The translations under genes were made by a program, and so were the position numbers. DNA of 64,000 bases from Pseudomonadota bacterium (GTDB lineage: Bacteria > Pseudomonadota > Gammaproteobacteria > Burkholderiales > JAKAFK01), in the NCBI GenBank assembly GCA_021788645.1, contig JAJYKK010000005.1, positions 1 through 64,000 of the forward strand, written 5' to 3'. Shown in pieces: positions 1 to 64,000 of this stretch. The notes beneath the pieces are model-generated. The model saw only the letters and a list, made by a program, of their open reading frames with translations. It did no database searches and was not told the origin of the DNA. The stretch's first letter is position 1, and every line of letters starts with the position of its first letter.

Positions 1-155
1 CCAAGAATGCCGCGAACGTCATCCTCGTCGAAGTAGCGATGCCCGGAAGGCAGACGCTTGCTTTTAAGCAGCCCGTCGCGCTCCCACCGGCGAACGGTTG
101 AAGCTGATCGACCTATCCGGCGGGCGAGGTCGCTGATGTTGTAGTGCTTTTCCAT
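1..155 (-). CDS. MerR-like HTH protein, N-terminal part (possible IS607-type recombinase)
   Basis: The first 51 residues are present and the rest lies beyond the window edge. They form a winged helix-turn-helix of MerR type: NISDLARRIGRSASTVRRWE followed by a wing with GHRYFDEDDV. The RRWERDG and SGHRYF spacing resembles the DNA-binding head of IS607-family serine recombinases as well as short MerR regulators; the catalytic part that would decide is not visible. The ATG has no Shine-Dalgarno sequence and lies next to a predicted transcription start, so the mRNA may be leaderless. The upstream DNA is much more AT-rich than its surroundings, which fits acquired DNA. Family reading is inference. 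Confidence 0.6.
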   Translation of the reverse strand, partial: MEKHYNISDLARRIGRSASTVRRWERDGLLKSKRLPSGHRYFDEDDVRGIL

Positions 156-162
156 TTAGCTA

Positions 163-190
163 ATCATAGAAATATATGAACAAGATTCAA
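163..190 (-). promoter_or_regulatory. Putative sigma70 promoter for the MerR-like gene
   Basis: On the minus strand TTGAAT (185-190), a 16-base spacer and TATGAT (163-168). The predicted start of transcription falls within a base or two of the ATG at 155, so the transcript would be leaderless or nearly so. Confidence 0.4.
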
Positions 191-455
191 GCATCAGTTA
201 AAACCTCCGAGGACAGGCCGCCGCCATCGACTCGATCGCCGCGCCCGGCGCCGCCATCGGGTTCGCGCAAAGGCACGGCCGGACGGCGATTTCCGCGATG
301 GGCTGGCGCACCCGCACGGGACATTCCAACTATACTAGGAAGTGACGCGCCCGGCACGCTCGCAAGAAGGGCATGCGACGGCGCGCACACGGCTTCCCGG
401 CGAGTCCGGCAATTCTCGTCCGCGAGCTTCGTCTTGTTTTCTGGAGAGTACGCCC
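191..455. other. Intergenic region upstream of the CBS-domain gene
   Basis: No gene is supported here. A TATACT hexamer at 331-336 could be a -10 element for the downstream gene, but no good -35 lies 16-18 bases upstream. Short overlapping reading frames on both strands have no recognisable features. Confidence 0.5.
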
Positions 456-908
456 ATGCCCATTGGCGAAGTATGCACCCGCGAAGTGGTGATCGTTGAG
501 AAAATCGCATCGATTCAGGATGCGGCCCATCTCATGCGCCAGTACCACGTGGGGGATCTGGTCGTCGTGGCGCCCGATGAGGAGGAGCGGCGCATCCCCG
601 TCGGCATTCTGACCGATCGCGACATCATCGTCGAACTGATCGCCGAAGGGGTCGATCCCGGCAAGGTCGTCGTCGGCGATGTCATGAGCACGGATCTTCT
701 GCTCGTGCGCGAACACGAGGGCATTTGGGAAACGCTGCAGTACATGCGCACCAAGGGCGTCCGGCGCGCGCCGGTCGTCGATGCCGGCGGCGCCCTGGTC
801 GGCATCATCTCCGCCGACGACATGCTGGAATTGCTGGCCGACGAACTGAACGCCTTGGCGAGCATCATCCGGCGCGAACAGATCAAGGAAAACAAGGCCC
901 GCCGCTGA
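456..908 (+). CDS. Tandem CBS-domain protein
   Basis: A 150-residue protein made of two CBS domains (about 5-65 and 75-130). Each has the usual hydrophobic core followed by a G-I-(L/I)-(T/S)-x-(R/D)-D turn: VGILTDRDII and VGIISADDML. Stand-alone CBS pairs bind adenine nucleotides or similar ligands and act as sensors. The ATG at 456 is preceded by GGAGAG and begins right before the first CBS strand; an upstream in-frame ATG would add residues with no CBS similarity. The dgkA-like gene starts six bases after its stop, so the two are probably co-transcribed. Ligand and target are unknown. Confidence 0.85.
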   Translation: MPIGEVCTREVVIVEKIASIQDAAHLMRQYHVGDLVVVAPDEEERRIPVGILTDRDIIVELIAEGVDPGKVVVGDVMSTDLLLVREHEGIWETLQYMRTKGVRRAPVVDAGGALVGIISADDMLELLADELNALASIIRREQIKENKARR

Positions 909-913
909 CCGGC

Positions 914-1300
914 ATGCGCGGCGCGTTCGCGACTCCCCCCGATTGGCGCGCCCGGGCGCGCAGCTTCGCGCACGCCCTGCGCGGCGTGCGCGTGCTGCTG
1001 TCCACCCAACCGAACGCACGGCTGCATCTCGCCGCAACCCTCATGGTTGTCGGGCTCGGCGCCTACTTCCCCTTCTCGCGCGCGGACTGGTGCTGGGTGA
1101 TGCTCGCCATGGTCGGCGTGTGGGCCGCCGAAGCGCTCAATACGGCCATCGAATGTCTTTGCGACGTCGTCTCGCCGGAATTCAACCCGCACATCCGCCG
1201 GGCCAAGGATGTGGCGGCCGGCGCCGTGCTCATCGCAGCGGGCGGAGCACTGGTCATTGGCGCGCTCGTCATCCTTCCACACCTCGCAGCGCGCGATTGA
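914..1300 (+). CDS. Diacylglycerol kinase family protein (DgkA/undecaprenol kinase type)
   Basis: A 128-residue integral membrane protein with three hydrophobic segments (about 33-55, 58-80, 98-122). It carries the family signature EALNTAIECLCD, whose Glu and Asn coordinate Mg-ATP, followed by KDVAAGAVLIAA. Family members phosphorylate diacylglycerol or undecaprenol at the inner membrane. The N-terminal cytoplasmic helix RARSFAHALRGVR resembles the Gram-positive-like undecaprenol kinase branch, so lipid specificity cannot be settled. It follows the CBS gene by five bases. It could recycle lipid carrier for the surface polysaccharides encoded elsewhere in the window (inference). Confidence 0.85.
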   Translation: MRGAFATPPDWRARARSFAHALRGVRVLLSTQPNARLHLAATLMVVGLGAYFPFSRADWCWVMLAMVGVWAAEALNTAIECLCDVVSPEFNPHIRRAKDVAAGAVLIAAGGALVIGALVILPHLAARD

Positions 1301-1344
1301 CCGGCGACGGACGCCCCAGGATCGCGCTTTCGGAACTGCGCTCC

Positions 1345-1378
1345 CCGGAGGGGGCGGCGCCCGCGCAGCGCCCTCCGG
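1345..1378. repeat. Inverted repeat downstream of dgkA-like gene
   Basis: CCGGAGGG (1345-1352) and CCCTCCGG (1371-1378) are perfect 8-base arms around an 18-base loop. There is no T-run, so it is not a canonical intrinsic terminator, although it lies 45 bases after the dgkA-like stop and could stabilise the 3' end. Confidence 0.4.
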
Positions 1379-1503
1379 AAAAGGACACCCGCGCCGAAGG
1401 ACCGTGCGCGGTACGCCCTGGGCTCTGGCGCAGAAGCGCTGACCATCGCCCCTTCTTGCCGACTCGTTACATCTTATTGATTGTACGATACTTTGTTCAA
1501 TTT

Positions 1504-1535
1504 CGTGCGGCGCACGGAGGTCCGCGCGCCGCACG
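1504..1535. repeat. Strong palindromic hairpin upstream of PDH operon
   Basis: CGTGCGGCGC (1504-1513) and GCGCCGCACG (1526-1535) are perfect 10-base arms. The loop contains a further CGGA/TCCG pair (1515-1518 with 1521-1524), giving a 14-pair stem with one mismatch. It sits just after the AT-rich segment, so it may be an operator or a leader-RNA structure. Confidence 0.5.
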
Positions 1536-1813
1536 CATCGCTTGACCTCCGCGCACACTTTAGTGATGATAGCTGGTTTGTTCCAGGCATGGACCAAACG
1601 GATAACGCCGGCTCCATTCCGCACCCGTCGCCTGCACATGATCTGGGACATTTTGGCTTTAGCATGCCCCCAGGCACGGTGCAAGCGTGGGCCTTAGGCC
1701 TGACGGCAAACCGCGTCAACCGTTCTCGCCGGACGACGGCCCGCCTCCTCCGTAGGCGGCGGGCGAGCGGCGGCCGGCACGCGGGCTTCGCGCAAGTTAT
1801 AAGGGACGACCTG

Positions 1814-2773
1814 ATGAAATTGGATGACAAGAAACGGGTTCTGCGGGCAATGGTCCTCGCAAGACGCTTCGAAGAGCGGTGCTATCAAGCCTACATCGAA
1901 CGGAAGATCGGCGGCTTCCTGCATCTCTATCCCGGGCAGGAGGCTTGCGTCTCGGGCGTCATGGAAGCGGCGCGGCCAGGCTACGACTATGTGATTACCG
2001 GCTACCGCGATCATGTCCATGCCATCCAGTGCGGTGCCGACCCGAAAGCGGTCATGGCCGAGCTGTACGGCAAGGAGACGGGATCGTCCAAGGGACGCGG
2101 CGGGTCCATGCACATCTTCGACGCCGCGCACCATTTCATGGGGGGCTATGCCCTGGTCGGCGGCCCCTTCCCTCTCGCGGCGGGCATCGCCAAGGGCATC
2201 CAGATGAAAGGCGGGGACGAGATCTGCATCTGCTTCCTGGGCGATGCCGCCAACAATCAGGGGACCTTCCACGAGACCATGAACATGGCCAAGCTGTGGA
2301 ATTTGCCGGTCCTCTTCATCTGCGAGAACAACCAGTACGGCATCGGAACCGCCATCGACCGCTCGACGGCAGTGGTGGATCAGTTCAAGCGCGTATGCGG
2401 CTATGGCATTGAAGCCGCGCAGTGCGACGGCCAGGACTTCGACATCGTCTATGAACATGCCAAGGCGGCCGTGGGCCACGTGCGCGGCCACAAGGGACCC
2501 TATTTCCTCGAGGTGATGACCTACCGCTATCGCGGCCATTCGATGTCCGACTCACGCGCGTATCGCACACGGGAAGAGGAGGAGCTCTGGAAGCAGCGCG
2601 ACCCGATCTTCATCCTGCGCGACCGCCTGATCGACGCCGGCGCGCTTACCCCGGAGGCATTTGCCGCCCTGGAGAAGGAAATCGACGCGTACATCGAAAA
2701 CGAAGTCATCAAGTTCGCGGAAGAGTCCCCCGAGCCGGACGTGAGCGAACTCGAGCGGTACGTCTTGGCATAG
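1814..2773 (+). CDS. pdhA: Pyruvate dehydrogenase E1 component, alpha subunit
   Basis: A 319-residue thiamine-diphosphate-dependent E1 alpha subunit of the heterotetrameric (alpha2beta2) type. With the beta subunit it decarboxylates pyruvate and transfers the acetyl group to lipoyl-E2. The ThDP/Mg motif is seen as GDAANNQGTFHETMNMA (about 145-161) with ENNQYG downstream. The phosphorylation-loop region YRYRGHSMSDS is conserved. The ATG at 1814 follows AAGGGACG; conserved sequence starts there (KKRVLRAMVLARRFEER). The beta subunit and an E2-E3 fusion follow on the same strand, forming a pdh operon. A related 2-oxoacid or acetoin substrate cannot be excluded from sequence alone. Confidence 0.92.
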   Translation: MKLDDKKRVLRAMVLARRFEERCYQAYIERKIGGFLHLYPGQEACVSGVMEAARPGYDYVITGYRDHVHAIQCGADPKAVMAELYGKETGSSKGRGGSMHIFDAAHHFMGGYALVGGPFPLAAGIAKGIQMKGGDEICICFLGDAANNQGTFHETMNMAKLWNLPVLFICENNQYGIGTAIDRSTAVVDQFKRVCGYGIEAAQCDGQDFDIVYEHAKAAVGHVRGHKGPYFLEVMTYRYRGHSMSDSRAYRTREEEELWKQRDPIFILRDRLIDAGALTPEAFAALEKEIDAYIENEVIKFAEESPEPDVSELERYVLA

Positions 2774-2817
2774 CCCAACGCTTCGCCCGCAACGGGGCGA
2801 CCCTGAAAGGACATAGC

Positions 2818-3801
2818 ATGGCAGAAATGATGTATTGGGAGGCCATTCGGCGCGCCCACGACGAGGAGATGGCGCGTGATCCGCTCGTCATCTGCATGGG
2901 CGAGGACATCGGCGTGGCGGGGGGCACCTACAAGGCGACCAAGGGTCTGTTTGAGAAATACGGGCCGCTGCGCGTCATCGACACACCCATTTCGGAGAAC
3001 AGCTTCACCGGGCTGGGCGTCGGCGCATCCTTTCTCGGCGTTCGCCCGATCATCGAGATCATGTCGGTCAATTTCGCGTGGCTGGCGACGGACCAGATTA
3101 TCAATACCGCCGCCAAGGTCCGCTACATGTCCGGCGGCCAGCTGAGCGCCCCGGTCGTCATCCGGTCGCCAGGGGGCACCGCCCATCAGCTGGGCGCGCA
3201 GCATTCCGCGCGCATGGAGAAGGTCTTCATGGGGATCGCGGGCCTTCGCGTGGTCACCCCTTCCAGTCCCCGGCAGGCGTATGGGCTGCTCAAATCGGCG
3301 ATCCGTAGCGACGACCCCGTCTTCATCAATGAACATGAACTGATGTACAACATGAAGGGGGATGTGCCGGAGGACGAATATTTTCACCCGCTCGAGGGCT
3401 CCGAAGTCGCGCGCCCGGGCACCGACGTCACGCTCTTCGGCTACAACATCTCGGTGCACTGGTGCCTCAAGGCCGCCGAAATCCTGGCCAAGCAGCATGG
3501 CATCAATGCGGAAGTGGTCGACCTGTATGCGCTGTCCCCCCTGGACCGGCAAGGGATCAAGCGGTCGGTCGCCAAGACCCACCGGGCGGTCATCGCCGAG
3601 GAGGACGAAGGGCCCGTCGGGGTGGGGGCCGAGATCATCGCGATCATCAACGAAGAGTGCTTTTTCGAACTCGATGCGGCGCCCGTTCGCGTGCATGCCG
3701 CGAACGTGCCGATACCATACAACCACACGCTCGAGCAGGCGGCCATCCCGGATCATGAGGATATCGTCAAGGCCGTCCTGCAGTTATTCGGAAAGGCCTG
3801 A
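2818..3801 (+). CDS. pdhB: Pyruvate dehydrogenase E1 component, beta subunit
   Basis: A 327-residue transketolase-like beta subunit, normal length for the family. Conserved blocks include GEDIGVAGGTYKAT, the TPI/SE motif DTPISENSFTGLGVGA, and RSPGGTAHQLGAQHSA, which form the alpha-beta active-site interface. The C-terminal domain (about 200-325) contains NVPIPYNHTLEQAAIP, which precedes docking to E2. The ATG at 2818 is preceded by GAAAGG. It lies 44 bases after pdhA and 60 bases before the E2-E3 gene. Confidence 0.93.
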   Translation: MAEMMYWEAIRRAHDEEMARDPLVICMGEDIGVAGGTYKATKGLFEKYGPLRVIDTPISENSFTGLGVGASFLGVRPIIEIMSVNFAWLATDQIINTAAKVRYMSGGQLSAPVVIRSPGGTAHQLGAQHSARMEKVFMGIAGLRVVTPSSPRQAYGLLKSAIRSDDPVFINEHELMYNMKGDVPEDEYFHPLEGSEVARPGTDVTLFGYNISVHWCLKAAEILAKQHGINAEVVDLYALSPLDRQGIKRSVAKTHRAVIAEEDEGPVGVGAEIIAIINEECFFELDAAPVRVHAANVPIPYNHTLEQAAIPDHEDIVKAVLQLFGKA

Positions 3802-3861
3802 AACCCTTGCGCCCTTCCGCGGGGCGGGCCTTTTGTTCCATCGAGTCGATCAGGAATCCGT

Positions 3862-6849
3862 ATGCCATCACACTACGCCATCACGATGCCGCAGCTCTCG
3901 GACACGATGACCGAGGGCGTTGTCGTCACCTGGGAAAAGAAGCCGGGGGAACGGGTCGCCCGGGGCGACATCGTCGCAACCGTGGAGACCGACAAGGCCA
4001 TCATGGACGTCGAAGTGTTCAACGATGGCTATCTGGCGGGTCCGCTCGCCGAGGCCGGCACCACCGTGCCGGTGGGAGGCGCCCTGGGGTACATCAGCGA
4101 CACGCCCGGCGAGCTCGCCATCCCCCAGGACGAGGTGGTTACCCGCCAAGTCGCCGCGGACATCATTCCGCATGACGCCGGGATCCCGATCCTGATGCCG
4201 CAACTGTCCGACACGATGACCGAAGGAACGGTCGTCACTTGGGAGAAGGCGCCCGGGGAACGGGTGAACCGCGGCGACGTGGTGGCGACCGTCGAGACCG
4301 ACAAGGCCATCATGGATGTCGAGGTCTTCCAGGAGGGCTACCTGTCCGGCCCCGTGGCCGGGGTCGACAGCGTCATTCTCGTGGGGCACCCGCTCGGATT
4401 CATCGTCGATCACCCGGATCGCGTAAAAGCCTCCGAGGTCATCGTCTCCGCCGACCACAAGGTGGTCGCCCCGCAGCCGCAGGCCGCCCCTTCGCCGGTG
4501 CCGGCGGCCGCGGCGGCGGCCGCAGCGGCGGCAGCACCGGACCTGTCCCACATTCCGCACAGCCGCGCCAAGCCCGCGCCCCGTCCGGCCAACCGCTATG
4601 CGAGCCCCTACGCGCGTCGCCTCGCCGCCCAGGCGGGGGCCGATCTGAACCGCATCTCCGCCAGCGGACCCAACGGGGTCATCGTGTCGGCCGACGTGGC
4701 CCACGCGTTGCCCAGCATGGCGGAGGTGGCACACCAACTGCCGCAGGTGCAAGTCCCCGGGCAGGGGCGCGCCATGACTTCCATGGAGAAGGCCGTTGCG
4801 CACTCCATGGCGGCGGCGCTCACCATGCCGACCTTCCAGGTGACCTTGCTGATCCGCCCCGAGACACTGATCGCCGCCGCCAAGGCGCGCAACGTCTCGG
4901 TGACGGTCGCGATCGCAAAGGCCTGCTCGGTCGCGATGCGCAAGCATCCTTGGATGAACAGCGCCTATCAGCCCATCGACCGCATTGTCGAAAGAGACAA
5001 CCACGACTTCGGCGTCGCGGTGGCCGCCGACGGTGGTGGACTCGTGGTGCCGATCCTCCACAACGTCGAGAGCCAATCGCTGGAAGCCCTGCAGGCGCAA
5101 TGGAGCGATCTCATGCCCCGTGCGCGCGTGCGCAAGCTCGCACCGGCCGAATATGCCAATCCGACGTTCACGATCTCCAACATGGGGATGTACGGGGTCG
5201 CCCATTTTACCGCCATTCCGACGCCCGGCATCGCCGCCATCATGGCCATCGCGGCCAATGGACCGGAGGGCATGCCGGTGACCATCACCGCCGACCATCG
5301 GGTGGTCAACGGCGCCCACGTCGCCGCCTACCTCGCCGAACTCAAGCAGGTGGTCGAGAATCCGGAGGGCTGGCTCGGCGCACAAGCGCCGGCGCAAAAC
5401 GCGACCCCCATCCCAGCGGGCTCATGGGACACCGATGTCGTCGTGATCGGCGGAGGCCCCGGCGGGGAGGACTGTGCCCGCCATCTGGCCGACCATGGCA
5501 CGAAGGTCACGCTGATCAACAATGCGCCGCTGCCGGGAGGAGAGTGTCTCTGGCGGGGATGCATCCCCTCCAAGACCTGGCGGGCGGCGGCCGATCGGCT
5601 GCGCGACCGCGCCCATGACGCGGCGTTGGGGGTGAAGGGAACCGACAAGGGCAAGCTCGTCTGGGAGACGCTGGAAGGGCACCGTGCGCATATCCTCAAC
5701 ACCCGCGGCGAAATGGCCCTGAAGACAGACAGGGGCGTCAAGATCGACATGCGCACGGGCTTCGCAAGCTTCGTCGACGCCCACACCCTGAAAGTCGTCC
5801 CTCCCGAGGGAGAACCGTACGCGCTCACCTTTGGCGCCGCCGTCATCGCGACCGGCGCCCCTCCTTTCGTGCCCCCCATCCCCGGCGCACGCGACGGCCT
5901 GTCGGCAGGTGGCATCATCACGAGCGATACCGTGTGGAATCTCGCCCGGCCGCCGAAGCGGCTCGGCATCATCGGGGCCGGCGCGATCGGCGTGGAGATG
6001 GCGCAGATCTTTCATGACTTCGGTGCCGAGGTGTTGCTCCTGGAAGCGAAGGAGCGTCCCCTCGCCGAGGTCGAGGAAGAAATCGCCCATACGCTCACCA
6101 CGCTTCTGGGCAATGAACCGCGCCTCAGCATCGTCACGGCGGCCAAGATTTCCGAGATCGGCGGCACGCCGGGCGCAATGACCCTCGCCTATGCGGACCG
6201 GGCGGGAAAATCGGACACCTACACGTGCGACTACGTGCTGATGGCGACCGGAAAGCGCCCCGATACCGCAGGGCTCAATCTCGGCGCGCTCGGACTGGCC
6301 ATGGACGGCGCCGCGATCAAGGTCGACGCCGGCTGCCGGACCAGCGTGCCGCATGTCTATGCGGTGGGCGACGTCATTGGCGGCTACATGCTGGCCCACA
6401 CCGCCGGCGCCCAGGGGCGCGTGGCGGCCGAGAACCTGCTCGGCGAACCCGCCAGCTACGACCAGGCGGTCGACTGCGGCGTCATCTTCAGCCGACCGCA
6501 GGCCGGATTCGTGGGTCTGAGCCTCGCACAGGCGAAGGCCATGGGCATCGACGCGGTCGAGGCCAAGATTCCCCTGAGCATCGACGCCAAGGCGATGATC
6601 ACGCTCGAGACCGATGGAATGATCAAAATGGTGGCCGACAAGGCGACCCAGCGCGTCATCGGTATCCATTTGCTGGCCGACCACACCGATACCCTGATCG
6701 GCGAAGCGGTGATGATAGTCTCCGGCAAGATGACACTCTCCCAGGTCGCCAACGCCATTCATCCCCACCCCACCCAGACGGAACTTTTCGGCGAGTTGGC
6801 AAGGCGTCTGAGCGCCCGTCTGCGCCGCACCGCCGCCGCCAAGAAATAG
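3862..6849 (+). CDS. Fused dihydrolipoamide acetyltransferase (E2)-dihydrolipoamide dehydrogenase (E3)
   Basis: A 995-residue chain carrying two enzymes. Order: lipoyl domain 1 (about 5-80, lipoyl Lys45 in TDKA), lipoyl domain 2 (about 108-183, Lys148), an Ala/Pro-rich linker, a peripheral-subunit-binding domain (246-281), the E2 acyltransferase core (about 300-503, catalytic His479 in ADHRVVNGAH), then a full flavoprotein E3 (about 520-990). E3 shows the FAD motif VVVIGGGPGGEDCA, redox-active Cys562/Cys567 in GGECLWRGCIPSK, an NAD-binding GIIGAGAIGVEMAQ and the C-terminal HPHPTQTE with His969-Glu974. E2 and E3 are normally separate proteins. The usual Asp of the E2 HxxxDG motif is Asn483. 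No frameshift or gap separates the halves, so the fusion looks genuine. Confidence 0.93.
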   Translation: MPSHYAITMPQLSDTMTEGVVVTWEKKPGERVARGDIVATVETDKAIMDVEVFNDGYLAGPLAEAGTTVPVGGALGYISDTPGELAIPQDEVVTRQVAADIIPHDAGIPILMPQLSDTMTEGTVVTWEKAPGERVNRGDVVATVETDKAIMDVEVFQEGYLSGPVAGVDSVILVGHPLGFIVDHPDRVKASEVIVSADHKVVAPQPQAAPSPVPAAAAAAAAAAAPDLSHIPHSRAKPAPRPANRYASPYARRLAAQAGADLNRISASGPNGVIVSADVAHALPSMAEVAHQLPQVQVPGQGRAMTSMEKAVAHSMAAALTMPTFQVTLLIRPETLIAAAKARNVSVTVAIAKACSVAMRKHPWMNSAYQPIDRIVERDNHDFGVAVAADGGGLVVPILHNVESQSLEALQAQWSDLMPRARVRKLAPAEYANPTFTISNMGMYGVAHFTAIPTPGIAAIMAIAANGPEGMPVTITADHRVVNGAHVAAYLAELKQVVENPEGWLGAQAPAQNATPIPAGSWDTDVVVIGGGPGGEDCARHLADHGTKVTLINNAPLPGGECLWRGCIPSKTWRAAADRLRDRAHDAALGVKGTDKGKLVWETLEGHRAHILNTRGEMALKTDRGVKIDMRTGFASFVDAHTLKVVPPEGEPYALTFGAAVIATGAPPFVPPIPGARDGLSAGGIITSDTVWNLARPPKRLGIIGAGAIGVEMAQIFHDFGAEVLLLEAKERPLAEVEEEIAHTLTTLLGNEPRLSIVTAAKISEIGGTPGAMTLAYADRAGKSDTYTCDYVLMATGKRPDTAGLNLGALGLAMDGAAIKVDAGCRTSVPHVYAVGDVIGGYMLAHTAGAQGRVAAENLLGEPASYDQAVDCGVIFSRPQAGFVGLSLAQAKAMGIDAVEAKIPLSIDAKAMITLETDGMIKMVADKATQRVIGIHLLADHTDTLIGEAVMIVSGKMTLSQVANAIHPHPTQTELFGELARRLSARLRRTAAAKK

Positions 6850-7056
6850 TCCGCCGGGGCCGCAAGTGCCGTGCTGCGCCTCGCCCCGGGGGCGCGCCCG
6901 GCCTGCCCGTCGACGCAGGCCACGCGCGCGGATGACGGGTCTCGCCTTTCAAGCGCTGCCCGGCTAGACCATAATTCAGCAAGACGGCGCCGCGCAACGG
7001 GCGCTGGTGCGCGCGCCCTCCGTCCCATTGCACCGCATACCACCGGGGATAAGCCC

Positions 7057-7923
7057 TTGGCTCGCTGGACTGATCGCATCCGCCTGGACGATGGACGCTG
7101 GCTAGCCTTCTCGGAGTCGGGCCATCCGCAAGGCACGCCGGTTTTCGTGTTCCATGGACTCCCAGGCTCCCGCCTGCAGCAGCACCCGGATGAGGGCATC
7201 GCGACGTCGCTTGGCGTGCGTCTGATCGGGATCGACCGCCCCGGGTATGGGCAGTCGGATTTCAACCCGCGCCGCAGGATCCTGGATTGGCCCGACACGG
7301 TCCTTGCCCTGGCCGATCGATTGGGCGTCGGGCGCTTTCGCGTGGCGGGGATCTCCGGGGGCGCACCCTATGCGCTGGCCTGCGCCTCAAGGCTTCCCGG
7401 CCGCCTGGACGGCACGCTCATCATCAGCGGAGCCGGCCCCTACGACGCATTCCGCGACGCCGACAGGGGACGGCCCCATCGGCTGGCGTTGACCTTGGCA
7501 CGCCATGCGCCCTGTCTGCTGCACCTTTCGGCCAGCTGGATGGCGCGAATGGGATGCCAGTCCCCTGACCGCTACCTCGATCGGCTTAGCCGCGCCCTGG
7601 CGCCGGTCGATGGCGAAATTCTGGCGCGCGCCGAGGTCCGGCGCATGTTCCGGTCAGACCTGCCCGAGGCCTTCCGGAGCGGCCCGCGGGGCATGCTTCA
7701 TGACCTCTCGCTCCTTGCCCGACCATGGGGATTCGGCCTCGAAGACATCCGTGCCACCGTGCACTTGTGGCACGGCGAGGCCGACGCCTCGGTCCCCGTT
7801 GGCGTGGCACGCCACCTGGCGGCAACGCTGCCGCGCTGCCGTGCCCACATTCTCCCGGCGGACGGTCATTTCATGGTGCTCGAGCGCTGGCGGGAGGTTC
7901 TCGCGCACTGGCTGGCGGCCTGA
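7057..7923 (+). CDS. Alpha/beta-hydrolase fold protein
   Basis: A 288-residue alpha/beta hydrolase. The oxyanion-hole strand reads FVFHGLPGSR, the nucleophile elbow GISGG holds the catalytic Ser, and DGHFMVLE near the C-terminus gives the catalytic His. The acid is probably the Asp in HGEADASVP. Homology begins at ARWTDRIRLDDGRWLAF, so the TTG at 7057, preceded by GGGGATAAG, is chosen; a longer frame from an ATG at 6871 would add a low-complexity Arg/Ala tail. Substrate is unknown (esterase, lactonase or haloperoxidase-like). It stands alone about 200 bases after the PDH operon. Confidence 0.75.
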   Translation: MARWTDRIRLDDGRWLAFSESGHPQGTPVFVFHGLPGSRLQQHPDEGIATSLGVRLIGIDRPGYGQSDFNPRRRILDWPDTVLALADRLGVGRFRVAGISGGAPYALACASRLPGRLDGTLIISGAGPYDAFRDADRGRPHRLALTLARHAPCLLHLSASWMARMGCQSPDRYLDRLSRALAPVDGEILARAEVRRMFRSDLPEAFRSGPRGMLHDLSLLARPWGFGLEDIRATVHLWHGEADASVPVGVARHLAATLPRCRAHILPADGHFMVLERWREVLAHWLAA

Positions 7924-7993
7924 TGCAGCCAACCGCGGCAGGGGCAATTGCGGTTTCCCCAGGAGCACATCCCCGAGCGCGAGCGAACGAACC

Positions 7994-8022
7994 TATTCTC
8001 AGGCGGTTCCGCACCCGGCATA
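7994..8022 (+). promoter_or_regulatory. Putative sigma70 promoter of the SIMPL gene
   Basis: TTCTCA (7994-7999), 17-base spacer, CATAAT (8017-8022). Four and five of six positions match consensus. It would give a leader of about 130 bases before the SIMPL-domain gene. Confidence 0.35.
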
Positions 8023-8162
8023 ATGGGGGGCACGCTCATGAGGCGGACCGGGGACACGGCACGCGGGCGTCCGCGCGCGGGGCCGCGCCCCTGGACCGCG
8101 CACCCGGAACCGGCAAGAATATTCGGCGCCCGCCGCGCGGCGCCCTGCCCTAGGAACAGACC

Positions 8163-8894
8163 ATGCGCCGTGACGTCCTGCACTCCAATGCCACCGGCCT
8201 GCTGCTCGTGTCGTTTCTGCTGCTTCCGGCCGCAGGATGGGCCGATGGATGCTCCGGCGCGCGCATCAGCCTGAGCGCTCGCGCCGAGGCCGCGATACCC
8301 AACGACGAAGCGGTCGTGGATTACCGGATCGAGGCCAAGGGGGCCGATCTCGGCGCCTTGCGCAGCCAGATCAACGGCATCGGCGAGAAGATCAAGGACC
8401 GGCTGGATCGGGAACCGGACGTGGCACAGCGCACCACCGACCGGGTTCTGCTACAGATTTCCCATTACGATGAGAACCTTCACCGCCAAGTCGACGAGGG
8501 GTGGCGACTGGTGCAGTCCGGCGAGGTGACCAGTCGCAATCCCGGCCGGGTCGCGGCGTGGCTCGGGGCGATCGAGCGGGACGGCGCGCAGGTGCGCTCC
8601 CTGCGCTATCAGGCATCGGATCGCGAGCAGGCCGCCGCCCGCGCACGCCTGCGCAGCCACGCCATCGGCGACTTTCTTTCCCAGGCTGCGGCAACGGCGC
8701 GGGCACTGGGTGCCCACTCCTATCGGATCCTGAGTCTTGCGACAAGCGCCCCTACGCAGCAGCCCTATCCCTTTCGCGGGCAGGCGGCCTTTGAAAATGT
8801 GGCTGCCCCTGCGCTGACCGCCGGAACGAGCACGATCCGGGTTAGCGTCACAGGCGAGATCTTGTTGCCCGCACGCAGCTATCCGGCCCATTGA
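8163..8894 (+). CDS. Periplasmic SIMPL-domain (DUF541) protein
   Basis: A 243-residue exported protein. A signal peptide spans about 1-27 (hydrophobic core GLLLVSFLLLPAA, cleavage after GWA). The mature part fits the SIMPL/DUF541 fold: an early ISLSARAEAAIPNDEAVVDY strand, a long helical middle containing LGALRSQINGIGEKIKDRL, and a C-terminal IRVSVTGEILL strand. SIMPL proteins (YggE-like in E. coli) occur in the periplasm, and their biochemical role is poorly defined. AGGAAC lies seven bases before the ATG. It is monocistronic. Confidence 0.75.
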   Translation: MRRDVLHSNATGLLLVSFLLLPAAGWADGCSGARISLSARAEAAIPNDEAVVDYRIEAKGADLGALRSQINGIGEKIKDRLDREPDVAQRTTDRVLLQISHYDENLHRQVDEGWRLVQSGEVTSRNPGRVAAWLGAIERDGAQVRSLRYQASDREQAAARARLRSHAIGDFLSQAAATARALGAHSYRILSLATSAPTQQPYPFRGQAAFENVAAPALTAGTSTIRVSVTGEILLPARSYPAH

Positions 8895-9047
8895 AGCGCG
8901 ACCGCGACCTCGCCTGCCGCCCGCTCCGAGCCCCCGTTGGCACTTCCCTCCTTGCGGCTCGAGGCGCGGCATCACGGGCCGGCGGCCCCGGCCGCGCCCC
9001 GTGAATGGAATGCCGCTCCGGCGACAGATGATCACTCGCCCTTATCG

Positions 9048-9076
9048 TTACCATAACTAATATTGACTGTTCTTTA
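9048..9076. promoter_or_regulatory. Candidate CbbR (LysR-type) operator upstream of cbbM
   Basis: Two adjacent matches to the TNA-N7-TNA pattern recognised by CbbR: TTA-N7-TAA (9048-9060) and TGA-N7-TTA (9064-9076). They lie in an AT-rich block (9040-9187) that must contain the cbbM promoter. The pattern is loose and AT-rich DNA matches it easily, so this is a suggestion only. No cbbR gene is in the window. Confidence 0.3.
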
Positions 9077-9187
9077 TGCACGCAATTCCGTACACTATTT
9101 CCCCTATTTCCGACATGGTTTCATGGCTTTTCTCAGAAAGATTTGGTCGCCGGTCGCGGGAATGGCATTCATAAATTAGGAGCAATG

Positions 9188-10567
9188 ATGGATCAGTCTG
9201 GGCGTTATGCGAATTTAAACCTGAAGGAAGCCGACCTCATCCGCGACGGCCGGCACGTGTTGTGCGCCTACGTCATGAAACCCAAGGCGGGATACGAATA
9301 TCTCGCCACCGCCGCCCACTTCGCGGCGGAGTCCTCGACAGGAACCAATGTCGAAGTCTGTACCACGGATGCCTTCACCAAGGGCGTGGATGCACTCGTC
9401 TACGCGATTGAGCCCGAAAATGAGGTCATGAAGATTGCCTACCCAATCGAGCTGTTCGATCGCAACATCATCGACGGGCGCGCCATGCTGGCTTCATTCC
9501 TCACCCTCACGATCGGCAACAACCAGGGCATGGGGGATGTGGAATACGCCAAGATGTACGACTTCTACGTACCGCCCAAGTACCTCCAGCTCTTCGACGG
9601 CCCGGCGATGAACATCGCCGACATGTGGCGCGTGCTCGGGCGCCCGATGGTCAACGGCGGCATGGTCGTGGGCACCATCATCAAACCCAAGCTGGGTCTG
9701 CGCGCGCAGCCCTTTGCCGATGCCTGCTATCAGTTCTGGCTCGGCGGCGATTTCATCAAGAACGACGAACCGCAAGGCAATCAGGTCTTCGCACCGCTCA
9801 AGGAAACGATCACCGCCGTGGCCGATGCCATGAAGCGCGCGCAGGACGAAACCGGCGAAGCGAAGCTCTTTTCGGCCAACATCACGGCGGATGATCCGTT
9901 CGAAATGATCGCCCGCGGCGAATACATCCTGTCGGCGTTTGGCGAAAACGCGAACCATGTCGCCTTCCTCGTCGACGGCTATGTCGCCGGCCCGACGGCC
10001 GTCACGACCTGCCGCCGCCACTTTCCGAACCAATTCCTCCACTACCACCGCGCCGGACACGGCGCCGTGACTTCGCCGCAGGCGAAGCGCGGCTATACGG
10101 CCTTCGTCCACTGCAAGATGTCCCGCCTGCAGGGCGCTTCCGGAATCCATACCGGCACCATGGGGTATGGCAAGATGGAAGGCGATGCCAAGGATAAGAA
10201 CATCGCCTTCATGCTGGAACGCGACAGCGCCGACGGTCCCTTCTACCACCAGGAATGGTATGGGATGAAGGCCACCACCCCGATCATCTCGGGCGGCATG
10301 AACGCCTTGCGCCTGCCCGGCTTCTTCGACAACCTGGGCCACTCCAACGTGATCCAGACCTCCGGTGGCGGCGCATTCGGCCATAAGGACGGCGGCACGG
10401 CAGGCGCGAAGTCCCTGCGCCAGGCCCATGACGCTTGGCAAAAGGGCGTCAGCCTGGTCGACTATGCCAAGGAACATCCCGAACTGAAGGGCGCCTTCGA
10501 GTCCTTCTCCTGGGATGCGGACGCGCTCTACCCCGGTTGGCGTGACGCCCTGAACCTTCACAAATAG
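9188..10567 (+). CDS. cbbM: Ribulose-1,5-bisphosphate carboxylase/oxygenase, form II
   Basis: A 459-residue form II RuBisCO, the CO2-fixing enzyme of the Calvin cycle, cytosolic dimer. The N-terminus ([17 protein letters not shown]) and the length match the R. rubrum enzyme. The carbamylated Lys191 and the Mg ligands Asp193 and Glu194 sit in [10 protein letters not shown] at the same numbering; [10 protein letters not shown] supplies the catalytic Lys of loop 2. AGGAG (9178-9182) is spaced correctly for the second of two tandem ATGs (9188), which is chosen; the alternative at 9185 adds one Met. There is no small-subunit gene, as expected for form II. No cbbQ/cbbO genes follow; an intrinsic terminator ends transcription. 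This is the strongest evidence for autotrophy in the window. Confidence 0.98.
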
Positions 10568-10592
10568 GCCCGGCGCCACGCGCCGGTGACGC

Positions 10593-10625
10593 ATGGCCAC
10601 GGAAGCGCTCCGTGGCCATTTTTTT
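10593..10625 (+). terminator. Intrinsic terminator of cbbM
   Basis: An 11-base perfect stem, ATGGCCACGGA (10593-10603) with TCCGTGGCCAT (10609-10619), and a run of seven T residues (10619-10625). Confidence 0.92.
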
Positions 10626-10639
10626 GCGCGCCGCCCCAT

Positions 10640-10668
10640 AAAAAAACGCCACCCGGAGGTGGCGTTTT
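10640..10668 (-). terminator. Intrinsic terminator of cspA
   Basis: Minus-strand stem AAAACGCCACC (10658-10668) with GGTGGCGTTTT (10643-10653), tetraloop TCCG, then a T-run read through 10640. It lies about 20 bases past the cspA stop and back to back with the cbbM terminator. Confidence 0.9.
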
Positions 10669-10687
10669 CAGGCTGATCGCTTGTCGA

Positions 10688-10891
10688 CTACGCGTTCTGG
10701 ATATTCGAGGCCTGCTTGCCCTTCGGACCTTGCGTCACGTCGAACGACACTCGCTGCCCTTCCTTGAGCGTCTTGAATCCGTTCATCTGAATCGCCGAAA
10801 AGTGCGCGAACAGATCTTCGCTCCCGTCGTCAGGAGTGATGAATCCAAATCCCTTGGCGTCATTGAACCACTTTACGATACCAGTTGCCAT
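10688..10891 (-). CDS. cspA: Cold-shock protein, CspA family
   Basis: A 67-residue single cold-shock domain, the usual length. The RNP1 motif KGFGFIT and RNP2 motif DLFAHFSAI are intact. Such proteins bind single-stranded RNA/DNA and act as RNA chaperones. The ATG has GAGGTAGG upstream. A near-perfect promoter about 110 bases upstream gives a long 5' leader, as is typical of cold-inducible csp genes whose leader refolds at low temperature; whether this copy is cold-induced is not visible. The specific paralogue letter is uncertain. Confidence 0.95.
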
Positions 10892-11008
10892 TCTACCTAC
10901 CTCAAAGACTAAAAAAATCGGGGGTTCCCGGGAAATGTTTAAATCTCAAGGCTGAGAAAGGCGTTAAACCAATTTCCGAACAGGACTTGAAACCAAACAC
11001 GCATCCGG

Positions 11009-11037
11009 TTTATACCCCGCCGGTCGACGACTGTCAA
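11009..11037 (-). promoter_or_regulatory. Sigma70 promoter of cspA
   Basis: On the minus strand TTGACA (11032-11037), exactly 17 bases, TATAAA (11009-11014). This is the closest match to consensus seen in the window. The predicted transcript has a leader of about 110 bases. Confidence 0.85.
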
Positions 11038-11067
11038 TACCCTTTTCGGATTCGCCTCACGGGCCCG

Positions 11068-11097
11068 TTGCGCGTGGCGCGCCCCTTCGCATAGAAT
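11068..11097 (+). promoter_or_regulatory. Putative sigma70 promoter of pyrD
   Basis: TTGCGC (11068-11073), 18-base spacer, TAGAAT (11092-11097). The -10 ends six bases before the pyrD ATG, so transcription would start at or next to the start codon. Confidence 0.4.
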
Positions 11098-11103
11098 CGG
11101 CGA

Positions 11104-12123
11104 ATGTATCGTCTCCTGCGTCCCTTGCTCTTTCGCCTCCCCCCCGAGACGGCGCACCGCCTCACGCTCGCTTTGCTGGACACCGGCCATGCGCTGCGGG
11201 CAGGCGCGCTGCTGGCCCCCACGATCCCCTGCCGCCCACGCACCGTGATGGGACTTTCCTTCCCCAATCCGGTCGGCCTTGCCGCCGGTCTGGACAAAAA
11301 TGGCGAGCATATCGCGGCGCTGGCCGACCTTGGGTTTGGCTTCATCGAAGTGGGCACCGTCACCCCGCGCCCGCAACCGGGCAATCCCTCGCCGCGCCTG
11401 TTCCGGGTGCAGCAAGCCGAGGGGCTCATCAACCGCATGGGCTTCAACAACGACGGTGTCGAACGTCTGGTCGAGAACGTGCAACGGGCGCGCTACCCAG
11501 GGATCCTCGGCATCAATATCGGCAAGAATTTCGACACCCCGCTGGAGCGCGCCGCCGACGATTACCTCGCCTGCCTGCGCACCGTTTACCGCTGGGCCTC
11601 TTATGTGACGGTCAACATTTCGTCTCCCAACACGAAAAACCTCCGTCAGCTCCAGCATGCTCAAGAACTGAGCGGCTTGCTCGCAGCGCTGCGAAGCGAG
11701 CAGGCGACCCTCGCCGCCGCCCATGGCAAGCACGTGCCCCTGGTCCTCAAGATCGCGCCGGATCTGGCGCCGGACGAGCTCCTGGCCATCGCGGACTTGT
11801 GCCTGGACCACCACATCGAAGGCGTCATCGCCACCAACACCACGATTGGTCGCGAGGGGATCGAAGGCATGAGGCACGCCGCCGAGTCCGGCGGCTTGAG
11901 CGGCGCACCGCTGCGGCGCCGCTCGACGGCGGTCATCAAGCAGCTAAGCCTCGCCTTGCGGGGCCGTATTCCCATTATCGGCGTGGGGGGCGTCATGAGC
12001 GCACTCGATGCCCTGGAAAAGATCAAGGCAGGCGCAAGCCTCGTGCAGCTCTACAGCGGCCTGATCTACCGAGGCCCTCGACTCGTGGCGGAAGCCGCTG
12101 GCGCCTTGTGCAACGGGATATAG
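11104..12123 (+). CDS. pyrD: Dihydroorotate dehydrogenase (quinone), class 2
   Basis: A 339-residue FMN enzyme that oxidises dihydroorotate to orotate and passes electrons to membrane quinone in pyrimidine synthesis. Class 2 is shown by the N-terminal amphipathic membrane-binding segment (MYRLLRPLLFRLPPETAHRL) and by a catalytic Ser (Ser174 in NISSPNTKNL) instead of Cys. FMN/substrate motifs GLAAGLDKNG and GVGGVMSALDALEKIKAGA are present. No Shine-Dalgarno sequence precedes the ATG, and the predicted promoter abuts it. pyrF is at the far end of the window. Confidence 0.96.
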   Translation: MYRLLRPLLFRLPPETAHRLTLALLDTGHALRAGALLAPTIPCRPRTVMGLSFPNPVGLAAGLDKNGEHIAALADLGFGFIEVGTVTPRPQPGNPSPRLFRVQQAEGLINRMGFNNDGVERLVENVQRARYPGILGINIGKNFDTPLERAADDYLACLRTVYRWASYVTVNISSPNTKNLRQLQHAQELSGLLAALRSEQATLAAAHGKHVPLVLKIAPDLAPDELLAIADLCLDHHIEGVIATNTTIGREGIEGMRHAAESGGLSGAPLRRRSTAVIKQLSLALRGRIPIIGVGGVMSALDALEKIKAGASLVQLYSGLIYRGPRLVAEAAGALCNGI

Positions 12124-12135
12124 AATAAGCTATAA
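12106..12135 (+). promoter_or_regulatory. Putative promoter of ald
   Basis: TTGTGC (12106-12111), 18-base spacer, CTATAA (12130-12135), overlapping the last codons of pyrD and the AT-rich gap before ald. Confidence 0.3.
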
Positions 12136-12161
12136 GGGAACGAAGGCCGCGAGGGCACCGC

Positions 12162-13277
12162 ATGCGAATCGGCATCCCAAGGGAAATCAAGGACCACGAA
12201 TTTCGTGTGGGGCTCACCCCCGCGGGGGTCCGCCAACTTCGCGCCCAGGGCCACGACATTCGCGTCGAATCCGGGGCCGGCGCGAAGATCGGATTTACCG
12301 ACGAGGGCTATAGGGACGCCGGCGCAACGGTCTGCGAAGCCCCCGAGGCCGTCTACGAGGCGGACCTGATCATCAAGGTCAAGGAGCCGCAGCCCCGCGA
12401 ATACCCTCTGTTGCGTGAAGGCCAGACGCTGTTTTGCTACCTCCACTTGGCCGCCTCCGCCGATCTCACGCGCGCGCTGCTTGCGCGCAAGATCATCGGC
12501 ATCGCGTATGAAACAGTGACCGATGCACAAGGGGGCACACCGCTCCTTCATCCCATGTCTGAGATCGCCGGCCGCCTCAGCATCCAGGCCGGCGCGACGA
12601 CCCTGGAGATGGCCCACGGAGGCCACGGCACACTGCTGGGCGGGGTTCCCGGCGTACCGCCCGGGCGCGTCGCCATCCTCGGCGGCGGAAGCGTCGGCAC
12701 AAACGCCGCCAAGATGGCCATCGGCCTGGGCGCCGACGTCACGCTGCTGGACGTGAGCGCCGCGCGGCTCAGATACCTGGACGATATTTTCGGCCCCCGT
12801 CTCAAGACCCGCTATTCCGATCCGGACACCGTCGCCCTGGCGGCGCAGGACGCGGACCTCCTGGTCGGCGCCGTGCTGATCCCGGGCGCACGTGCCCCGA
12901 AGCTGCTGACCCGCGGGGTCATCCAGACGATGCGGCGCGGGTCCGTGCTGGTCGATGTCTCGATCGACCAGGGCGGGTTGTCGGAAACCTCGCGGCCCAC
13001 CACCCACTCACAACCGACCTATGTGGAGGAAGGCGTCGTCCACTACTGCGTGACCAATATGCCCGCGGCATGCGCGCGCACCTCGACGCTGGCGCTGACC
13101 CATGTGACCCTGCCCTATGTCTTGCGGCTTGCGGGCCAAGGCACCGACAACGCGTTGCGGGCGGACCCCTGGCTGCGCCGGGGTCTCAATATGTACCGAG
13201 GCAGCCTGACCGCCCCCAGCGTCGGCGCCGACCTGGGATTCGACGTCAGCGCTCCGGAAGAAATGCTCGGTCCATGA
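12162..13277 (+). CDS. ald: Alanine dehydrogenase
   Basis: A 371-residue NAD-dependent L-alanine dehydrogenase, interconverting alanine and pyruvate plus ammonia. Catalytic Lys74 (IKVKEPQ) and His95 (CYLHLAAS) are at family positions; the NAD-binding motif AILGGGSVGTNAAKMAIGLG spans about 170-190, ending with Asp in TLLDVS. The N-terminus MRIGIPREIKDHEFRVGLTP is diagnostic. GAGGGCAC precedes the ATG. It stands between pyrD and the rnf operon with its own possible promoter. It links pyruvate to ammonium assimilation or alanine catabolism. Confidence 0.96.
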   Translation: MRIGIPREIKDHEFRVGLTPAGVRQLRAQGHDIRVESGAGAKIGFTDEGYRDAGATVCEAPEAVYEADLIIKVKEPQPREYPLLREGQTLFCYLHLAASADLTRALLARKIIGIAYETVTDAQGGTPLLHPMSEIAGRLSIQAGATTLEMAHGGHGTLLGGVPGVPPGRVAILGGGSVGTNAAKMAIGLGADVTLLDVSAARLRYLDDIFGPRLKTRYSDPDTVALAAQDADLLVGAVLIPGARAPKLLTRGVIQTMRRGSVLVDVSIDQGGLSETSRPTTHSQPTYVEEGVVHYCVTNMPAACARTSTLALTHVTLPYVLRLAGQGTDNALRADPWLRRGLNMYRGSLTAPSVGADLGFDVSAPEEMLGP

Positions 13278-13330
13278 GTCGTGACCCGGGCTACGGGCAT
13301 CCGCCGGCAATAAACCTGCCGTGCGCATGG

Positions 13331-13359
13331 TTGCAACAATGCATGCCCCAAGGGATAAT
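13331..13359 (+). promoter_or_regulatory. Sigma70 promoter of the rnf operon
   Basis: TTGCAA (13331-13336), 17-base spacer, GATAAT (13354-13359), 33 bases upstream of rnfA. Good match and spacing. Confidence 0.7.
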
Positions 13360-13392
13360 TCCCGAAATATTAGTGCTCGTTAATAGGGCATC

Positions 13393-13968
13393 ATGCACAG
13401 TTATCTCATCCTGTTGATCGGTGCGGTATTCGTCAACAACATCGTGCTGGTCAAGATCCTTGGCCTTTGCCCGTTCATGGGCGTCTCCAAGAAGCTGGAG
13501 ACGGCGGTGGGCATGGGCGCGGCGACCACATTCGTCCTCACGCTGGGCTCGGGCACGAGCTACTTGATCAATCAATACCTGCTGGGCTCGGACCTGGGCT
13601 ACCTTCGCACCCTGTCGTTCATCGTCGTGATCGCCGGCATCGTCCAGTTCACCGAGATGTTCATCCGCAAGGCGAGTCCCGTCCTTTACCAGGTATTGGG
13701 CATCTACCTGCCGCTCATCACCACCAACTGCGCGGTCCTCGGCATCCCGCTGCTCAACGTGGAGGAGAAGCACAATTTCCTCCAGTCGCTCATCTTCGGC
13801 ATGGGGGGCGCGGTCGGATTCTCCATGGTGCTGATTCTCTTCGCCGGCCTGCGCGAACGCCTCGAAGGTGCGGATGTGCCGAAGCCGTTCCGCGGCTCCG
13901 CCATCGCCATGGTGACCGGCGGCCTGATGAGCCTTGCCTTCATGGGCTTCAACGGGATGGTGCGATGA
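13393..13968 (+). CDS. rnfA: Rnf electron transport complex subunit A
   Basis: A 191-residue membrane protein with about six transmembrane helices, one of the paired RnfA/RnfE core subunits of the ion-translocating ferredoxin:NAD+ oxidoreductase. The signatures [20 protein letters not shown] and [14 protein letters not shown] contain the conserved Cys residues that bind an intramembrane Fe-S cluster shared with RnfE. First gene of rnfABCDGE; the promoter is at 13331-13359. In E. coli the same complex (Rsx) keeps SoxR reduced, so that role is possible too. Confidence 0.95.
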
Positions 13969-13993
13969 CAGGACCCGCGCTGTTCGTCCCCTC

Positions 13994-14545
13994 ATGCTAG
14001 CCGCGCTTTGGGTCATGGCCGGGTTGGCCGTCGTATTGGGCGCCGTGCTGGGCTTCGCGGCCGTGCGCTTTCACGTCGAAGACAATCCGCTGGTCGAGAA
14101 GATCGACGCGATCTTGCCCCAGACGCAGTGCGGCCAGTGCGGCTTTCCCGGCTGCCGGCCCTATGCCGAGGCGATTGCCAGCGGTGCGGCGGACATCAAC
14201 CAATGCCCGCCCGGCGGAGAACCGGGGATTCGGAAATTGGCCGAGCTGCTGGGCAAGGAATTCAAGCCGCTCAACGCCGAGCACGGCGCACCGAAGCCCA
14301 AGTCGGTCGCCCTCATTGACGAGCGGCTGTGCATCGGCTGCACCCTGTGCGCCCAGGCCTGCCCGGTCGATGCCATCGTCGGCGCGGCCAAGCAGATGCA
14401 TACCGTGATCGTCTCCGAATGCACCGGGTGCGAACTGTGCCTCGCGCCCTGTCCGGTCGATTGCATCCATATGGTGCCGATCGGCGAAAAAATCGGCACC
14501 TGGAAGTGGGATCCGCCCGACTACTCCTATGGACCCACCGCATGA
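13994..14545 (+). CDS. rnfB: Rnf complex iron-sulfur subunit B
   Basis: A 183-residue protein: an N-terminal membrane anchor (about 3-25), a 4Fe-4S domain with Cys46, Cys49, Cys54 and Cys71 ([12 protein letters not shown]), and two ferredoxin-type 4Fe-4S motifs (Cys113/116/119/123 and Cys143/146/149/153). It is the electron-entry subunit. The ATG at 13994 sits 25 bases after rnfA; the frame is open further upstream but that part lacks homology. The stop overlaps the rnfC start (ATGA), implying coupled translation. Confidence 0.95.
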
Positions 14546-16185
14546 AGCCTCTGTTCCACTTCCACGGCGGCATCCATCCGCCGCAGCACAAGAGTGAATC
14601 AGCCGGCCGGGGGATCGTCCCGGGACCGCTCCCCAAACGCCTCGTGCTGCCCCTCCACCAGCATATCGGCGCGCCTGCCAGGGCCATCGTCAAGCCGGGC
14701 GACCGGGTGCTCAAGGGGCAAATGATCGGACAACCCCAAGGTCCGATCTCGGCCGGCGTGCATGCGCCGACGTCGGGCACCATTCACGCGGTCGGCCTGC
14801 ATGGGCTGCCCCATCCGTCCGGCTTGCACGACCTCTGCATCGAGCTGTGGCCCGACCAGGAAGACCGCTGGATCGAACGCCAGCCCATCGACTATCGCAC
14901 GGAGGATGCGACACGGCTGCTCGACCACCTGCGCAATGCCGGCGTGGTCGGGCTCGGCGGCGCCGTGTTCCCGAGCGCCGTCAAGCTCAATCCGGGGCCG
15001 CCGGGAGGCGTGCCCACCCTCATCATCAACGGCGCCGAGTGCGAACCCTGGATCACCTGCGACGACGCGCTCATGCGGGAACGCAGCGGGGAGATCGTCG
15101 AAGGCATCCTCATCATGCGTCATTTGCTCGATGCGCGGGAAATCCTGATCGGCATCGAGGACAACAAGCCGGAAGCGGCCGCCGCGATGCGGAAGGCCGC
15201 CGCGGCGAGCCCATTTCCGATGGAAGTGGTGGTCGTGCCGACCATCTATCCGACCGGGGGCGCCAAGCAGCTCACCCAAATCCTGACCGGCAAGGAGGCG
15301 CCCTCCAGCGGTCGCTCATCCGACATCGGCGTGGCGTGCTTCAACGTGGCGACCGCCTATACCGTGCACCGGGCCGTCAATCACGGCGAGCCGGTCCTCT
15401 CACGCGTCGTGACGGTCACCGGAAACGTCGGGCAGGCGCGCAATTTCGACGCGCTCATCGGCACCCTGGTGCCCGACCTCGTCGCCCTGGCACAACCCCG
15501 GGACGATACCGACGGGTTCATCATGGGCGGCCCCCTGATGGGCCATCGGCTGCCTTCGCTCGACGTGCCGGTGGTGAAGGCCATGAACTGCCTCATCGCC
15601 ACCTCACCCGCGCTCTTCAAACCAGCGCCCAGGCCGATGCCTTGCATCCGTTGCGGACGGTGTGCGGCGGCCTGTCCCGCCAATCTGCAGCCGCAAGATC
15701 TCCACTGGTTCGCCAAGGCCGCCAACTTCGGCAAGGCCCAGGAGTATGCCCTGTTCGACTGCATCGAATGCGGGTGCTGCAGCTATGTTTGCCCGAGCCA
15801 CATTCCCCTGGTACAGTATTTTCGTCACGCCAAGGGCGAAATCTGGGCGCGCGAGCGGGAAAAGAGGGCCGCCGACATCGCCCGGGAGCGGCATACGGTC
15901 CGGGAAGACCGCCTGGCACGCGAGAAAAAGGAAAGAGCCGAACGGCTTGCGCAGAAGGCGGCTGCGGCCGCCACGCCGACCGCGAGGGACGGTGCGGCGA
16001 CGCAGTCCAAGGATGACGCACTGCGCGCGGCCATAGAGCGCGCGAAGGCGAAAAAGGCCGAGATCGTGCCGAAGAACACCGACAACCTGCCGCCAAGCAC
16101 CTTGAGCGAGATCGAAAAAATCGAGGCGCGGCGCGCCCAGCTCCGCAAGGCGGCCACCAAGTCCCTGGACGAGAGCGAGGACTGA
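14542..16185 (+). CDS. rnfC: Rnf complex subunit C
   Basis: A 547-residue peripheral subunit that binds NAD(H) and FMN. N-terminal barrel-sandwich region ([20 protein letters not shown]), Rossmann-like NADH/FMN region with [17 protein letters not shown]-like segment, then two 4Fe-4S motifs: [17 protein letters not shown] and [16 protein letters not shown]. The last 120 residues form a charged Ala/Lys/Glu-rich helix ([15 protein letters not shown]), as in the longer gammaproteobacterial RnfC forms. The start overlaps rnfB by four bases. Confidence 0.95.
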
Positions 16186-16241
16186 GCCGCGCGGTGATCA
16201 GGCCCGACGCCGGCTCCCCAACAACCCATGCGCCAAGATTC

Positions 16242-17285
16242 ATGACCTCCCCCTACATCACCCAGCCCACCTCCGTCAACGCCCTCATGCTGAGGGTGCT
16301 GGGCGCGCTGATCCCGGCCATCGGCGCCTACGTCTACTTCTTCGGCCCCGCGATCCTTGTCAGTCTTCTGCTCGCCAGCGTGACCGCCCTGCTGTGCGAG
16401 GCGGCGATGCTCAAGATCCGCCGCTATGCCGCCGAAGCCTTTCTGGTCGACGGCAGCGCGCTCGTCACGGCCTGGCTGCTCGCCCTGTCCATGCCGCCGC
16501 TCGCGCCCTGGTGGTTGGTCGTCGTGGGCACAGCCTTCGCCATCGTGGTCGCCAAACACCTTTACGGCGGGCTGGGCAGCAACCTCTTCAACCCGGCGAT
16601 GGTCGGCTATGCCGTCATGATCGTCTCGTTTCCCGTCCCGATGACCCATTGGGCGGCGCCGGAGACCCTGGCCGCGGCGCATCTTTCCTTCGCGCAGGAC
16701 CTCCGCTACATCTTTGCGGGCATACTGCCTGACCATCTCAAGCTCGATGCAGTGACCATGGCCACCCCCCTGGACACCCTTCGCACCCAGCTCAAGCTCG
16801 CCCACACCCTCTCCGAGATCCGTCGCTTGCCCATTTTCGGGACCGTGGGGGGCATCGGCAGCCAGACCGTGGCCCTGATGTACCTGCTGGGCGGCCTGTA
16901 TCTCCTGTCCCAACGCGTGATCACCTGGCACATCCCGGTCGCCATGGGAGGCGCGCTCGCCTTGGCGTCGGCCGTGCTGCACGGGATCGACGCAGACCAC
17001 TATGCCTCGCCCGCCTTCGAGCTCTTCACCGGCGGCGCGATGATCGGCGCCTTCTTCATCGCCACCGATCCGGTCACCGCGCCGACGACCCCCAAAGGCA
17101 AGCTGCTCTTCGGGGCGGGCGTCGGGGTGCTCACCTACTGCATCCGCACCTTCGGCGGCTATCCCGACGGCGTCGCCTTCGCGGTGCTGCTCATGAACAT
17201 GACCGCCCCCCTGCTGGATGCCTATACCCAGCCACGCGTGTTCGGGCATGCGGAGAAGGAGACGCCCCGGGGGACGCCGCAATGA
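16242..17285 (+). CDS. rnfD: Rnf complex subunit D
   Basis: A 347-residue membrane protein of about nine helices, homologous to NqrB. The covalent FMN site is probably Thr175 in DAVTMATPLD. The motif GGLGSNLFNPAMVGYA and the C-terminal FIATDPVTAPTTPKGK are conserved. The ATG at 16242 is chosen because MTSPYITQPTSVNALM matches family N-termini; the frame is open upstream. The last codons overlap rnfG (ATGA). Confidence 0.95.
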   Translation: MTSPYITQPTSVNALMLRVLGALIPAIGAYVYFFGPAILVSLLLASVTALLCEAAMLKIRRYAAEAFLVDGSALVTAWLLALSMPPLAPWWLVVVGTAFAIVVAKHLYGGLGSNLFNPAMVGYAVMIVSFPVPMTHWAAPETLAAAHLSFAQDLRYIFAGILPDHLKLDAVTMATPLDTLRTQLKLAHTLSEIRRLPIFGTVGGIGSQTVALMYLLGGLYLLSQRVITWHIPVAMGGALALASAVLHGIDADHYASPAFELFTGGAMIGAFFIATDPVTAPTTPKGKLLFGAGVGVLTYCIRTFGGYPDGVAFAVLLMNMTAPLLDAYTQPRVFGHAEKETPRGTPQ

Positions 17286-17938
17286 GCCTTTCCCCTGTGT
17301 GGACGCCGGCGCGGGCCGTTGCCGTCTTGCTGGCCTTCGCCCTGCTCGGCACCGGAGTGCTCGCCTACACCTACGAGATCACCCGTTCCCGGATCGAGCA
17401 TAACGAGGAGCTGGCCAAACTGTCGCTCCTCGCCCAGACGCTCCCTAGGGACCTCTACGACAACAACCCGGTCGAAGACACGATCACCGTTCCCCCGGAC
17501 GATTTGCTGGGCACGAGCGACGCGTTGCCGGCATACATCGCCACCAAGCATGGCAGGGCGACCGCAGTGGTCCTGCAGGCCATCGCGCCCGACGGCTACG
17601 GCGGGCCCATCGACCTGCTGGTGGCGGTGCGTGCGGACGGCGAGATCACCGGGGTGCGGGTCGTCTCCGAGCATGAGACGCCCGGCCTGGGCGACTATAT
17701 TGAAATCACCCGAAGCCCATGGATCACGCTATTCGACAAGACCTCGCTGTCGCGCATCCCGGACGACGGCTGGCGGGTGCAAAAGGACGGCGGCGTATTC
17801 GCCTACCGGACCGGTGCGACGATCACCCCGCGCGCGGTCGTGAAGGCCGTCCACCATGCCCTGCTATATTTTAGAGAGCATCGGCAGGCGCTGCTGGCCC
17901 CCCCGAAACGATTGGAAGCCGCTCATGAACGACACTGA
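17282..17938 (+). CDS. rnfG: Rnf complex subunit G
   Basis: A 218-residue protein with one N-terminal membrane helix (about 11-30) and a periplasmic FMN-binding domain. FMN is attached by phosphoester to Thr180 in RTGATITPRAVV, the S/TGAT motif. GVRVVSEHETPGLGD is the other family signature. It overlaps rnfD by four bases and rnfE by 14. Confidence 0.95.
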   Translation: MSLSPVWTPARAVAVLLAFALLGTGVLAYTYEITRSRIEHNEELAKLSLLAQTLPRDLYDNNPVEDTITVPPDDLLGTSDALPAYIATKHGRATAVVLQAIAPDGYGGPIDLLVAVRADGEITGVRVVSEHETPGLGDYIEITRSPWITLFDKTSLSRIPDDGWRVQKDGGVFAYRTGATITPRAVVKAVHHALLYFREHRQALLAPPKRLEAAHERH

Positions 17939-18620
17939 AATCAGTTACGCCGAGATCGCCAAGAACGGGCTCTGGAGCCAGAACACAGGCCTCGTCCAAC
18001 TGCTCGGCATGTGCCCGCTCCTCGCCACCAGCACCAGTATCGTGAATGGCATGGGCCTGGGGCTCGCTACCGCGCTGGTCATGAGCCTGAGCAACGGCAC
18101 CGTGGCCGTCATCCGAAACTTCGTGCCGGTAGAAGTCCGGATTCCCGTTTTCATCATCATCATTGCGGTGCTGGTGACGATGGTCCAGATGCTGATGAAT
18201 GCCTTCGTGCACCCGCTCTATCTGGTGCTGGGCATCTATATTCCCCTGATCGTGACGAACTGCCTGGTGCTCGCCCGCGTCGAGGCGTTCGCCTCGAAGA
18301 ACCGCCTGCTTCCATCCATGCTCGACGGGCTGAGCATGGGATTGGGGCTCACCGGAGTCCTGGCGGTGCTCGGCGGGATGCGCGAATTCTTCGGCCAAGG
18401 CACGCTGCTTTCCGGCATCGACAATGTGCTCGGCCCTTCCGGCAAGGACCTTGTGCTCCAGGTCTTGCCTCACTACCAGGGCTTCCTGCTGGCCACCTTG
18501 CCGCCCGGCGCTTTCATCGGGCTAGGCTTGCTCATCGCCTTGAGAAACCACCTCGTCAACCGCAAGGTCCCGGCCCCGGCGCCGAAGAGCGAACCGGGAT
18601 TGGAGCCCAGCCGCGCCTGA
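17925..18620 (+). CDS. rnfE: Rnf complex subunit E
   Basis: A 231-residue membrane protein, homologue of RnfA with inverted topology. GLVQLLGMCPLLATS and GIYIPLIVTNCLVL hold the conserved Cys of the intramembrane cluster. It starts inside the end of rnfG (ATG 17925). This completes the six-gene order A-B-C-D-G-E, the same as E. coli rsx, where nth also follows. Confidence 0.95.
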   Translation: MNDTEISYAEIAKNGLWSQNTGLVQLLGMCPLLATSTSIVNGMGLGLATALVMSLSNGTVAVIRNFVPVEVRIPVFIIIIAVLVTMVQMLMNAFVHPLYLVLGIYIPLIVTNCLVLARVEAFASKNRLLPSMLDGLSMGLGLTGVLAVLGGMREFFGQGTLLSGIDNVLGPSGKDLVLQVLPHYQGFLLATLPPGAFIGLGLLIALRNHLVNRKVPAPAPKSEPGLEPSRA

Positions 18621-18657
18621 TGGGCCGCCCGGACCACGACAGCCAACGGGATCTGAC

Positions 18658-19074
18658 ATGGGCATCCACTATCCCTTCAGCGGCAAAGCCGACCGGATCA
18701 CCGTGTTCGGTTTCTACGAGCGGATGGGCCTCGGGCCGCCGCTTCAGGAAAAATACTACCGATGGTGGTACGATTGGGCGAAGGCGTTCGTACGGCAGGA
18801 TCCGGATCTCCGGCTCAGCAAGGGGCCCGAGTTCAGCCGCTATCCTTATGGGCAACACGCCCGAAGGGACTTTCATCTGCATGACCACCAGTGGAGCACG
18901 ACGCTGCTTGAACTCGGCCAGTTTATCGACAACGCCATTCTCCCCAGGCTGGATGGCACGGCCCTCAAGGCGCTCGAGGCACGGCACGCCCAATTCCTTG
19001 AGGCGCTCACGCAGGAGGCTCGGGCCCGCCCGCGGGAAGCGGCACCGGAAATTGGCTATTTCCGCCACACTTAA
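18658..19074 (+). CDS. Conserved-looking hypothetical protein between rnfE and nth
   Basis: A 138-residue soluble protein, no family recognised. It is rich in aromatic residues and His (RYPYGQHARRDFHLHDHQW, EKYYRWWYDWAKAF), with no signal peptide, membrane helix or Cys. The pattern FHLHDHQW could be a metal site, but this is only suggestive. It starts 37 bases after rnfE and ends 69 bases before nth, so it is probably in the rnf transcript. Codon use is like its neighbours, which supports it being a real gene. Confidence 0.7.
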   Translation: MGIHYPFSGKADRITVFGFYERMGLGPPLQEKYYRWWYDWAKAFVRQDPDLRLSKGPEFSRYPYGQHARRDFHLHDHQWSTTLLELGQFIDNAILPRLDGTALKALEARHAQFLEALTQEARARPREAAPEIGYFRHT

Positions 19075-19143
19075 GAGGCTGGCGCCTTTCGCCCGGTTCG
19101 TTGCCGTGCGCCAGGCCGCCGCTTCAGCGCCGCAGCCCCACCG

Positions 19144-19833
19144 ATGAACGCACGTAAGCGCCGCGAGATCTTTCAACGCTTCGCGAAGGCCAACCCGAAC
19201 CCCGAGACGGAGCTGCGCTATCGCACGCCGTTCGAGCTGCTGGTCGCCGTGATCCTGTCGGCCCAGGCGACCGACAAGGGCGTCAACCGCGCCACGGGCG
19301 CGCTTTTCGCAACCGCCCCAACCCCTGAGACAATGCTCGCGCTCGGCCAAGCGGGGCTTGAGTCGTACATCTCGAGCATCGGCCTTTATCGAAGCAAGGC
19401 CAAGCATCTGCTGCAGACCTGCGCACAACTCATCGCCCACCACCAGGGCAGGGTACCCGCCACGCGGGAAGAACTGGAACGCTTGCCGGGCGTTGGTCGC
19501 AAGACCGCCAACGTCGTGCTCAACGTCGCATTCAACCAACCGACCCTCGCGGTCGACACCCATATTTTCCGGGTCGCCAATCGCACGGGCTTGGCACCGG
19601 GCCGCACCCCGCTCGCGGTCGAGCGCAGTCTCCTCAAGCACGTCCCGACGCCCTATCGCCTCCATGCACACCACTGGCTGATCCTCCACGGCCGATACGT
19701 CTGCACCGCGCGTCGGCCCAAATGCCCGCAATGCGTGATCGCCGATCTGTGCGACTATCGGGAAAAGACGCTCGCGCCGGTGGAAGCGCCGTCTTTGCAG
19801 GACCCCTTCGCCCCCCCGGAGGCCGGCACGTGA
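19144..19833 (+). CDS. nth: Endonuclease III (DNA glycosylase/AP lyase)
   Basis: A 229-residue base-excision-repair enzyme removing oxidised pyrimidines. Catalytic Lys120 in the helix-hairpin-helix LPGVGRKTA and Asp138 in AVDTHIFRV are at the same numbers as in E. coli Nth. The 4Fe-4S loop is Cys-x6-Cys-x2-Cys-x5-Cys (CTARRPKCPQCVIADLC). It carries about 18 extra residues after the cluster. Its stop overlaps the start of the FIST gene. Confidence 0.97.
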   Translation: MNARKRREIFQRFAKANPNPETELRYRTPFELLVAVILSAQATDKGVNRATGALFATAPTPETMLALGQAGLESYISSIGLYRSKAKHLLQTCAQLIAHHQGRVPATREELERLPGVGRKTANVVLNVAFNQPTLAVDTHIFRVANRTGLAPGRTPLAVERSLLKHVPTPYRLHAHHWLILHGRYVCTARRPKCPQCVIADLCDYREKTLAPVEAPSLQDPFAPPEAGT

Positions 19834-20918
19834 AAGTGGCCACCGGCCTTGCCCAGGGCTATTCGGCCGATGCCCATCTGGCCGCGCGGGCCGTCGCTGC
19901 CGCGATGGCGAAGGCCGATCTCGCCATCGCGCACAGCGTCTTGCTGTTCCTGACCCAGGAGTTCGCCCGCGACCCGCACCCCGCCATCCTGGCCGCCTCC
20001 AAGGCCGCCAATTGCACGCAGGTGATGGGGGTCACGGCAGCCGGCATCTTCACCGATGAAGACTGGATCCTGGATTCGCCCGCCGCGGTCGCGATGGTAT
20101 TGGGCGATGGCGTCTGGCTGGAGCCCCGCTCCGCCGGGTCGCACGAGGATCAGGTACTCTCGCTCGCCGCGCCCCCTTCCCTGGACGTCGCCTGGCTGTC
20201 GCAGCCGGGCCTGCGCTTCGGCGGCGTATCTGGCGACTCGACCGGGCGCGGGCCGTTCAAGGTGTGGGGCAGCGGCAAGATTGCCTCGGGCGGCCGTTGC
20301 GACGCCATCATCCGGGGCGCGCACGGGGCCATCGATGTCTCGCAGGGCATACGCGCCCTCGGCGCGCCGGCGGAAGTGACCGCGGTCAACGGCCACGACC
20401 TGCTTGCCCTCGGCACGCAGCGGGCCCTGGATGTGCTGTCGCAGGAACTGCCCTTGGAAGTGCGGGAATTGGAACGCATTCCGCTCCACCTCCTGATGGC
20501 CGGCGTGGTCTTCGGCGAGCCCGCGACGGCCGTGGCCGACGGCCGATTCCGCCTCACGCCCATCATCGCGGCGAACGCCGATGATCAATCGGTCACGCTG
20601 TCCACGCGCCTTCATCCGGGAGAGCGGCTGTTCTGGGCCGTGCGCCAGCCCGCCGCCGCCGAGCACAGCATGCGCGGCATGCTCGACCGGCTCGCCGGCC
20701 GCGTCGAGACCCCGCGGTTCGGACTGTTCTTCCCTTGCATGGGCCGCGGTCCGTATTTCTATGGCGGCGTCGACCGCGACCTCGAACTGGTCAAGGAGCG
20801 CTTCCCCGGGATGCCTGTCATCGGGTTCTACGGGAATGGGGAGATCGGACCGTTGCAGGGCTTAAGCCAGCTTTTCCAATACTCCGCCGTGCTGGGCCTG
20901 TTCTCCGAACATGTTTAA
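19830..20918 (+). CDS. FIST domain protein
   Basis: A 362-residue protein built of FIST N (about 25-210) and FIST C (about 215-345) domains, a predicted small-ligand sensor module also found in histidine kinases and chemoreceptors; here it stands alone without an output domain. Conserved blocks: VMGVTAAGIFTDEDW, FGGVSGDSTG and the C-terminal FFPCMGRGPYFYGG with GFYGNGEIGP. Start is GTG at 19830, overlapping the nth stop (GTGA), with GGAGG nine bases upstream. Its end overlaps the DUF1841 gene by eight bases. Ligand unknown. Confidence 0.8.
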   Translation: MKVATGLAQGYSADAHLAARAVAAAMAKADLAIAHSVLLFLTQEFARDPHPAILAASKAANCTQVMGVTAAGIFTDEDWILDSPAAVAMVLGDGVWLEPRSAGSHEDQVLSLAAPPSLDVAWLSQPGLRFGGVSGDSTGRGPFKVWGSGKIASGGRCDAIIRGAHGAIDVSQGIRALGAPAEVTAVNGHDLLALGTQRALDVLSQELPLEVRELERIPLHLLMAGVVFGEPATAVADGRFRLTPIIAANADDQSVTLSTRLHPGERLFWAVRQPAAAEHSMRGMLDRLAGRVETPRFGLFFPCMGRGPYFYGGVDRDLELVKERFPGMPVIGFYGNGEIGPLQGLSQLFQYSAVLGLFSEHV

Positions 20919-21357
20919 TCCCAGCCGGACCGATGCACGCACCTTCTTCTTCGAAACCTGGCGGAAATACAAGGCGGGCAGCCCCCTATCCCCTCTCGAA
21001 GGCATGCTCCTGGACATCCTGCTCGCCCATCCCGAGTACCACCGCGTGCTCGACGCCCCCGAGCGGCACCTCGAGCAGGAATACTTCCCCGAGCAGGGCG
21101 AAACCAACCCGTTCCTGCACCTCGCGATGCACCTCACGATCATGGAGCAGGATTCCATCGACCAACCGCCCGGCATCAGGCGCGCATGCGGAAATCTGTC
21201 GGCCGCCACCCAGGACGCCCACCAGGCGCAGCACGCGATCATGGAGTGCCTCGCCGAGGCCATCTGGCAAGCTCAGCGCAACGGAACCGACATCGACGGC
21301 GCGAGCTACCTGCAATGCATCGAACGCGCGGCCACCCGCTTCCCATCGCGCGGGTAG
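20911..21357 (+). CDS. DUF1841 family protein
   Basis: A 148-residue soluble protein of the DUF1841 family. Diagnostic features are the N-terminal MFNPSRTDARTFFFETWRKY, the LEGMLLDILLAHPEYH block, and the His-rich LHLAMHLTIMEQ helix followed by DQPPGIR. Function is unknown. It overlaps the FIST gene, so nth, FIST and DUF1841 form one unit. The next genes are on the opposite strand. Confidence 0.85.
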   Translation: MFNPSRTDARTFFFETWRKYKAGSPLSPLEGMLLDILLAHPEYHRVLDAPERHLEQEYFPEQGETNPFLHLAMHLTIMEQDSIDQPPGIRRACGNLSAATQDAHQAQHAIMECLAEAIWQAQRNGTDIDGASYLQCIERAATRFPSRG

Positions 21358-21367
21358 GGCGCCCCGC

Positions 21368-21694
21368 TCAATATTTTGTGCGAAGACCGTGCTGGCTCGC
21401 GAAATAGGCCGCGAGATCCGCCTTGTTGCGCGCCGTCAGGCCGGCCGCCATGGCCTTCATGATGGGATTCGTGCGCTGGCCGTTCTGATATTCGGTCAAT
21501 GCCTGCACAATATAGCTCGCGTGCTGACCCGCCAGCCGCGGGTACTGCGCCAGGGTGCTGTTGCCCCCGACACCATGGCACGCCTCGCAGGTCGCGGCCT
21601 GCGCCTTGCCGGCGACGGGATTTCCCTGCACCCCTTGGCACGCGCTCAAGGTGGCGCAAAACACGCAGGCGGTGAGCAGGGGATGACGGGTCAT
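21368..21694 (-). CDS. Small class I c-type cytochrome, possibly a lipoprotein
   Basis: A 108-residue monoheme cytochrome c related to half of cytochrome c4. Heme is bound at Cys36-x2-Cys39-His40 (CEACH); the axial Met is probably in MKAMAAGL. YPRLAGQHASYIVQAL is the c4 signature. The export signal ends LSACQG, a good lipobox, so the mature protein is probably anchored at Cys19. It is the second gene of a pair; its ATG overlaps the stop of the upstream cytochrome gene (four bases). Likely a periplasmic electron carrier to a terminal oxidase or other partner. Confidence 0.88.
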   Translation of the reverse strand: MTRHPLLTACVFCATLSACQGVQGNPVAGKAQAATCEACHGVGGNSTLAQYPRLAGQHASYIVQALTEYQNGQRTNPIMKAMAAGLTARNKADLAAYFASQHGLRTKY

Positions 21695-22023
21695 TTCTTG
21701 CCTCCGTAGTAGGCGGCGAGGTCGGCGATATCTTGCTGCGAAAGGCTCGAAGCGATCGCGCGCATGTCGGGAAAACTGCGTGCGCCCGACTTGTATTCTT
21801 CCAGGGCCTGGATGATGTAGGCGGCATGCTGCCCCCCCAGCTTGGGCACGTCGTAGACCTTGGGATAAGCGGTGCGATAATCCTTGATGCCGTGACACCC
21901 GGCGCACATCCATTTCTTGAGCGCGCCCGCCTGGGGATTGCCGACGATCGGCCGTGCCCAGCCCGGCTTTGCGCCCACCAGGGTCAAGATCAGGCAGCAC
22001 AATGTGACATAGCGCTTATTCAT
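21691..22023 (-). CDS. Small class I c-type cytochrome
   Basis: A 110-residue monoheme cytochrome c with a Sec signal peptide (about 1-23, ending GWA). Heme site Cys40-x2-Cys43-His44 (CAGCH). The GGQHAAYIIQALEEYKSG block matches cytochrome c4 domains and mirrors LAGQHASYIVQAL in the downstream gene. The two genes together resemble a di-heme cytochrome c4 split into two polypeptides. Homology starts at MNKRYVTLCC, so the ATG at 22023 is preferred over an upstream in-frame ATG. Confidence 0.9.
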   Translation of the reverse strand: MNKRYVTLCCLILTLVGAKPGWARPIVGNPQAGALKKWMCAGCHGIKDYRTAYPKVYDVPKLGGQHAAYIIQALEEYKSGARSFPDMRAIASSLSQQDIADLAAYYGGKK

Positions 22024-22448
22024 GCGGACCCCCGACAATTGATGCTGGTCTGGCTGGGACACGCCGACCAACGGCGTGCCGCCGCTTGCATTTCCTATCG
22101 TGGTATCGCTAAACGCCGCGCTCGCAGACCCGCCGAGGCCTTGGTTTCGCTGAACGCAACCTGAGCCGGCGGAGGCGGCCGTGACCGGATGTGGCCTAAA
22201 GAAAACCCGACCAGAACACTAAGCTTTTTGCAGTATAGCCAACCGCCGCCCCGTTACAATGCGGAATAAGGCGAGCGCATGGGCGCCTTGCGCCCAGCCG
22301 AAGTCCCCAGTCCTGCGCCGATCGCCGGGGCTTATACCGGCGCCCACGTCATCAATTCATCACACTCGCTTCCTATACTGGATGCCACCGCCGACATCCT
22401 TAAGACGGGATGCCGGGGCAGCCGAAGATTCGAACGAAACGGGGATGC
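22024..22448. other. Divergent intergenic region between cytochrome and EAL-GGDEF genes
   Basis: A 425-base region that should hold promoters for both directions. TACAAT (22255-22260) and TTGCAG (22228-22233) are present on the plus strand but spaced 21 bases apart, too far for a standard promoter. No gene, terminator or repeat is supported. Confidence 0.5.
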
Positions 22449-24299
22449 ATGGTCACGTTGTCCAACGCGTCGATTGATCTCGCCCACCGCCGCATAGTCC
22501 ATGGGGAGGAGCGCGAATTGTCCGTACAGGTCAGGGAAATAATCGAAAATCGCCGTCTCACGGCCGTGTTCCAGCCGATTGTCGCGATGGACCGCGCCGA
22601 GATCATGGGCTACGAGGGGCTGATTCGAGGGCCATCGGACGGCCCGCTGCATGCGCCCATCGCCCTGTTCCAGGCTGCCGAATATGCCGGCCTTACGGTC
22701 GAACTCGAGCGCACCTGCCAGGAAATTGTGCTCGAGACCTTCGCCGCTCTGGATCTACCCGCCAAGCTCTTCCTCAACGTCAACCCGGAATGCCTGCTCG
22801 GGCCGACATCGCACCGCATCGAGACGCTGGCGTTCATGCACAAGCTGGGATTGAGTCCCGAACGGGTGACGATCGAGCTGACCGAAAGCCAGGCCACGTT
22901 CGATTACTCCCTGTTGCGGGAGAGCACCCATTACTACCGTGGCCTCGGCTTCGAAATCGCGATCGACGACCTGGGAGAAGGCTTTTCCAGCCTCCGGCTA
23001 TGGTCCGAACTAGGCCCCGAGTATGTCAAGATCGACAAGCATTTCATCCAGCGAGTCAACCGTGAACCGGTCAAGCTTCAGTTCGTGCGCTCGATTCAGC
23101 ACATCGCCGAGAACTCCGGTGCACGGGTGATCGCCGAGGGCATCGAGACCCTGGCCGAACTGATGATCGTCAAGGACCTCGGCGTCGCGTTCGGACAAGG
23201 CTTTTTCATGGCCAAGCCGCTCGCGCAACCGGTCGTTGCGATGCCGGCGGAAGTGACCCACGCGCTCATGCAGCCTGGGATCAGCGTATACCCGCACGGC
23301 GTCTCCAATTCCCGGCAATTTTGTGCCGAAAAGCTGCTGACCCCGACGCCGCCCGTCACGCCGCACACCTCGAGCGCCGAGGTGCACAAGCGCTTCACCG
23401 ACACCCCGGATCTCCATCTCATCGCGGTCGTACGAGACGGTCAGCCGGTCGGCCTGGTCAGCCGACAGCGCATCATCGAGTCTTTTTCCCAGATGTATAC
23501 GCGCGAGCTCTATGGGCGCAAACCGTGCGAACGGTTCATGGATCGTGCGCCGCTCATCGTCGACAAGCGCATCAGCCTGCAGGATTTGAGCCACTTGGTG
23601 GTGACCCTGGAACGCCGCTACCTGTCCGAGGGATTCATCATCACGGACCATGGTCGCTATGCGGGCACGGGCACAGGCCACGATCTCATGCGCGAGATCA
23701 CGCAGATGCAGATCGCCGCCGCCCGCTATGCCAATCCGCTGACGCAACTGCCCGGCAACGTGCCGATCGACGAGCACATCGACCGCCTCCTCGAAAACCA
23801 GGCGCCGTTCACCGCCTGCTATTGCGACCTCGACTTTTTCAAGCCGTTCAATGATCGCTACGGCTATCGGCGCGGCGACGATCTGATCCAGCTGACCGGC
23901 AGAATCCTCGCCCACGCCGTCGATCCGGAGCGCGATTTTGTGGGGCATATCGGAGGAGACGACTTCATCATCTTGTTCCAGAGCGCGGACTGGGAAGAGC
24001 GCTGCAAAGGCGCCCTGACCAGCTTCGATCAGGCGGCCGCGTCATTTTTCTCCGGCGAGGACTACGCCCGCGGCGGCTATGTCACCGAGGATCGCCGGGG
24101 ACAGGAAGTGTTCCATCCGCTCACCAGCCTTTCCATCGGCGCCGTCCAGGTGGACTCGGGCGCATTCGCCACGCATCACGACATCGCGCGCGTGGCGAGC
24201 GAGGCCAAGCGCCAAGCGAAAAAGGAATCCGGCAGCACGCTCTTCATCGACCGCCGCCGCCACCACCCGATCCAGGCGCCGGAGTGGGCAACGGCATAG
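22449..24299 (+). CDS. EAL-CBS-GGDEF protein (c-di-GMP signalling)
   Basis: A protein of about 616 residues with an EAL domain (about 30-255), a CBS pair (about 275-405) and a GGDEF domain (about 435-605). The EAL motif is E56-G-L, followed by NVNPE, ELTES, DDLGEGFSSL and VKIDKHF, so the metal and catalytic residues of the phosphodiesterase look intact. The GGDEF signature is GGDDF (502-506). No membrane helix is present, so the protein is soluble. The order EAL-CBS-GGDEF resembles the bifunctional YfgF/FimX-like arrangement. Start is uncertain: ATG 22449 follows GGGGA; an in-frame ATG at 22410 adds 13 residues. Confidence 0.9.
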   Translation: MVTLSNASIDLAHRRIVHGEERELSVQVREIIENRRLTAVFQPIVAMDRAEIMGYEGLIRGPSDGPLHAPIALFQAAEYAGLTVELERTCQEIVLETFAALDLPAKLFLNVNPECLLGPTSHRIETLAFMHKLGLSPERVTIELTESQATFDYSLLRESTHYYRGLGFEIAIDDLGEGFSSLRLWSELGPEYVKIDKHFIQRVNREPVKLQFVRSIQHIAENSGARVIAEGIETLAELMIVKDLGVAFGQGFFMAKPLAQPVVAMPAEVTHALMQPGISVYPHGVSNSRQFCAEKLLTPTPPVTPHTSSAEVHKRFTDTPDLHLIAVVRDGQPVGLVSRQRIIESFSQMYTRELYGRKPCERFMDRAPLIVDKRISLQDLSHLVVTLERRYLSEGFIITDHGRYAGTGTGHDLMREITQMQIAAARYANPLTQLPGNVPIDEHIDRLLENQAPFTACYCDLDFFKPFNDRYGYRRGDDLIQLTGRILAHAVDPERDFVGHIGGDDFIILFQSADWEERCKGALTSFDQAAASFFSGEDYARGGYVTEDRRGQEVFHPLTSLSIGAVQVDSGAFATHHDIARVASEAKRQAKKESGSTLFIDRRRHHPIQAPEWATA

Positions 24300-24912
24300 C
24301 GGCTTGCCCCGTCGCCCGCCCCACCCGCGCGCACGTTGATCCGAAGCAGCGTCGCGTCGACTGTTCCCGACCTGCCGGTCAATAACGCTCGGGAACCGCT
24401 CCTCACATGATCCCATACGCCGTCGGCACCGTCTCGCCGCACCGGGGAGATCACTCGATACGCCAAGTGACAGGACCCGGGCCCGACGAATGGGCATGCA
24501 TCCGGGCCGCGGCCACCGCATCGCCCCTTTTCAGCCATGGCCAACTCGGCCACGGCCCCATCGACGACTGATGGGGTGATGCTGCGCCACAAAACGCGTC
24601 CCCATACCGTCGGACACATTTTCGTTTCGCTCTCCGAGCACATGCCGGGCATCTGCGCGCGCGCCATCATACTGGATCCCGACGTCGCAGAAGCGGGCGC
24701 AATCTGCGCACGCCGGAGGCAATTCTTTGCGGCGGACCGGATTCATCGCGGCACGGAACGGGGCCGAAGGATATCAAGAATTGTTGGGAATCGACCTTGC
24801 CTAGGCCGATTGAATCTGAGAGAATTGTTATTGTTGGTCCTTGGTTTCCCGGACCCAGAAACGGGCGCAACAGACCCCCTGCATCCCCAGCGAAAATTAG
24901 AAAAATCCGTTC
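24300..24912. other. 613-base intergenic region upstream of the hyf-like operon
   Basis: No convincing gene. Two open frames on opposite strands around 24531-24940 mirror each other and have no recognisable domain or ribosome binding site. The last 150 bases are AT-rich and should contain the operon promoter; a weak GG-N10-GC sigma54-like element lies at 24787-24800. Confidence 0.5.
24787..24800 (+). promoter_or_regulatory. Weak sigma54-like promoter element before the hyf-like operon
   Basis: GG (24787-24788), ten bases, GC (24799-24800), with TTGC at the -12 side. Only the core dinucleotides and TTGC match; the TGGCAC part of the -24 box is poor. Confidence 0.2.
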
Positions 24913-26925
24913 ATGCGCATCGCGCTCTTCCCGCCCATTGATATCGTCCTGATCATCATCGCGTGCTGGCTGGCGCTCGGCCTCCTGAGCCTGTTTTCGC
25001 AGCGCAGCGCCACGCCGGTCACCCGCTGGGTGATGCCCGCCAGCGCGTTGGCGTCCGGCGCGCTGCTCGCCGCCGGCCTCTTCGCATTGGCGCAGCCGCC
25101 GGAGACCGCCATCTTGCCGCTCGGGCTGCCCGGCTTGCCGTTCCACCTGCGGCTCGACCCCCTCTCCGCCTTCTTCCTGGTGCTCGAGGGCGGCACCTCG
25201 TTCGGAATTTCCCTCTATTCGGCCGGCTATTTCCAGCAACGGACGCCGCGCCAGCTCGGCATCCTGAGCCTCGAATACCATCTGTTCCTGGCCAGCATGG
25301 CGCTCATCTTCGTTGCAGACGACGCCTATCTCTTCATGGTGGCCTGGGAACTCATGGCCTTGTCGTCCTATTTCCTGGTCACCACCGACCACGAGATCGG
25401 CGAGATCCGCGCCGCCGGTTATCTCTACCTGCTCATCGCCCACATCGGGGCGCTGGGCATCCTGCTGTGCTTCGGTGTGCTTCATGGCGCCCACGGCGAC
25501 TACACGTTCGATTCGATGCGGGCGGCGACGCAAACGCCGTTCTGGGCCACGGTGGCCTTCCTGCTCGCCCTATTCGGTTTCGGCGCCAAGGCGGGCATGC
25601 TGCCGCTCCACGTCTGGCTGCCGGAAGCGCATCCGGCCGCCCCGTCGCCCGTGTCCGCGCTGATGAGCGGGGTCATGCTCAAGACCGCCATTTATGGCCT
25701 CTTGCGGGTCACCTTCGACCTGCTCCACGTCCAGGTCTGGTGGTGGGGGGCCTTGACCCTGGGGCTGGGGCTTCTGAGCGCGCTGTTCGGCGTCCTATTC
25801 GCCGCGGTGCAAACCGACATGAAGCGACTGCTGGCCTATTCGTCGATCGAGAACATCGGCATCATCCTCGTCGGCATCGGCCTGACGATCCTGTTCCACG
25901 CCTATGACATGGGGCTTCTCGCCGCCCTCGCGCTGGCGGCAACGCTGTATCATGCGCTCAACCATGCGTTCTTCAAGGGACTTCTGTTCCTCGGCACGGG
26001 GTCCGTGCTGCACGCGACGGGCGAGCGCAATCTCGGGCGCCTGGGCGGCCTCATCCACCGCATGCCGTGGGTCGCGCTGCTCTCCCTGGTGGGCGTGCTC
26101 GCCATGGCCGGCCTGCCCCCGCTCAATGGGTTCGTCTCGGAGTGGCTCATGCTGCAGGCCTTCCTGTTGACGCCCAGCGTGCCGCACGCCTACCTCAACA
26201 TGATGGTTCCGATCGCCGCCGGGGCGCTGGTCCTCGCGAGCGCGACCGCCGCTTACGTGCTGGTGAAGTTCTACGGCGTCGTCTTCCTCGGGCAGCCCCG
26301 CGAGCCCCGTCTGGGGCAGGCGCACGACGCGGGCGGGTGGGAGCGCGCAGGGCTTGCGTGGCTCGCCTTGGGGTGCATCCTCCTCGGGCTGTTCCCGGTC
26401 TTCGTGATCATCGCGCTCGACAACGTCACCCAATCGCTGGTCGGCCAGGGCTTGGCCGCCAGCGCCAGCGCCCATGGCTGGTTCTTCCTCACACCGGTCT
26501 CGCCCGCGCGCGCGAGCTACAGCCCGGTATTCTTCCTGGGGGTGGTCCTGCTCGTGGTGGTGCTCACGTTTCTCGCCGTGCGGCGGTTCTACCATGGCCG
26601 CCTGCGGCGGGGCGCCCCCTGGGACTGCGGTTTCCCGGCCCAAACCGCCCGCATGCAGGACACCGCCGAGGGGTTCGGCCAGCCGATTCGGCAGATTTTT
26701 GAGCCCGCCTTCAAGATGACCCGGCAGCTGCCTTCGGCCTTTGATGAACACCCGCATTACGCCGTCTCGGTCGCCGATCGTTTCTGGCATGCCCTCTATG
26801 CCCCCACCGCGAGGCTTGCAGAGCGCATATCGGGGCTCATCGGGCTCATTCAGCACGGACGCATTCACCTGTATCTGCTATACAGTTTCGGCACCCTCCT
26901 CCTTCTCCTGTTCTTCGTCCGATGA
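24913..26925 (+). CDS. hyfB: Hydrogenase-4-like subunit B (proton-pumping antiporter-like)
   Basis: A 670-residue membrane protein with about 15 helices, homologous to HyfB/HycC and NuoL/M; E. coli HyfB is similar in length. The channel residues are visible: Glu in VAWELMALSSYFL (helix 5), Lys in FGFGAKAGMLPLHVWLPEAH (helix 7), and HALNHAFFKGLLFLG with the second lysine (helix 12). It is the first gene of the operon 24913-32153 and overlaps hyfC by four bases (ATGA). Predicted to move protons or sodium when the redox module turns over. Confidence 0.93.
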   Translation: MRIALFPPIDIVLIIIACWLALGLLSLFSQRSATPVTRWVMPASALASGALLAAGLFALAQPPETAILPLGLPGLPFHLRLDPLSAFFLVLEGGTSFGISLYSAGYFQQRTPRQLGILSLEYHLFLASMALIFVADDAYLFMVAWELMALSSYFLVTTDHEIGEIRAAGYLYLLIAHIGALGILLCFGVLHGAHGDYTFDSMRAATQTPFWATVAFLLALFGFGAKAGMLPLHVWLPEAHPAAPSPVSALMSGVMLKTAIYGLLRVTFDLLHVQVWWWGALTLGLGLLSALFGVLFAAVQTDMKRLLAYSSIENIGIILVGIGLTILFHAYDMGLLAALALAATLYHALNHAFFKGLLFLGTGSVLHATGERNLGRLGGLIHRMPWVALLSLVGVLAMAGLPPLNGFVSEWLMLQAFLLTPSVPHAYLNMMVPIAAGALVLASATAAYVLVKFYGVVFLGQPREPRLGQAHDAGGWERAGLAWLALGCILLGLFPVFVIIALDNVTQSLVGQGLAASASAHGWFFLTPVSPARASYSPVFFLGVVLLVVVLTFLAVRRFYHGRLRRGAPWDCGFPAQTARMQDTAEGFGQPIRQIFEPAFKMTRQLPSAFDEHPHYAVSVADRFWHALYAPTARLAERISGLIGLIQHGRIHLYLLYSFGTLLLLLFFVR

Positions 26926-27872
26926 CCCACACCACCGGGATACTGTTTCAATTGGCCCAATCCATCGGCGTCGTGCTCCTCGCACCGCTGTGGCTTGGCT
27001 GGGTCAACCAGTGGCGCGCGTGGCTTCAGAACAGGAAGGGTCCCGGCGTGCTGCAACCCTATCGCACCATGGGGAAGCTCTTCGCCAAGGACGCCGTCCT
27101 CGCCCACAATGCTTCGCCCCTTTTTCGCGCCACCCCTTATATCCTGTTCGGCTGCATGTGGCTTGCCGCCGCCATCGTCCCCATCCTGGCCACCGACCTG
27201 CCGTTTGCCCCCGCCGCGGATGTCATCGCGCTAGTCGGCGTCTTCGCCCTCGCCCGCGTGTTCCTGTCCCTCGCCGCCATGGACGTGGGCACCGCTTTCG
27301 GCAGCCTGGGGGCACGCCGCGAGATGCTGGTCGCCTTCCTCGCCGAGCCGGCGCTGCTGATGGTGTTCTTCAACGCCTCGCTCATCAGCCATTCGACCTC
27401 GCTCACCACCATCGTGGGCGTGCTCGCGCACCGGCAATTCGCCCTCTATCCGGGCATGGCCTTCTCCGGCGTCGCCTTCGCCATGGTCCTGCTGGCGGAA
27501 AACGCCCGGATCCCGGTCGACAATCCGGCCACCCACCTCGAACTGACGATGATCCACGAGGCCATGATTCTGGAGTATTCCGCCCGCCATCTCGCCCTGA
27601 TTGAATGGGCGAGCGCGCTCAAGCTCCTCACCTATACCACCATCGGCATCGCCTTGTTTCTGCCCTGGGGCATCGCCGAAGCGGGGGATTGGGGCGCGCT
27701 GCCGCTGTCCCTCGCGCTGCTCGCGGTTAAGCTGTGCTTCCTGGGGGCAGCCCTTGCCGGACTGGAGACCTTGTCGGCGAAAGTTCGCATCTTCCGGGCG
27801 CCGGAATTCCTCGGCACCGCCTTTCTTTTGGGCGTGCTGGGCATGCTCAACTACTTCCTGATCGGCGCATAA
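26922..27872 (+). CDS. hyfC: Hydrogenase-4-like subunit C (NuoH-like)
   Basis: A 316-residue membrane protein of eight helices, homologous to HyfC/HycD and NuoH. It joins the peripheral redox arm to the pump. Conserved blocks are NRKGPGVLQPYRTMGKLFAKD near the N-terminus (the quinone-site loop in complex I), GSLGARREMLVAFLAEPAL, and ENARIPVDNPATHLELTMIH. It overlaps hyfB and is followed by hyfE after four bases. Confidence 0.93.
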   Translation: MTHTTGILFQLAQSIGVVLLAPLWLGWVNQWRAWLQNRKGPGVLQPYRTMGKLFAKDAVLAHNASPLFRATPYILFGCMWLAAAIVPILATDLPFAPAADVIALVGVFALARVFLSLAAMDVGTAFGSLGARREMLVAFLAEPALLMVFFNASLISHSTSLTTIVGVLAHRQFALYPGMAFSGVAFAMVLLAENARIPVDNPATHLELTMIHEAMILEYSARHLALIEWASALKLLTYTTIGIALFLPWGIAEAGDWGALPLSLALLAVKLCFLGAALAGLETLSAKVRIFRAPEFLGTAFLLGVLGMLNYFLIGA

Positions 27873-27876
27873 GCCC

Positions 27877-28539
27877 ATGGCCGTCCCCCTGTCCTCACAG
27901 CTGATCAATCTGTTCGCGGCGCTCCTGCTGCTCATCGCCTTCGCCATGTTGTCCCAGCGCCGGGTGCTCTCCCTCATCAACCTGTATGCGCTGCAAGGAC
28001 TCGTGCTCGCGCTCAGCACGGCCACCGTGGCCTATTCCACCCACCAGGAGCACCTCTACTATTCCGCCGCCCTCACCCTGTTCCTCAAGGTGCTGTTGCT
28101 GCCCTGGATCCTGCACCGGCTGATCCGCCGCCTGAACATCAAATGGGATGTCGAAACGCTCCTCAACATCCCGACCACGATGCTCCTGGGAATCGCGCTG
28201 GTCATCATGGCCTTCAACGTCGCCCTGCCCATCTCGCAGATGGCGGGAACCTTCACGCGCGCCACGCTGGGCATCGCCACGGCGAGCGTGCTGCTGTCCT
28301 TCCTGATGATGATCACGCGGCGCAAGGCGGTGCCCCAGGTCATCGGATTCCTGTCCATGGAAAACGGCCTGTTTTTCGCGGCGACCAGCGCCACCTACGG
28401 CATGCCCATGGTGGTCGAACTCGGCATCGCGCTGGACGTCCTGGTGGGCACCGTGATCCTCGGCATCTTTTTCTTCCAGATCCGCGAAGCGTTCGACAGC
28501 CTCGAACTCCGACATCTGGAACGGTTGAGGGAAGATTGA
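27877..28539 (+). CDS. hyfE: Hydrogenase-4-like subunit E (NuoK-like)
   Basis: A 220-residue membrane protein of about seven helices, homologous to HyfE; part of it resembles NuoK. Hydrophobic segments run across the chain, and the C-terminal QVIGFLSMENGLFFAATS and VVELGIALDVLVGTVILG keep the buried Glu residues of the proton path. Its stop is directly followed by the GTG of hyfF. Confidence 0.88.
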   Translation: MAVPLSSQLINLFAALLLLIAFAMLSQRRVLSLINLYALQGLVLALSTATVAYSTHQEHLYYSAALTLFLKVLLLPWILHRLIRRLNIKWDVETLLNIPTTMLLGIALVIMAFNVALPISQMAGTFTRATLGIATASVLLSFLMMITRRKAVPQVIGFLSMENGLFFAATSATYGMPMVVELGIALDVLVGTVILGIFFFQIREAFDSLELRHLERLRED

Positions 28540-29988
28540 GTGGAAATTGCATGGGTACTCGGCGCCCCCCTCCTGGGCGGACTGCTGCTGGCCTTCTGGG
28601 GCGCCCGACGGTGGGCGGCGGAACTCAACGCGTGGGTCAGTTGCTTCACTCTGCTGGCCGCCGCCGCGCTCACCGTACGCATCATCGAGCATGGCCCCAT
28701 GCTTCGCTTCGGGCAGCAATTCTTCGTCGATTCCTTCAATGTGTTTCTGGTGGCGCTGACCGCCTTCGTCGGCTTTACGACGTCGCTCTTCTCCCGTCCC
28801 TACATGCGCATCGAGCAGGAGCACGGCAAGCTGACGCCCAACATGCTGCGCCTCTACCACAGCATGTTCCAGCTCTTCATCTTCACTATGCTGCTCGCGC
28901 TCCTGACCAACAACATGGGGATCCTGTGGGTCGCGATGGAGGCGGCCACGCTCACGACCGTCCTGCTGGTGAGCCTCTACCGCACCCCGTCCAGCCTGGA
29001 GGCCGCCTGGAAGTATTTCATCTTGTGCGGGGTGGGCATCGCCCAGGCGCTGTTCGGCACCATCTTGCTCTATTTCGCCGCGGAAAAGCTGCTGGGTGCG
29101 GGAGGGCAGGCCCTGCTGTGGACCCACCTCGACGCGGTTCGAACCCAGCTTGAGCCGACGGTACTCTCGCTCGCCTTCGTCTTCCTGCTGGTGGGCTATG
29201 GCACCAAGGTCGGTCTCGTGCCCTTGCACAGCTGGCTCCCGGATGCCCATGCGGAGGGCCCCACGCCGGTGTCTGCGGTGCTTTCGGGGCTGCTGCTCAA
29301 TGTGGCCCTGTACGCGGTCATCCGCTGCAAGATTCTGGTCGACGGCGCGTTGCAGTCACACTTGGCGGGCGATCTCATGATGGCATTCGGGCTCCTGTCC
29401 GTCGTCGTGGCCACGTTCTTCCTTGCGCGCCAGAAAGACATCAAACGGTTATTCGCCTACTCTTCCATCGAGCACATGGGCCTTACCACCTTTGCGTTCG
29501 GCATGGGCGGGCCGGTGGGCACCTTCGCGGCCCTCCTGCACATGACCGTCCATTCGCTCACCAAGTCGGCCATCTTCTTCACCGTGGGACATGCCGCCCA
29601 AAAGGCCGGGACGCAATCCATGGACCGCATCCGCGGACTCATCCGGCAAAGCCCCGCGATCGGCTGGGGCCTCATGCTGGGGACATTGGCCATTCTCGGT
29701 ATGCCGCCATTCGGCGTCTTCACCAGCGAGTTTCTGATCCTGACCACTGCCATGCATCATCAGCCTTGGGCGACGCCGTTCCTGCTCTTGTCGCTGGCCG
29801 TCGCGTTTGCCGGGATTTTCGGCAAGGTCCAGCCGATGGTGTTCGGCGAGACCACCGTGCAGCCGCTGCCCCACCGGCCCGCACTGGTCCCGGTTTTCGT
29901 GCATCTGGCGGCCGTCCTGACGCTCGGCCTGCTCATCCCGCCGTATCTCGTCAGCTGGTACCATAGTGCAGCGGCACTGATCGGCTAA
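28540..29988 (+). CDS. hyfF: Hydrogenase-4-like subunit F (antiporter-like)
   Basis: A 482-residue membrane protein with about 14 helices, the second antiporter-like subunit. The key Glu lies in ILWVAMEAATLTTVLLV and the channel Lys in GYGTKVGLVPLHSWLPDAHA, followed by FAYSSIEHMGLTTFAFG and TKSAIFFTVGHA. Start is GTG, immediately after the hyfE stop; no ATG nearby fits. No hyfD gene (a third antiporter-like subunit in E. coli Hyf) lies in this operon. Confidence 0.92.
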   Translation: MEIAWVLGAPLLGGLLLAFWGARRWAAELNAWVSCFTLLAAAALTVRIIEHGPMLRFGQQFFVDSFNVFLVALTAFVGFTTSLFSRPYMRIEQEHGKLTPNMLRLYHSMFQLFIFTMLLALLTNNMGILWVAMEAATLTTVLLVSLYRTPSSLEAAWKYFILCGVGIAQALFGTILLYFAAEKLLGAGGQALLWTHLDAVRTQLEPTVLSLAFVFLLVGYGTKVGLVPLHSWLPDAHAEGPTPVSAVLSGLLLNVALYAVIRCKILVDGALQSHLAGDLMMAFGLLSVVVATFFLARQKDIKRLFAYSSIEHMGLTTFAFGMGGPVGTFAALLHMTVHSLTKSAIFFTVGHAAQKAGTQSMDRIRGLIRQSPAIGWGLMLGTLAILGMPPFGVFTSEFLILTTAMHHQPWATPFLLLSLAVAFAGIFGKVQPMVFGETTVQPLPHRPALVPVFVHLAAVLTLGLLIPPYLVSWYHSAAALIG

Positions 29989-29994
29989 CCCACC

Positions 29995-31539
29995 ATGAAG
30001 AATTCTCACCCGCCCATCGCCTTTGAAGAACTAACCAGCGCCGTGCCGGTGCGCCAGGGCCGCGTCGATGCGGACCGCTGGGTGGCCTACTGCGCCGCCG
30101 TACGCGAGGGCGGCGGCCGACTGGTCGCGCTATGGGGCGCCGACGAGCGCACACACTCCGGGAACTATGCGCTTCATGCGTGCCTGGCCGAGCAACAGGG
30201 CCTGACGTGGCTCACGCTGCCACTGAACGATGCGGCGACGGACTATCCCAGCCTGCACGCGATCTTTCCGGCCGCCGGGCGCATGCAGCGCGCGGTCCAT
30301 GATCTGCTCGGGCTTCAGGCGCGCGATGCGCCCGATACCCGGCCGTGGCTGCGCCACAACGCCTGGGGAGAGCACCAGTTTCCCTTGCGCAAGGATTTCG
30401 ATGCCGCCACCGCTCTTGGCGGCCCGGACGATGCGTACCCGTTCGTGCCGGTGAGCGGCGAGGGCGTCCATGAGATTGCGGTCGGCCCGGTCCATGCGGG
30501 CACGATCGAGCCCGGCCATTTCCGCTTCTCCGTCGTGGGCGAGAAGGTGCTTCGGCTCGAGGAGCGCTTGGGCTACACGCACAAAGGCATCGAAAAGCGC
30601 TTCGAGGGGATGGGCGTCGAGGAAGCGGCCCCTTTGGCCGGGCGAATCAGCGGCGACTCCACGGCCGCCTATGCGTGGGCCTACGCCATGGCCGTCGAAA
30701 GCGCCGCCGGCATCGCCCTGCCCGCGCGCGGCGTATGGCTGCGGGCGCTGCTGCTCGAACGCGAGCGCATGGTCAATCATCTGGGCGATCTCGGGGCGCT
30801 GGGAAACGATGCGGGCCTCGCCTTCGGACTGGCCCAGTTCTCGCGCCTCAAGGAAGACGCGCTACGCGCCAATCAGGCGCTCTTCGGCCACCGCTATGGC
30901 ATGGACGCGATCCGCCCGGGGGGAAGCGTGGTCAGGCTCGACGGCGCCGGGGCAAGTCGCCTCCTCCAGGAACTCAATGCATTGGAAGACGAGGTCCGCC
31001 GACTCAAGCACATCTATGACGAGCACGCCGGCCTCCAGGACCGCCTCCTGACGACCGGGCGGGTGACCCCCGCACTGGCCGCCCAGCTGGGCCTGTGCGG
31101 CCTCGCGGGACGGGCGAGCGGGCAGGCCTGGGATCTGCGCGTCCAATTCCCCCATGCCCCCTACGACCAGCTCGATACACGCATGGCCACCCACCGGGCG
31201 GGCGACGTCGCCGCACGGGTGACGGTGCGCATGGAAGAGCTGCTCGAATCCATCCGGCTGTGCCGCCTGATTCTGCACCGCATGCCCCCCGGCCCGGTGG
31301 CCGTGCCTTGCCCCATTCCGCCTGGGCGGCGAATCGGGGTCGGCTGGGTCGAAGGTTGGCGCGGAGAAGTCCTGGTCGCCTTGACGCTCGACGACGGGCG
31401 CATCGAGCGGCTCCACGCCCATGACCCGTCCTGGCAGAACTGGCCCGCGCTCGAACATGCGATCATGGGCAACATCGTGCCGGACTTTCCGCTCATCAAC
31501 AAATCCTTCAACCTGAGCTACAGCGGGCACGATCTTTGA
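29995..31539 (+). CDS. hyfG: Hydrogenase-4-like large subunit G, lacking Ni-Fe cysteines
   Basis: A 514-residue protein: N-terminal NuoC-like part (about 15-145) fused to a NuoD/hydrogenase-large-subunit-like part (about 165-514), the layout of HyfG/HycE. In active [NiFe]-hydrogenases two CxxC motifs bind nickel. Here the first reads GRISGDSTAAYA (Ser219 and Ser222 in place of both Cys), and the C-terminus FPLINKSFNLSYSGHDL has no Cys. No CxxC occurs anywhere. There is also no C-terminal maturation extension. The protein therefore cannot hold a Ni-Fe site and belongs to the energy-converting-hydrogenase-related (Ehr) type. The stop codon coincides with the start of a 49-bp mobile-element end. 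Confidence 0.92.
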   Translation: MKNSHPPIAFEELTSAVPVRQGRVDADRWVAYCAAVREGGGRLVALWGADERTHSGNYALHACLAEQQGLTWLTLPLNDAATDYPSLHAIFPAAGRMQRAVHDLLGLQARDAPDTRPWLRHNAWGEHQFPLRKDFDAATALGGPDDAYPFVPVSGEGVHEIAVGPVHAGTIEPGHFRFSVVGEKVLRLEERLGYTHKGIEKRFEGMGVEEAAPLAGRISGDSTAAYAWAYAMAVESAAGIALPARGVWLRALLLERERMVNHLGDLGALGNDAGLAFGLAQFSRLKEDALRANQALFGHRYGMDAIRPGGSVVRLDGAGASRLLQELNALEDEVRRLKHIYDEHAGLQDRLLTTGRVTPALAAQLGLCGLAGRASGQAWDLRVQFPHAPYDQLDTRMATHRAGDVAARVTVRMEELLESIRLCRLILHRMPPGPVAVPCPIPPGRRIGVGWVEGWRGEVLVALTLDDGRIERLHAHDPSWQNWPALEHAIMGNIVPDFPLINKSFNLSYSGHDL

Positions 31540-31585
31540 CCAAGTATGAGCGCAAGCCCCTGGCTTTAGCCATGGGGAGGTTCAG
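31537..31585 (+). mobile_element. 49-bp IS200/IS605-like right-end remnant, copy 1
   Basis: This segment recurs inverted at 54744-54792 with a single mismatch (A31555 versus C). It contains an imperfect palindrome, CCCCTGGC paired with GCCATGGGG, loop TTTA, leaving one unpaired T in the 3' arm, followed by AGGTTCAG. A terminal hairpin with a bulged base next to GGTTCA is typical of the right end of IS200/IS605 elements. No transposase or tnpB is adjacent, so it is a remnant or a minimal non-autonomous end. The TGA at its left edge is the hyfG stop. Confidence 0.65.
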
Positions 31586-31613
31586 ATTTCCCGCCTCTTG
31601 AGGACGACGAGAC

Positions 31614-32153
31614 ATGCTCCACCTGCTGCGCCAGATCCTGCGCACCGGCATCAAGACCGACGCCTATCCGGCTCCCGAGGAAACGATGCGCGTGAGGACC
31701 GCGCAATTCGAGGCGGCGGTGCTCAGGCGTTTCGGACGGGCGGCCGCAATCCGTCATGTGGATGCCGGGTCCTGCAATGCCTGCGAGCTCGAGATCAACG
31801 CGCTCAACAACCCATACTACAATTTGGAAGGGTTGGGCATTCATTTCGTCGCAAGCCCCCGCCATGCCGATATACTGCTGGTCACGGGACCCGTCTCGCG
31901 CCATATGGAGACGGCGCTCAGGCGGACCTATGAGGCGATGCCCGAGCCGAAATTCGTCGTGGCGGCCGGCCGCTGCGCCGCGGATGGCGGCGTCTTCGGC
32001 ACCGGTTACGCCTGCCGGGGCGGGGTCGGCGACGTGATCCCGGTCGATGTCTTGGTGCCTGGCTGCCCCCCGACGCCTGCGGATCTCATGCGCGGCATCT
32101 TGGCCGCGATCGCCCCAGGCCGGGACCAGGCAGCGCTTGGCAGCACCACCTGA
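31614..32153 (+). CDS. hyfI: Hydrogenase-4-like small subunit I (NuoB-like)
   Basis: A 179-residue iron-sulfur protein homologous to HyfI/HycG and NuoB. Four cluster ligands are kept: Cys54 and Cys57 (GSCNACELEINAL), Cys121 (AAGRCAADGGVFG) and Cys151 (PGCPPTPADLMRGI), forming the 4Fe-4S cluster nearest the catalytic cleft. The CxxC form is hydrogenase-like; complex I has CC. It lies 74 bases after hyfG; the gap is filled by the mobile-element end, where hyfH (ferredoxin subunit) sits in E. coli. GAGGACGACGAGAC precedes the ATG. Confidence 0.92.
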   Translation: MLHLLRQILRTGIKTDAYPAPEETMRVRTAQFEAAVLRRFGRAAAIRHVDAGSCNACELEINALNNPYYNLEGLGIHFVASPRHADILLVTGPVSRHMETALRRTYEAMPEPKFVVAAGRCAADGGVFGTGYACRGGVGDVIPVDVLVPGCPPTPADLMRGILAAIAPGRDQAALGSTT

Positions 32154-32163
32154 GGAAGACGCG

Positions 32164-32754
32164 ATGGGCTATCGCCTCTCGAAAATCTACACGCGCACCG
32201 GGGATGACGGCACCACCGGACTTTCCGACGGCGCCCGCGTCCGCAAGGACAGCCTGCGGGTCGAGTGCCTGGGGGAGATCGACGAGCTCAACAGCCAGAT
32301 CGGGCTGGTGGCCGCAGAAAACGTGCCGGCGGCCGTTGCCCGCTGCCTCACCGAAATCCAGCATGACCTGTTCGACTTGGGCAAGGAGCTGAGCAGCCCT
32401 GGGACGACCGCCTTGTCCGGGGCGCGGGTCGCGTATCTGGAGACGGTGCTGGATGCACTCAACGCGTCCCTGCCGCCGCTCAAGGAATTCGTGCTTCCCG
32501 GCGGCTCGCGCACGGCCTCCCTCGCCCATGTGGCGCGCGCCGTGTGCCGCCGCGCAGAACGGCGACTGGTCGGCCTCGGGGACATCGAACCCATATCCGG
32601 CACCGCCCGTCGCTACATCAACCGCCTGTCGGACCTGCTTTTTGTGATGGCCCGCTTCCTCAACCGCGAAGGGGGCAGCGCGGAAGTCCTGTGGGACCCG
32701 CGGCGCGGCGACCCTCCGCCGGTTCAGGCGGGAAACACCCCAGTGGACAAATAG
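32164..32754 (+). CDS. Cob(I)alamin adenosyltransferase, PduO type
   Basis: A 196-residue enzyme that transfers the adenosyl group of ATP to cob(I)alamin. The N-terminal ATP loop IYTRTGDDGTTGLSDGARV and the helices VECLGEIDELNSQIGL and RRAERRLVGLG are family signatures, and YINRLSDLLFVMARFLN closes the fold. GAGGAAG precedes the ATG, ten bases after hyfI, so it may be co-transcribed with the hyf-like operon, though no functional link is evident. Its last 31 bases overlap the 3' end of cysM on the other strand. No cobalamin riboswitch was seen. Confidence 0.92.
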   Translation: MGYRLSKIYTRTGDDGTTGLSDGARVRKDSLRVECLGEIDELNSQIGLVAAENVPAAVARCLTEIQHDLFDLGKELSSPGTTALSGARVAYLETVLDALNASLPPLKEFVLPGGSRTASLAHVARAVCRRAERRLVGLGDIEPISGTARRYINRLSDLLFVMARFLNREGGSAEVLWDPRRGDPPPVQAGNTPVDK

Positions 32755-33611
32755 CGGTCTCCGCGGTCGCAGACGATGGAGACAATGACGGCGTCGTCGA
32801 CTTCGGCGGACAGCTTGAGCGCAGCGGCCAGCGCACCGCCCGAGGAGATGCCCGCGAAGATGCCCTCCTCGGCCGCCAGGGCGCGCGCCGTCGCCTCGGC
32901 CTCCCCCTGCGACACGAGCCTCACCTCGTCCACCCATTTCGCGTCGTAGATCTTGGGCAGGTAGGCCTCGGGCCACTTCCGGATACCGGGAATGGACGCG
33001 CCCTCCGCAGGCTGGACGCCGACGATGCGCACCGCCGGGTCCTGCTCCTTGAGATAGCGGCCGCAGCCCATGATGGTTCCGGTCGTGCCCATGCTGCTCA
33101 CGAAATGGGTGATGCGCCCGCCCGTATCGCGCCAGATTTCCGGTCCTGTTCCCTGGTAATGCGCGCGCGGATTGTCGGGGTTCGAGAACTGATCCAGGAT
33201 GTGGCCCCGCCCCTCGCCCTCGAGCCCCTTGGCCACATCGATGGCCTCCTCCATGCTGCCGGCGCGGGAGGTCAGGATGATCTGCGCGCCATACGCGCGC
33301 ATGATGCGCCGGCGCTCCTCGCTCATGTGCTCGGGCATGACGAGGATCATCTTGTACCCGCGAATAGCCGCCGCCATGGCAAGGGCGATCCCGGTGTTGC
33401 CGCTCGTCGCTTCGATCAGGGTGTCGCCCGGAGCGATCTCGCCGCGCGCCTCCGCCCCCTTGACCATGGCGAGGGCCGGGCGATCCTTCACGGAGCCCGC
33501 CGGGTTGTTGCCCTCCAGCTTGACCAGCACGCGATTGCGCGTCGCGCCCGGCAGCCGCTGCAATTGCACGAGCGGCGTATTTCCGACAAACGCCTCGATC
33601 GTCCTAAGCAT
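32724..33611 (-). CDS. cysM: Cysteine synthase B
   Basis: A 295-residue PLP enzyme making cysteine (or S-sulfocysteine from thiosulfate) from O-acetylserine. The PLP lysine is Lys42 in NNPAGSVKDRPA; the phosphate loop is EATSGNTGIALA and the C-terminal Ser site is AGISSGGALAA. The short loop and GTTGTIMGCGRYLKE agree with CysM rather than CysK. ATG at 33611 is the family start; it overlaps the upstream GGQEF gene by eight bases. In a thiosulfate-using lithotroph CysM would be the expected isoform (inference). Confidence 0.93.
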   Translation of the reverse strand: MLRTIEAFVGNTPLVQLQRLPGATRNRVLVKLEGNNPAGSVKDRPALAMVKGAEARGEIAPGDTLIEATSGNTGIALAMAAAIRGYKMILVMPEHMSEERRRIMRAYGAQIILTSRAGSMEEAIDVAKGLEGEGRGHILDQFSNPDNPRAHYQGTGPEIWRDTGGRITHFVSSMGTTGTIMGCGRYLKEQDPAVRIVGVQPAEGASIPGIRKWPEAYLPKIYDAKWVDEVRLVSQGEAEATARALAAEEGIFAGISSGGALAAALKLSAEVDDAVIVSIVCDRGDRYLSTGVFPA

Positions 33612-34596
33612 CGCCCTCACCTTCCGTCGGCGCCTTGCCGCCATAAAGATAGTTGCACTCGTCGATGACGCCCGCCATCGTGACGCGATTCTTTCCATGG
33701 CGTTTCGAGTGCTGCAACGCCTGCTCGCAACGCCGTGCAAAGGCGTCGCGCCGCTCCTCGGGCAGCAGCGAGGCCACGCCAAAGCTCGCCGTCACGGGGG
33801 CCACCAGCGGCAAGATGATCTGGGTCTCCAGCTCCATCCGCAGGCGCTCGGCCACGATGAGCGCCCCCATCTCGTTGGTCTCGGGCAGCAAGACGGCGAA
33901 TTCCTGCCCGCCGTAACGCACGACGAGGTCCACCGCACGCACCGTCTGCCGGAGAATCGTGGCGATGTGCGCGAGCACCTCGTCCCCGACTTCCCGCCCA
34001 TAATCCCCATTGATCTGTGCGAAATCGTCGATGTCGAGGGTGACCAGCGCCAGCGGCCGCCGGTAGCGGTCCCATCGCGAGATCTCGCGCTCCATCTGCG
34101 CATCGAGCTGGGAACGCAGGGGCAACCCGGTCACGGTGTCGACCTCCCGCTGGCTCTTGAGGTCGCTCATGAGCCGCGTGAGCGCGCGGTTGCGCCGCTC
34201 GAGTGCCGCCTTGGCCTCGGCCAGCTCGTGGGTCAACCCGTCGACCTGCTGGCTCAATGCCTCGAACGCCGAGGCATCGAGCTCGCCCACGAGCAACAGC
34301 TGCTCGCCGAGGCGATACACGGTGGCGGACAGAATGCGCCGACGGCTTCCCGCCTGGCCGATGGCCAGCAGGCCTTCATAGACCATGCCCGAGCCCGCCG
34401 GCGCACGCCGGGCGATGTCGCTGAGCGGCGGATCGAGCAACGATTCCATGTCCGCGTGCAGCGCATCCGGCGCCAGCGCGAGGAAACCCTGGTTGGCCTC
34501 GACCACGACGCCCTGCGCCGTCACTACGGCGGCTGCCACCGAGAACAGGGGCTGCAGCCACTCAGGAAGAACGGCAAGCGAAGGAGGCACACTCAC
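33604..34596 (-). CDS. GGDEF-domain protein with variant GGQEF motif
   Basis: A 330-residue soluble protein: a PAS-like sensor region (about 12-110), a coiled coil (about 112-150) and a GGDEF domain (about 150-315). The active-site motif is GGQEF (229-233), with Gln where Asp or Glu normally stands; the inhibitory RxxD site is kept (RAVD, 220-223) at the correct five-residue spacing. It may be a weak or inactive cyclase or a c-di-GMP receptor. Translationally coupled to cysM (eight-base overlap) and 12 bases from the end of manC on the same strand. Confidence 0.9.
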   Translation of the reverse strand: MSVPPSLAVLPEWLQPLFSVAAAVVTAQGVVVEANQGFLALAPDALHADMESLLDPPLSDIARRAPAGSGMVYEGLLAIGQAGSRRRILSATVYRLGEQLLLVGELDASAFEALSQQVDGLTHELAEAKAALERRNRALTRLMSDLKSQREVDTVTGLPLRSQLDAQMEREISRWDRYRRPLALVTLDIDDFAQINGDYGREVGDEVLAHIATILRQTVRAVDLVVRYGGQEFAVLLPETNEMGALIVAERLRMELETQIILPLVAPVTASFGVASLLPEERRDAFARRCEQALQHSKRHGKNRVTMAGVIDECNYLYGGKAPTEGEGDA

Positions 34597-34608
34597 GGCA
34601 GTTCCACC

Positions 34609-36078
34609 CTAGGCGTCGCAGCGGCCATAGGCATCATCGAAGCGGACGATGTCGTCCTCCTCCAGGTAGGAGCCGGTCTGAATCTCGATGATCTGCAGCG
34701 GGATTCTGCCAGGGTTCTCGAGGCGGTGCCGGTGGGTCTTGGCGATGTAGGTCGACTGATTCTCCTCCAGGTAGATCTCCCGCTCCCCGTTTACGATGCG
34801 CGCGGTGCCGGCGATGACCACCCAATGCTCGGACCGGTGGTAATGCATCTGCATGGACAGCTTGGCCCCCGGCTTGACCACGATGCGCTTGATCTTGTAG
34901 CTCGGCCCGTCTTCCAGGATCGTATAGCTCCCCCAAGGCCGCGCCACGGTCAGATGCACTTCGGTCAGATGGCGGTGGTTCGCCTTGACGGCGGCCACGA
35001 GGCGCTTCAGATCGTGCACCTGGTCGCGGGGACAAACGAGCGTGGCATCGCGCGTCTGGACCACCGCCAGGTTGCTGAGCCCCAAGGTCGCGATGAGCCC
35101 CTGCTCGCTCCAAAGCAGGTTATAGCGGCTGTCCACCGCCAGTACCTCGCCTTGCACCATATTGCCGTTCTCGTCCTTGGCCTTTTGCTGGTAGATCGCC
35201 TCCCAGCTGCCCAGATCGTTCCACCCCATCTCCGCCGGCACGACAGCCACGTTATGCGCCAATTCCAGAAGGCCATAGTCGATCGACAGGTCGGGCAATG
35301 GCTCATATAGCGCCAGTGGCGCCAAGGGCTTCGCGCCGGCGGCCAGCCCCTCGGCCGCCGCATGAATCGCCGGCTGCGCCTCTTTGAGCGCTTCGCCGAA
35401 CGTCTGCGCCGAGAAGACGAACATCCCGGCGTTCCAGTAATAATCCCCGGCCGCGAGATAGGCCTGCGCCGCCGCCGCATCGGGCTTCTCGACAAAGCGC
35501 CGGACCCGCCGGACCCCTTGCTCGCCCGCCCGCGTCACGCCGTCTCCCGCCTGGATATAGCCGTACCCGGTGGCAGGCGCCGTAGGCTGCATGCCAAAGA
35601 GCGTGATGAATCCCTCACGCGCCCCCTCCTCTGCGCGCGCCCATGCCTGCTCGAAGGCCCTTTGGTCAGCGACTGCGTGGTCCGACGAGAAGACCGCCAC
35701 CAGCGCCGTGGGGTCTTTCGCCGCAATGCGCGCCACCGCCCAGGCAATCGCCGGCAGCGTGTTGCGCGCGACGGGCTCGGCCAGCACGCCATCCGCCAAT
35801 TCGGGGGCGATGGCATGGAGCTGCCCCATGACCTCGAAGCGGTGGTCCACATGGGTGACGGTCAGGACGTGATGCGGGTCCACCCGGGGCAGGACGCGGC
35901 GGACGGTCTCCTGGAGGAGCGATTCGCGCCCGTTGAGCGCCAGAAGCTGCTTGGGCATCGAGGACCGGGACAAGGGCCACAGACGAGTCCCGGACCCGCC
36001 CGCCAGGATCACCGCGTAGCGGACCCGCGGTGCATGCGCTACCGCTTTCAGCGTCGCTTTTGTTACAGTGGACGGCAT
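34609..36078 (-). CDS. manC: Mannose-1-phosphate guanylyltransferase / mannose-6-phosphate isomerase
   Basis: A 489-residue bifunctional type II enzyme (ManC/AlgA) making GDP-mannose for surface polysaccharides. The N-terminal nucleotidyltransferase has AVILAGGSGTRLWPLSRSSM and FVEKPD (about 175-180 in the fold). The C-terminal cupin isomerase has RPWGSYTILEDG, KPGAKLSMQMHYHRSEHW and YIAKTHRHRLENPG with metal-binding His residues. ATG at 36078 follows AGGGAG; a longer in-frame start at 36141 is less likely. Probably transcribed with the downstream GGQEF and cysM genes. Confidence 0.95.
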   Translation of the reverse strand: MPSTVTKATLKAVAHAPRVRYAVILAGGSGTRLWPLSRSSMPKQLLALNGRESLLQETVRRVLPRVDPHHVLTVTHVDHRFEVMGQLHAIAPELADGVLAEPVARNTLPAIAWAVARIAAKDPTALVAVFSSDHAVADQRAFEQAWARAEEGAREGFITLFGMQPTAPATGYGYIQAGDGVTRAGEQGVRRVRRFVEKPDAAAAQAYLAAGDYYWNAGMFVFSAQTFGEALKEAQPAIHAAAEGLAAGAKPLAPLALYEPLPDLSIDYGLLELAHNVAVVPAEMGWNDLGSWEAIYQQKAKDENGNMVQGEVLAVDSRYNLLWSEQGLIATLGLSNLAVVQTRDATLVCPRDQVHDLKRLVAAVKANHRHLTEVHLTVARPWGSYTILEDGPSYKIKRIVVKPGAKLSMQMHYHRSEHWVVIAGTARIVNGEREIYLEENQSTYIAKTHRHRLENPGRIPLQIIEIQTGSYLEEDDIVRFDDAYGRCDA

Positions 36079-36320
36079 CTTGTGGCTCCCTAGAGGCGGC
36101 ATTCGGGAGGCAAGCCCCGACGCCGTGCCCCAATTATACAAAATTCTTGCCAGAACAAGTGCTGCGGCCGCCGGGTCGCGGGCGAGTGCACCCGGCGTGC
36201 GCCGCCGGCAATCGTATCGTCATTTCCGTATGACATAGTCGCGTGCGCGCAGTCAGAGATATGGCCCGATTGCACAAGATGCGCCTTCATTTCCCACTCA
36301 CAAGCATCGAGGAGCCCTCC

Positions 36321-38042
36321 ATGGCAACGATTCCAAGCGGAGTGCCGATCGTCATCGGCGCGGCCTTACTTGCCGCATTCTCCGGCGCGCAGGCGCTCGC
36401 CCACCCTGTCCGCGAGGCCCCCGATCGCGCCCAGCGGGCCGACGCATACAAGACCGCAACACCGATCAAGCACGTGGTGATCATCTATCAGGAGAACGTC
36501 TCCTTCGATCACTACTTCGCCACTTATCCCGATGCGGCCAATCCGCCGGGCGAGCCTGCATTTCACGCCTTGCCGGGTACGCCTGCGGTCGACAACGTGG
36601 CGAGCGCCCACCTCCTGACCAACAATCCCAACGATACCAACCCGCTCAACGGATCCGACGCCGCCAACCCGTTCCGTCTCGACCGCACCCAAGCCGATAC
36701 GGCCGACCAGAATCATGGCTACACGGCCGAGCAGTTGGCCTACGATCACGGCGCCGCCGACCTGTTCCCGAAATATACCGGCAAAGGGTCGCCCGGCGGT
36801 GTCGGGGCGTTCGGCACCAAGGGGCAAGTCATGGGCTATTTCGATGGCAATACCGTGACCGCGATATGGAACTATGCCCAGCATTTCGCCATGAGCGACA
36901 ATGCCTACACCGACACCTACGGACCGTCGACCCCTGGAGCACTGGAAGCGGTGTCCGGCCAAACCAACGGCGTGGACTTGATCGCCTCGTCCAGGCACGC
37001 ATACTACATTCCGGATGGCCAGGGCGGCTATACGCTGATCAGCGATGTCGACCCGGCTTATGACGTGTGCTCGAGCGGCACCGATCAGGTCAGGATGACC
37101 GGCAAGAACATCGGCGACCTGCTCAATGCGCGCAGTATCTCCTGGGGCGGCTTCATGGGCGGGTTCGACCTGGCCCGGACCAATGCCAACGGCACGACAG
37201 GCTGTGGGCGAAGCACCTACTCGGCGACCGTAAGCGCGACGGTGACAGACTACATTCCACACCACAACTGGTTCCAGTACTACGCCTCCACCGCGAACCC
37301 GCGCCATGCCCGGCCGAGCTCGATCGGCGCGGTGGGACACACCTTTGAAGCCGACGGAAAGACCAGGGATCCCGCGAATCACGAGTATGGCCTCAAGGAC
37401 TTCTTTGCCGCGGTCAAGGCGGAGAACTTCCCTGCCGTGTCCTACCTGAAGGCGCCTGCCTTCGAGGACGGCCATGCCGGTTATTCGGATCCGCTCGACG
37501 AACAGGTCTTCGTGACGAAGGTCGTCAACTTCCTCGAACGGCAGCCACAGTGGCGCGACACTGCGGTCATCGTGACCTGGGACGATTCCGACGGCTGGTA
37601 CGACCACGCCTTTGCGACACCGACCAATCCCTCATTCGACCCACACGCGGACCACCTGAACGGCGCCGGCATTTGCGGCAAGGGCGCGCCGCTCGATGGC
37701 CTGAAGGGCCTGCCGGTCAACGGTCGTTGCGGTCCCGGCACGCGGCTGCCCTTCCTGGTGATCTCCCCGTATGCCAAGCGCAACGCTGTCAGCCACACGC
37801 GGATCTCACAGGCCTCGATCGTGCGTTTCATCGAGGACAACTGGCTGGGAGGCGAGCGCCTCGGCGGCGGCTCGTTTGACGCCGCCGCAGGCAGCCTCAT
37901 GGCGATGTTCGACTTCAGCCAGGGCCCCCGCAACCCGCCGCTGTTCCTCGACCCGCGCACCGGAACCCCGGTCCGCCCGATGGCCCGAGGCGCCTCGCTG
38001 CGCAGGCCGGCAAGAGAGCTCGCAAGGCTCGGGGGCTGGTAG
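36321..38042 (+). CDS. Secreted phosphoesterase (AcpA/phospholipase C family)
   Basis: A 573-residue exported protein of the bacterial phosphoesterase family that includes acid phosphatase AcpA and non-hemolytic phospholipase C. Signal peptide about 1-30 (IVIGAALLAAFSGAQA). Active-site blocks: IKHVVIIYQENVSFDHYFAT near the N-terminus with the metal-binding Glu and the nucleophile region, NAYTDTYGPSTPG in the middle, and VTWDDSDGWYDH with the C-terminal metal ligands. GAGGAGCC lies just upstream of ATG 36321, which also gives the cleanest signal peptide; upstream in-frame ATGs are rejected. The peroxidase gene follows after 11 bases. Confidence 0.9.
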   Translation: MATIPSGVPIVIGAALLAAFSGAQALAHPVREAPDRAQRADAYKTATPIKHVVIIYQENVSFDHYFATYPDAANPPGEPAFHALPGTPAVDNVASAHLLTNNPNDTNPLNGSDAANPFRLDRTQADTADQNHGYTAEQLAYDHGAADLFPKYTGKGSPGGVGAFGTKGQVMGYFDGNTVTAIWNYAQHFAMSDNAYTDTYGPSTPGALEAVSGQTNGVDLIASSRHAYYIPDGQGGYTLISDVDPAYDVCSSGTDQVRMTGKNIGDLLNARSISWGGFMGGFDLARTNANGTTGCGRSTYSATVSATVTDYIPHHNWFQYYASTANPRHARPSSIGAVGHTFEADGKTRDPANHEYGLKDFFAAVKAENFPAVSYLKAPAFEDGHAGYSDPLDEQVFVTKVVNFLERQPQWRDTAVIVTWDDSDGWYDHAFATPTNPSFDPHADHLNGAGICGKGAPLDGLKGLPVNGRCGPGTRLPFLVISPYAKRNAVSHTRISQASIVRFIEDNWLGGERLGGGSFDAAAGSLMAMFDFSQGPRNPPLFLDPRTGTPVRPMARGASLRRPARELARLGGW

Positions 38043-38053
38043 GCGCGGCGCGC

Positions 38054-39580
38054 ATGATATCTCGCCCGCCGGCTTCCGGTACGGTCCGCCGCCCTTCAGG
38101 GCTACGCGCCGCCGCATGGGGCGCGGGGACAGCGCTCCTGCTGATGGGCGGCGCCCTGGCTCTGGCGCCGGTCCCCTTGTCCCTGTGGTGTCGGCGGCCG
38201 CTGGAGGCCTTCTGGCTGGCGCAAGGCCTGAACCCGCATCCCGTCCGACTGGTCCGCCCGCCCGTGCGGAAACTGACCGCCATGGCCCAACTGGGACGGA
38301 CGCTGTTCTATGATCCCCGCCTATCCGCCTCGGGACGAATGTCCTGCGCCACCTGCCACAGTCCGGCTCACGCCTATGGGCCACCGGATGCGGCTGCGGT
38401 CGCGCATGGGGGGGCGCGTCTTCAGACCCCCGGCTTCCGCGCCGTCCCTTCGCTGCGCTATCTCTATCGCCAGCCGATCTTCAGCATCGGCCCCGACTTC
38501 GCTGCCGGCGAGCATGATCACGGCCCGACGCTGCGCCAGCAGGCGCAGCAAGCCGGCGGCCATGTCCGGGTGCAGAAAACGGCGCGCTCGCCCCAGGCCG
38601 CCTCCGCCAACTGGGTACCCGAAGGCGGTCTGTTCTGGGACGGACGCGCCGATACCTTGCAGCAACAAGCCAGCGGGCCGCTGTTCAATCCCGCCGAGAT
38701 GGACGCCGGCACGCCGGCGCGGGTGGCCATGGTGCTGGCGCATTCCGGCTATGCCGGCGATTTCCGTCGCCTGTTCGGGGCCGGCATCTTCAGCGATCCG
38801 CGGCAGGTCGTCGCCGAGGCGACGTTTGCGCTGGCGCGCTACCAGATCGAGTCTCCGGCGTTCCATCCCTTCACCAGCAAGTTCGACGCATGGTTGGCGG
38901 GGAAGGCCCGCTTTGACCGCGCCGAGGTGCGGGGCTATCTGGCGTTCAATGACCCAAGCAAGGGCAATTGCGCCGCCTGCCATCTCGATCGGCCCACACC
39001 GGACGGACTGCCGCCCCTGTTCACCGATTTCCAGTACGAGGCGTTGGGCGTCCCCCGGAATCCGGACATCCCTGCGAACCGCAATCCCCACTACTACGAT
39101 CTGGGCCTGTGCGGTCCGTTTCGCACCGACATGCGCAAACAGCCCGCCTATTGCGGCATGTTCCTCACCCCCAGCCTGCGCAATGTGGCGACCCGGCATG
39201 TATTCTTCCATAACGGCGTGTTCCACTCGCTCAGCCAAGTGCTGGAATGGTATGTCAACCGGGACCTGCACCCGTCACGGTTCTATCCGAAGGACGCGGC
39301 GGGCAGGATCATCAAGTATGACGACATGCCGGCCCGCTACCGCGTCAATGTCGATACGAGCGATGCGCCGTTCAACCGGCATCCGGGCGATCCGCCCGCG
39401 CTGACCCAATCCGAGATCCGCGATGTGATCGCATTTCTCAAGACGCTCAGCGACGGCTATCGGCCCGGCGATGCGGATCGGCGGCGGCCCGACCGCGCCA
39501 GGAAGCGCCCCTCTCCCATCGCGCCCGCCGAGGCCCGCCCCCGAAGGCCGGATCATGGCCAAGCCCTGCCCGGTCGATGA
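38054..39580 (+). CDS. Di-heme cytochrome c peroxidase / MauG family protein
   Basis: A 508-residue periplasmic or membrane-anchored protein with one N-terminal hydrophobic helix (about 23-45). Two c-type heme sites: Cys98-Ala-Thr-Cys101-His102 (SCATCHSP) and Cys306-Ala-Ala-Cys309-His310 (NCAACHLD). FNPAEM and TPSLRNVATRHVFFHNGVF are typical of the CCP/MauG family. The C-terminal 40 residues are Arg/Pro-rich with no homology. It may reduce peroxide or modify a protein; pairing with a phosphoesterase gene is suggestive of a joint secreted function but unproven. Confidence 0.9.
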   Translation: MISRPPASGTVRRPSGLRAAAWGAGTALLLMGGALALAPVPLSLWCRRPLEAFWLAQGLNPHPVRLVRPPVRKLTAMAQLGRTLFYDPRLSASGRMSCATCHSPAHAYGPPDAAAVAHGGARLQTPGFRAVPSLRYLYRQPIFSIGPDFAAGEHDHGPTLRQQAQQAGGHVRVQKTARSPQAASANWVPEGGLFWDGRADTLQQQASGPLFNPAEMDAGTPARVAMVLAHSGYAGDFRRLFGAGIFSDPRQVVAEATFALARYQIESPAFHPFTSKFDAWLAGKARFDRAEVRGYLAFNDPSKGNCAACHLDRPTPDGLPPLFTDFQYEALGVPRNPDIPANRNPHYYDLGLCGPFRTDMRKQPAYCGMFLTPSLRNVATRHVFFHNGVFHSLSQVLEWYVNRDLHPSRFYPKDAAGRIIKYDDMPARYRVNVDTSDAPFNRHPGDPPALTQSEIRDVIAFLKTLSDGYRPGDADRRRPDRARKRPSPIAPAEARPRRPDHGQALPGR

Positions 39581-39978
39581 CAATGGGCTTCTTGAGGAAT
39601 ACACCTTCTTATGCTGTTAACATAGTCCGCGACGAAGACCACGGCTTTTCTGCGCTGAATGACACATCATCACAAGGAAGAGCGTTGTTCGGCGCCACTT
39701 TCTGCCTATTGTAAGCGACGTTTCATTTGGCGTACCATGTGCTGGCGGCGGCGGAAAAGGCAAGAAAATTGCCCGCCGCGGCGAAGGAAGCACAAGAAAC
39801 GCAATAACGGCCAACAATAATCGGTTTTGTCGCGCGGCGCAGTCGGTTCGCGTGGCAGTCCTGACCGGCGACGGTCTCGCAGGGCGTCGAACCGCCTGAT
39901 TGGCAATGCCGCGAGAAGGTCAAGCCATCGAATAACCAACAAGAGCCGGTAGAGAAGAGGCGACTTTAAGGGTGGGAC
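39581..39978. other. 398-base regulatory-looking region upstream of the pel operon
   Basis: No gene is supported. The stretch is less GC-rich than the coding DNA on either side and should carry the pel promoter. A weak candidate is TTGTAA (39709-39714), 18 bases, TACCAT (39733-39738). A TGTTAACA palindrome lies near 39616-39623, and a stable hairpin lies at 39748-39779. Confidence 0.5.
39748..39779 (+). repeat. Two-part hairpin in the pel leader region
   Basis: GCGGCG (39748-39753) pairs with CGCCGC (39774-39779), and inside it GGCAA (39759-39763) pairs with TTGCC (39769-39773). The terminal loop and the 5' internal bulge both read GAAAA. It lies 200 bases before pelA and could be an RNA structure or a protein site. 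Confidence 0.35.
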
Positions 39979-42900
39979 GTGCACGCAGGATTGGTGACAG
40001 ATAGCGGCCCAGCGCCGCAGGGTGGCGCGTGCGCCACATGCGATCCATTGCAATTGTGGATAGGGGTTCGCAACTGGCGTGCGGCCCGCGCCCGCCGCCG
40101 CCCTTTTCGTCTGTTCCGGGCCGGTTGCCTGGTGGCCATGGTCGGGCTTTGCGCCCTGGCGCTGACGGGCCGCGCGCACGCGGGACCGGCGCCGTCGATC
40201 GCCTTCTTCTACGGCGGGCATCCCCCGATCGACGTCCTCGCCGACTTCGACTGGGTCGTGGTCCAGCCGGACGCCCTTAAGGATCCCGCCGCGCTAGCCA
40301 GCCCGCACACCCGCGTGTTTGCCTACGTTTCTCTGGGCGAGGCGGAAACCGATGGGCACACGGCGGCTGCATTGCCCGCCCCGTGCCGCCTCGGCGAAAA
40401 CGGTCCCTGGAAGAGCTGGATCGTCGACCAGCGCATGGCCGTCTGCCGCACCGTCTATGCCCGGCATGTCATCGCACCCTTGCTGGCGCGCGGCTACCGC
40501 GACTTCTTCTTCGATACGCTCGACAGCTACCGCTTGGTCCTCAAGACACAGGCACAACGCCAAGCCTACCGCAACGGATTAATCTCACTGATCAGGAGCG
40601 TCCATCAGGCCGATCCGGGCGGCCGGATTCTCCTGAACCGCGGGTTCACGCTGCTCGATGCCCTCAAAGGCCAAGGGATCGTCGGCGTCGCCGCGGAGTC
40701 CCTGTATCGCGGGTGGGACCAAGCCACGCAGCAATACATCGCGCTCGCCCCGTCCGATACACGCGCGCTTCTCGCCCGGCTCGACCGCGTTCGCCGACGC
40801 GGACTGACGGCCATCGCCATTGACTACCTGCCGCCCGGCGACGTTGCCAAAGCCCAGCGACTCGCCCAACGCATCGCGCGCCACGGCATCGTTCCCTACG
40901 TCGCCGATGCCCAGCTCGAGACCGTCGGGGTAAGCACCATCACCGCGCTGCCGCGCAAGGTGCTCATGCTGTATGCCGGCGCCGGCGATGCCATGAACAA
41001 CAATCTCAACTGGTATGCGGCCATGCCGCTCAACCATCTCGGCTACGCGACACGCACCGTCGACGTGAGCCGCGAGCGCCTGCCTTCAGGCCCGCTTACC
41101 GGCCAAGTCGCCGGCATCGTGACGTGGTTCGATGGAAGCCGTTTCCCTCATTCCGCCGCCACCTGGCGCTGGCTGCGCCGGCAAATGCAAGCCGGCGTGC
41201 CGGTGGCGATCCTGGGCGACTTCGGGTTGCCCGCAAGCAGCACCACTTTGCTGCCGCTCGGACTCAGCCTGGGCACGGCGCCCCCTCCCGGCCTCAACGC
41301 GGCGCGCATCGCCGTCAGAGACCCTCGCTATCTCGGGTTCGAGAATCCCGTGGTGCCGAGCGCCCCGGATTTCAGTCCGATCCAGCTCGAACGGGGCACG
41401 CCCCTCCTCACGCTGACGGTCGCAGGCAGCACCGAAGTGGCGGCCGGACTGACACCCTGGGGCGGATACTGCCTCGCCCCTTACGTGCTGCGAAACCTGC
41501 CGCAAGGGGATCTTCCGAAGGCCCAGCAGCAAGCCGCATGGATCCTCAATCCGTTCCGCTTCTTCCGCGCGGCCCTGCGGCTACCGACCATCCCCGCGTA
41601 TGACTATACCACCGCGAGCGGGCGCCGCCTGCTGTTCGCCCTCATCGATGGCGATGGCTTTTCGAACGGCTCCTGGATCGGCGCCTTCCATGGACAACCC
41701 GCGGCCAAGGTCATTCTCGATCAAGTCCTCCAGCGCTTCCCCCTACCGGTCACCGCGTCCGTGATCGCCTCGGAATTCATAGATCAGGGGGGCCTTCATA
41801 CGCCGGCCGAGGTCGCACAACTGCGCCCCATCGCGCGCGCCATCTTCGCCCTCCCCTGGGTGGAGATCGGTAGCCACACCTATTCCCATCCCTTCGACTG
41901 GAGCGCGCTCGAGCAGGATCCGGATCTGTCGACGGGCCTGCATCTGCGCACCGGAGCAGCCGGCACCCCGGTCTATGTGACCGACCAGGCCTCACCCCTC
42001 AAATACGGCTACAACCTGCCCGTGCCGGGCTACCGCTTCAGCGCCAAGATGGAAGTTGCCGGTTCCGCGGACATTATCAACCGCCTGTTGGCCCCCCCCG
42101 GCAAAAAGGTCGAGGTCATCCAGTGGTCCGGCGATACCGATCCCGATGCCCGCGTCCTGAGCATCGCCTACGAGAGCGGTTTGACCAACATCAACGGCGA
42201 CAACAGCACGATCACCCGCGCCCACCCTTCGCTCACCAACGTGGTGCCGCTGGGCGCCTGGAAGGGTTCCTACTTTCAGGTCTATTCGCCGATCGCCAAC
42301 GAGGACGAATTCACCCACGGCTGGCAGCCGCCATACTGCGGCTACGCCCAAGCGATCCAGACCATGCAGATGACCAACCGTCCCCGCCGCCTGGCGCCCA
42401 TGGAGATCTACTACCACTTCTATTCCGGCGCGCGCCCGTGTGGTCTGGCAAGCCTCCTGCAGGTCTACCAGTGGGCGCAAAAACAACCCAGCACACCGGT
42501 CTTCGCGTCGACCTATAGCCGCATTGCCGTGGACTTCGAATCCGCGGGCATGGCGGCATCGGCCGATGGCGACATACTGGCCCGTCATTATGGTCATGAT
42601 CAGGAGATTCGCATCCCTTTATCCGTTGGATATCCGGATCTCTCGCGCTCGCGCAACATCGCGGGATACGATGACTTCGGCAATCAGCGCTATGTCCACC
42701 TGGGGCCCGGCGGCAACGCCGCACTCTATCTGCAGGACTCCCCTCCGCACGAGCCTTACCTGAGGAGCGCCAACGGCGTGGTCCGGGCGCTCACCCGTGC
42801 GCCCGGACAATTGACCCTCACCCTGCGCGCGCAGGTGCCCTTGGACTTTACGCTCGGCAACGCCGCTCGTTGCCGCACGCAGGTCGACCATCAGATCCGT

Positions 42901-42984
42901 CACGGCGGCCGCGAGCCGCATGACGCCGTGCATTTTGCGCTCAAGGCGCACCGCGCGCGCATCGACGTCAGCTGTGGCTCCTGA
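39979..42984 (+). CDS. pelA: PelA, Pel polysaccharide deacetylase and hydrolase
   Basis: A periplasmic multidomain enzyme of up to 1001 residues. After an export signal (hydrophobic LVAMVGLCALALTGRAHA, ending about residue 68) comes a GH166-type glycoside hydrolase (about 72-310) with probable catalytic Asp179 (FFFDTLDSY) and Glu240 (VAAESLYRGWD). A reductase-like middle domain follows (about 325-520). The C-terminal CE18 deacetylase has metal-binding Asp557/Asp559 (LIDGDGFS) and His633/His637 (GSHTYSHPF). It deacetylates and trims Pel during secretion. The N-terminus before residue 45 is not conserved-looking; a TTG at 40054 is an alternative start. First gene of pelABCDEFG. Confidence 0.95.
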   Translation: MHAGLVTDSGPAPQGGACATCDPLQLWIGVRNWRAARARRRPFRLFRAGCLVAMVGLCALALTGRAHAGPAPSIAFFYGGHPPIDVLADFDWVVVQPDALKDPAALASPHTRVFAYVSLGEAETDGHTAAALPAPCRLGENGPWKSWIVDQRMAVCRTVYARHVIAPLLARGYRDFFFDTLDSYRLVLKTQAQRQAYRNGLISLIRSVHQADPGGRILLNRGFTLLDALKGQGIVGVAAESLYRGWDQATQQYIALAPSDTRALLARLDRVRRRGLTAIAIDYLPPGDVAKAQRLAQRIARHGIVPYVADAQLETVGVSTITALPRKVLMLYAGAGDAMNNNLNWYAAMPLNHLGYATRTVDVSRERLPSGPLTGQVAGIVTWFDGSRFPHSAATWRWLRRQMQAGVPVAILGDFGLPASSTTLLPLGLSLGTAPPPGLNAARIAVRDPRYLGFENPVVPSAPDFSPIQLERGTPLLTLTVAGSTEVAAGLTPWGGYCLAPYVLRNLPQGDLPKAQQQAAWILNPFRFFRAALRLPTIPAYDYTTASGRRLLFALIDGDGFSNGSWIGAFHGQPAAKVILDQVLQRFPLPVTASVIASEFIDQGGLHTPAEVAQLRPIARAIFALPWVEIGSHTYSHPFDWSALEQDPDLSTGLHLRTGAAGTPVYVTDQASPLKYGYNLPVPGYRFSAKMEVAGSADIINRLLAPPGKKVEVIQWSGDTDPDARVLSIAYESGLTNINGDNSTITRAHPSLTNVVPLGAWKGSYFQVYSPIANEDEFTHGWQPPYCGYAQAIQTMQMTNRPRRLAPMEIYYHFYSGARPCGLASLLQVYQWAQKQPSTPVFASTYSRIAVDFESAGMAASADGDILARHYGHDQEIRIPLSVGYPDLSRSRNIAGYDDFGNQRYVHLGPGGNAALYLQDSPPHEPYLRSANGVVRALTRAPGQLTLTLRAQVPLDFTLGNAARCRTQVDHQIRHGGREPHDAVHFALKAHRARIDVSCGS

Positions 42985-42987
42985 CCC

Positions 42988-43806
42988 ATGGATTTGCTGA
43001 CCCCCGCTCTCGAGCATCGCGACCCTTACTATGCAACCCTTGCGGAGCGTCGCGTCGGCGCGCACCAGGCGGCGCCGCGTGAACACTTCGCGCCCCTGTG
43101 GTTGCTCGCCAGCCTGATTCTCGCCACCCTCGCCGCGCTCTTGTTTCTCTATCCCAGGCCTTACCTCCTGAAGACCCTGCGCGACCATCCCCAACCGACC
43201 TTGGCGACGCTTGCCTATCTGCGACTCATGGTCATCGAGCAGCCTAGCGCCGCCGACACGCGCCTTCTGCTCGCGCAGGAGGCGCTTGCGGCTGGCGACT
43301 GGCCATTGGCACGCGATGCGCTTTCGCCATGGCGCGACAAGGCCCCTTCAGCCGTGCCGCCCGAGGTCGCCGCCATGCGGCTGCGCCTGCAACAGGCCGA
43401 ACTCGGCAGCCCGCGCACCTTATCCGCTCGCCGTGACGCGCTTTCCAAGGCATATGTGAAAGACCTCTTGGCACTCGCACCCCATATGGCGCCGTCTACA
43501 CTCCGGCATGCAATCACCGTCGTCGCCTCGCTCGGGCACTACCAGACGTCGGCTCGCCTGTGCACCCTCCTCATCCGGCGCACCCGGAACCCGGCGCTGC
43601 GGCAAGCGGCCTTCGATAGCGGCATCAAGGCCCTGCTGGCATCCGGCGACGCGGCGGCCGCCCTCGCCTTTGCTCAGGCCGATCTGCCGCTCATGCCGCC
43701 GTCGCGCATCCTCTGGCGCGAGATGACACGGCTCGCGCTGCAGGCGGGCAACGCGAGAATGGCTGCCGAGTATGCCCACCATCTCGTCAAACTGCCCTCC
43801 TCATGA
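42988..43806 (+). CDS. Membrane-anchored TPR-like protein, separate N-terminal part of PelB
   Basis: A 272-residue protein with one membrane helix (about 36-55, LWLLASLILATLAALLFLY) followed by helical repeats (about 75-270) in TPR style. It lies between pelA and the barrel-encoding pelB, overlapping the latter by four bases. In P. aeruginosa PelB is one chain of 1193 residues with an N-terminal membrane helix, many TPRs and a C-terminal barrel. Here this gene plus the next add up to 1225 residues with the same domain order, so PelB appears split into an inner-membrane TPR protein and an outer-membrane protein. The assignment rests on position and topology, not on sequence identity. Confidence 0.75.
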   Translation: MDLLTPALEHRDPYYATLAERRVGAHQAAPREHFAPLWLLASLILATLAALLFLYPRPYLLKTLRDHPQPTLATLAYLRLMVIEQPSAADTRLLLAQEALAAGDWPLARDALSPWRDKAPSAVPPEVAAMRLRLQQAELGSPRTLSARRDALSKAYVKDLLALAPHMAPSTLRHAITVVASLGHYQTSARLCTLLIRRTRNPALRQAAFDSGIKALLASGDAAAALAFAQADLPLMPPSRILWREMTRLALQAGNARMAAEYAHHLVKLPSS

Positions 43807-46664
43807 GGTTCATACGTTCCGCAGCCCGCCAGACGAACGCCCTATGGGGCCTGCTGGCCGTGATGGCGCTAAGTGCGATGGCCGCGCCCGGCGCGTCCCC
43901 CGCGCCGAAGCGACCCCCGCCCGCGCCTCGCGTCTCGCAACGCGAGGACTGGAATCTCGCTTGGACCGCATTTGCCGGGGCTGGCGAGATCAACGATGCC
44001 TATCTGCTGGCAAAGCACGCCGTCCGGCTGTATCCGGATTCTCGCGCATGGCTGACCAGGCTCGCGCAGGCCGCCGGCTGGACGAGCCACCCCAAGGACG
44101 CCCTTGCCGCGCTCGAACGCCTCGCCCTTCATTGCCACGAGCAGGCCGATCTCGAGCCCGCCCTCAATCTGGCGATCGGCCTCGGCGACACCCCGAAGAG
44201 CATCGCGGTGCTGCGGGAGATGATTCGCCTGCATCGCGCCACCCCCGCGCAGTCCCGAATGCTGGTGAGCCTCTACCTGGATGACGACAAGCCGCAGCAG
44301 GCCATCCGCGCGCTGGAACGGACATTTGCCCGAGATGGCGATCCTGCCGCCTTGTGGGAGGAGGTGGTCATCTATCGCATGATCGGCGATCCGGCGCACG
44401 AACGCGCCACGCTCTCGCGCTACCGCGATCGCTTTGGCCCCACCGTGCAAGTCATGTTGGCCATTGCCACCCTGGACTACACGCAAGGCCGGCTGCACCC
44501 GGCGCTCGACGCCCTCCTGGCCGCCGAGCCCGGCGCCCGGCCGACCGACACGGCCTACTGGCAGACGCTGAGCGGGCTCGCCTGGGCGCTTGGTCGCTAT
44601 CCCGCGGCCGCCAACGCCGCTCAGGCGCTCATCGCAGGCGGGACAGCCGACGCCTCCATATACCAGCGCGCACTGTATGTCGCGCAATACCGCCATCCCC
44701 GGCACGCCTTCGAAATCGCCCGCCAAGGCTGGAGGCGCACGCAGGATCCGGCCCTGTTCCTCGCCATGCTGGACATCGCTTCCCGGATGCAGCCCGAGAC
44801 ACCGTGGCTGCATCGTGCCTTCCACGGCCTTGACCGGCTGCAGATCGAGAAGCTGGCGGGCTATCCTTCCTATTGGACGAGCCTCGCAAGCTTGCGCGCC
44901 GCCCAAGGCCGCCATTTGGCGGCACGTGCCGCCTACCAGCGCGCCTTGGCGCTCGACCCGGGTGACAGTGGCTTACTGGCCGGCTATCTGTGGCTCCTCG
45001 TCGACAGCGGCGACGCCGCTGGAATCCGCCCCATGTTGGGTCCGCTCGCCCGAGAGGCGCGCGCATCCCCCGAGCTCGCAGATGCATTGGCTGCAGCCTA
45101 CACGCAGCTCCATGAGCCGCAACGCGCGCTGCCCTGGCTGGCGCGCGCCTGGCCGACCCGCAAGAACGACCCGCTTTGGCTCATGAACTATGCCGACACG
45201 CTGGAGCAGGCCGACCATGCCGATGCCGCATGGACGTTGCGGCGACGGGCCTACGGCCTGCTCGCCCAGGCCCAGGCGGCGCCGCAAAGCCCGAGACGCG
45301 CCCGCGCCCGCGCGCGCCTGCGCAGTCTCGCCCAACTGGCCTCCACCCTCGCGCCGGGCGATCCGGCCCGAACACGCATCGAGCGGCTCGCAACACGCCC
45401 CGACTCGGCGCAAGCCCGGATCGCCGTGCTGGCATGGACACTGGATCAACAAGCCTACCCCCTTGCCCGCTGGTGGTGGTTGCGGGCGTTTGTGCGTCAG
45501 TCCCCGCCCGCCTGGGCCCAGTTGTCCATGGCACTGGCCCGGGAGGATGGAAGCACGCTGTCACGACTGCTGACGCGGCAGCGCGACGCGCTCCCGCGCC
45601 GTGACCGCGTCGATGCGGCGCGAAAGCTCGGATGGACCTCCCTTGCGCAGAGCCTCGCCTTTCAGGGACTGGCTGGCGAACCGCGTGACGAGCGCCTCCA
45701 GCGGCAATTCCGCGCCCTTGCGCTGCGAGGCAGCGACAGCGTCGGCATCCGTCCCGCGGTGACCGAAGAAAGCAGTCTGCTGAGCCAAGCCCTCAGGCTG
45801 CGTGCGGCCCACTGGCTTTCGCCGCGTGATCTGCTCACGGCCCAAATCGATACCGCCTATCAGCGCACGCTGGACCTCACGCAGATCGGCACCCCCCCGT
45901 CCATGAGCCATCGCTGGCTGCTCGGCTGGCAACACGGTGTCAGGCATGGTCAACTGTCGGTGGACCTCGGCGCCGGCAGCAATGTCGCGTCATGGTCCCG
46001 CTTCGGGTTCGGCTGGCACGCGCGGTGGAGCCACTGGCTCGAAACCACTTTGGGCGCGACGGCGGGAATGACACCCGACGATACGGCGGCGCTGAGCGTC
46101 GGCGCGGTGGAAAACCGCGTCAGCGGCGCGGCCTTCGCCCAATTGACGCCCCGCACGTTGGTCCAGGCGCAAGCGAACATGGGACAGCTGCGCGCGCAAG
46201 GCGGCGGGAGCCTGGGCATCGCCCGCCGTTTTGCGCTGGATGCGGACTACCAGCTCTGGTTCGCGCCCCCTGATTTCACGTTGCACGCCTCCGTCAGCGG
46301 CGCGCACTACGACCCAGCCGCCACCGTGCCGAGCCAGCTCGATGCGCTGGTGCCCTCGGACGAGACCCCGGCCGTCGACTTCTTTGTCCCTGCGAGCTTC
46401 ACACAAGCGTGCGGCGGCGCCCACTTCAACATGCAGTACGAAACCCTGTATACCGCCCGGCTACGTCCGTATGCCAGCGCCGATTTCTGCGCCAACAGCG
46501 TCGACGGCCCCGGCTATGACTTGACCGCGGGCCTCGCCATGCCTGTCCTTGGTCCGGACCACCTGTCCTTGAGCCTCGCCCTCGAGAACAACGTGGGCAG
46601 CCAAGGGGGGCGAACCCAAAGCGTCATGCTGCGTTATCGCCACTACTTCTCCCCAACGCAATGA
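43803..46664 (+). CDS. pelB: PelB, TPR scaffold and outer-membrane beta-barrel
   Basis: A 953-residue exported protein with its own signal peptide (about 1-32, LWGLLAVMALSAMAAPGA). Residues about 50-600 are TPR-like helical hairpins rich in Ala, Leu and Arg (for example AARAAYQRALALDPGDSGLL). The last 280 residues alternate hydrophobic and polar positions like a beta-barrel and end in VMLRYRHYFSPTQ. PelB exports Pel through the outer membrane and brings PelA to it by TPR contacts. It lacks the N-terminal membrane anchor, which is in the preceding gene. Confidence 0.92.
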   Translation: MRFIRSAARQTNALWGLLAVMALSAMAAPGASPAPKRPPPAPRVSQREDWNLAWTAFAGAGEINDAYLLAKHAVRLYPDSRAWLTRLAQAAGWTSHPKDALAALERLALHCHEQADLEPALNLAIGLGDTPKSIAVLREMIRLHRATPAQSRMLVSLYLDDDKPQQAIRALERTFARDGDPAALWEEVVIYRMIGDPAHERATLSRYRDRFGPTVQVMLAIATLDYTQGRLHPALDALLAAEPGARPTDTAYWQTLSGLAWALGRYPAAANAAQALIAGGTADASIYQRALYVAQYRHPRHAFEIARQGWRRTQDPALFLAMLDIASRMQPETPWLHRAFHGLDRLQIEKLAGYPSYWTSLASLRAAQGRHLAARAAYQRALALDPGDSGLLAGYLWLLVDSGDAAGIRPMLGPLAREARASPELADALAAAYTQLHEPQRALPWLARAWPTRKNDPLWLMNYADTLEQADHADAAWTLRRRAYGLLAQAQAAPQSPRRARARARLRSLAQLASTLAPGDPARTRIERLATRPDSAQARIAVLAWTLDQQAYPLARWWWLRAFVRQSPPAWAQLSMALAREDGSTLSRLLTRQRDALPRRDRVDAARKLGWTSLAQSLAFQGLAGEPRDERLQRQFRALALRGSDSVGIRPAVTEESSLLSQALRLRAAHWLSPRDLLTAQIDTAYQRTLDLTQIGTPPSMSHRWLLGWQHGVRHGQLSVDLGAGSNVASWSRFGFGWHARWSHWLETTLGATAGMTPDDTAALSVGAVENRVSGAAFAQLTPRTLVQAQANMGQLRAQGGGSLGIARRFALDADYQLWFAPPDFTLHASVSGAHYDPAATVPSQLDALVPSDETPAVDFFVPASFTQACGGAHFNMQYETLYTARLRPYASADFCANSVDGPGYDLTAGLAMPVLGPDHLSLSLALENNVGSQGGRTQSVMLRYRHYFSPTQ

Positions 46665-46676
46665 AGGAGCCAACCC

Positions 46677-47234
46677 GTGAACCGTCTCTCACACGTCGTC
46701 TCGACCGCCGCCCTGGGCTTGGCCCTGCTGGGCCTCGGCGGGTGCGCCTCCACCCGCCTCGATGCATCCCCCGCGCCGAGACTCGCCTCGCGGGCCGTCT
46801 GGAGCGTCGCGCCGCCCGTCAACAACACCGTCACGCCCTATGCGGCAGGGCGCGTGCAGAGCCAGCTTGCCGCGCTGCTCAGTGCGCATGGCGTGCAGCA
46901 CGTCCTGCTGGTACCGCCGAGTGCCCCGGGCGGCCCCCTGCCCATCGACAACGGGACGCAGAACGAGCGCGCGGCGCTCGCCTGGGCGAGCCGCCACCAG
47001 GCGCGCTACGCCTTGCTGGGAAGCGTTGACGAGTGGGAGTACAAGATCGGCCTCGACGGCCAGCCGGCGGTCGGGTTCACGCTGAGGCTCGTCGATCTCA
47101 AGACCGGGGGCGTCGTCTGGAGCGGTGCGGCCTCCGCCAGCGGCGGGAGCCGCGAGGGGCTCGCGGTCCTCTCGCAGGGGGTCTTGAACGATCTGATCAA
47201 CCGTCTGCTCCCCGCCGGCGGCCACGGGGCCTGA
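46677..47234 (+). CDS. pelC: PelC, outer-membrane lipoprotein of Pel export
   Basis: A 185-residue lipoprotein. The lipobox LGGC places the lipidated Cys at 23. The mature domain has the PelC fold features: VAPPVNNTVTPYAAGRV, a long helix, and FTLRLVDLKTGGVVWSGAAS, whose Trp faces the ring interface in known PelC dodecamers. PelC rings sit on the periplasmic side of the PelB pore and funnel the polymer. Start is GTG at 46677, with AAGGAG at good distance; it follows pelB by 12 bases. Confidence 0.92.
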   Translation: MNRLSHVVSTAALGLALLGLGGCASTRLDASPAPRLASRAVWSVAPPVNNTVTPYAAGRVQSQLAALLSAHGVQHVLLVPPSAPGGPLPIDNGTQNERAALAWASRHQARYALLGSVDEWEYKIGLDGQPAVGFTLRLVDLKTGGVVWSGAASASGGSREGLAVLSQGVLNDLINRLLPAGGHGA

Positions 47235-47235
47235 C

Positions 47236-48543
47236 ATGAACGCCGCCGCCCGCCAAGACTCCAACCTGATGGTCTGGACGGAGGTCCTGCTCCTGCCGAT
47301 CATTGGCGTCGCCTTAGCGGCGTGGCTCAACGACGCCACCCCGTTCACCGTGTCGCGCTACCCCTGGCTTTGGCTGATTCCGCTCTTCCTGGGGCTGCGG
47401 CATGGGCTTGCGGCGGCGGCGGCGGCGAGCTTCTCGCTCGCCGTGGCCAGCATCGCGAGCCACCGGCTTGGCCTGGCCGGCGAAGCCCCTCCCCTCATCC
47501 ACCTCGTCGGCGGCGCCTTCGCGGCGTTAGGTGCAGGGCAGTATAGCTCGCGCTGGAGACAACAATTGGGCGCGGCGCTCGCGCGCACGGACTATACGGA
47601 GGAGCGGCTCGAATCCCTCACCCGGACGTTTTTCATCACGCGCCTGTCGCACGACCGTCTCGAAGAAGCACTCATCACGCAGCCTGCAACGCTGCGCGGC
47701 GCCATGGAAGCCCTCCGGCCCCTGGGCGCCGAATCGCCTGAGGGCATTTCACCGGCAGGCGCCGATGCGCTGCTCCAACTGCTCGCCCACTATTGCCGCT
47801 TCGAGGCCGCGGCCCTGCATCTTTATCACAACGGGCGACTGAACGATGAAGCGATCGCGGGGCTCGGGCCATCCATGCCCCTGTCGCGCACGGATCCTTT
47901 ATTGGCATTTGCGCTGGAGGACGACCAAGCCGCCTATCGCAGCGTCGACGAGCTCGAAGACCCGGCAGGAGATTATCGCGCAGTCTTCCCGGTGGTCGAC
48001 GCCGCCCGGGAGCGGCTGGGGATGCTGGTCGTGCGCGATCTGCCGCTCCTCGCGCTCACCGAGGAGAACCTGACGGTCGCCACCGCCATGTTGCAGTACT
48101 TTGCCGACGAGAGCTGGGCTGCGGCGCAGAGCGCGACCCTGCGGCAGCGTGCGCCCGACTGCCCGGCGGAATTCGCCCACGAGCTCATCAAGCTGCAGCA
48201 CCTCCATGACAAAAGCGGGGTGCGCTCGACCCTGATCGCCCTGCGCGCGCGCGATCCCCAAGCCCAGACCTTCCTGCTGGAGGCGATCTATGAGATGCGC
48301 CGGGGCCTGGATCTTTACTGGCGCTTGCCCTCGGGCGCCGGCCATCCGAGCATGCTCATTCTGCTGCCGCTGGCCGGGCCCGCCACCGCCCGCGGATTCC
48401 TGGAACGCATCGCCGGCCTCCTGCGCGCGAAGGGACTTGAAGGCGGACTGGAAGCCGCCGGATTCACCGTCGCCGAGATTGCCGTCGATCACCGGCCACC
48501 CTCCGCCCTGCTCGCGGCGTGCGGCATCGGGCAGGCCTCATGA
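47236..48543 (+). CDS. pelD: PelD, inner-membrane c-di-GMP receptor
   Basis: A 435-residue protein: four membrane helices (about 14-105), a short coiled coil (about 105-140), a GAF domain (about 160-300) and a degenerate GGDEF domain (about 310-430). The c-di-GMP-binding RxxD is Arg356-Gly-Leu-Asp359, followed by YWRLPSG; the cyclase active-site motif is absent. In known systems PelD activates Pel synthesis when c-di-GMP is bound. It forms the inner-membrane complex with PelE, PelF and PelG. Overlaps pelE by four bases. Confidence 0.93.
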   Translation: MNAAARQDSNLMVWTEVLLLPIIGVALAAWLNDATPFTVSRYPWLWLIPLFLGLRHGLAAAAAASFSLAVASIASHRLGLAGEAPPLIHLVGGAFAALGAGQYSSRWRQQLGAALARTDYTEERLESLTRTFFITRLSHDRLEEALITQPATLRGAMEALRPLGAESPEGISPAGADALLQLLAHYCRFEAAALHLYHNGRLNDEAIAGLGPSMPLSRTDPLLAFALEDDQAAYRSVDELEDPAGDYRAVFPVVDAARERLGMLVVRDLPLLALTEENLTVATAMLQYFADESWAAAQSATLRQRAPDCPAEFAHELIKLQHLHDKSGVRSTLIALRARDPQAQTFLLEAIYEMRRGLDLYWRLPSGAGHPSMLILLPLAGPATARGFLERIAGLLRAKGLEGGLEAAGFTVAEIAVDHRPPSALLAACGIGQAS

Positions 48544-49532
48544 GCGCGCATTTGGCGATCCTGCTATCCCCCTGGTTACGTCCGGCCCCGGCCGGCGCGG
48601 CGGGAGCCCTGATCGCACAATTGCTGCTGGTCAACGTCCTGTTCAGCGCGCTCCTTGCCCCGGTCACGCGTCGTGCCCTGCCCCGCCGCCTTCACGGCCA
48701 TCCGGCGCCCAATGTGGCTGCCCTCGCCGCTTTCGGCAGCCTGCTGCCGCTGCTCGGTCCGCTCGTCCTTCTGCTGATGGCGCTCGTCTATCCGTCCCTG
48801 GAAAAGGCACCCCGCCGAGCACCGCAGGTTCTCCCGCCACTCGCCTTCACGGCCGAAGCCCGCAGCCGCTTCAGCCGCTTCGGGGCAGGCGGCGCCATTG
48901 CGCAGCTGCGCAATGGCGCGACGGGCAGCGAGCAGGGTTCACGCGCGCTGCTGGCCATCGAATCCCGCCGCAACCAAGCGACCACGCAGCTGCTGACCGA
49001 AGCCCTGAGCCATCCCGACGAGACCCTCCGCCTGCTTGCACACAACTTGCTGACGCGACGCGAGGAGGACATTGTCACCCCCATGAGCCGGCTCGAGGAA
49101 CGTCTTCGCGGGCAAACCGCCGTGCCGGGGCGTCTGGCCCTCGATCTCGCCGAACTCCATCTTGAATTTCTCTATCTTGGCATCGCGAGCGGCAGCCTGC
49201 GACACCTGCATACCGAGGCGGCGGCGCAACTCCTGGACGGGATCGGCGACCCCCCCGCGCACGCCCCTTGGCGCAACCGCTGGCTCCTCGCCCAGGCCCG
49301 CTTGCGGCGGGAGCGGCATCCGGCTGACGTGGCCGACATCGAGGCCTACCACGCTCAGGCGCTGGCGGCGGGCACGGCGCCGGCACGCGCGCTGCCCTGG
49401 CTTCTGGAGCGGGCCTGGCGGGCGCGGGATTATACCCGCGTGCGCAGCCTGATTTCGCGCTATCCGCCGTTCGCCCTGCTGCCGCTCATCGGTCCCGCGG
49501 CGTCGCGCTGGAGGAGAAGACCTCGTGCCTGA
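48540..49532 (+). CDS. pelE: PelE, inner-membrane TPR-like protein
   Basis: A 330-residue protein matching PelE in length (about 329) and place. Two membrane helices (about 18-45 and 62-88) precede a helical region of TPR type (about 110-310), including RLALDLAELHLEFLYLGIAS. It is thought to bridge the synthase complex and other Pel proteins. The ATG at 48540 overlaps the pelD stop (ATGA); the end overlaps pelF by eight bases. Identification relies on order and topology because PelE is poorly conserved. Confidence 0.87.
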   Translation: MSAHLAILLSPWLRPAPAGAAGALIAQLLLVNVLFSALLAPVTRRALPRRLHGHPAPNVAALAAFGSLLPLLGPLVLLLMALVYPSLEKAPRRAPQVLPPLAFTAEARSRFSRFGAGGAIAQLRNGATGSEQGSRALLAIESRRNQATTQLLTEALSHPDETLRLLAHNLLTRREEDIVTPMSRLEERLRGQTAVPGRLALDLAELHLEFLYLGIASGSLRHLHTEAAAQLLDGIGDPPAHAPWRNRWLLAQARLRRERHPADVADIEAYHAQALAAGTAPARALPWLLERAWRARDYTRVRSLISRYPPFALLPLIGPAASRWRRRPRA

Positions 49533-51039
49533 CACCCCATCATCGCCCGAAGCATGCGACGTCACGCTGCTGCTGGAGGGCACCTACCCCTACATCAAAG
49601 GCGGGGTATCGACCTGGGTCCACCAGCTGATCGGCGCGCTTCCGCAGTGGCGCTTCGGCGCCGTGTTCGTCGGCTCGCGCCAACAAGACTATGGCGGCCT
49701 GCAATACCAGCTGCCCTCCAACCTGGTGAGCCTGCAGACCTTCTACCTGTTCGACGAGCTCACCCCACCGCGGATCAAGCCGCCCCGCCTTCCCGACGAT
49801 ACCGCGACCCGATACGCTGCCCTGCACGAATCGTTGCGGGCAGGACGCTCGGAACCGCTCGACTTCCGCGATCAGCTCGAGCCGGGCCAGCCGCTGAGCG
49901 AGGAGGCCTTCCTGTACGGCGAGCCCGCTTGGCGCTTCATCACCGAAGCCTACGGGGCCAATGCCACCGACCCGTCCTTCGTGGACTATTTCTGGACGAT
50001 CCGCAACATGCACCGTCCGATCTGGACGCTGGCCCGCGCCGCCCGCACCCTTCCTCCCTCGCGCCTGTTTTTCAGCCCCTCGACGGGTTACGCCGGCATG
50101 CTGGGCGGGCTCGGCGCGCAGCGGCAGGGGCGGCCGTTCATGCTGATGGAGCATGGCATCTACACCAAGGAGCGGCGCATCGATCTGATGAATGCGGCAT
50201 GGGTCAGCGATTCGCGCAACCCATTGGAGCGCGATCCCACCGAAGTGAGCCACCTGCGCGAACTGTGGATTCATTTCTTCGAGATCCTGGGCCACCAGGC
50301 ATACCGCCGCGCGAGCACCATCATCAGCCTGTTCGAAGCGGCGCGCCAGCAACAGATCCGCGATGGCGCCGAGCCCGCGCGCACGTGCATTGTTCCCAAC
50401 GGCGTGAACATCGGCCAACTGGCCCGCCTGCGCCGGCCGGCCGGCACCCCGCCGCCTCCCGTCATTTGCCTGCTGGGCCGCGTCGTGCCGGTGAAGGACA
50501 TCAAAACCTTCATTCGCGCCGCCCATGCATTGCAGCAGCGCCTGCCGGCTGCGCAGGCGTGGATCGTCGGCCCCGAGGACGAGGATCCTGCCTACAGCCG
50601 CGAATGCCATGAGCTCACACATGCCTTGGGGCTCGGCGAGACGGTACGCTTCTTCGGCTTTCGGCGAATTGACGAAATACTGCCGCAGGTCGGCGTGCTG
50701 GTGCTCACCTCCATCAGCGAAGGGCAACCATTGTCCGTACTGGAAGGATTTGCGGCCGGCCTGCCCTGCGTGACGACCGATACCGGGGCTTGCTCGGAAC
50801 TCGTATACGGTCGCGGCGCCGACGACAAGGCGTTGGGTTCGGCCGGCACGGTCGTGGGCCTCGCCGACCACGAGGCGATCGCCCGCGCCTGCGCCGCCCT
50901 GCTGGACGATCCTGAAGCCTATGCGCGCGCCGCCCAGACGGCCGTGTGGCGCGCCGAGCGCTATTATGACGTGCGCCAAATGATCGGGGCCTTGGACCGC
51001 CTGTTTCGCACCCACACTCACCCGGAGGGCGCCCGCTGA
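49525..51039 (+). CDS. pelF: PelF, glycosyltransferase (Pel synthase)
   Basis: A 504-residue cytosolic GT4-family glycosyltransferase that polymerises UDP-GalNAc into Pel. The N-terminal acceptor half begins DVTLLLEGTYPYIKGGVSTW, a PelF signature; the donor half has LGRVVPVKDIKTFIRAA and the E-x7-E element SEGQPLSVLEGFAAGLPC (catalytic Glu pair). Length equals P. aeruginosa PelF (507). It overlaps pelE by eight bases and shares one base with the pelG start. Confidence 0.96.
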   Translation: MPDTPSSPEACDVTLLLEGTYPYIKGGVSTWVHQLIGALPQWRFGAVFVGSRQQDYGGLQYQLPSNLVSLQTFYLFDELTPPRIKPPRLPDDTATRYAALHESLRAGRSEPLDFRDQLEPGQPLSEEAFLYGEPAWRFITEAYGANATDPSFVDYFWTIRNMHRPIWTLARAARTLPPSRLFFSPSTGYAGMLGGLGAQRQGRPFMLMEHGIYTKERRIDLMNAAWVSDSRNPLERDPTEVSHLRELWIHFFEILGHQAYRRASTIISLFEAARQQQIRDGAEPARTCIVPNGVNIGQLARLRRPAGTPPPPVICLLGRVVPVKDIKTFIRAAHALQQRLPAAQAWIVGPEDEDPAYSRECHELTHALGLGETVRFFGFRRIDEILPQVGVLVLTSISEGQPLSVLEGFAAGLPCVTTDTGACSELVYGRGADDKALGSAGTVVGLADHEAIARACAALLDDPEAYARAAQTAVWRAERYYDVRQMIGALDRLFRTHTHPEGAR

Positions 51040-52415
51040 TGGCCGGGATCGGCTTTGAACTGCGCCGCTTGAGCCGCTCCAGAACGTACACCGGCCTTCT
51101 GCGCGCCTATCTTTATGCAGGAATCATAGGTTCCGGGCCCTGGGTGCTCTCGATTCTGGCGATCCTCGTCCTCGGGGTCATGAGCCTCGGGCTCGTCGTA
51201 CCCGCGAGCAAGATCAGCGACTTCCAGACAAGCGTCACCTGGCTGATCGCGCTCAGTCTCATCTATTCCGGCGGCACCCAGCTCGTCTACACCCGCTACG
51301 TGGCGGATCGGCTGTTTGAGCGCGAGAGCGGGCGGGTGCTCCCGAGCCTCCTGGGCATGCTGCTCGTGACGACGGTGCCGCTGTTCGTGCTGTCCATTCC
51401 GTTGGCGCTGTGGCTGCTGCCGGGCACGACGCCGGCCTACCGTCTGCTGATGATCGTGGGCTTGAGCATGCTCAATATCGTCTGGACCCTCACCGTGCTG
51501 CTCTCGGGCCTCAAGAGGTACCAAGGGCTGCTGACGCTCTACCTCCTGGGATACGGCAGCTCAATCGCCTTGGGGCTCTGGCTGGGCCGCGCGGGCCTGG
51601 GCATGGAAGGGCTGTTGCTCGGTTTCCTGCTCGGGCAGGTCGTCATCATCATGGGCGCATTGGCGCTCGTCTGGCTGGAATATCCCCCCGGCCAGCTGGT
51701 TGAGCTGGATTTTCTGCGCCATGGACAGCTGCGGCTGTGGCTCCTGCCTGCCGGCATATGCTTCAATGCGGGCGTCTGGGCAGACAAATTCCTGTTCTGG
51801 CTATGGCCGGGTACCGGAGAGCGCGTGATTGGCGACCTGCACGCCTCGGCGATCTACGATACGCCGATCTTCCTCGCCTACTTCACGCTCATCCCCGGCA
51901 TGGCCATGTTCTTGCTCCGCATGGAGGTCGACTTCGTCGGCGCCTACGATCGGTATTACCATGCGGTGCGCGAGGGGGGCTCGCTGTCCGCGATTCGCGC
52001 CCACCGCGCGGAGATGGTGGTCACGGCACGCGAGGGCATCTATGACATCATCAAGATTCAGGGATTCACGCTGCTGGCGCTGATGGCCCTCGGCCCCTCC
52101 CTGCTCACATTCTTCCGCATCCAGCCCCTCTATTTTCCGCTGCTCGCCATCGATACGGTGGGCGTCAGCCTCCAACTGCTGGTCATGGCAGGGCTCAACA
52201 TTTTGTTTTATCTTGACCGTCTGCGCTTGGCCGCCGCGATCACCGCGCTCATGCTCGCAGCCAATCTGGCGCTCACCACCTTGAGCCTCGAACTGGGACC
52301 GCTCTTCTACGGCTATGGCTTTGTCCTGGCCATGCTGCTCACGACGCTGGTCATGCTCGCGACCACCGACCGCGTCCTGGACAAGTTGACGTACTCGACG
52401 TTCATGTTGCGCTGA
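51039..52415 (+). CDS. pelG: PelG, inner-membrane exporter/partner of PelF
   Basis: A 458-residue membrane protein with about 12 helices, Wzx/MATE-like (PelG is 456 residues in P. aeruginosa). The N-terminus MAGIGFELRRLSRSRTYTGL is the family signature; VWADKFLFWLWPGTGERV and FLLRMEVDFVGAYDRYY are conserved loops. It works with PelD, PelE and PelF to move the chain across the inner membrane. Last gene of the operon; no strong terminator follows. Confidence 0.95.
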   Translation: MAGIGFELRRLSRSRTYTGLLRAYLYAGIIGSGPWVLSILAILVLGVMSLGLVVPASKISDFQTSVTWLIALSLIYSGGTQLVYTRYVADRLFERESGRVLPSLLGMLLVTTVPLFVLSIPLALWLLPGTTPAYRLLMIVGLSMLNIVWTLTVLLSGLKRYQGLLTLYLLGYGSSIALGLWLGRAGLGMEGLLLGFLLGQVVIIMGALALVWLEYPPGQLVELDFLRHGQLRLWLLPAGICFNAGVWADKFLFWLWPGTGERVIGDLHASAIYDTPIFLAYFTLIPGMAMFLLRMEVDFVGAYDRYYHAVREGGSLSAIRAHRAEMVVTAREGIYDIIKIQGFTLLALMALGPSLLTFFRIQPLYFPLLAIDTVGVSLQLLVMAGLNILFYLDRLRLAAAITALMLAANLALTTLSLELGPLFYGYGFVLAMLLTTLVMLATTDRVLDKLTYSTFMLR

Positions 52416-52942
52416 TTGCCTGTTCGCGCGATTGCAATGGCACCGGGAGGGCACCGGTCGCACCGCCGTGGCCCGAATCGGATCGGGCGCCGCAAGTGCC
52501 CGCTGACGCGGGCCATGGATTTGCACGGCTGCACCAGCGCCCCCGACATCGCGGATAGCGGGCATCAACGACTTCCCCACGGCAGCATCTGCCGGCACGC
52601 GCCACCACCTGCGTCCATCCCTCCGGCCGATCATGAGTGCAACACAGGTGAGGAAGCATTTTGACCGACGCCCCGTCCACGGGCATGGATATCACCCACC
52701 CCAATGCGCTTCGACGGACAGACCATTCCTTGGTAAAATCGCCCCAGAGATAACGATTGGCATTCCCGTTCGACGACTCGCCCAAACGGGGGGGGACGAA
52801 CACCGCAGGGAACGCGCCTCCGGCTCCCCCGCATCGGCGTCAGCGCCCTGTCCGACGGTTTGACCTGGTCGAACAGACCTCAGGGCACCCGTGCGCGCAC
52901 GGCATGTGGTGCTCGGTGCACGAAATGAGAGGGAAAACCCAC
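52416..52942. other. 527-base intergenic region between pelG and clcA
   Basis: No gene is supported. A possible extended -10 promoter (52731-52739) points to clcA and would give a leader of about 200 bases. The reading frame of clcA is open upstream to 52757, but that part lacks CLC similarity. I looked for a fluoride-riboswitch pattern and did not find it. Confidence 0.5.
52731..52739 (+). promoter_or_regulatory. Possible extended -10 promoter of clcA
   Basis: TGGTAAAAT: the TGn extension directly before TAAAAT. No good -35 box is present, as can be the case for extended -10 promoters. Confidence 0.3.
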
Positions 52943-54763
52943 GTGCGATCTGAGACTCACAACGCCACCCTACCCGTTTCCCCCTCACTTGATCCTTTGA
53001 CACAGGCAGCCCATATCGGCCGCGATTCCCGGCAGGTCGGCACCCGGACCTTGGGCATTTGCCTCGTCTCCATTGCCGTTGGGCTCATTGCCGCGATTGT
53101 GGCACAAGGGCTGCTCCTACTCATCGGATTGATTACGCACCTGAGCTTTCTTGGATCCTTGGGGTGGACCTTGATCAATCCCGCTCAGAACCGCCTGGGG
53201 CCATGGGTCATTCTGGTTCCGGTGGCAGGAGGTTTGATCGTCGGACTGATGGCACGGTATGGCTCTCCTGCGATTCGAGGCCACGGCATTCCTGAAGCCA
53301 TGGAGCAGATTCTTGCCAACCGAAGCCGCATACCACCACGGGTGCTGCTGCTCAAGCCGCTGTCAGCAGCGATTTCCATAGGAACCGGCGGACCCTTCGG
53401 CGCGGAGGGGCCGATCATTGCCACCGGCGGCGCACTCGGCTCCGTTGTCGGGCAGCGGATTCAGATTTCGGCCAATGAGCGCAAGATTCTTCTCTCTGCC
53501 GGTGCTGCTGCCGGCATGACCGCAATATTCGGCACCCCGTTGGCTGCACTGCTGCTGGCCATCGAGCTCTTGCTTTTCGAGTTCCGGCCAGCCTCCCTCC
53601 TCCCTGTCCTGGCGGCCTGCGCCACAGCCGCAATCACGCGTGGGGTATTTGATGGGTTTCATCCTTTCTTCGTCATGCCGGCCCCTCCTTGGCCGGCACC
53701 CGGCGAAATGCTCGCTTACATCCCGCTGGGCGCGTTGATCGGCCTTGCCGCCGTACTCATCACCCGTTCCGTCTACGCGGTCGAAGATCTGTTCGGCCAT
53801 CTTCCCGTGCACTGGATGTGGTGGCCCGCCATTGGTGCAGTGGCCGTGGGGCTGCTCGGGTGGTGGGTTCCCAACAGCCTGGGCGTCGGGTACGGCAACA
53901 TCGACGGCGCACTCGCCGGAACCCTGATGGGCTCGACACTCTTACTCTTGTGCATTGCGAAGCTGCTCTCGTGGACCATAGCGCTCGGCAGCGGAACCTC
54001 GGGTGGTACCCTCGCGCCGCTGATGACGGTCGGTGCATGCCTGGGGGCGATGCTGGGGCATGCCTGTCACGTGCTCTGCCCGCAAGTGGGTTTGAACGCC
54101 AACCTTGCCGCCTTGGTCGGCATGGCGGCCATCTTCGCGGGTGCCTCGCGCGCCCTCTTCATGTCCGTACTCTTTGCGCTGGAAGCCACATGGCAGATTT
54201 CTGCTCTCGTGCCGCTGCTCATAGGCTGTGGAAGTGCTTACCTTACGTCCAGCCTGTTAATGCGCCAAACGATCATGACCGAAAAGATCGCGAGACGCGG
54301 AGTGCACGTTCCGAATGACTACCAAGCCGACTCGTTCGCACAGGCGCGGGTACGGGATCATGCCAGCAAAACCGTCGTTGCTCTCACCGCCACTCAATCG
54401 GTGGGCGAGGTTCGCAACTGGTTGGATAGCGGAAATCCGGGAAGCAACCATCAAGGTTATGCTGTGATCGAGCATACCAATCACGTGATCGGCGTCATCA
54501 CCCGTAAGGACATTTTCAGTCCTCGGGTTTCCAGCGAGCAAAGGCTGGCAGACATCGTGCGAGGCGACCCCGTCACCATTTCTTCGGACGCGACTTTGGC
54601 AGAGGCGATGCGCCTAATGGCAACCTGGCGCATCGGGCGCTTGCCGGTCCTTGCGGCCGATGGTTCGGGTCGCCTGACGGGCATGCTAACTCGCAGTGAT
54701 CTCTTGGCGGCGTATCGTGTGCATTTAAGTGAACACTTGGCAGCTGAACCTCCCCATGGCTAA
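52943..54763 (+). CDS. CLC-family chloride channel/transporter with CBS domains
   Basis: A 606-residue membrane protein: CLC core (about 35-445) and a cytoplasmic CBS pair (about 475-595, VIGVITRKDIFSP and LTGMLTRSDLLAAY). Selectivity loops are GHGIP (113-117), GAEGP (153-157, with gating Glu155) and SGGTLAP. The Ser of the usual GSGIP is His here. Start is taken as GTG 52943, eight bases after AGAGGGA; ATG 52925 or upstream ATGs are alternatives. Base composition looks lower in GC than the pel genes. The last seven codons lie inside a mobile-element end (54744-54792), so the original C-terminus may be altered. Confidence 0.9.
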   Translation: MRSETHNATLPVSPSLDPLTQAAHIGRDSRQVGTRTLGICLVSIAVGLIAAIVAQGLLLLIGLITHLSFLGSLGWTLINPAQNRLGPWVILVPVAGGLIVGLMARYGSPAIRGHGIPEAMEQILANRSRIPPRVLLLKPLSAAISIGTGGPFGAEGPIIATGGALGSVVGQRIQISANERKILLSAGAAAGMTAIFGTPLAALLLAIELLLFEFRPASLLPVLAACATAAITRGVFDGFHPFFVMPAPPWPAPGEMLAYIPLGALIGLAAVLITRSVYAVEDLFGHLPVHWMWWPAIGAVAVGLLGWWVPNSLGVGYGNIDGALAGTLMGSTLLLLCIAKLLSWTIALGSGTSGGTLAPLMTVGACLGAMLGHACHVLCPQVGLNANLAALVGMAAIFAGASRALFMSVLFALEATWQISALVPLLIGCGSAYLTSSLLMRQTIMTEKIARRGVHVPNDYQADSFAQARVRDHASKTVVALTATQSVGEVRNWLDSGNPGSNHQGYAVIEHTNHVIGVITRKDIFSPRVSSEQRLADIVRGDPVTISSDATLAEAMRLMATWRIGRLPVLAADGSGRLTGMLTRSDLLAAYRVHLSEHLAAEPPHG

Positions 54764-54792
54764 AGCCAGGGGCGTGCGCTCATACTTGGTCA
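54744..54792 (-). mobile_element. 49-bp IS200/IS605-like right-end remnant, copy 2
   Basis: Inverted copy of 31537-31585, 48 of 49 bases identical. Read on the minus strand it has the same bulged hairpin and ends AGGTTCAG. It supplies the last codons and the TAA stop of the CLC gene on the plus strand. No tnpA or tnpB was recognised in the 380 bases on its interior side. Confidence 0.65.
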
Positions 54793-55169
54793 TTGACCGT
54801 TCCAAGGCCCCTATCCAGACAGGGTCGCTGGTGACGGCGACCCTGTTTTTGTCTCCTATCGCTCGGCGAGCGGATGCCCGGTTCGTGCGAAGCGTTGGGC
54901 CTCTCCCGCCCGGGTCTGCGCTCGGCGCCCCCTGCCGGAGCCTCCCGCCCGCCGGTCGCGCGAGCGCTCGCACCGGAACCCTGCCCGAGACGGCCACTTC
55001 GGGCCCGCAATTGACCCGCTCGAGGCCAAAATCTTCCGCCAATGCCATGAATTCTGCCCGGTGCCGGACGAGCCTTTGCGTGCTCGCCCGGCGAATGAAC
55101 ACAGCGGTACTGCCCGCGCCAGGCCCGCGATCCGCCGCACCGCCGACCCGTGTCAAGCGACTGGGACCG
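54793..55169. other. 377-base region without a recognisable gene
   Basis: This lies on the interior side of the element end. All three minus-strand frames were read for TnpB-like residues (zinc-finger CxxC pairs, the DxNAA block) and none was found. It may be decayed mobile DNA or plain intergenic sequence. Confidence 0.45.
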
Positions 55170-55883
55170 CTAGTTCTCGGCTTTCCACAAGGCCAACCCC
55201 CCCTTGCGAAGGCGCAACGTAATCTTGCCCAGCCCCCCAGTGCGCAGCGCAGCTTCCTGTTCCTCGATCGACATATACAGATCCTGGTCGGCCATACCGC
55301 CAGGGCCCGCGTAATGATCACACATGAGAAAGATGCCGCCCGGCACGAGCAGGCTCTTCACTTGGGCGAAGAGACGCGACGCATGTCGCTTATGACGCAA
55401 CTCATGGACCGCTTGCAAGGTCACTATGGCCTGAAACCTGCCAAGCGATGACATCCAGTCGGCCTCCTTGAAATTGCCCAAGACGAATTGAACCTGCGCC
55501 GCGACCGGCCCCAGGCGCTCTTGCGCCAGCGCGTGCATGGCTGCCGAGAAATCCAAGGCCGTATATTGCGCCGAGGGGATGGATTGGAGCACCTGCTGCG
55601 CCAGAAAGCCAGGGCCCGAGCCCAGTTCCAGCACGGACGGCGAAGGCCCCAATGCAGCGAGCAGGCAGTCGAACGTCTCAAAGAATTCCTTGCGCCACGG
55701 GCGCTTCTCCATGGCCGTTTGCGCCCAAGCGCGCGCACTACGCATCTCGCGCAGATCGATAGGGCTGGGCACATCCGCGATTTCTTCCATTCCGCCTAGA
55801 CTGTCGGACCCGTTGGCCCAGGTGATTTCCGTCTGTCCTTCGGATCGAGTCGGGATGTGGCGGGCTGGCGGTAGGATCGGCAT
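55170..55883 (-). CDS. SAM-dependent methyltransferase, class I
   Basis: A 237-residue Rossmann-fold methyltransferase. Motif I is VLELGSGPGFLA (about 86-97), the acidic residue of motif II is in ALDFSAAMH, and motif IV is IVTLQAVHELRH. The C-terminal IFLMCDHYAGPGG is motif V/VI-like. Substrate unknown. ATG at 55883 is preceded by GAGGGGCGAAAGGG; ATG 55790 (206 residues) is an alternative since homology begins near there. It stands alone, with unrelated genes around it. Confidence 0.85.
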   Translation of the reverse strand: MPILPPARHIPTRSEGQTEITWANGSDSLGGMEEIADVPSPIDLREMRSARAWAQTAMEKRPWRKEFFETFDCLLAALGPSPSVLELGSGPGFLAQQVLQSIPSAQYTALDFSAAMHALAQERLGPVAAQVQFVLGNFKEADWMSSLGRFQAIVTLQAVHELRHKRHASRLFAQVKSLLVPGGIFLMCDHYAGPGGMADQDLYMSIEEQEAALRTGGLGKITLRLRKGGLALWKAEN

Positions 55884-56220
55884 AGCCCTTTCGCCCCTCG
55901 CGTCCGGCGATGCCTCAACTCCAGATCCGCGCCCCCCCCCTCATCCATCGAACCGCAGGTGCGGTGCTGCCGCATACGCCTCCCGGACAAGCAGGCATGC
56001 GTTCGCCCACGGACCATTGCGAGCTCGTGTCGGCAGGCGGACCAGACCGCCGATCCAATGACGCCCGTCGGGACCCGAGCATGAGTGGAGAACGGTTTCC
56101 CATGCCGCCCCGGCCAATCGTGGACCCCGTGCCCGTGTGTCGCTTGTAGACTAGGCTTGGGGGCGGGCGATCCGGCCGCGCGAACGCCCGGGCGTCACCC
56201 GCCGTGCTTTCAGCTGGGTG
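55884..56220. other. 337-base intergenic region between methyltransferase and hldD
   Basis: Nothing convincing is seen: no gene, no clear terminator for hldD and no well-spaced promoter for the methyltransferase. Confidence 0.5.
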
Positions 56221-57225
56221 CTAGGCGCCCGCCGAGGTCTTCAGCAGATGGTCCACGTAGCGCGTGACCCCCTGCTCCACGTTCAGGAATTGCTCGCCGT
56301 ACCCCGTCTCGCGCAGACGTGAGACGTCCGACTGCGTGAAACTTTGGTATTTGCCTTTGAGCGCTTCGGGAAAGTCGATATAGCTGATGATCCCTTGCGC
56401 CTGGAGCTCGGCGAGTGCGAGCGGCGGTTCACCACGGGCGGCACGGCATGCGTTGACCGTCGCCACGCCCACGTCATTGAAACTCTGCGCCCGCCCGGTG
56501 CCCAGATTGAAAATCCCCGACTTTTCGGGATGGTCCAGGAAAAACATGTTGACCTTGACCACGTCTTCCACCGAGATGAAGTCCCGGCGCTGCTCGCCGT
56601 GGGCATAGCCATCGCAGCCTTCGAACAGGCGGATCTTGCCTTCTTTCATGTATTGATGAAAGAAATGGAAGGCGACCGATGCCATCCGTCCTTTATGGTT
56701 CTCTCGCGGACCGTACACGTTGAAATAGCGGAAGCCCACGATCTGGGCGTGTGCGCGGGAGAGCCGTGCCCGGACGCGCTGGTCGAAGAGAAACTTCGAA
56801 TAGCCGTATACATTGAGCGGCCCCTCGAACTCGCGGGATTCCAGAAAGGTACGTCCGGCGCCATAGACGGAGGCCGAGGAGGCATAAAGGAAAGGCACCT
56901 CATGGGCTGCGCAGTAGTCCGCCAGCGCACAGGTGTAGCGGTAATTGTTGCGCATCATGTAGCGCCCGTCGGTCTCCATGGTGTCCGAACAGGCCCCCTC
57001 GTGGAAGATGGCGCGAACCGCGCCCCCGAGCGCCCCTTCCTGCACCTGGGCGAGGAATTCCTCCTTGTCGAGGTAATCCGCGATCTCGCAGTCCACCAGG
57101 TTCTTGAACTTGTCCGCACGCGTCAGATTGTCCACGGCGATGATGTTGCGTTCGCCCCGATCGTTGAGGCCTTTGACGAGGTTGGCGCCGATGAAGCCTG
57201 CGGCGCCGGTCACGACGTAGTACAT
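56221..57225 (-). CDS. hldD: ADP-L-glycero-D-manno-heptose 6-epimerase
   Basis: A 334-residue SDR-type epimerase giving ADP-L-glycero-heptose for the LPS inner core. The NADP-binding start is [19 protein letters not shown], the heptose family block is [18 protein letters not shown], and the catalytic YxxxK is [16 protein letters not shown] and [13 protein letters not shown] complete the set. It follows hldE1 by 15 bases on the minus strand. Confidence 0.96.
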
Positions 57226-57240
57226 GAGAGTCCCTTGATT

Positions 57241-58191
57241 TTAGGCGTCGTCCGGCGCGCGAAGCCTGCCGTGTGCAAGCAGTTCTTCCCGACTGACGAC
57301 TGCCGTCCCGAATTTACCCACCACGATCCCCGCCGCCCGATTGGCATGGCGCACGGCCTCGACCAGATCCATGCCTGCCGACAGCATGACCGCCAATGTC
57401 GCAATCACCGTGTCGCCGGCGCCGCTCACGTCGAAGACCTCGCGGGCCTGCGCCTTCTCGTGCACGGTCGGCCCCTCGCGATAGAGCGACATCCCCTCCT
57501 CGCTGCGGGTGATGAGGAGCCCCGCCAGATTAAGACGCGCCCGCAGCGCCTGGGCGCGCTGCTCGAGCTCGTCCTCGTCACGCCAGTTGCCCGCCACTTC
57601 GCGAAATTCCGCGCGATTGGGCGTGAGCAGCGTGGCATTACGGTAGCGCGCGTAGTCATCGCCCTTGGGATCGACCAAGACCGGCTTTCCGGCCTGGTTG
57701 GCCCATTCGATCATGCGCGCGATGTGCGTGAGTCCCCCTTTGCCATAATCCGACAAAATCACGACGTCGCAGCGCGCGAGCGCCTGCCCGAAATCCTCGA
57801 GGGCAGACGCCAGCACCTCGTGGCTCGGCTGTTTCTCGAAATCGATGCGCAGCAGCTGCTGCTGCCGCCCAATGACCCGCAGCTTGATGGTCGTCGAGAT
57901 CGACGCGTCTCTGTGGAGCAGGGCCTGGACCCGTTCCTCCTCAAGGAGCCGTTCGATCGCCGCACCCGCCTCATCGCCCCCGGTCACCGACAGCAAGGTC
58001 GCCTCCCCACCGAGTGCCGTCACATTGCGCGCGACATTCGCGGCACCGCCCAACCGCTCTTCGTGCCGATCGATCTTGACGACAGGCACTGGCGCCTCGG
58101 GCGAGATGCGGCTCACGTCGCCGAACCAATAGCGGTCCAGCATGACATCGCCGACAATCAGCACCCGCCCTTTGCCCGATTCAGCGTCCAT
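57241..58191 (-). CDS. hldE: D-glycero-beta-D-manno-heptose-7-phosphate kinase (single domain)
   Basis: A 316-residue PfkB/ribokinase-type kinase equal to the N-terminal half of E. coli HldE (RfaE domain I). Signatures: VGDVMLDRYWFGDVSRISPE at the N-terminus, GGAANVARNVTALG, and the catalytic anion hole FDVSGAGDTVIATLA. The adenylyltransferase half is not fused here and is not in the window. It lies between ugd and hldD. Confidence 0.93.
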   Translation of the reverse strand: MDAESGKGRVLIVGDVMLDRYWFGDVSRISPEAPVPVVKIDRHEERLGGAANVARNVTALGGEATLLSVTGGDEAGAAIERLLEEERVQALLHRDASISTTIKLRVIGRQQQLLRIDFEKQPSHEVLASALEDFGQALARCDVVILSDYGKGGLTHIARMIEWANQAGKPVLVDPKGDDYARYRNATLLTPNRAEFREVAGNWRDEDELEQRAQALRARLNLAGLLITRSEEGMSLYREGPTVHEKAQAREVFDVSGAGDTVIATLAVMLSAGMDLVEAVRHANRAAGIVVGKFGTAVVSREELLAHGRLRAPDDA

Positions 58192-58218
58192 CAGCGGCCT
58201 CTTCCTCCGTTTCTGGCG

Positions 58219-59541
58219 TCACAACCTGCCGATGGCGTGGTATTCAAGCCCCTGGGCGCGGATGTCGGCAGGCTCGTACAGATTGCGGCCGTCAACGATC
58301 ACCGGCGTTTTGAGCAGGCTCTTCATGACCGTGAAATCCGGGCTGCGGAAGACTTTCCATTCGGTCGCGATGAGCAGGGCGTCGGCGCCCTTCAGGGCAT
58401 CCATCGGGGAGTCGACCAGAATGAGACGCGCATCCTCGCCGTAGATTCGGCGCGCCTCCTCCATGGCCACCGGGTCGTAGGCCGTGACGGTGGCGCCCCG
58501 TGACCACAGGCTTTCCATGATGACGCGGCTGGGCGCCTCCCGCATGTCGTCCGTGTTCGGCTTGAAGGCGAGTCCCCACAGCGCGAAGCGACGACCGGCA
58601 AGATCGGGGCCGAATCGGGCCACTACCTTGTCCACGAGGACATGCTTCTGGCTTTCGTTCACGTCCTCCACCGCACCCAAGACCTTTAGGTTCACCCCAT
58701 GTTCGCCCGCGGTGCGACGCAAGGCCTTCACATCCTTCGGGAAGCACGAGCCGCCATAGCCGCAGCCGGGATAGAGGAAATGGTAGCCGATGCGCGGATC
58801 GGAGCCGATCCCGGAACGGACCTGCTCGATGTCCGCCCCAAGCTTCTCGGCCAGGTTCGCCAGCTCGTTCATGAACGAGATGCGGGTCGCAAGCATGGCG
58901 TTGGCGGCATATTTGGTCAGCTCGGCCGAGCGCACGTCCATGACGATGAGGCGCTCGTGATTGCGCTGGAACGGGCCGTACAGGTGGCGCATCAGCTGCG
59001 TCGCCCGTTCGTCGTCGCTGCCGACGACGATGCGGTCGGGCCGCATGAAGTCCTCGACGGCCGCGCCTTCCTTGAGGAACTCCGGGTTGGAGACCACCGA
59101 GAAGTCGATGGACGCGCCGCGATTCTTGAGCGCTTCGGACACGGCGGCGCGCACCTTGTCGGCCGTTCCGACGGGAACCGTCGATTTGTCGACGATCACG
59201 CGGTACTCCTGCATGTGGGCGCCGATCGCCCGGGCGGCCGCCACCACGTACTGGAGATCCGCCGAGCCGTCTTCATCCGGCGGCGTGCCGACGGCAATGA
59301 ACTGAATGGTGCCGTGCGCCACGCTCTCCTCGACATTCGTCGTGAAACGCAGCCGTCCGGCCGCGACGTTGCGCCGAACCATCTCTTCCAATCCGGGTTC
59401 GTGAATCGGGATGCCCCCTCCCTTCAGAATGTCGATCTTGCGTACGTCCAAGTCGAGGCAAAGGACGTCGTTGCCGACTTCGGCAAGGCACGTCCCGCTG
59501 ACCAATCCCACATACCCTGTGCCCACTACACTGATCTTCAA
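58219..59541 (-). CDS. ugd: UDP-glucose 6-dehydrogenase
   Basis: A 440-residue NAD-dependent enzyme making UDP-glucuronate for surface glycans or lipid A modification. NAD motif [19 protein letters not shown], catalytic Cys266 in [12 protein letters not shown], and Lys210 in [27 protein letters not shown] marks the C-terminal UDP-binding domain. It starts 12 bases after the end of pyrF on the minus strand; likely one transcript with hldE and hldD. Confidence 0.96.
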
Positions 59542-59553
59542 AGCGCACTCCTG

Positions 59554-60252
59554 TTACGATTGGATAATCTGCCGGTGAATGGCCCGCAAGGCTTCCAGCG
59601 GGTCGGCGGCCTGCGTCACGGGTCGTCCCACCACCAGGTAGCTCGCCCCGTTGGCCATCGCCTGTGCGGGTGTCATGGTCCGCACCTGATCGCCCGCGTC
59701 GGCCTCGGCCGGGCGAATGCCCGGCGTTACCAGACAAAATGCACCGCCCAGCTTCTCACGCAAGCCCTTCGCCTCGCGTGCCGAGCAGACCACGCCGTCA
59801 AGCCCGCAGCTTTGCGCCAGCCCGGCCAAGCGCATCACCGCCGCCTCGGGCGAGCCCTCGATACCGACCTCGGCAAGCTCCCCGGCCCCCATGCTGGTCA
59901 GCACGGTGACCGCAATCAGGCGGGGACGCCTTTGGGCTTGCTCAGCCGCCTCCGCCGCGGCACTCAGCATGGCGCGTCCGCCCAACGCGTGGACATTGAG
60001 CATCCATACGCCCAGGCGGGTGGCCGCACGCACGGCGGAAGCCACGGTATTGGGGATGTCATGGAATTTGAGATCGAGAAAGACATCGAACCCTTCCGCT
60101 TGGATCGCCTCGACGCTCGCCGGGCCGCTCGCGGTAAAAAGCTCCTTGCCGATCTTCAGCCGACACAGCTGCGGATCAAGCCGCCTGGCCAGAGCCTGGG
60201 CCTGTGTCAGCGAAGGAAAGTCGAGCGCAACAATGATCTTGGGATCAGTCAT
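59554..60252 (-). CDS. pyrF: Orotidine 5'-phosphate decarboxylase
   Basis: A 232-residue TIM-barrel enzyme, last step of UMP synthesis. The catalytic array [11 protein letters not shown] gives Asp60, Lys62 and Asp65; VTPGIRP and VVGRPVTQA bind phosphate. The ATG at 60252 overlaps the lapB stop by four bases; the frame is open upstream but that part is antisense to nothing conserved and lies inside lapB. Confidence 0.96.
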
Positions 60253-61445
60253 CTGGGCGCGACCGCTTGCACGGCCTCCTTCTCCTCCCGGCGCCGGGCC
60301 GGAAACGTTTCCCAGCCGCCGCAGGCCGGGCAGTGCCAGTAGAACTGGCGGGCATCGAACCCGCAGCTCTCGCACCGATACACCGCCAGCCGCCGGGTAT
60401 GCTGGTGGATAAGATGCTTGACGAGCTGCATGTCCTGGCGGCGATCGGCACCGACATCCCCCCTCAACTGGGCCGCCTCGAGCAGGCGATCGAGCCCCTG
60501 CAGGGTGGGATTCCTGCGCAGTTCGTCCCGCACCAGCTCGTAGGCCGGATCGGGGCCCTCCTGCTCGAGGACCCCCTGGAAGACGGTGTTGAGGAGGTCG
60601 ATCGACGGATAGCGGGACAGATAGCCCCGCAAGAGGTCCAGCCCTTCGACCGTGCGCCCTGCCGCGCGGTAGGCTTCCAGCAGCTTGCCGCCCACGAGGT
60701 GCAAGTACTCGGGGTCCTGGATCTCGACCTGTTTCCAGCGCGCGATGGCGGCCGAGGGGTCCCGCCCCAGTTCGAGGTCGCCATAAAGAATCGTTGCGCG
60801 CACGCAGCCGCGGTTCACCCGCAGCGCCTCTTCCGCATGGGCGCAGGCGGCCTCGGCATGCCCCTGCGCCTGCTCCTGCTGCGCAAGTTCGCAATGAAAT
60901 TGGGCGATTTCCATGTGATAGGACGCGCTCGAGAGCACCCCGAGCTGGGATGCCGTGTCGATCGCCTTGGCCCAGTCCTTTTCCTGTACGTAGATGCCGA
61001 GCAAGCGCTTCGAGGCTTCTTCGGCGAAGTCCGTGCCGCGGAGGTCCTGGAACAGCGCTTCGGCCCGATCGAGGAGTCCCGCCTTCTGATAATCCTGGCC
61101 CAGTTCGAACACCGCGGCATGCTGCTGTTCCCTCGGCAAGCCCGGCCGATCCAGCAGGTGCTGATGCATCCGGATGGCCCGTTCGACCTCCCCGCGCCGC
61201 CGAAACAGCCCCCCCAGGGTGAAATGCAGCTCAATCGCCTCCGGCGCCTCGCTTTTGACAACCTCGATCAACGCCTCGACCGCCTCATCGGGCTTTTGAT
61301 TCAACAGGAAATTAAGGCCCTTGAAATAGGATTCCGGAAGACTTCTCGACTCCGACAGGAGTTCCTTGATGTCGATGCGCGCGGCGAGCCACCCCAGGCC
61401 GAAGAACAACGGCAGCGCGAGCAGCCACCAGTACTCAAATAGCAT
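60249..61445 (-). CDS. lapB: LapB (YciM), LPS assembly TPR protein
   Basis: A 398-residue protein: an N-terminal membrane helix (about 1-22, [21 protein letters not shown]), nine or so TPR units (about 40-340) and a C-terminal rubredoxin-like zinc ribbon with two CxxC pairs ([10 protein letters not shown] and [10 protein letters not shown]). In E. coli it controls LpxC degradation and so LPS amount. ATG 61445 matches the family start (E. coli 389 residues). Overlaps lapA by 11 bases and pyrF by four. Confidence 0.95.
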
Positions 61446-61707
61446 TATGCTCCGACGCGTCCGGTTTGGTCCGGGCTTCGCGCCTGAGCGCGAGAATCTC
61501 GCGCTTTTGCCGCCACAGCACCGCGACATTCGCGCCGATGCCGATCACCACACCCCCGACGAAAAACGCGAGGATGATCAGAATGAGGGGCGCGCGCCAA
61601 CTGTAGCCCAGATAATAATTGAGCGTGACCGTCTCGCTGTTCCGGACGGCAAAGCCCAGAAGGATGATGAAGAGAGCCAAGCGGATCAGCCAAGAAAGGT
61701 AGCGCAT
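61435..61707 (-). CDS. lapA: LapA (YciS), DUF1049 membrane protein
   Basis: A 90-residue protein with two membrane helices (about 4-20 and 40-63) and a basic C-terminal tail (LWRQKREILALRREAR). NSETVTLNYYLGYSWRAPL is the LapA/DUF1049 signature. It is co-encoded with lapB as in most gammaproteobacteria. Confidence 0.92.
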   Translation of the reverse strand: MRYLSWLIRLALFIILLGFAVRNSETVTLNYYLGYSWRAPLILIILAFFVGGVVIGIGANVAVLWRQKREILALRREARTKPDASEHNAI

Positions 61708-61806
61708 CGCCCCCCCGAAATACCGGCGCGAAACAAAAGGTCTGGTCTTCGCCCGCGGCCCGTGACGAACGGCACCGGCAACGCCGTCACGCCGCGTTCG
61801 GGATGC

Positions 61807-62097
61807 CTACTCCTGACTAGGGTAATCGACACGCTCACGCAATTCCTTGCCCGCCTTGAAATGCGGCACGTGCTTGTCGGGAACGGAAACGCGGTCTCCG
61901 GTCTTGGGATTGCGCCCGAGCCTCGGCGGGCGATAGCTCAGACTAAAACTGCCGAACCCGCGGATCTCGATACGCTCCCCGCCCGCCAGCGCTCCGGTCA
62001 TGGCATCAAGGATCGCCTTGACGGCCAACTCCGCGTCCTTCGCCACCAATTGTGGATAACGCGCCGCCAGGCGGGCAATCAGCTCTGATTTTGTCAT
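61807..62097 (-). CDS. ihfB: Integration host factor, beta subunit
   Basis: A 96-residue DNA-bending protein of the HU/IHF family. The N-terminus [20 protein letters not shown] and the arm [20 protein letters not shown] identify the beta chain; PKTG holds the intercalating Pro. The partner ihfA is outside the window. It lies between rpsA and lapA, its usual place. Confidence 0.96.
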
Positions 62098-62249
62098 AAC
62101 CCCTTCCTTGATCCCTCGTGCGCAGGGCAGGCACTGCGCATCTGACGGCGCATGCCGGCCTTAAAAAGATCGCGCCTGTCAGAAACTCCAGCCTGATCAC
62201 ACCACAGCAGGAGCCATGCATCGCGAAGTATTGTGACAGGGGCAGTCCG
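62098..62249. other. rpsA-ihfB intergenic region
   Basis: A 152-base region between the rpsA terminator and ihfB, expected to hold the ihfB promoter. No strong -35/-10 pair was picked out. Confidence 0.4.
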
Positions 62250-62282
62250 AAAAACGGGAAAGCCCCGGCTTGACGCCGGGGC
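62250..62282 (-). terminator. Intrinsic terminator of rpsA
   Basis: Minus-strand stem GCCCCGGC (62275-62282) with GCCGGGGC (62262-62269), loop GTCAA, followed by TTTCCCGTTTTT. The T-run is interrupted, so termination may be partial. It begins just after the rpsA stop. Confidence 0.7.
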
Positions 62283-62288
62283 ATGGCA

Positions 62289-63983
62289 TTACGACTCGGA
62301 GGATTCGTCCGATTTCTTTTCCAGCTTAGCCTTGAGCAATGCCCCGAGGCTGGTGGTGCCCGCCGAGCCCGCGTGCTCGGTCGACATCTTGGCGATGGCC
62401 TCGGATTCCTCGGCGGCATCCTTCGCCTTGATGGAAAGGTTGATTGCGCGGTTCTTCCGGTCGACGTTGATGATCATCGCCTCCACCTCGTCGCCTTCCT
62501 TCAGGTGGGAACGAATATCCTCGACCCGGTCGCGCGCGACCTCGGATGCACGCAGATAGCCTTCCACTTCCCCGTCCAGGGCAATCTGCGCGCCCTTGGC
62601 GTCGATCGACTTGACGACGCCCTTGACGACGCTGCCCTTTTCGTGGGTAGCCACGTAGTTGCTGAAAGGATCCCCCTCCAACTGCTTGATCCCCAGCGAG
62701 ATCCGCTCCCGCTCCACGTCGATCGCGAGCACCACCGCTTCCACCTCATCGCCCTTCTTGTAAGAGCGCACCGCCTCTTCGCCCGGCATGTTCCAGGACA
62801 GGTCCGACAGGTGCACGAGACCGTCGATCCCCCCCTGCAGCCCGATGAACACCCCGAAGTCGGTGATGGATTTGATCTGACCGCGAACCTTGTCGCCCTT
62901 CTTGTGGTTGATCGAGAACTCTTCCCACGGGTTGGGCTGGCACTGCTTCATGCCCAGCGAAATCCGGCGTCGGTCCTCGTCGATGTCGAGAATCATGACC
63001 TCGACCTCGTCGCCGAGCGAAACCACCTTGGACGGATGGACGTTCTTGTTGGTCCAATCCATTTCCGACACATGCACCAGTCCTTCGATGCCCTGCTCGA
63101 TCTCCACGAACGCGCCGTAGTCGGTCAGGTTGGTCACCTTGCCGAACAGGCGGGTGCTCGTCGGGTAGCGCCGAGACAAACCCACCCACGGATCTTCGCC
63201 CAATTGCTTGAGCCCGAGCGATACGCGGTTCTTCTCCTGATCGAACTTGAGCACCACCGCTTCGACCTCGTCTCCCACGCTCAACACCTCGGACGGATGC
63301 TTCACGCGACGCCAGGCCAGGTCGGTGATGTGCAGCAAGCCATCGATGCCGCCCAGGTCCACGAAGGCCCCGTAATCGGTGATGTTCTTGACGATGCCCT
63401 TGACGATGAGCCCTTCCTTGAGGCTTGCCAGCAGCGCCTGACGTTCCGCGCCTTGGGTTTCTTCCAGCACCGCACGGCGAGACACCACGACGTTGTTGCG
63501 TTTGCGGTCAAGCTTGATGACCTTGAATTCGAGTTCCTTGCCTTCGTAGGGGGTCGTATCCTTGACCGGACGGATGTCAACCAGCGAGCCCGGCAGGAAG
63601 GCCCGAATGCCGTTCACCATGACCGTCAGGCCGCCCTTGACCTTGCCCTGCACCAACCCATGCACCAGCTTGCCCTGCTCCATGGACACTTCCAGGTCGG
63701 TCCAGGCGGCAAGCCGCTTCGCCTTCTCGCGTGACAGCTTGGTCGAGCCGTAGCCGTCCTCAAGCGCCTCGATGGCAACCGCCACGAAGTCGCCCGGCTT
63801 GACGTCGAGTTCGCCCTTGTCGTTCTTGAACTCATCCGCCGGAATAATGCTCTCGGACTTCAAGCCGGCGTTGACGATCACAATGTTGTCGTGAACCTCC
63901 ACCACCTCGGCGGTGATCACTTCACCGGCGCGCATTTCCTGGCGAGCCAGGCTCTCTTCGAACAGCGCCGCAAAACTTTCCAT
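62289..63983 (-). CDS. rpsA: 30S ribosomal protein S1
   Basis: A 564-residue protein with six S1 (OB-fold) repeats, matching gammaproteobacterial S1 (557 in E. coli). The start [20 protein letters not shown] is typical. Repeats 3-6 show the regular GxVxxxxxYGAFVxL pattern (for example [20 protein letters not shown] and [20 protein letters not shown]). It brings mRNA to the 30S subunit. AGGA lies before the ATG at 63983, near the window edge. Confidence 0.98.
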
Positions 63984-64000
63984 GGATTCCTGGGTAGTAA

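Follow-up and report, generated by a model that had tools for sequence, protein, structure and literature searches.

A two-gene form of the Pel exporter PelB in a bacterial pel operon and its relatives

In the stretch of DNA analysed here (64,000 nucleotides, hereafter the window), PelB, the exporter of the biofilm sugar Pel, is encoded by two genes, pelB1 and pelB2, which lie inside a complete pelA–G operon with the gene order A to G kept. The original prediction for this region had described ORFs of 272 and 953 aa overlapping by four bases, and the coordinates (42988–43806 and 43803–46664) match exactly. It had also stated that the two lengths add up to a normal PelB, and 272 + 953 aa, less about 28 aa for the signal peptide, indeed gives about 1197 aa, against 1193 aa in Pseudomonas aeruginosa. 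The split itself is confirmed overall and the reading of it as a departure from the P. aeruginosa single chain is supported, with two ORFs and a separate signal peptide conserved in 15 genomes; one polypeptide running from the inner membrane to the barrel is not encoded here. The features of the region are as follows.

39979..42984, + strand: pelA; GH114 domain (PF03537, E 5.2e-12) and a deacetylase-like C-terminal part
42988..43806, + strand: pelB1; 272 aa ORF, predicted inner-membrane-anchored TPR protein corresponding to about residues 1–283 of P. aeruginosa PelB
43090..43149, + strand: predicted uncleaved membrane anchor of PelB1, from hydropathy, an AlphaFold helix (37–54) and alignments
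43693..43794, + strand: last TPR of PelB1 (residues 236–269), its best conserved window; candidate docking face
43803..43806, + strand: ATGA shared by the two genes, containing the pelB2 start codon and the pelB1 stop codon
43803..46664, + strand: pelB2; 953 aa ORF, predicted outer-membrane exporter with a TPR scaffold and the PelB C-terminal beta barrel
43803..43886, + strand: Sec signal peptide of PelB2 predicted from sequence, MRFIRSAARQTNALWGLLAVMALSAMA, with the putative cleavage site before the A that follows
43950..44051, + strand: first TPR of PelB2 (residues 50–83), top-ranked window of its TPR region; candidate docking face
45729..46646, + strand: PelB C-terminal beta barrel, PF24604 (159.8–164 bits, E 1.5e-46 to 6.2e-48; cut-off 31)
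46677..47234, + strand: pelC; lipoprotein with lipobox LGGC, GNA1162/LpoB-like
47236..48543, + strand: pelD; putative c-di-GMP receptor (PF16963 PelD_GGDEF, E 1.5e-23)
48519..49532, + strand: pelE; by position and a weak HEAT-type match only
49525..51039, + strand: pelF; glycosyltransferase (NF038011 PelF equivalog, E 6.3e-188)
51039..52415, + strand: pelG; inner-membrane transporter (PF16933 PelG, E 6.2e-135)

The operon and the two halves of PelB

The PelF equivalog, the PelG transporter and a PelD with a predicted degenerate GGDEF domain mark the locus as a Pel biosynthetic operon, in which pelA, C, D, F and G are all present beside the divided pelB, while pelE is assigned by position only. 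PelA shares 33–87% identity with the PelA proteins at the equal operon position in relatives. PelC carries a lipobox, its GNA1162/LpoB-like matches stay below the cut-off, and pelC adjoins the PelB2 gene in all loci compared. The source genome has one copy each of pelB1 and pelB2, and Rfam gave no match in the region.

The gene pelB1 encodes a protein with one hydrophobic helix at about residues 35–54 by hydropathy, and no AxA cleavage motif follows this helix, so that an uncleaved inner-membrane anchor is predicted. The ..LL[FY]P motif after the anchor is common to fused PelBs too, as the alignments show. In its AlphaFold model, the membrane helix (37–54) is followed by TPR helices, the greater part of residues 70–260 reaching a pLDDT of about 90 or higher, and the best PDB matches of the model are TPR superhelices. 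As a single sequence, PelB1 matched no family in Pfam or NCBIfam and only generic TPRs in the PDB; a family profile was therefore needed. A profile search against PelB N-termini had been proposed as a check with the original prediction, and the profile built from 14 PelB1 homologues matches residues 4–201 of P. aeruginosa PelB (PDB 9h80) with E 3.6e-15, while hhalign against the fused PelB N-termini gives a probability of 99.9% (E 3.5e-34, 248 columns). These matches rule out an unrelated family: PelB1, by sequence homology, is the N-terminus of PelB, with its membrane helix and TPRs. Moreover, PelB1 was found only beside PelB2 in each of the five split genomes searched (5/5). Apart from the protein itself, the sole PelB1 match among 60 relatives (L005, genome G012) overlaps an unrelated membrane protein and was discarded.

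The second protein, PelB2, has a Sec-type N-terminus, in line with the signal peptide that the original prediction had attributed to it, and cleavage of this signal peptide is predicted. Its scaffold matches TPR_15 (PF13429) with E 2.5e-59, residues 59–638 match P. aeruginosa PelB (9h80) 299–871 with E 7e-9, and the C-terminal PelB barrel PF24604 scores above the gathering score.

Occurrence of the split among pel operons

A species-sampled survey with PF24604 yielded 32 genomes above the cut-off, and the PelB region could be scored in 28 of them, 20 with a fused PelB and 8, including this one, with a split PelB. The survey of pel operons for an equal split, which had also been proposed earlier, has thus found it in 7 of the 27 other scoreable species. 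A split-type profile, run against named genomes, brought in seven more split loci that could be scored (L045–L048, L051–L053); they are metagenome bins and include an Acidiferrobacter sp. assembly; the PelB2 of L045 is 85% identical to that of the window. In all, the split is present in 15 genomes (this one and 14 others), where the first gene carries a membrane helix, and at every split locus whose start is available the second ORF has a signal-peptide-like N-terminus. The 4-nt overlap occurs in 13 of the 15 genomes (12 of the 14 others) with ATG, GTG or TTG starts, the exceptions being L053 with a 5-nt gap and L051 with a longer overlap.

A single pelB broken by a sequencing error or decaying as a pseudogene might give a similar picture, as the two frames overlap and the window belongs to a draft assembly of 107 contigs. 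This explanation has practically no chance of being right: 14 further genomes with separate assemblies show the split, among them G415 in a single contig, the second gene has a signal peptide of its own, and the true frameshift seen in L033 falls inside PelB2, away from the junction. Moreover, dN/dS between the window and L045 is about 0.26–0.31 for pelB1 and 0.21 for pelB2, and both genes are under purifying selection. Because the same layout occurs in 14 other genomes and both genes are under such selection, chance is excluded as well, and a frameshift, which had been named beforehand as what could refute the split, does not account for it.

Programmed frameshifting at the overlap, additionally yielding a fused PelB1–PelB2 chain, was also considered. 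The window has an open pelB2 frame from 43620 onwards, and the two frames overlap by about 185 nt, which would permit such a chain. The pelB2 frame of L046, however, opens only 6 nt before its start, the genes of L053 lie 5 nt apart, and a fused chain would have the signal peptide buried midway along the solenoid, which makes this reading highly improbable. On the evidence above, the frameshift, pseudogene and programmed frameshift readings are all rejected.

Division of pelB has been noted before. A figure legend in a survey of 2020 (PMC7112194) speaks of 'pelB fission' in 'aquatic thermophilic species', which reduces the implied novelty, as the kind is already known from that legend. The legend likewise concerns a pelB that is spread over at least two genes of the pel operon, but it is without break position, taxa or mechanism; our guess is that its cases include divisions like those of Azospirillum described below. 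Besides this legend, the literature search returned no text on a split PelB, and we found no description in the papers searched of this break site, of its inheritance throughout the clade, of the series of linkers, of the three-way division or of the pattern of conservation.

Tight turn, linker and gene break at one site

The tree of 35 PelB proteins places every split form on one side of a single branch, with modest support for the whole group (84/62) and 100/99 for a 12-row core. PelF, an independent operon gene, places the split rows on one side of one branch with 99/93. When the PelF tree is rooted with Cetobacterium and Alphaproteobacteria, the fused PelBs with a tight turn come out at the base, and the split forms (99/94) and the remaining fused forms (99/97) make up two sister clades that together receive 97/99. 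The PelB and PelF trees fit a single origin of the split, which is old and has been inherited across a lineage of relatives.

The junction alignment distinguishes three states at the same site. Tight-turn PelBs have 6–7 residues between the flanking TPRs. In the sister fused PelBs, a linker of 24–112 residues occupies this place in 9 of 10 proteins (11 residues in L044), and in the split clade a gene break lies at the site of the turn or linker. These linker-type PelBs, from Burkholderiales and related bacteria (L027–L029, L070–L072, L074–L076), resemble the split form in having two modules and conserved facing TPRs, and differ from it in being a single chain joined by a low-complexity linker; PelF places Cupriavidus, Caballeronia and Azonexus with them. 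In the AlphaFold model of one linker-type relative, residues 291–380 are mostly below pLDDT 50 between two TPR blocks at about 90 or more, and the VIA-align ranges of this model cover both TPR blocks, but with rmsd >15 in the long alignments. We infer that a TPR turn became loose at about the time of the fission or earlier; this order is not proven, since the linker-bearing and the split clade are sisters of each other.

The reverse history, in which the ancestral exporter was two proteins, fusion is derived and the linker is a fusion scar, deserves little credence. Azospirillum, which lies near the outgroup, has a divided PelB too, and this speaks for that history. On plasmids of Azospirillum thermophilum and A. 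lipoferum (L088, L095), the pel operon encodes an inner-membrane-anchored TPR protein and a separate barrel protein with a signal peptide (1018 + 526 aa in A. thermophilum), an arrangement like the one described here. Nevertheless, this PelB is divided at a different place, much nearer the barrel, with nearly all TPRs on the inner-membrane piece, and its PelF lineage is distant; in the rooted PelF tree, moreover, the tight-turn fused forms are basal and the split forms nested (linker and split together 97/99).

Conserved facing repeats and the proposed conduit

Conservation was ranked in 34-residue windows; no probability is attached to these ranks, because windows are autocorrelated and sequences related. 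Among the split forms, PelB1 window 236–269, the last TPR, ranks first (1–2 in divergent subsets); of the 475 windows in the PelB2 TPR region, the one that starts at residue 50 and covers the first TPR takes rank 1 (2–8 of 476 in divergent subsets). Conserved residues on the facing ends include L249, A253 and A259 of PelB1 and L52, F57, W83 and R86 of PelB2. One split subset shows higher conservation in a second TPR stretch, at about PelB2 residue 249, than in the first stretch. For the linker-fused PelBs, the equivalent N-side window ranks 1 of 212, while the exact C-side equivalent is 54 of 457, with the maximum about 20 residues further into the second block. The equivalent segments of tight-turn fused PelBs are average (113 of 209 and 287 of 466). 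In linker and split forms, unlike tight-turn forms, the repeats that face the gap belong to the best conserved parts. Judged from sequence, this pattern is the expected look of a docking face replacing the covalent turn, although partner binding across the junction could look alike, and the conservation could reflect another partner, such as PelA, PelC or the sugar.

PelB1 and PelB2 probably dock non-covalently end to end and so form a membrane-to-membrane conduit for Pel. PelB1 would be held in the inner membrane by its uncleaved N-terminal helix, with its TPRs in the periplasm beside the PelD/E/F/G synthase. PelB2 would be exported by Sec via its own signal peptide, insert its barrel in the outer membrane and assemble with PelC, its N-terminal TPRs pointing inward. 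PelB2 may also recruit PelA through about residues 92–196, placed by a simple offset from residues 332–436 of P. aeruginosa PelB, which bind PelA, while the PelC-binding region of that protein lies within 762–1193 (PMC12141448). The last TPR of PelB1 would dock on the first TPR of PelB2, and the gene overlap would couple translation of the two. Docking, topology, signal-peptide cleavage, equal stoichiometry and Pel export are thereby presumed, not observed. The non-covalent link between the membranes, which the original prediction had drawn from the split, holds provided that the two genes yield the proteins annotated.

Alternatively, the split may be real and PelB2 may export alone, with PelB1 acting as an inner-membrane adaptor with PelD/E/G or PelA. 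The break does part PelB1 from the PelA-binding (332–436) and PelC-binding (within 762–1193) regions mapped in P. aeruginosa (PMC12141448), fused relatives tolerate a long flexible linker at the break site, and in genome G762, which has a barrel protein of 634 aa, PelB1 is not detectable, which means that some systems may do without the inner-membrane half. Against this, both gap-facing TPRs belong to the most conserved stretches of their proteins, which holds only for forms that lack the tight turn, and the gene order and near-constant overlap suggest coupled production; we regard export by PelB2 alone as unlikely, though it merits serious attention, and prefer the docked conduit.

Two known exporters help to place this arrangement. 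AlgK of the alginate system is an outer-membrane lipoprotein, whereas PelB1 is without a lipobox, has a predicted uncleaved helix and would be a TPR protein anchored in the inner membrane. The AlgK + AlgE pair is alike in that the TPR scaffold and the outer-membrane barrel are separate and proposed to work as one exporter (PMC9734138). P. aeruginosa PelB (PDB 9h80, PMC12141448) is homologous over most of its length and shares the uncleaved N-terminal helix, the TPR scaffold, the barrel, the adjoining PelC and a total length of about 1195 aa. It is, however, one covalent chain of the kind with a normal 7-residue TPR turn, in contrast to the gene break and second signal peptide here. Physical bridging of both membranes by P. 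aeruginosa PelB has been proposed, not shown (PMC12141448), and the split forms found in nature suggest that the bridge need not be covalent. In addition, the split halves offer ready-made soluble pieces with predicted interface residues, for probing the existence of a trans-envelope conduit and the places where it could be opened.

More tentatively, and with chances somewhat short of even, the inner- and outer-membrane parts of PelB may be evolutionarily separable modules: a loosened TPR turn would have given rise to a disordered linker in one clade and, in the sister clade, to a gene break together with a newly gained signal peptide, a non-covalent docking face between TPRs, visible as locally raised conservation in the two clades, would maintain export, and the conduit may comprise up to three separately exported segments. 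With tight turn, linker and gene break forming a series at one site, and a second site possibly repeating it, PelB is a clean case of the division of a membrane-spanning machine into modules. The possible repeat is seen within the split clade in L036 (G338), where PelB is split three ways, into a 286 aa protein with the membrane helix, a 547 aa protein with signal peptide and TPRs, and a 504 aa protein with signal peptide and barrel, each neighbouring gene pair overlapping by 4 nt. Placed on a P. aeruginosa-like PelB, this second break falls near position 725, shortly ahead of the fragment 762–1193 that sufficed to assemble the PelBC complex in P. aeruginosa (PMC12141448). The nearest relative of L036, L043 (G176), is split two ways and has a long low-complexity stretch at the site of this second break.

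Further breaks in PelB

Apart from the conserved junction between pelB1 and pelB2, additional interruptions of the coding sequence were found in two of the compared pel loci:

L036 (genome G338), 6793-10801, reverse strand: PelB split three ways, with three export signals predicted from sequence and two 4-nt overlaps
L033 (genome G321), about 8512-8731, reverse strand: frameshift within pelB2, giving two overlapping frames

The second break of the L036 PelB coincides with the site of a long linker in its relative L043. The frameshift in L033 is a sequencing error or decay, and is separate from the conserved junction.

Reduced loci and clusters lacking an annotated PelB

A much shortened PelB is encoded in locus L078 (genome G762):

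L078, about 5126-7030, reverse strand: mini-PelB of 634 aa, with a signal peptide, few TPRs and a barrel

The ORF ahead of it encodes a PelA-like protein of just 317 aa, corresponding to the hydrolase end, while PelB1 was sought throughout genome G762 and none was found. In locus L034 (genome G289), a 689-aa PelA-like protein, apparently without the GH114 hydrolase portion at its N-terminus, adjoins the split PelB.

The plasmid pelF-pelG clusters L089 and L090 (Cereibacter, Sulfitobacter) encode a separate polygalactosaminidase together with a protein annotated as belonging to the polysaccharide biosynthesis/export family, and no TPR-barrel PelB is annotated in them; another outer-membrane exit, for a Pel-like polymer, is possible. 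As well, a pel-like operon (L091) is carried by a plasmid of Cetobacterium somerae, with neither PelB nor PelC among its annotations, even though an outer membrane is present in Fusobacteria.

Origin and genomic setting of the split operon

According to kinship labels, pel operons of the fused linker type occur in the window's own order and the closest split operons belong to other orders of the same class, which suggests that the split pel operon (window 39979-52415) was horizontally transferred. The PelB C-terminal beta-barrel family PF24604 was absent from a genome of the window's genus.

Two other genes in the window were recognised by eye:

3862-6849: 995-aa ORF
9143-10567: form II RuBisCO-like ORF

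By eye, the former reads as one polypeptide that joins two lipoyl domains to an E2 acyltransferase and an E3 dihydrolipoamide dehydrogenase, and E1 alpha and beta genes adjoin it. The RuBisCO-like ORF suggests that the host is an autotroph.
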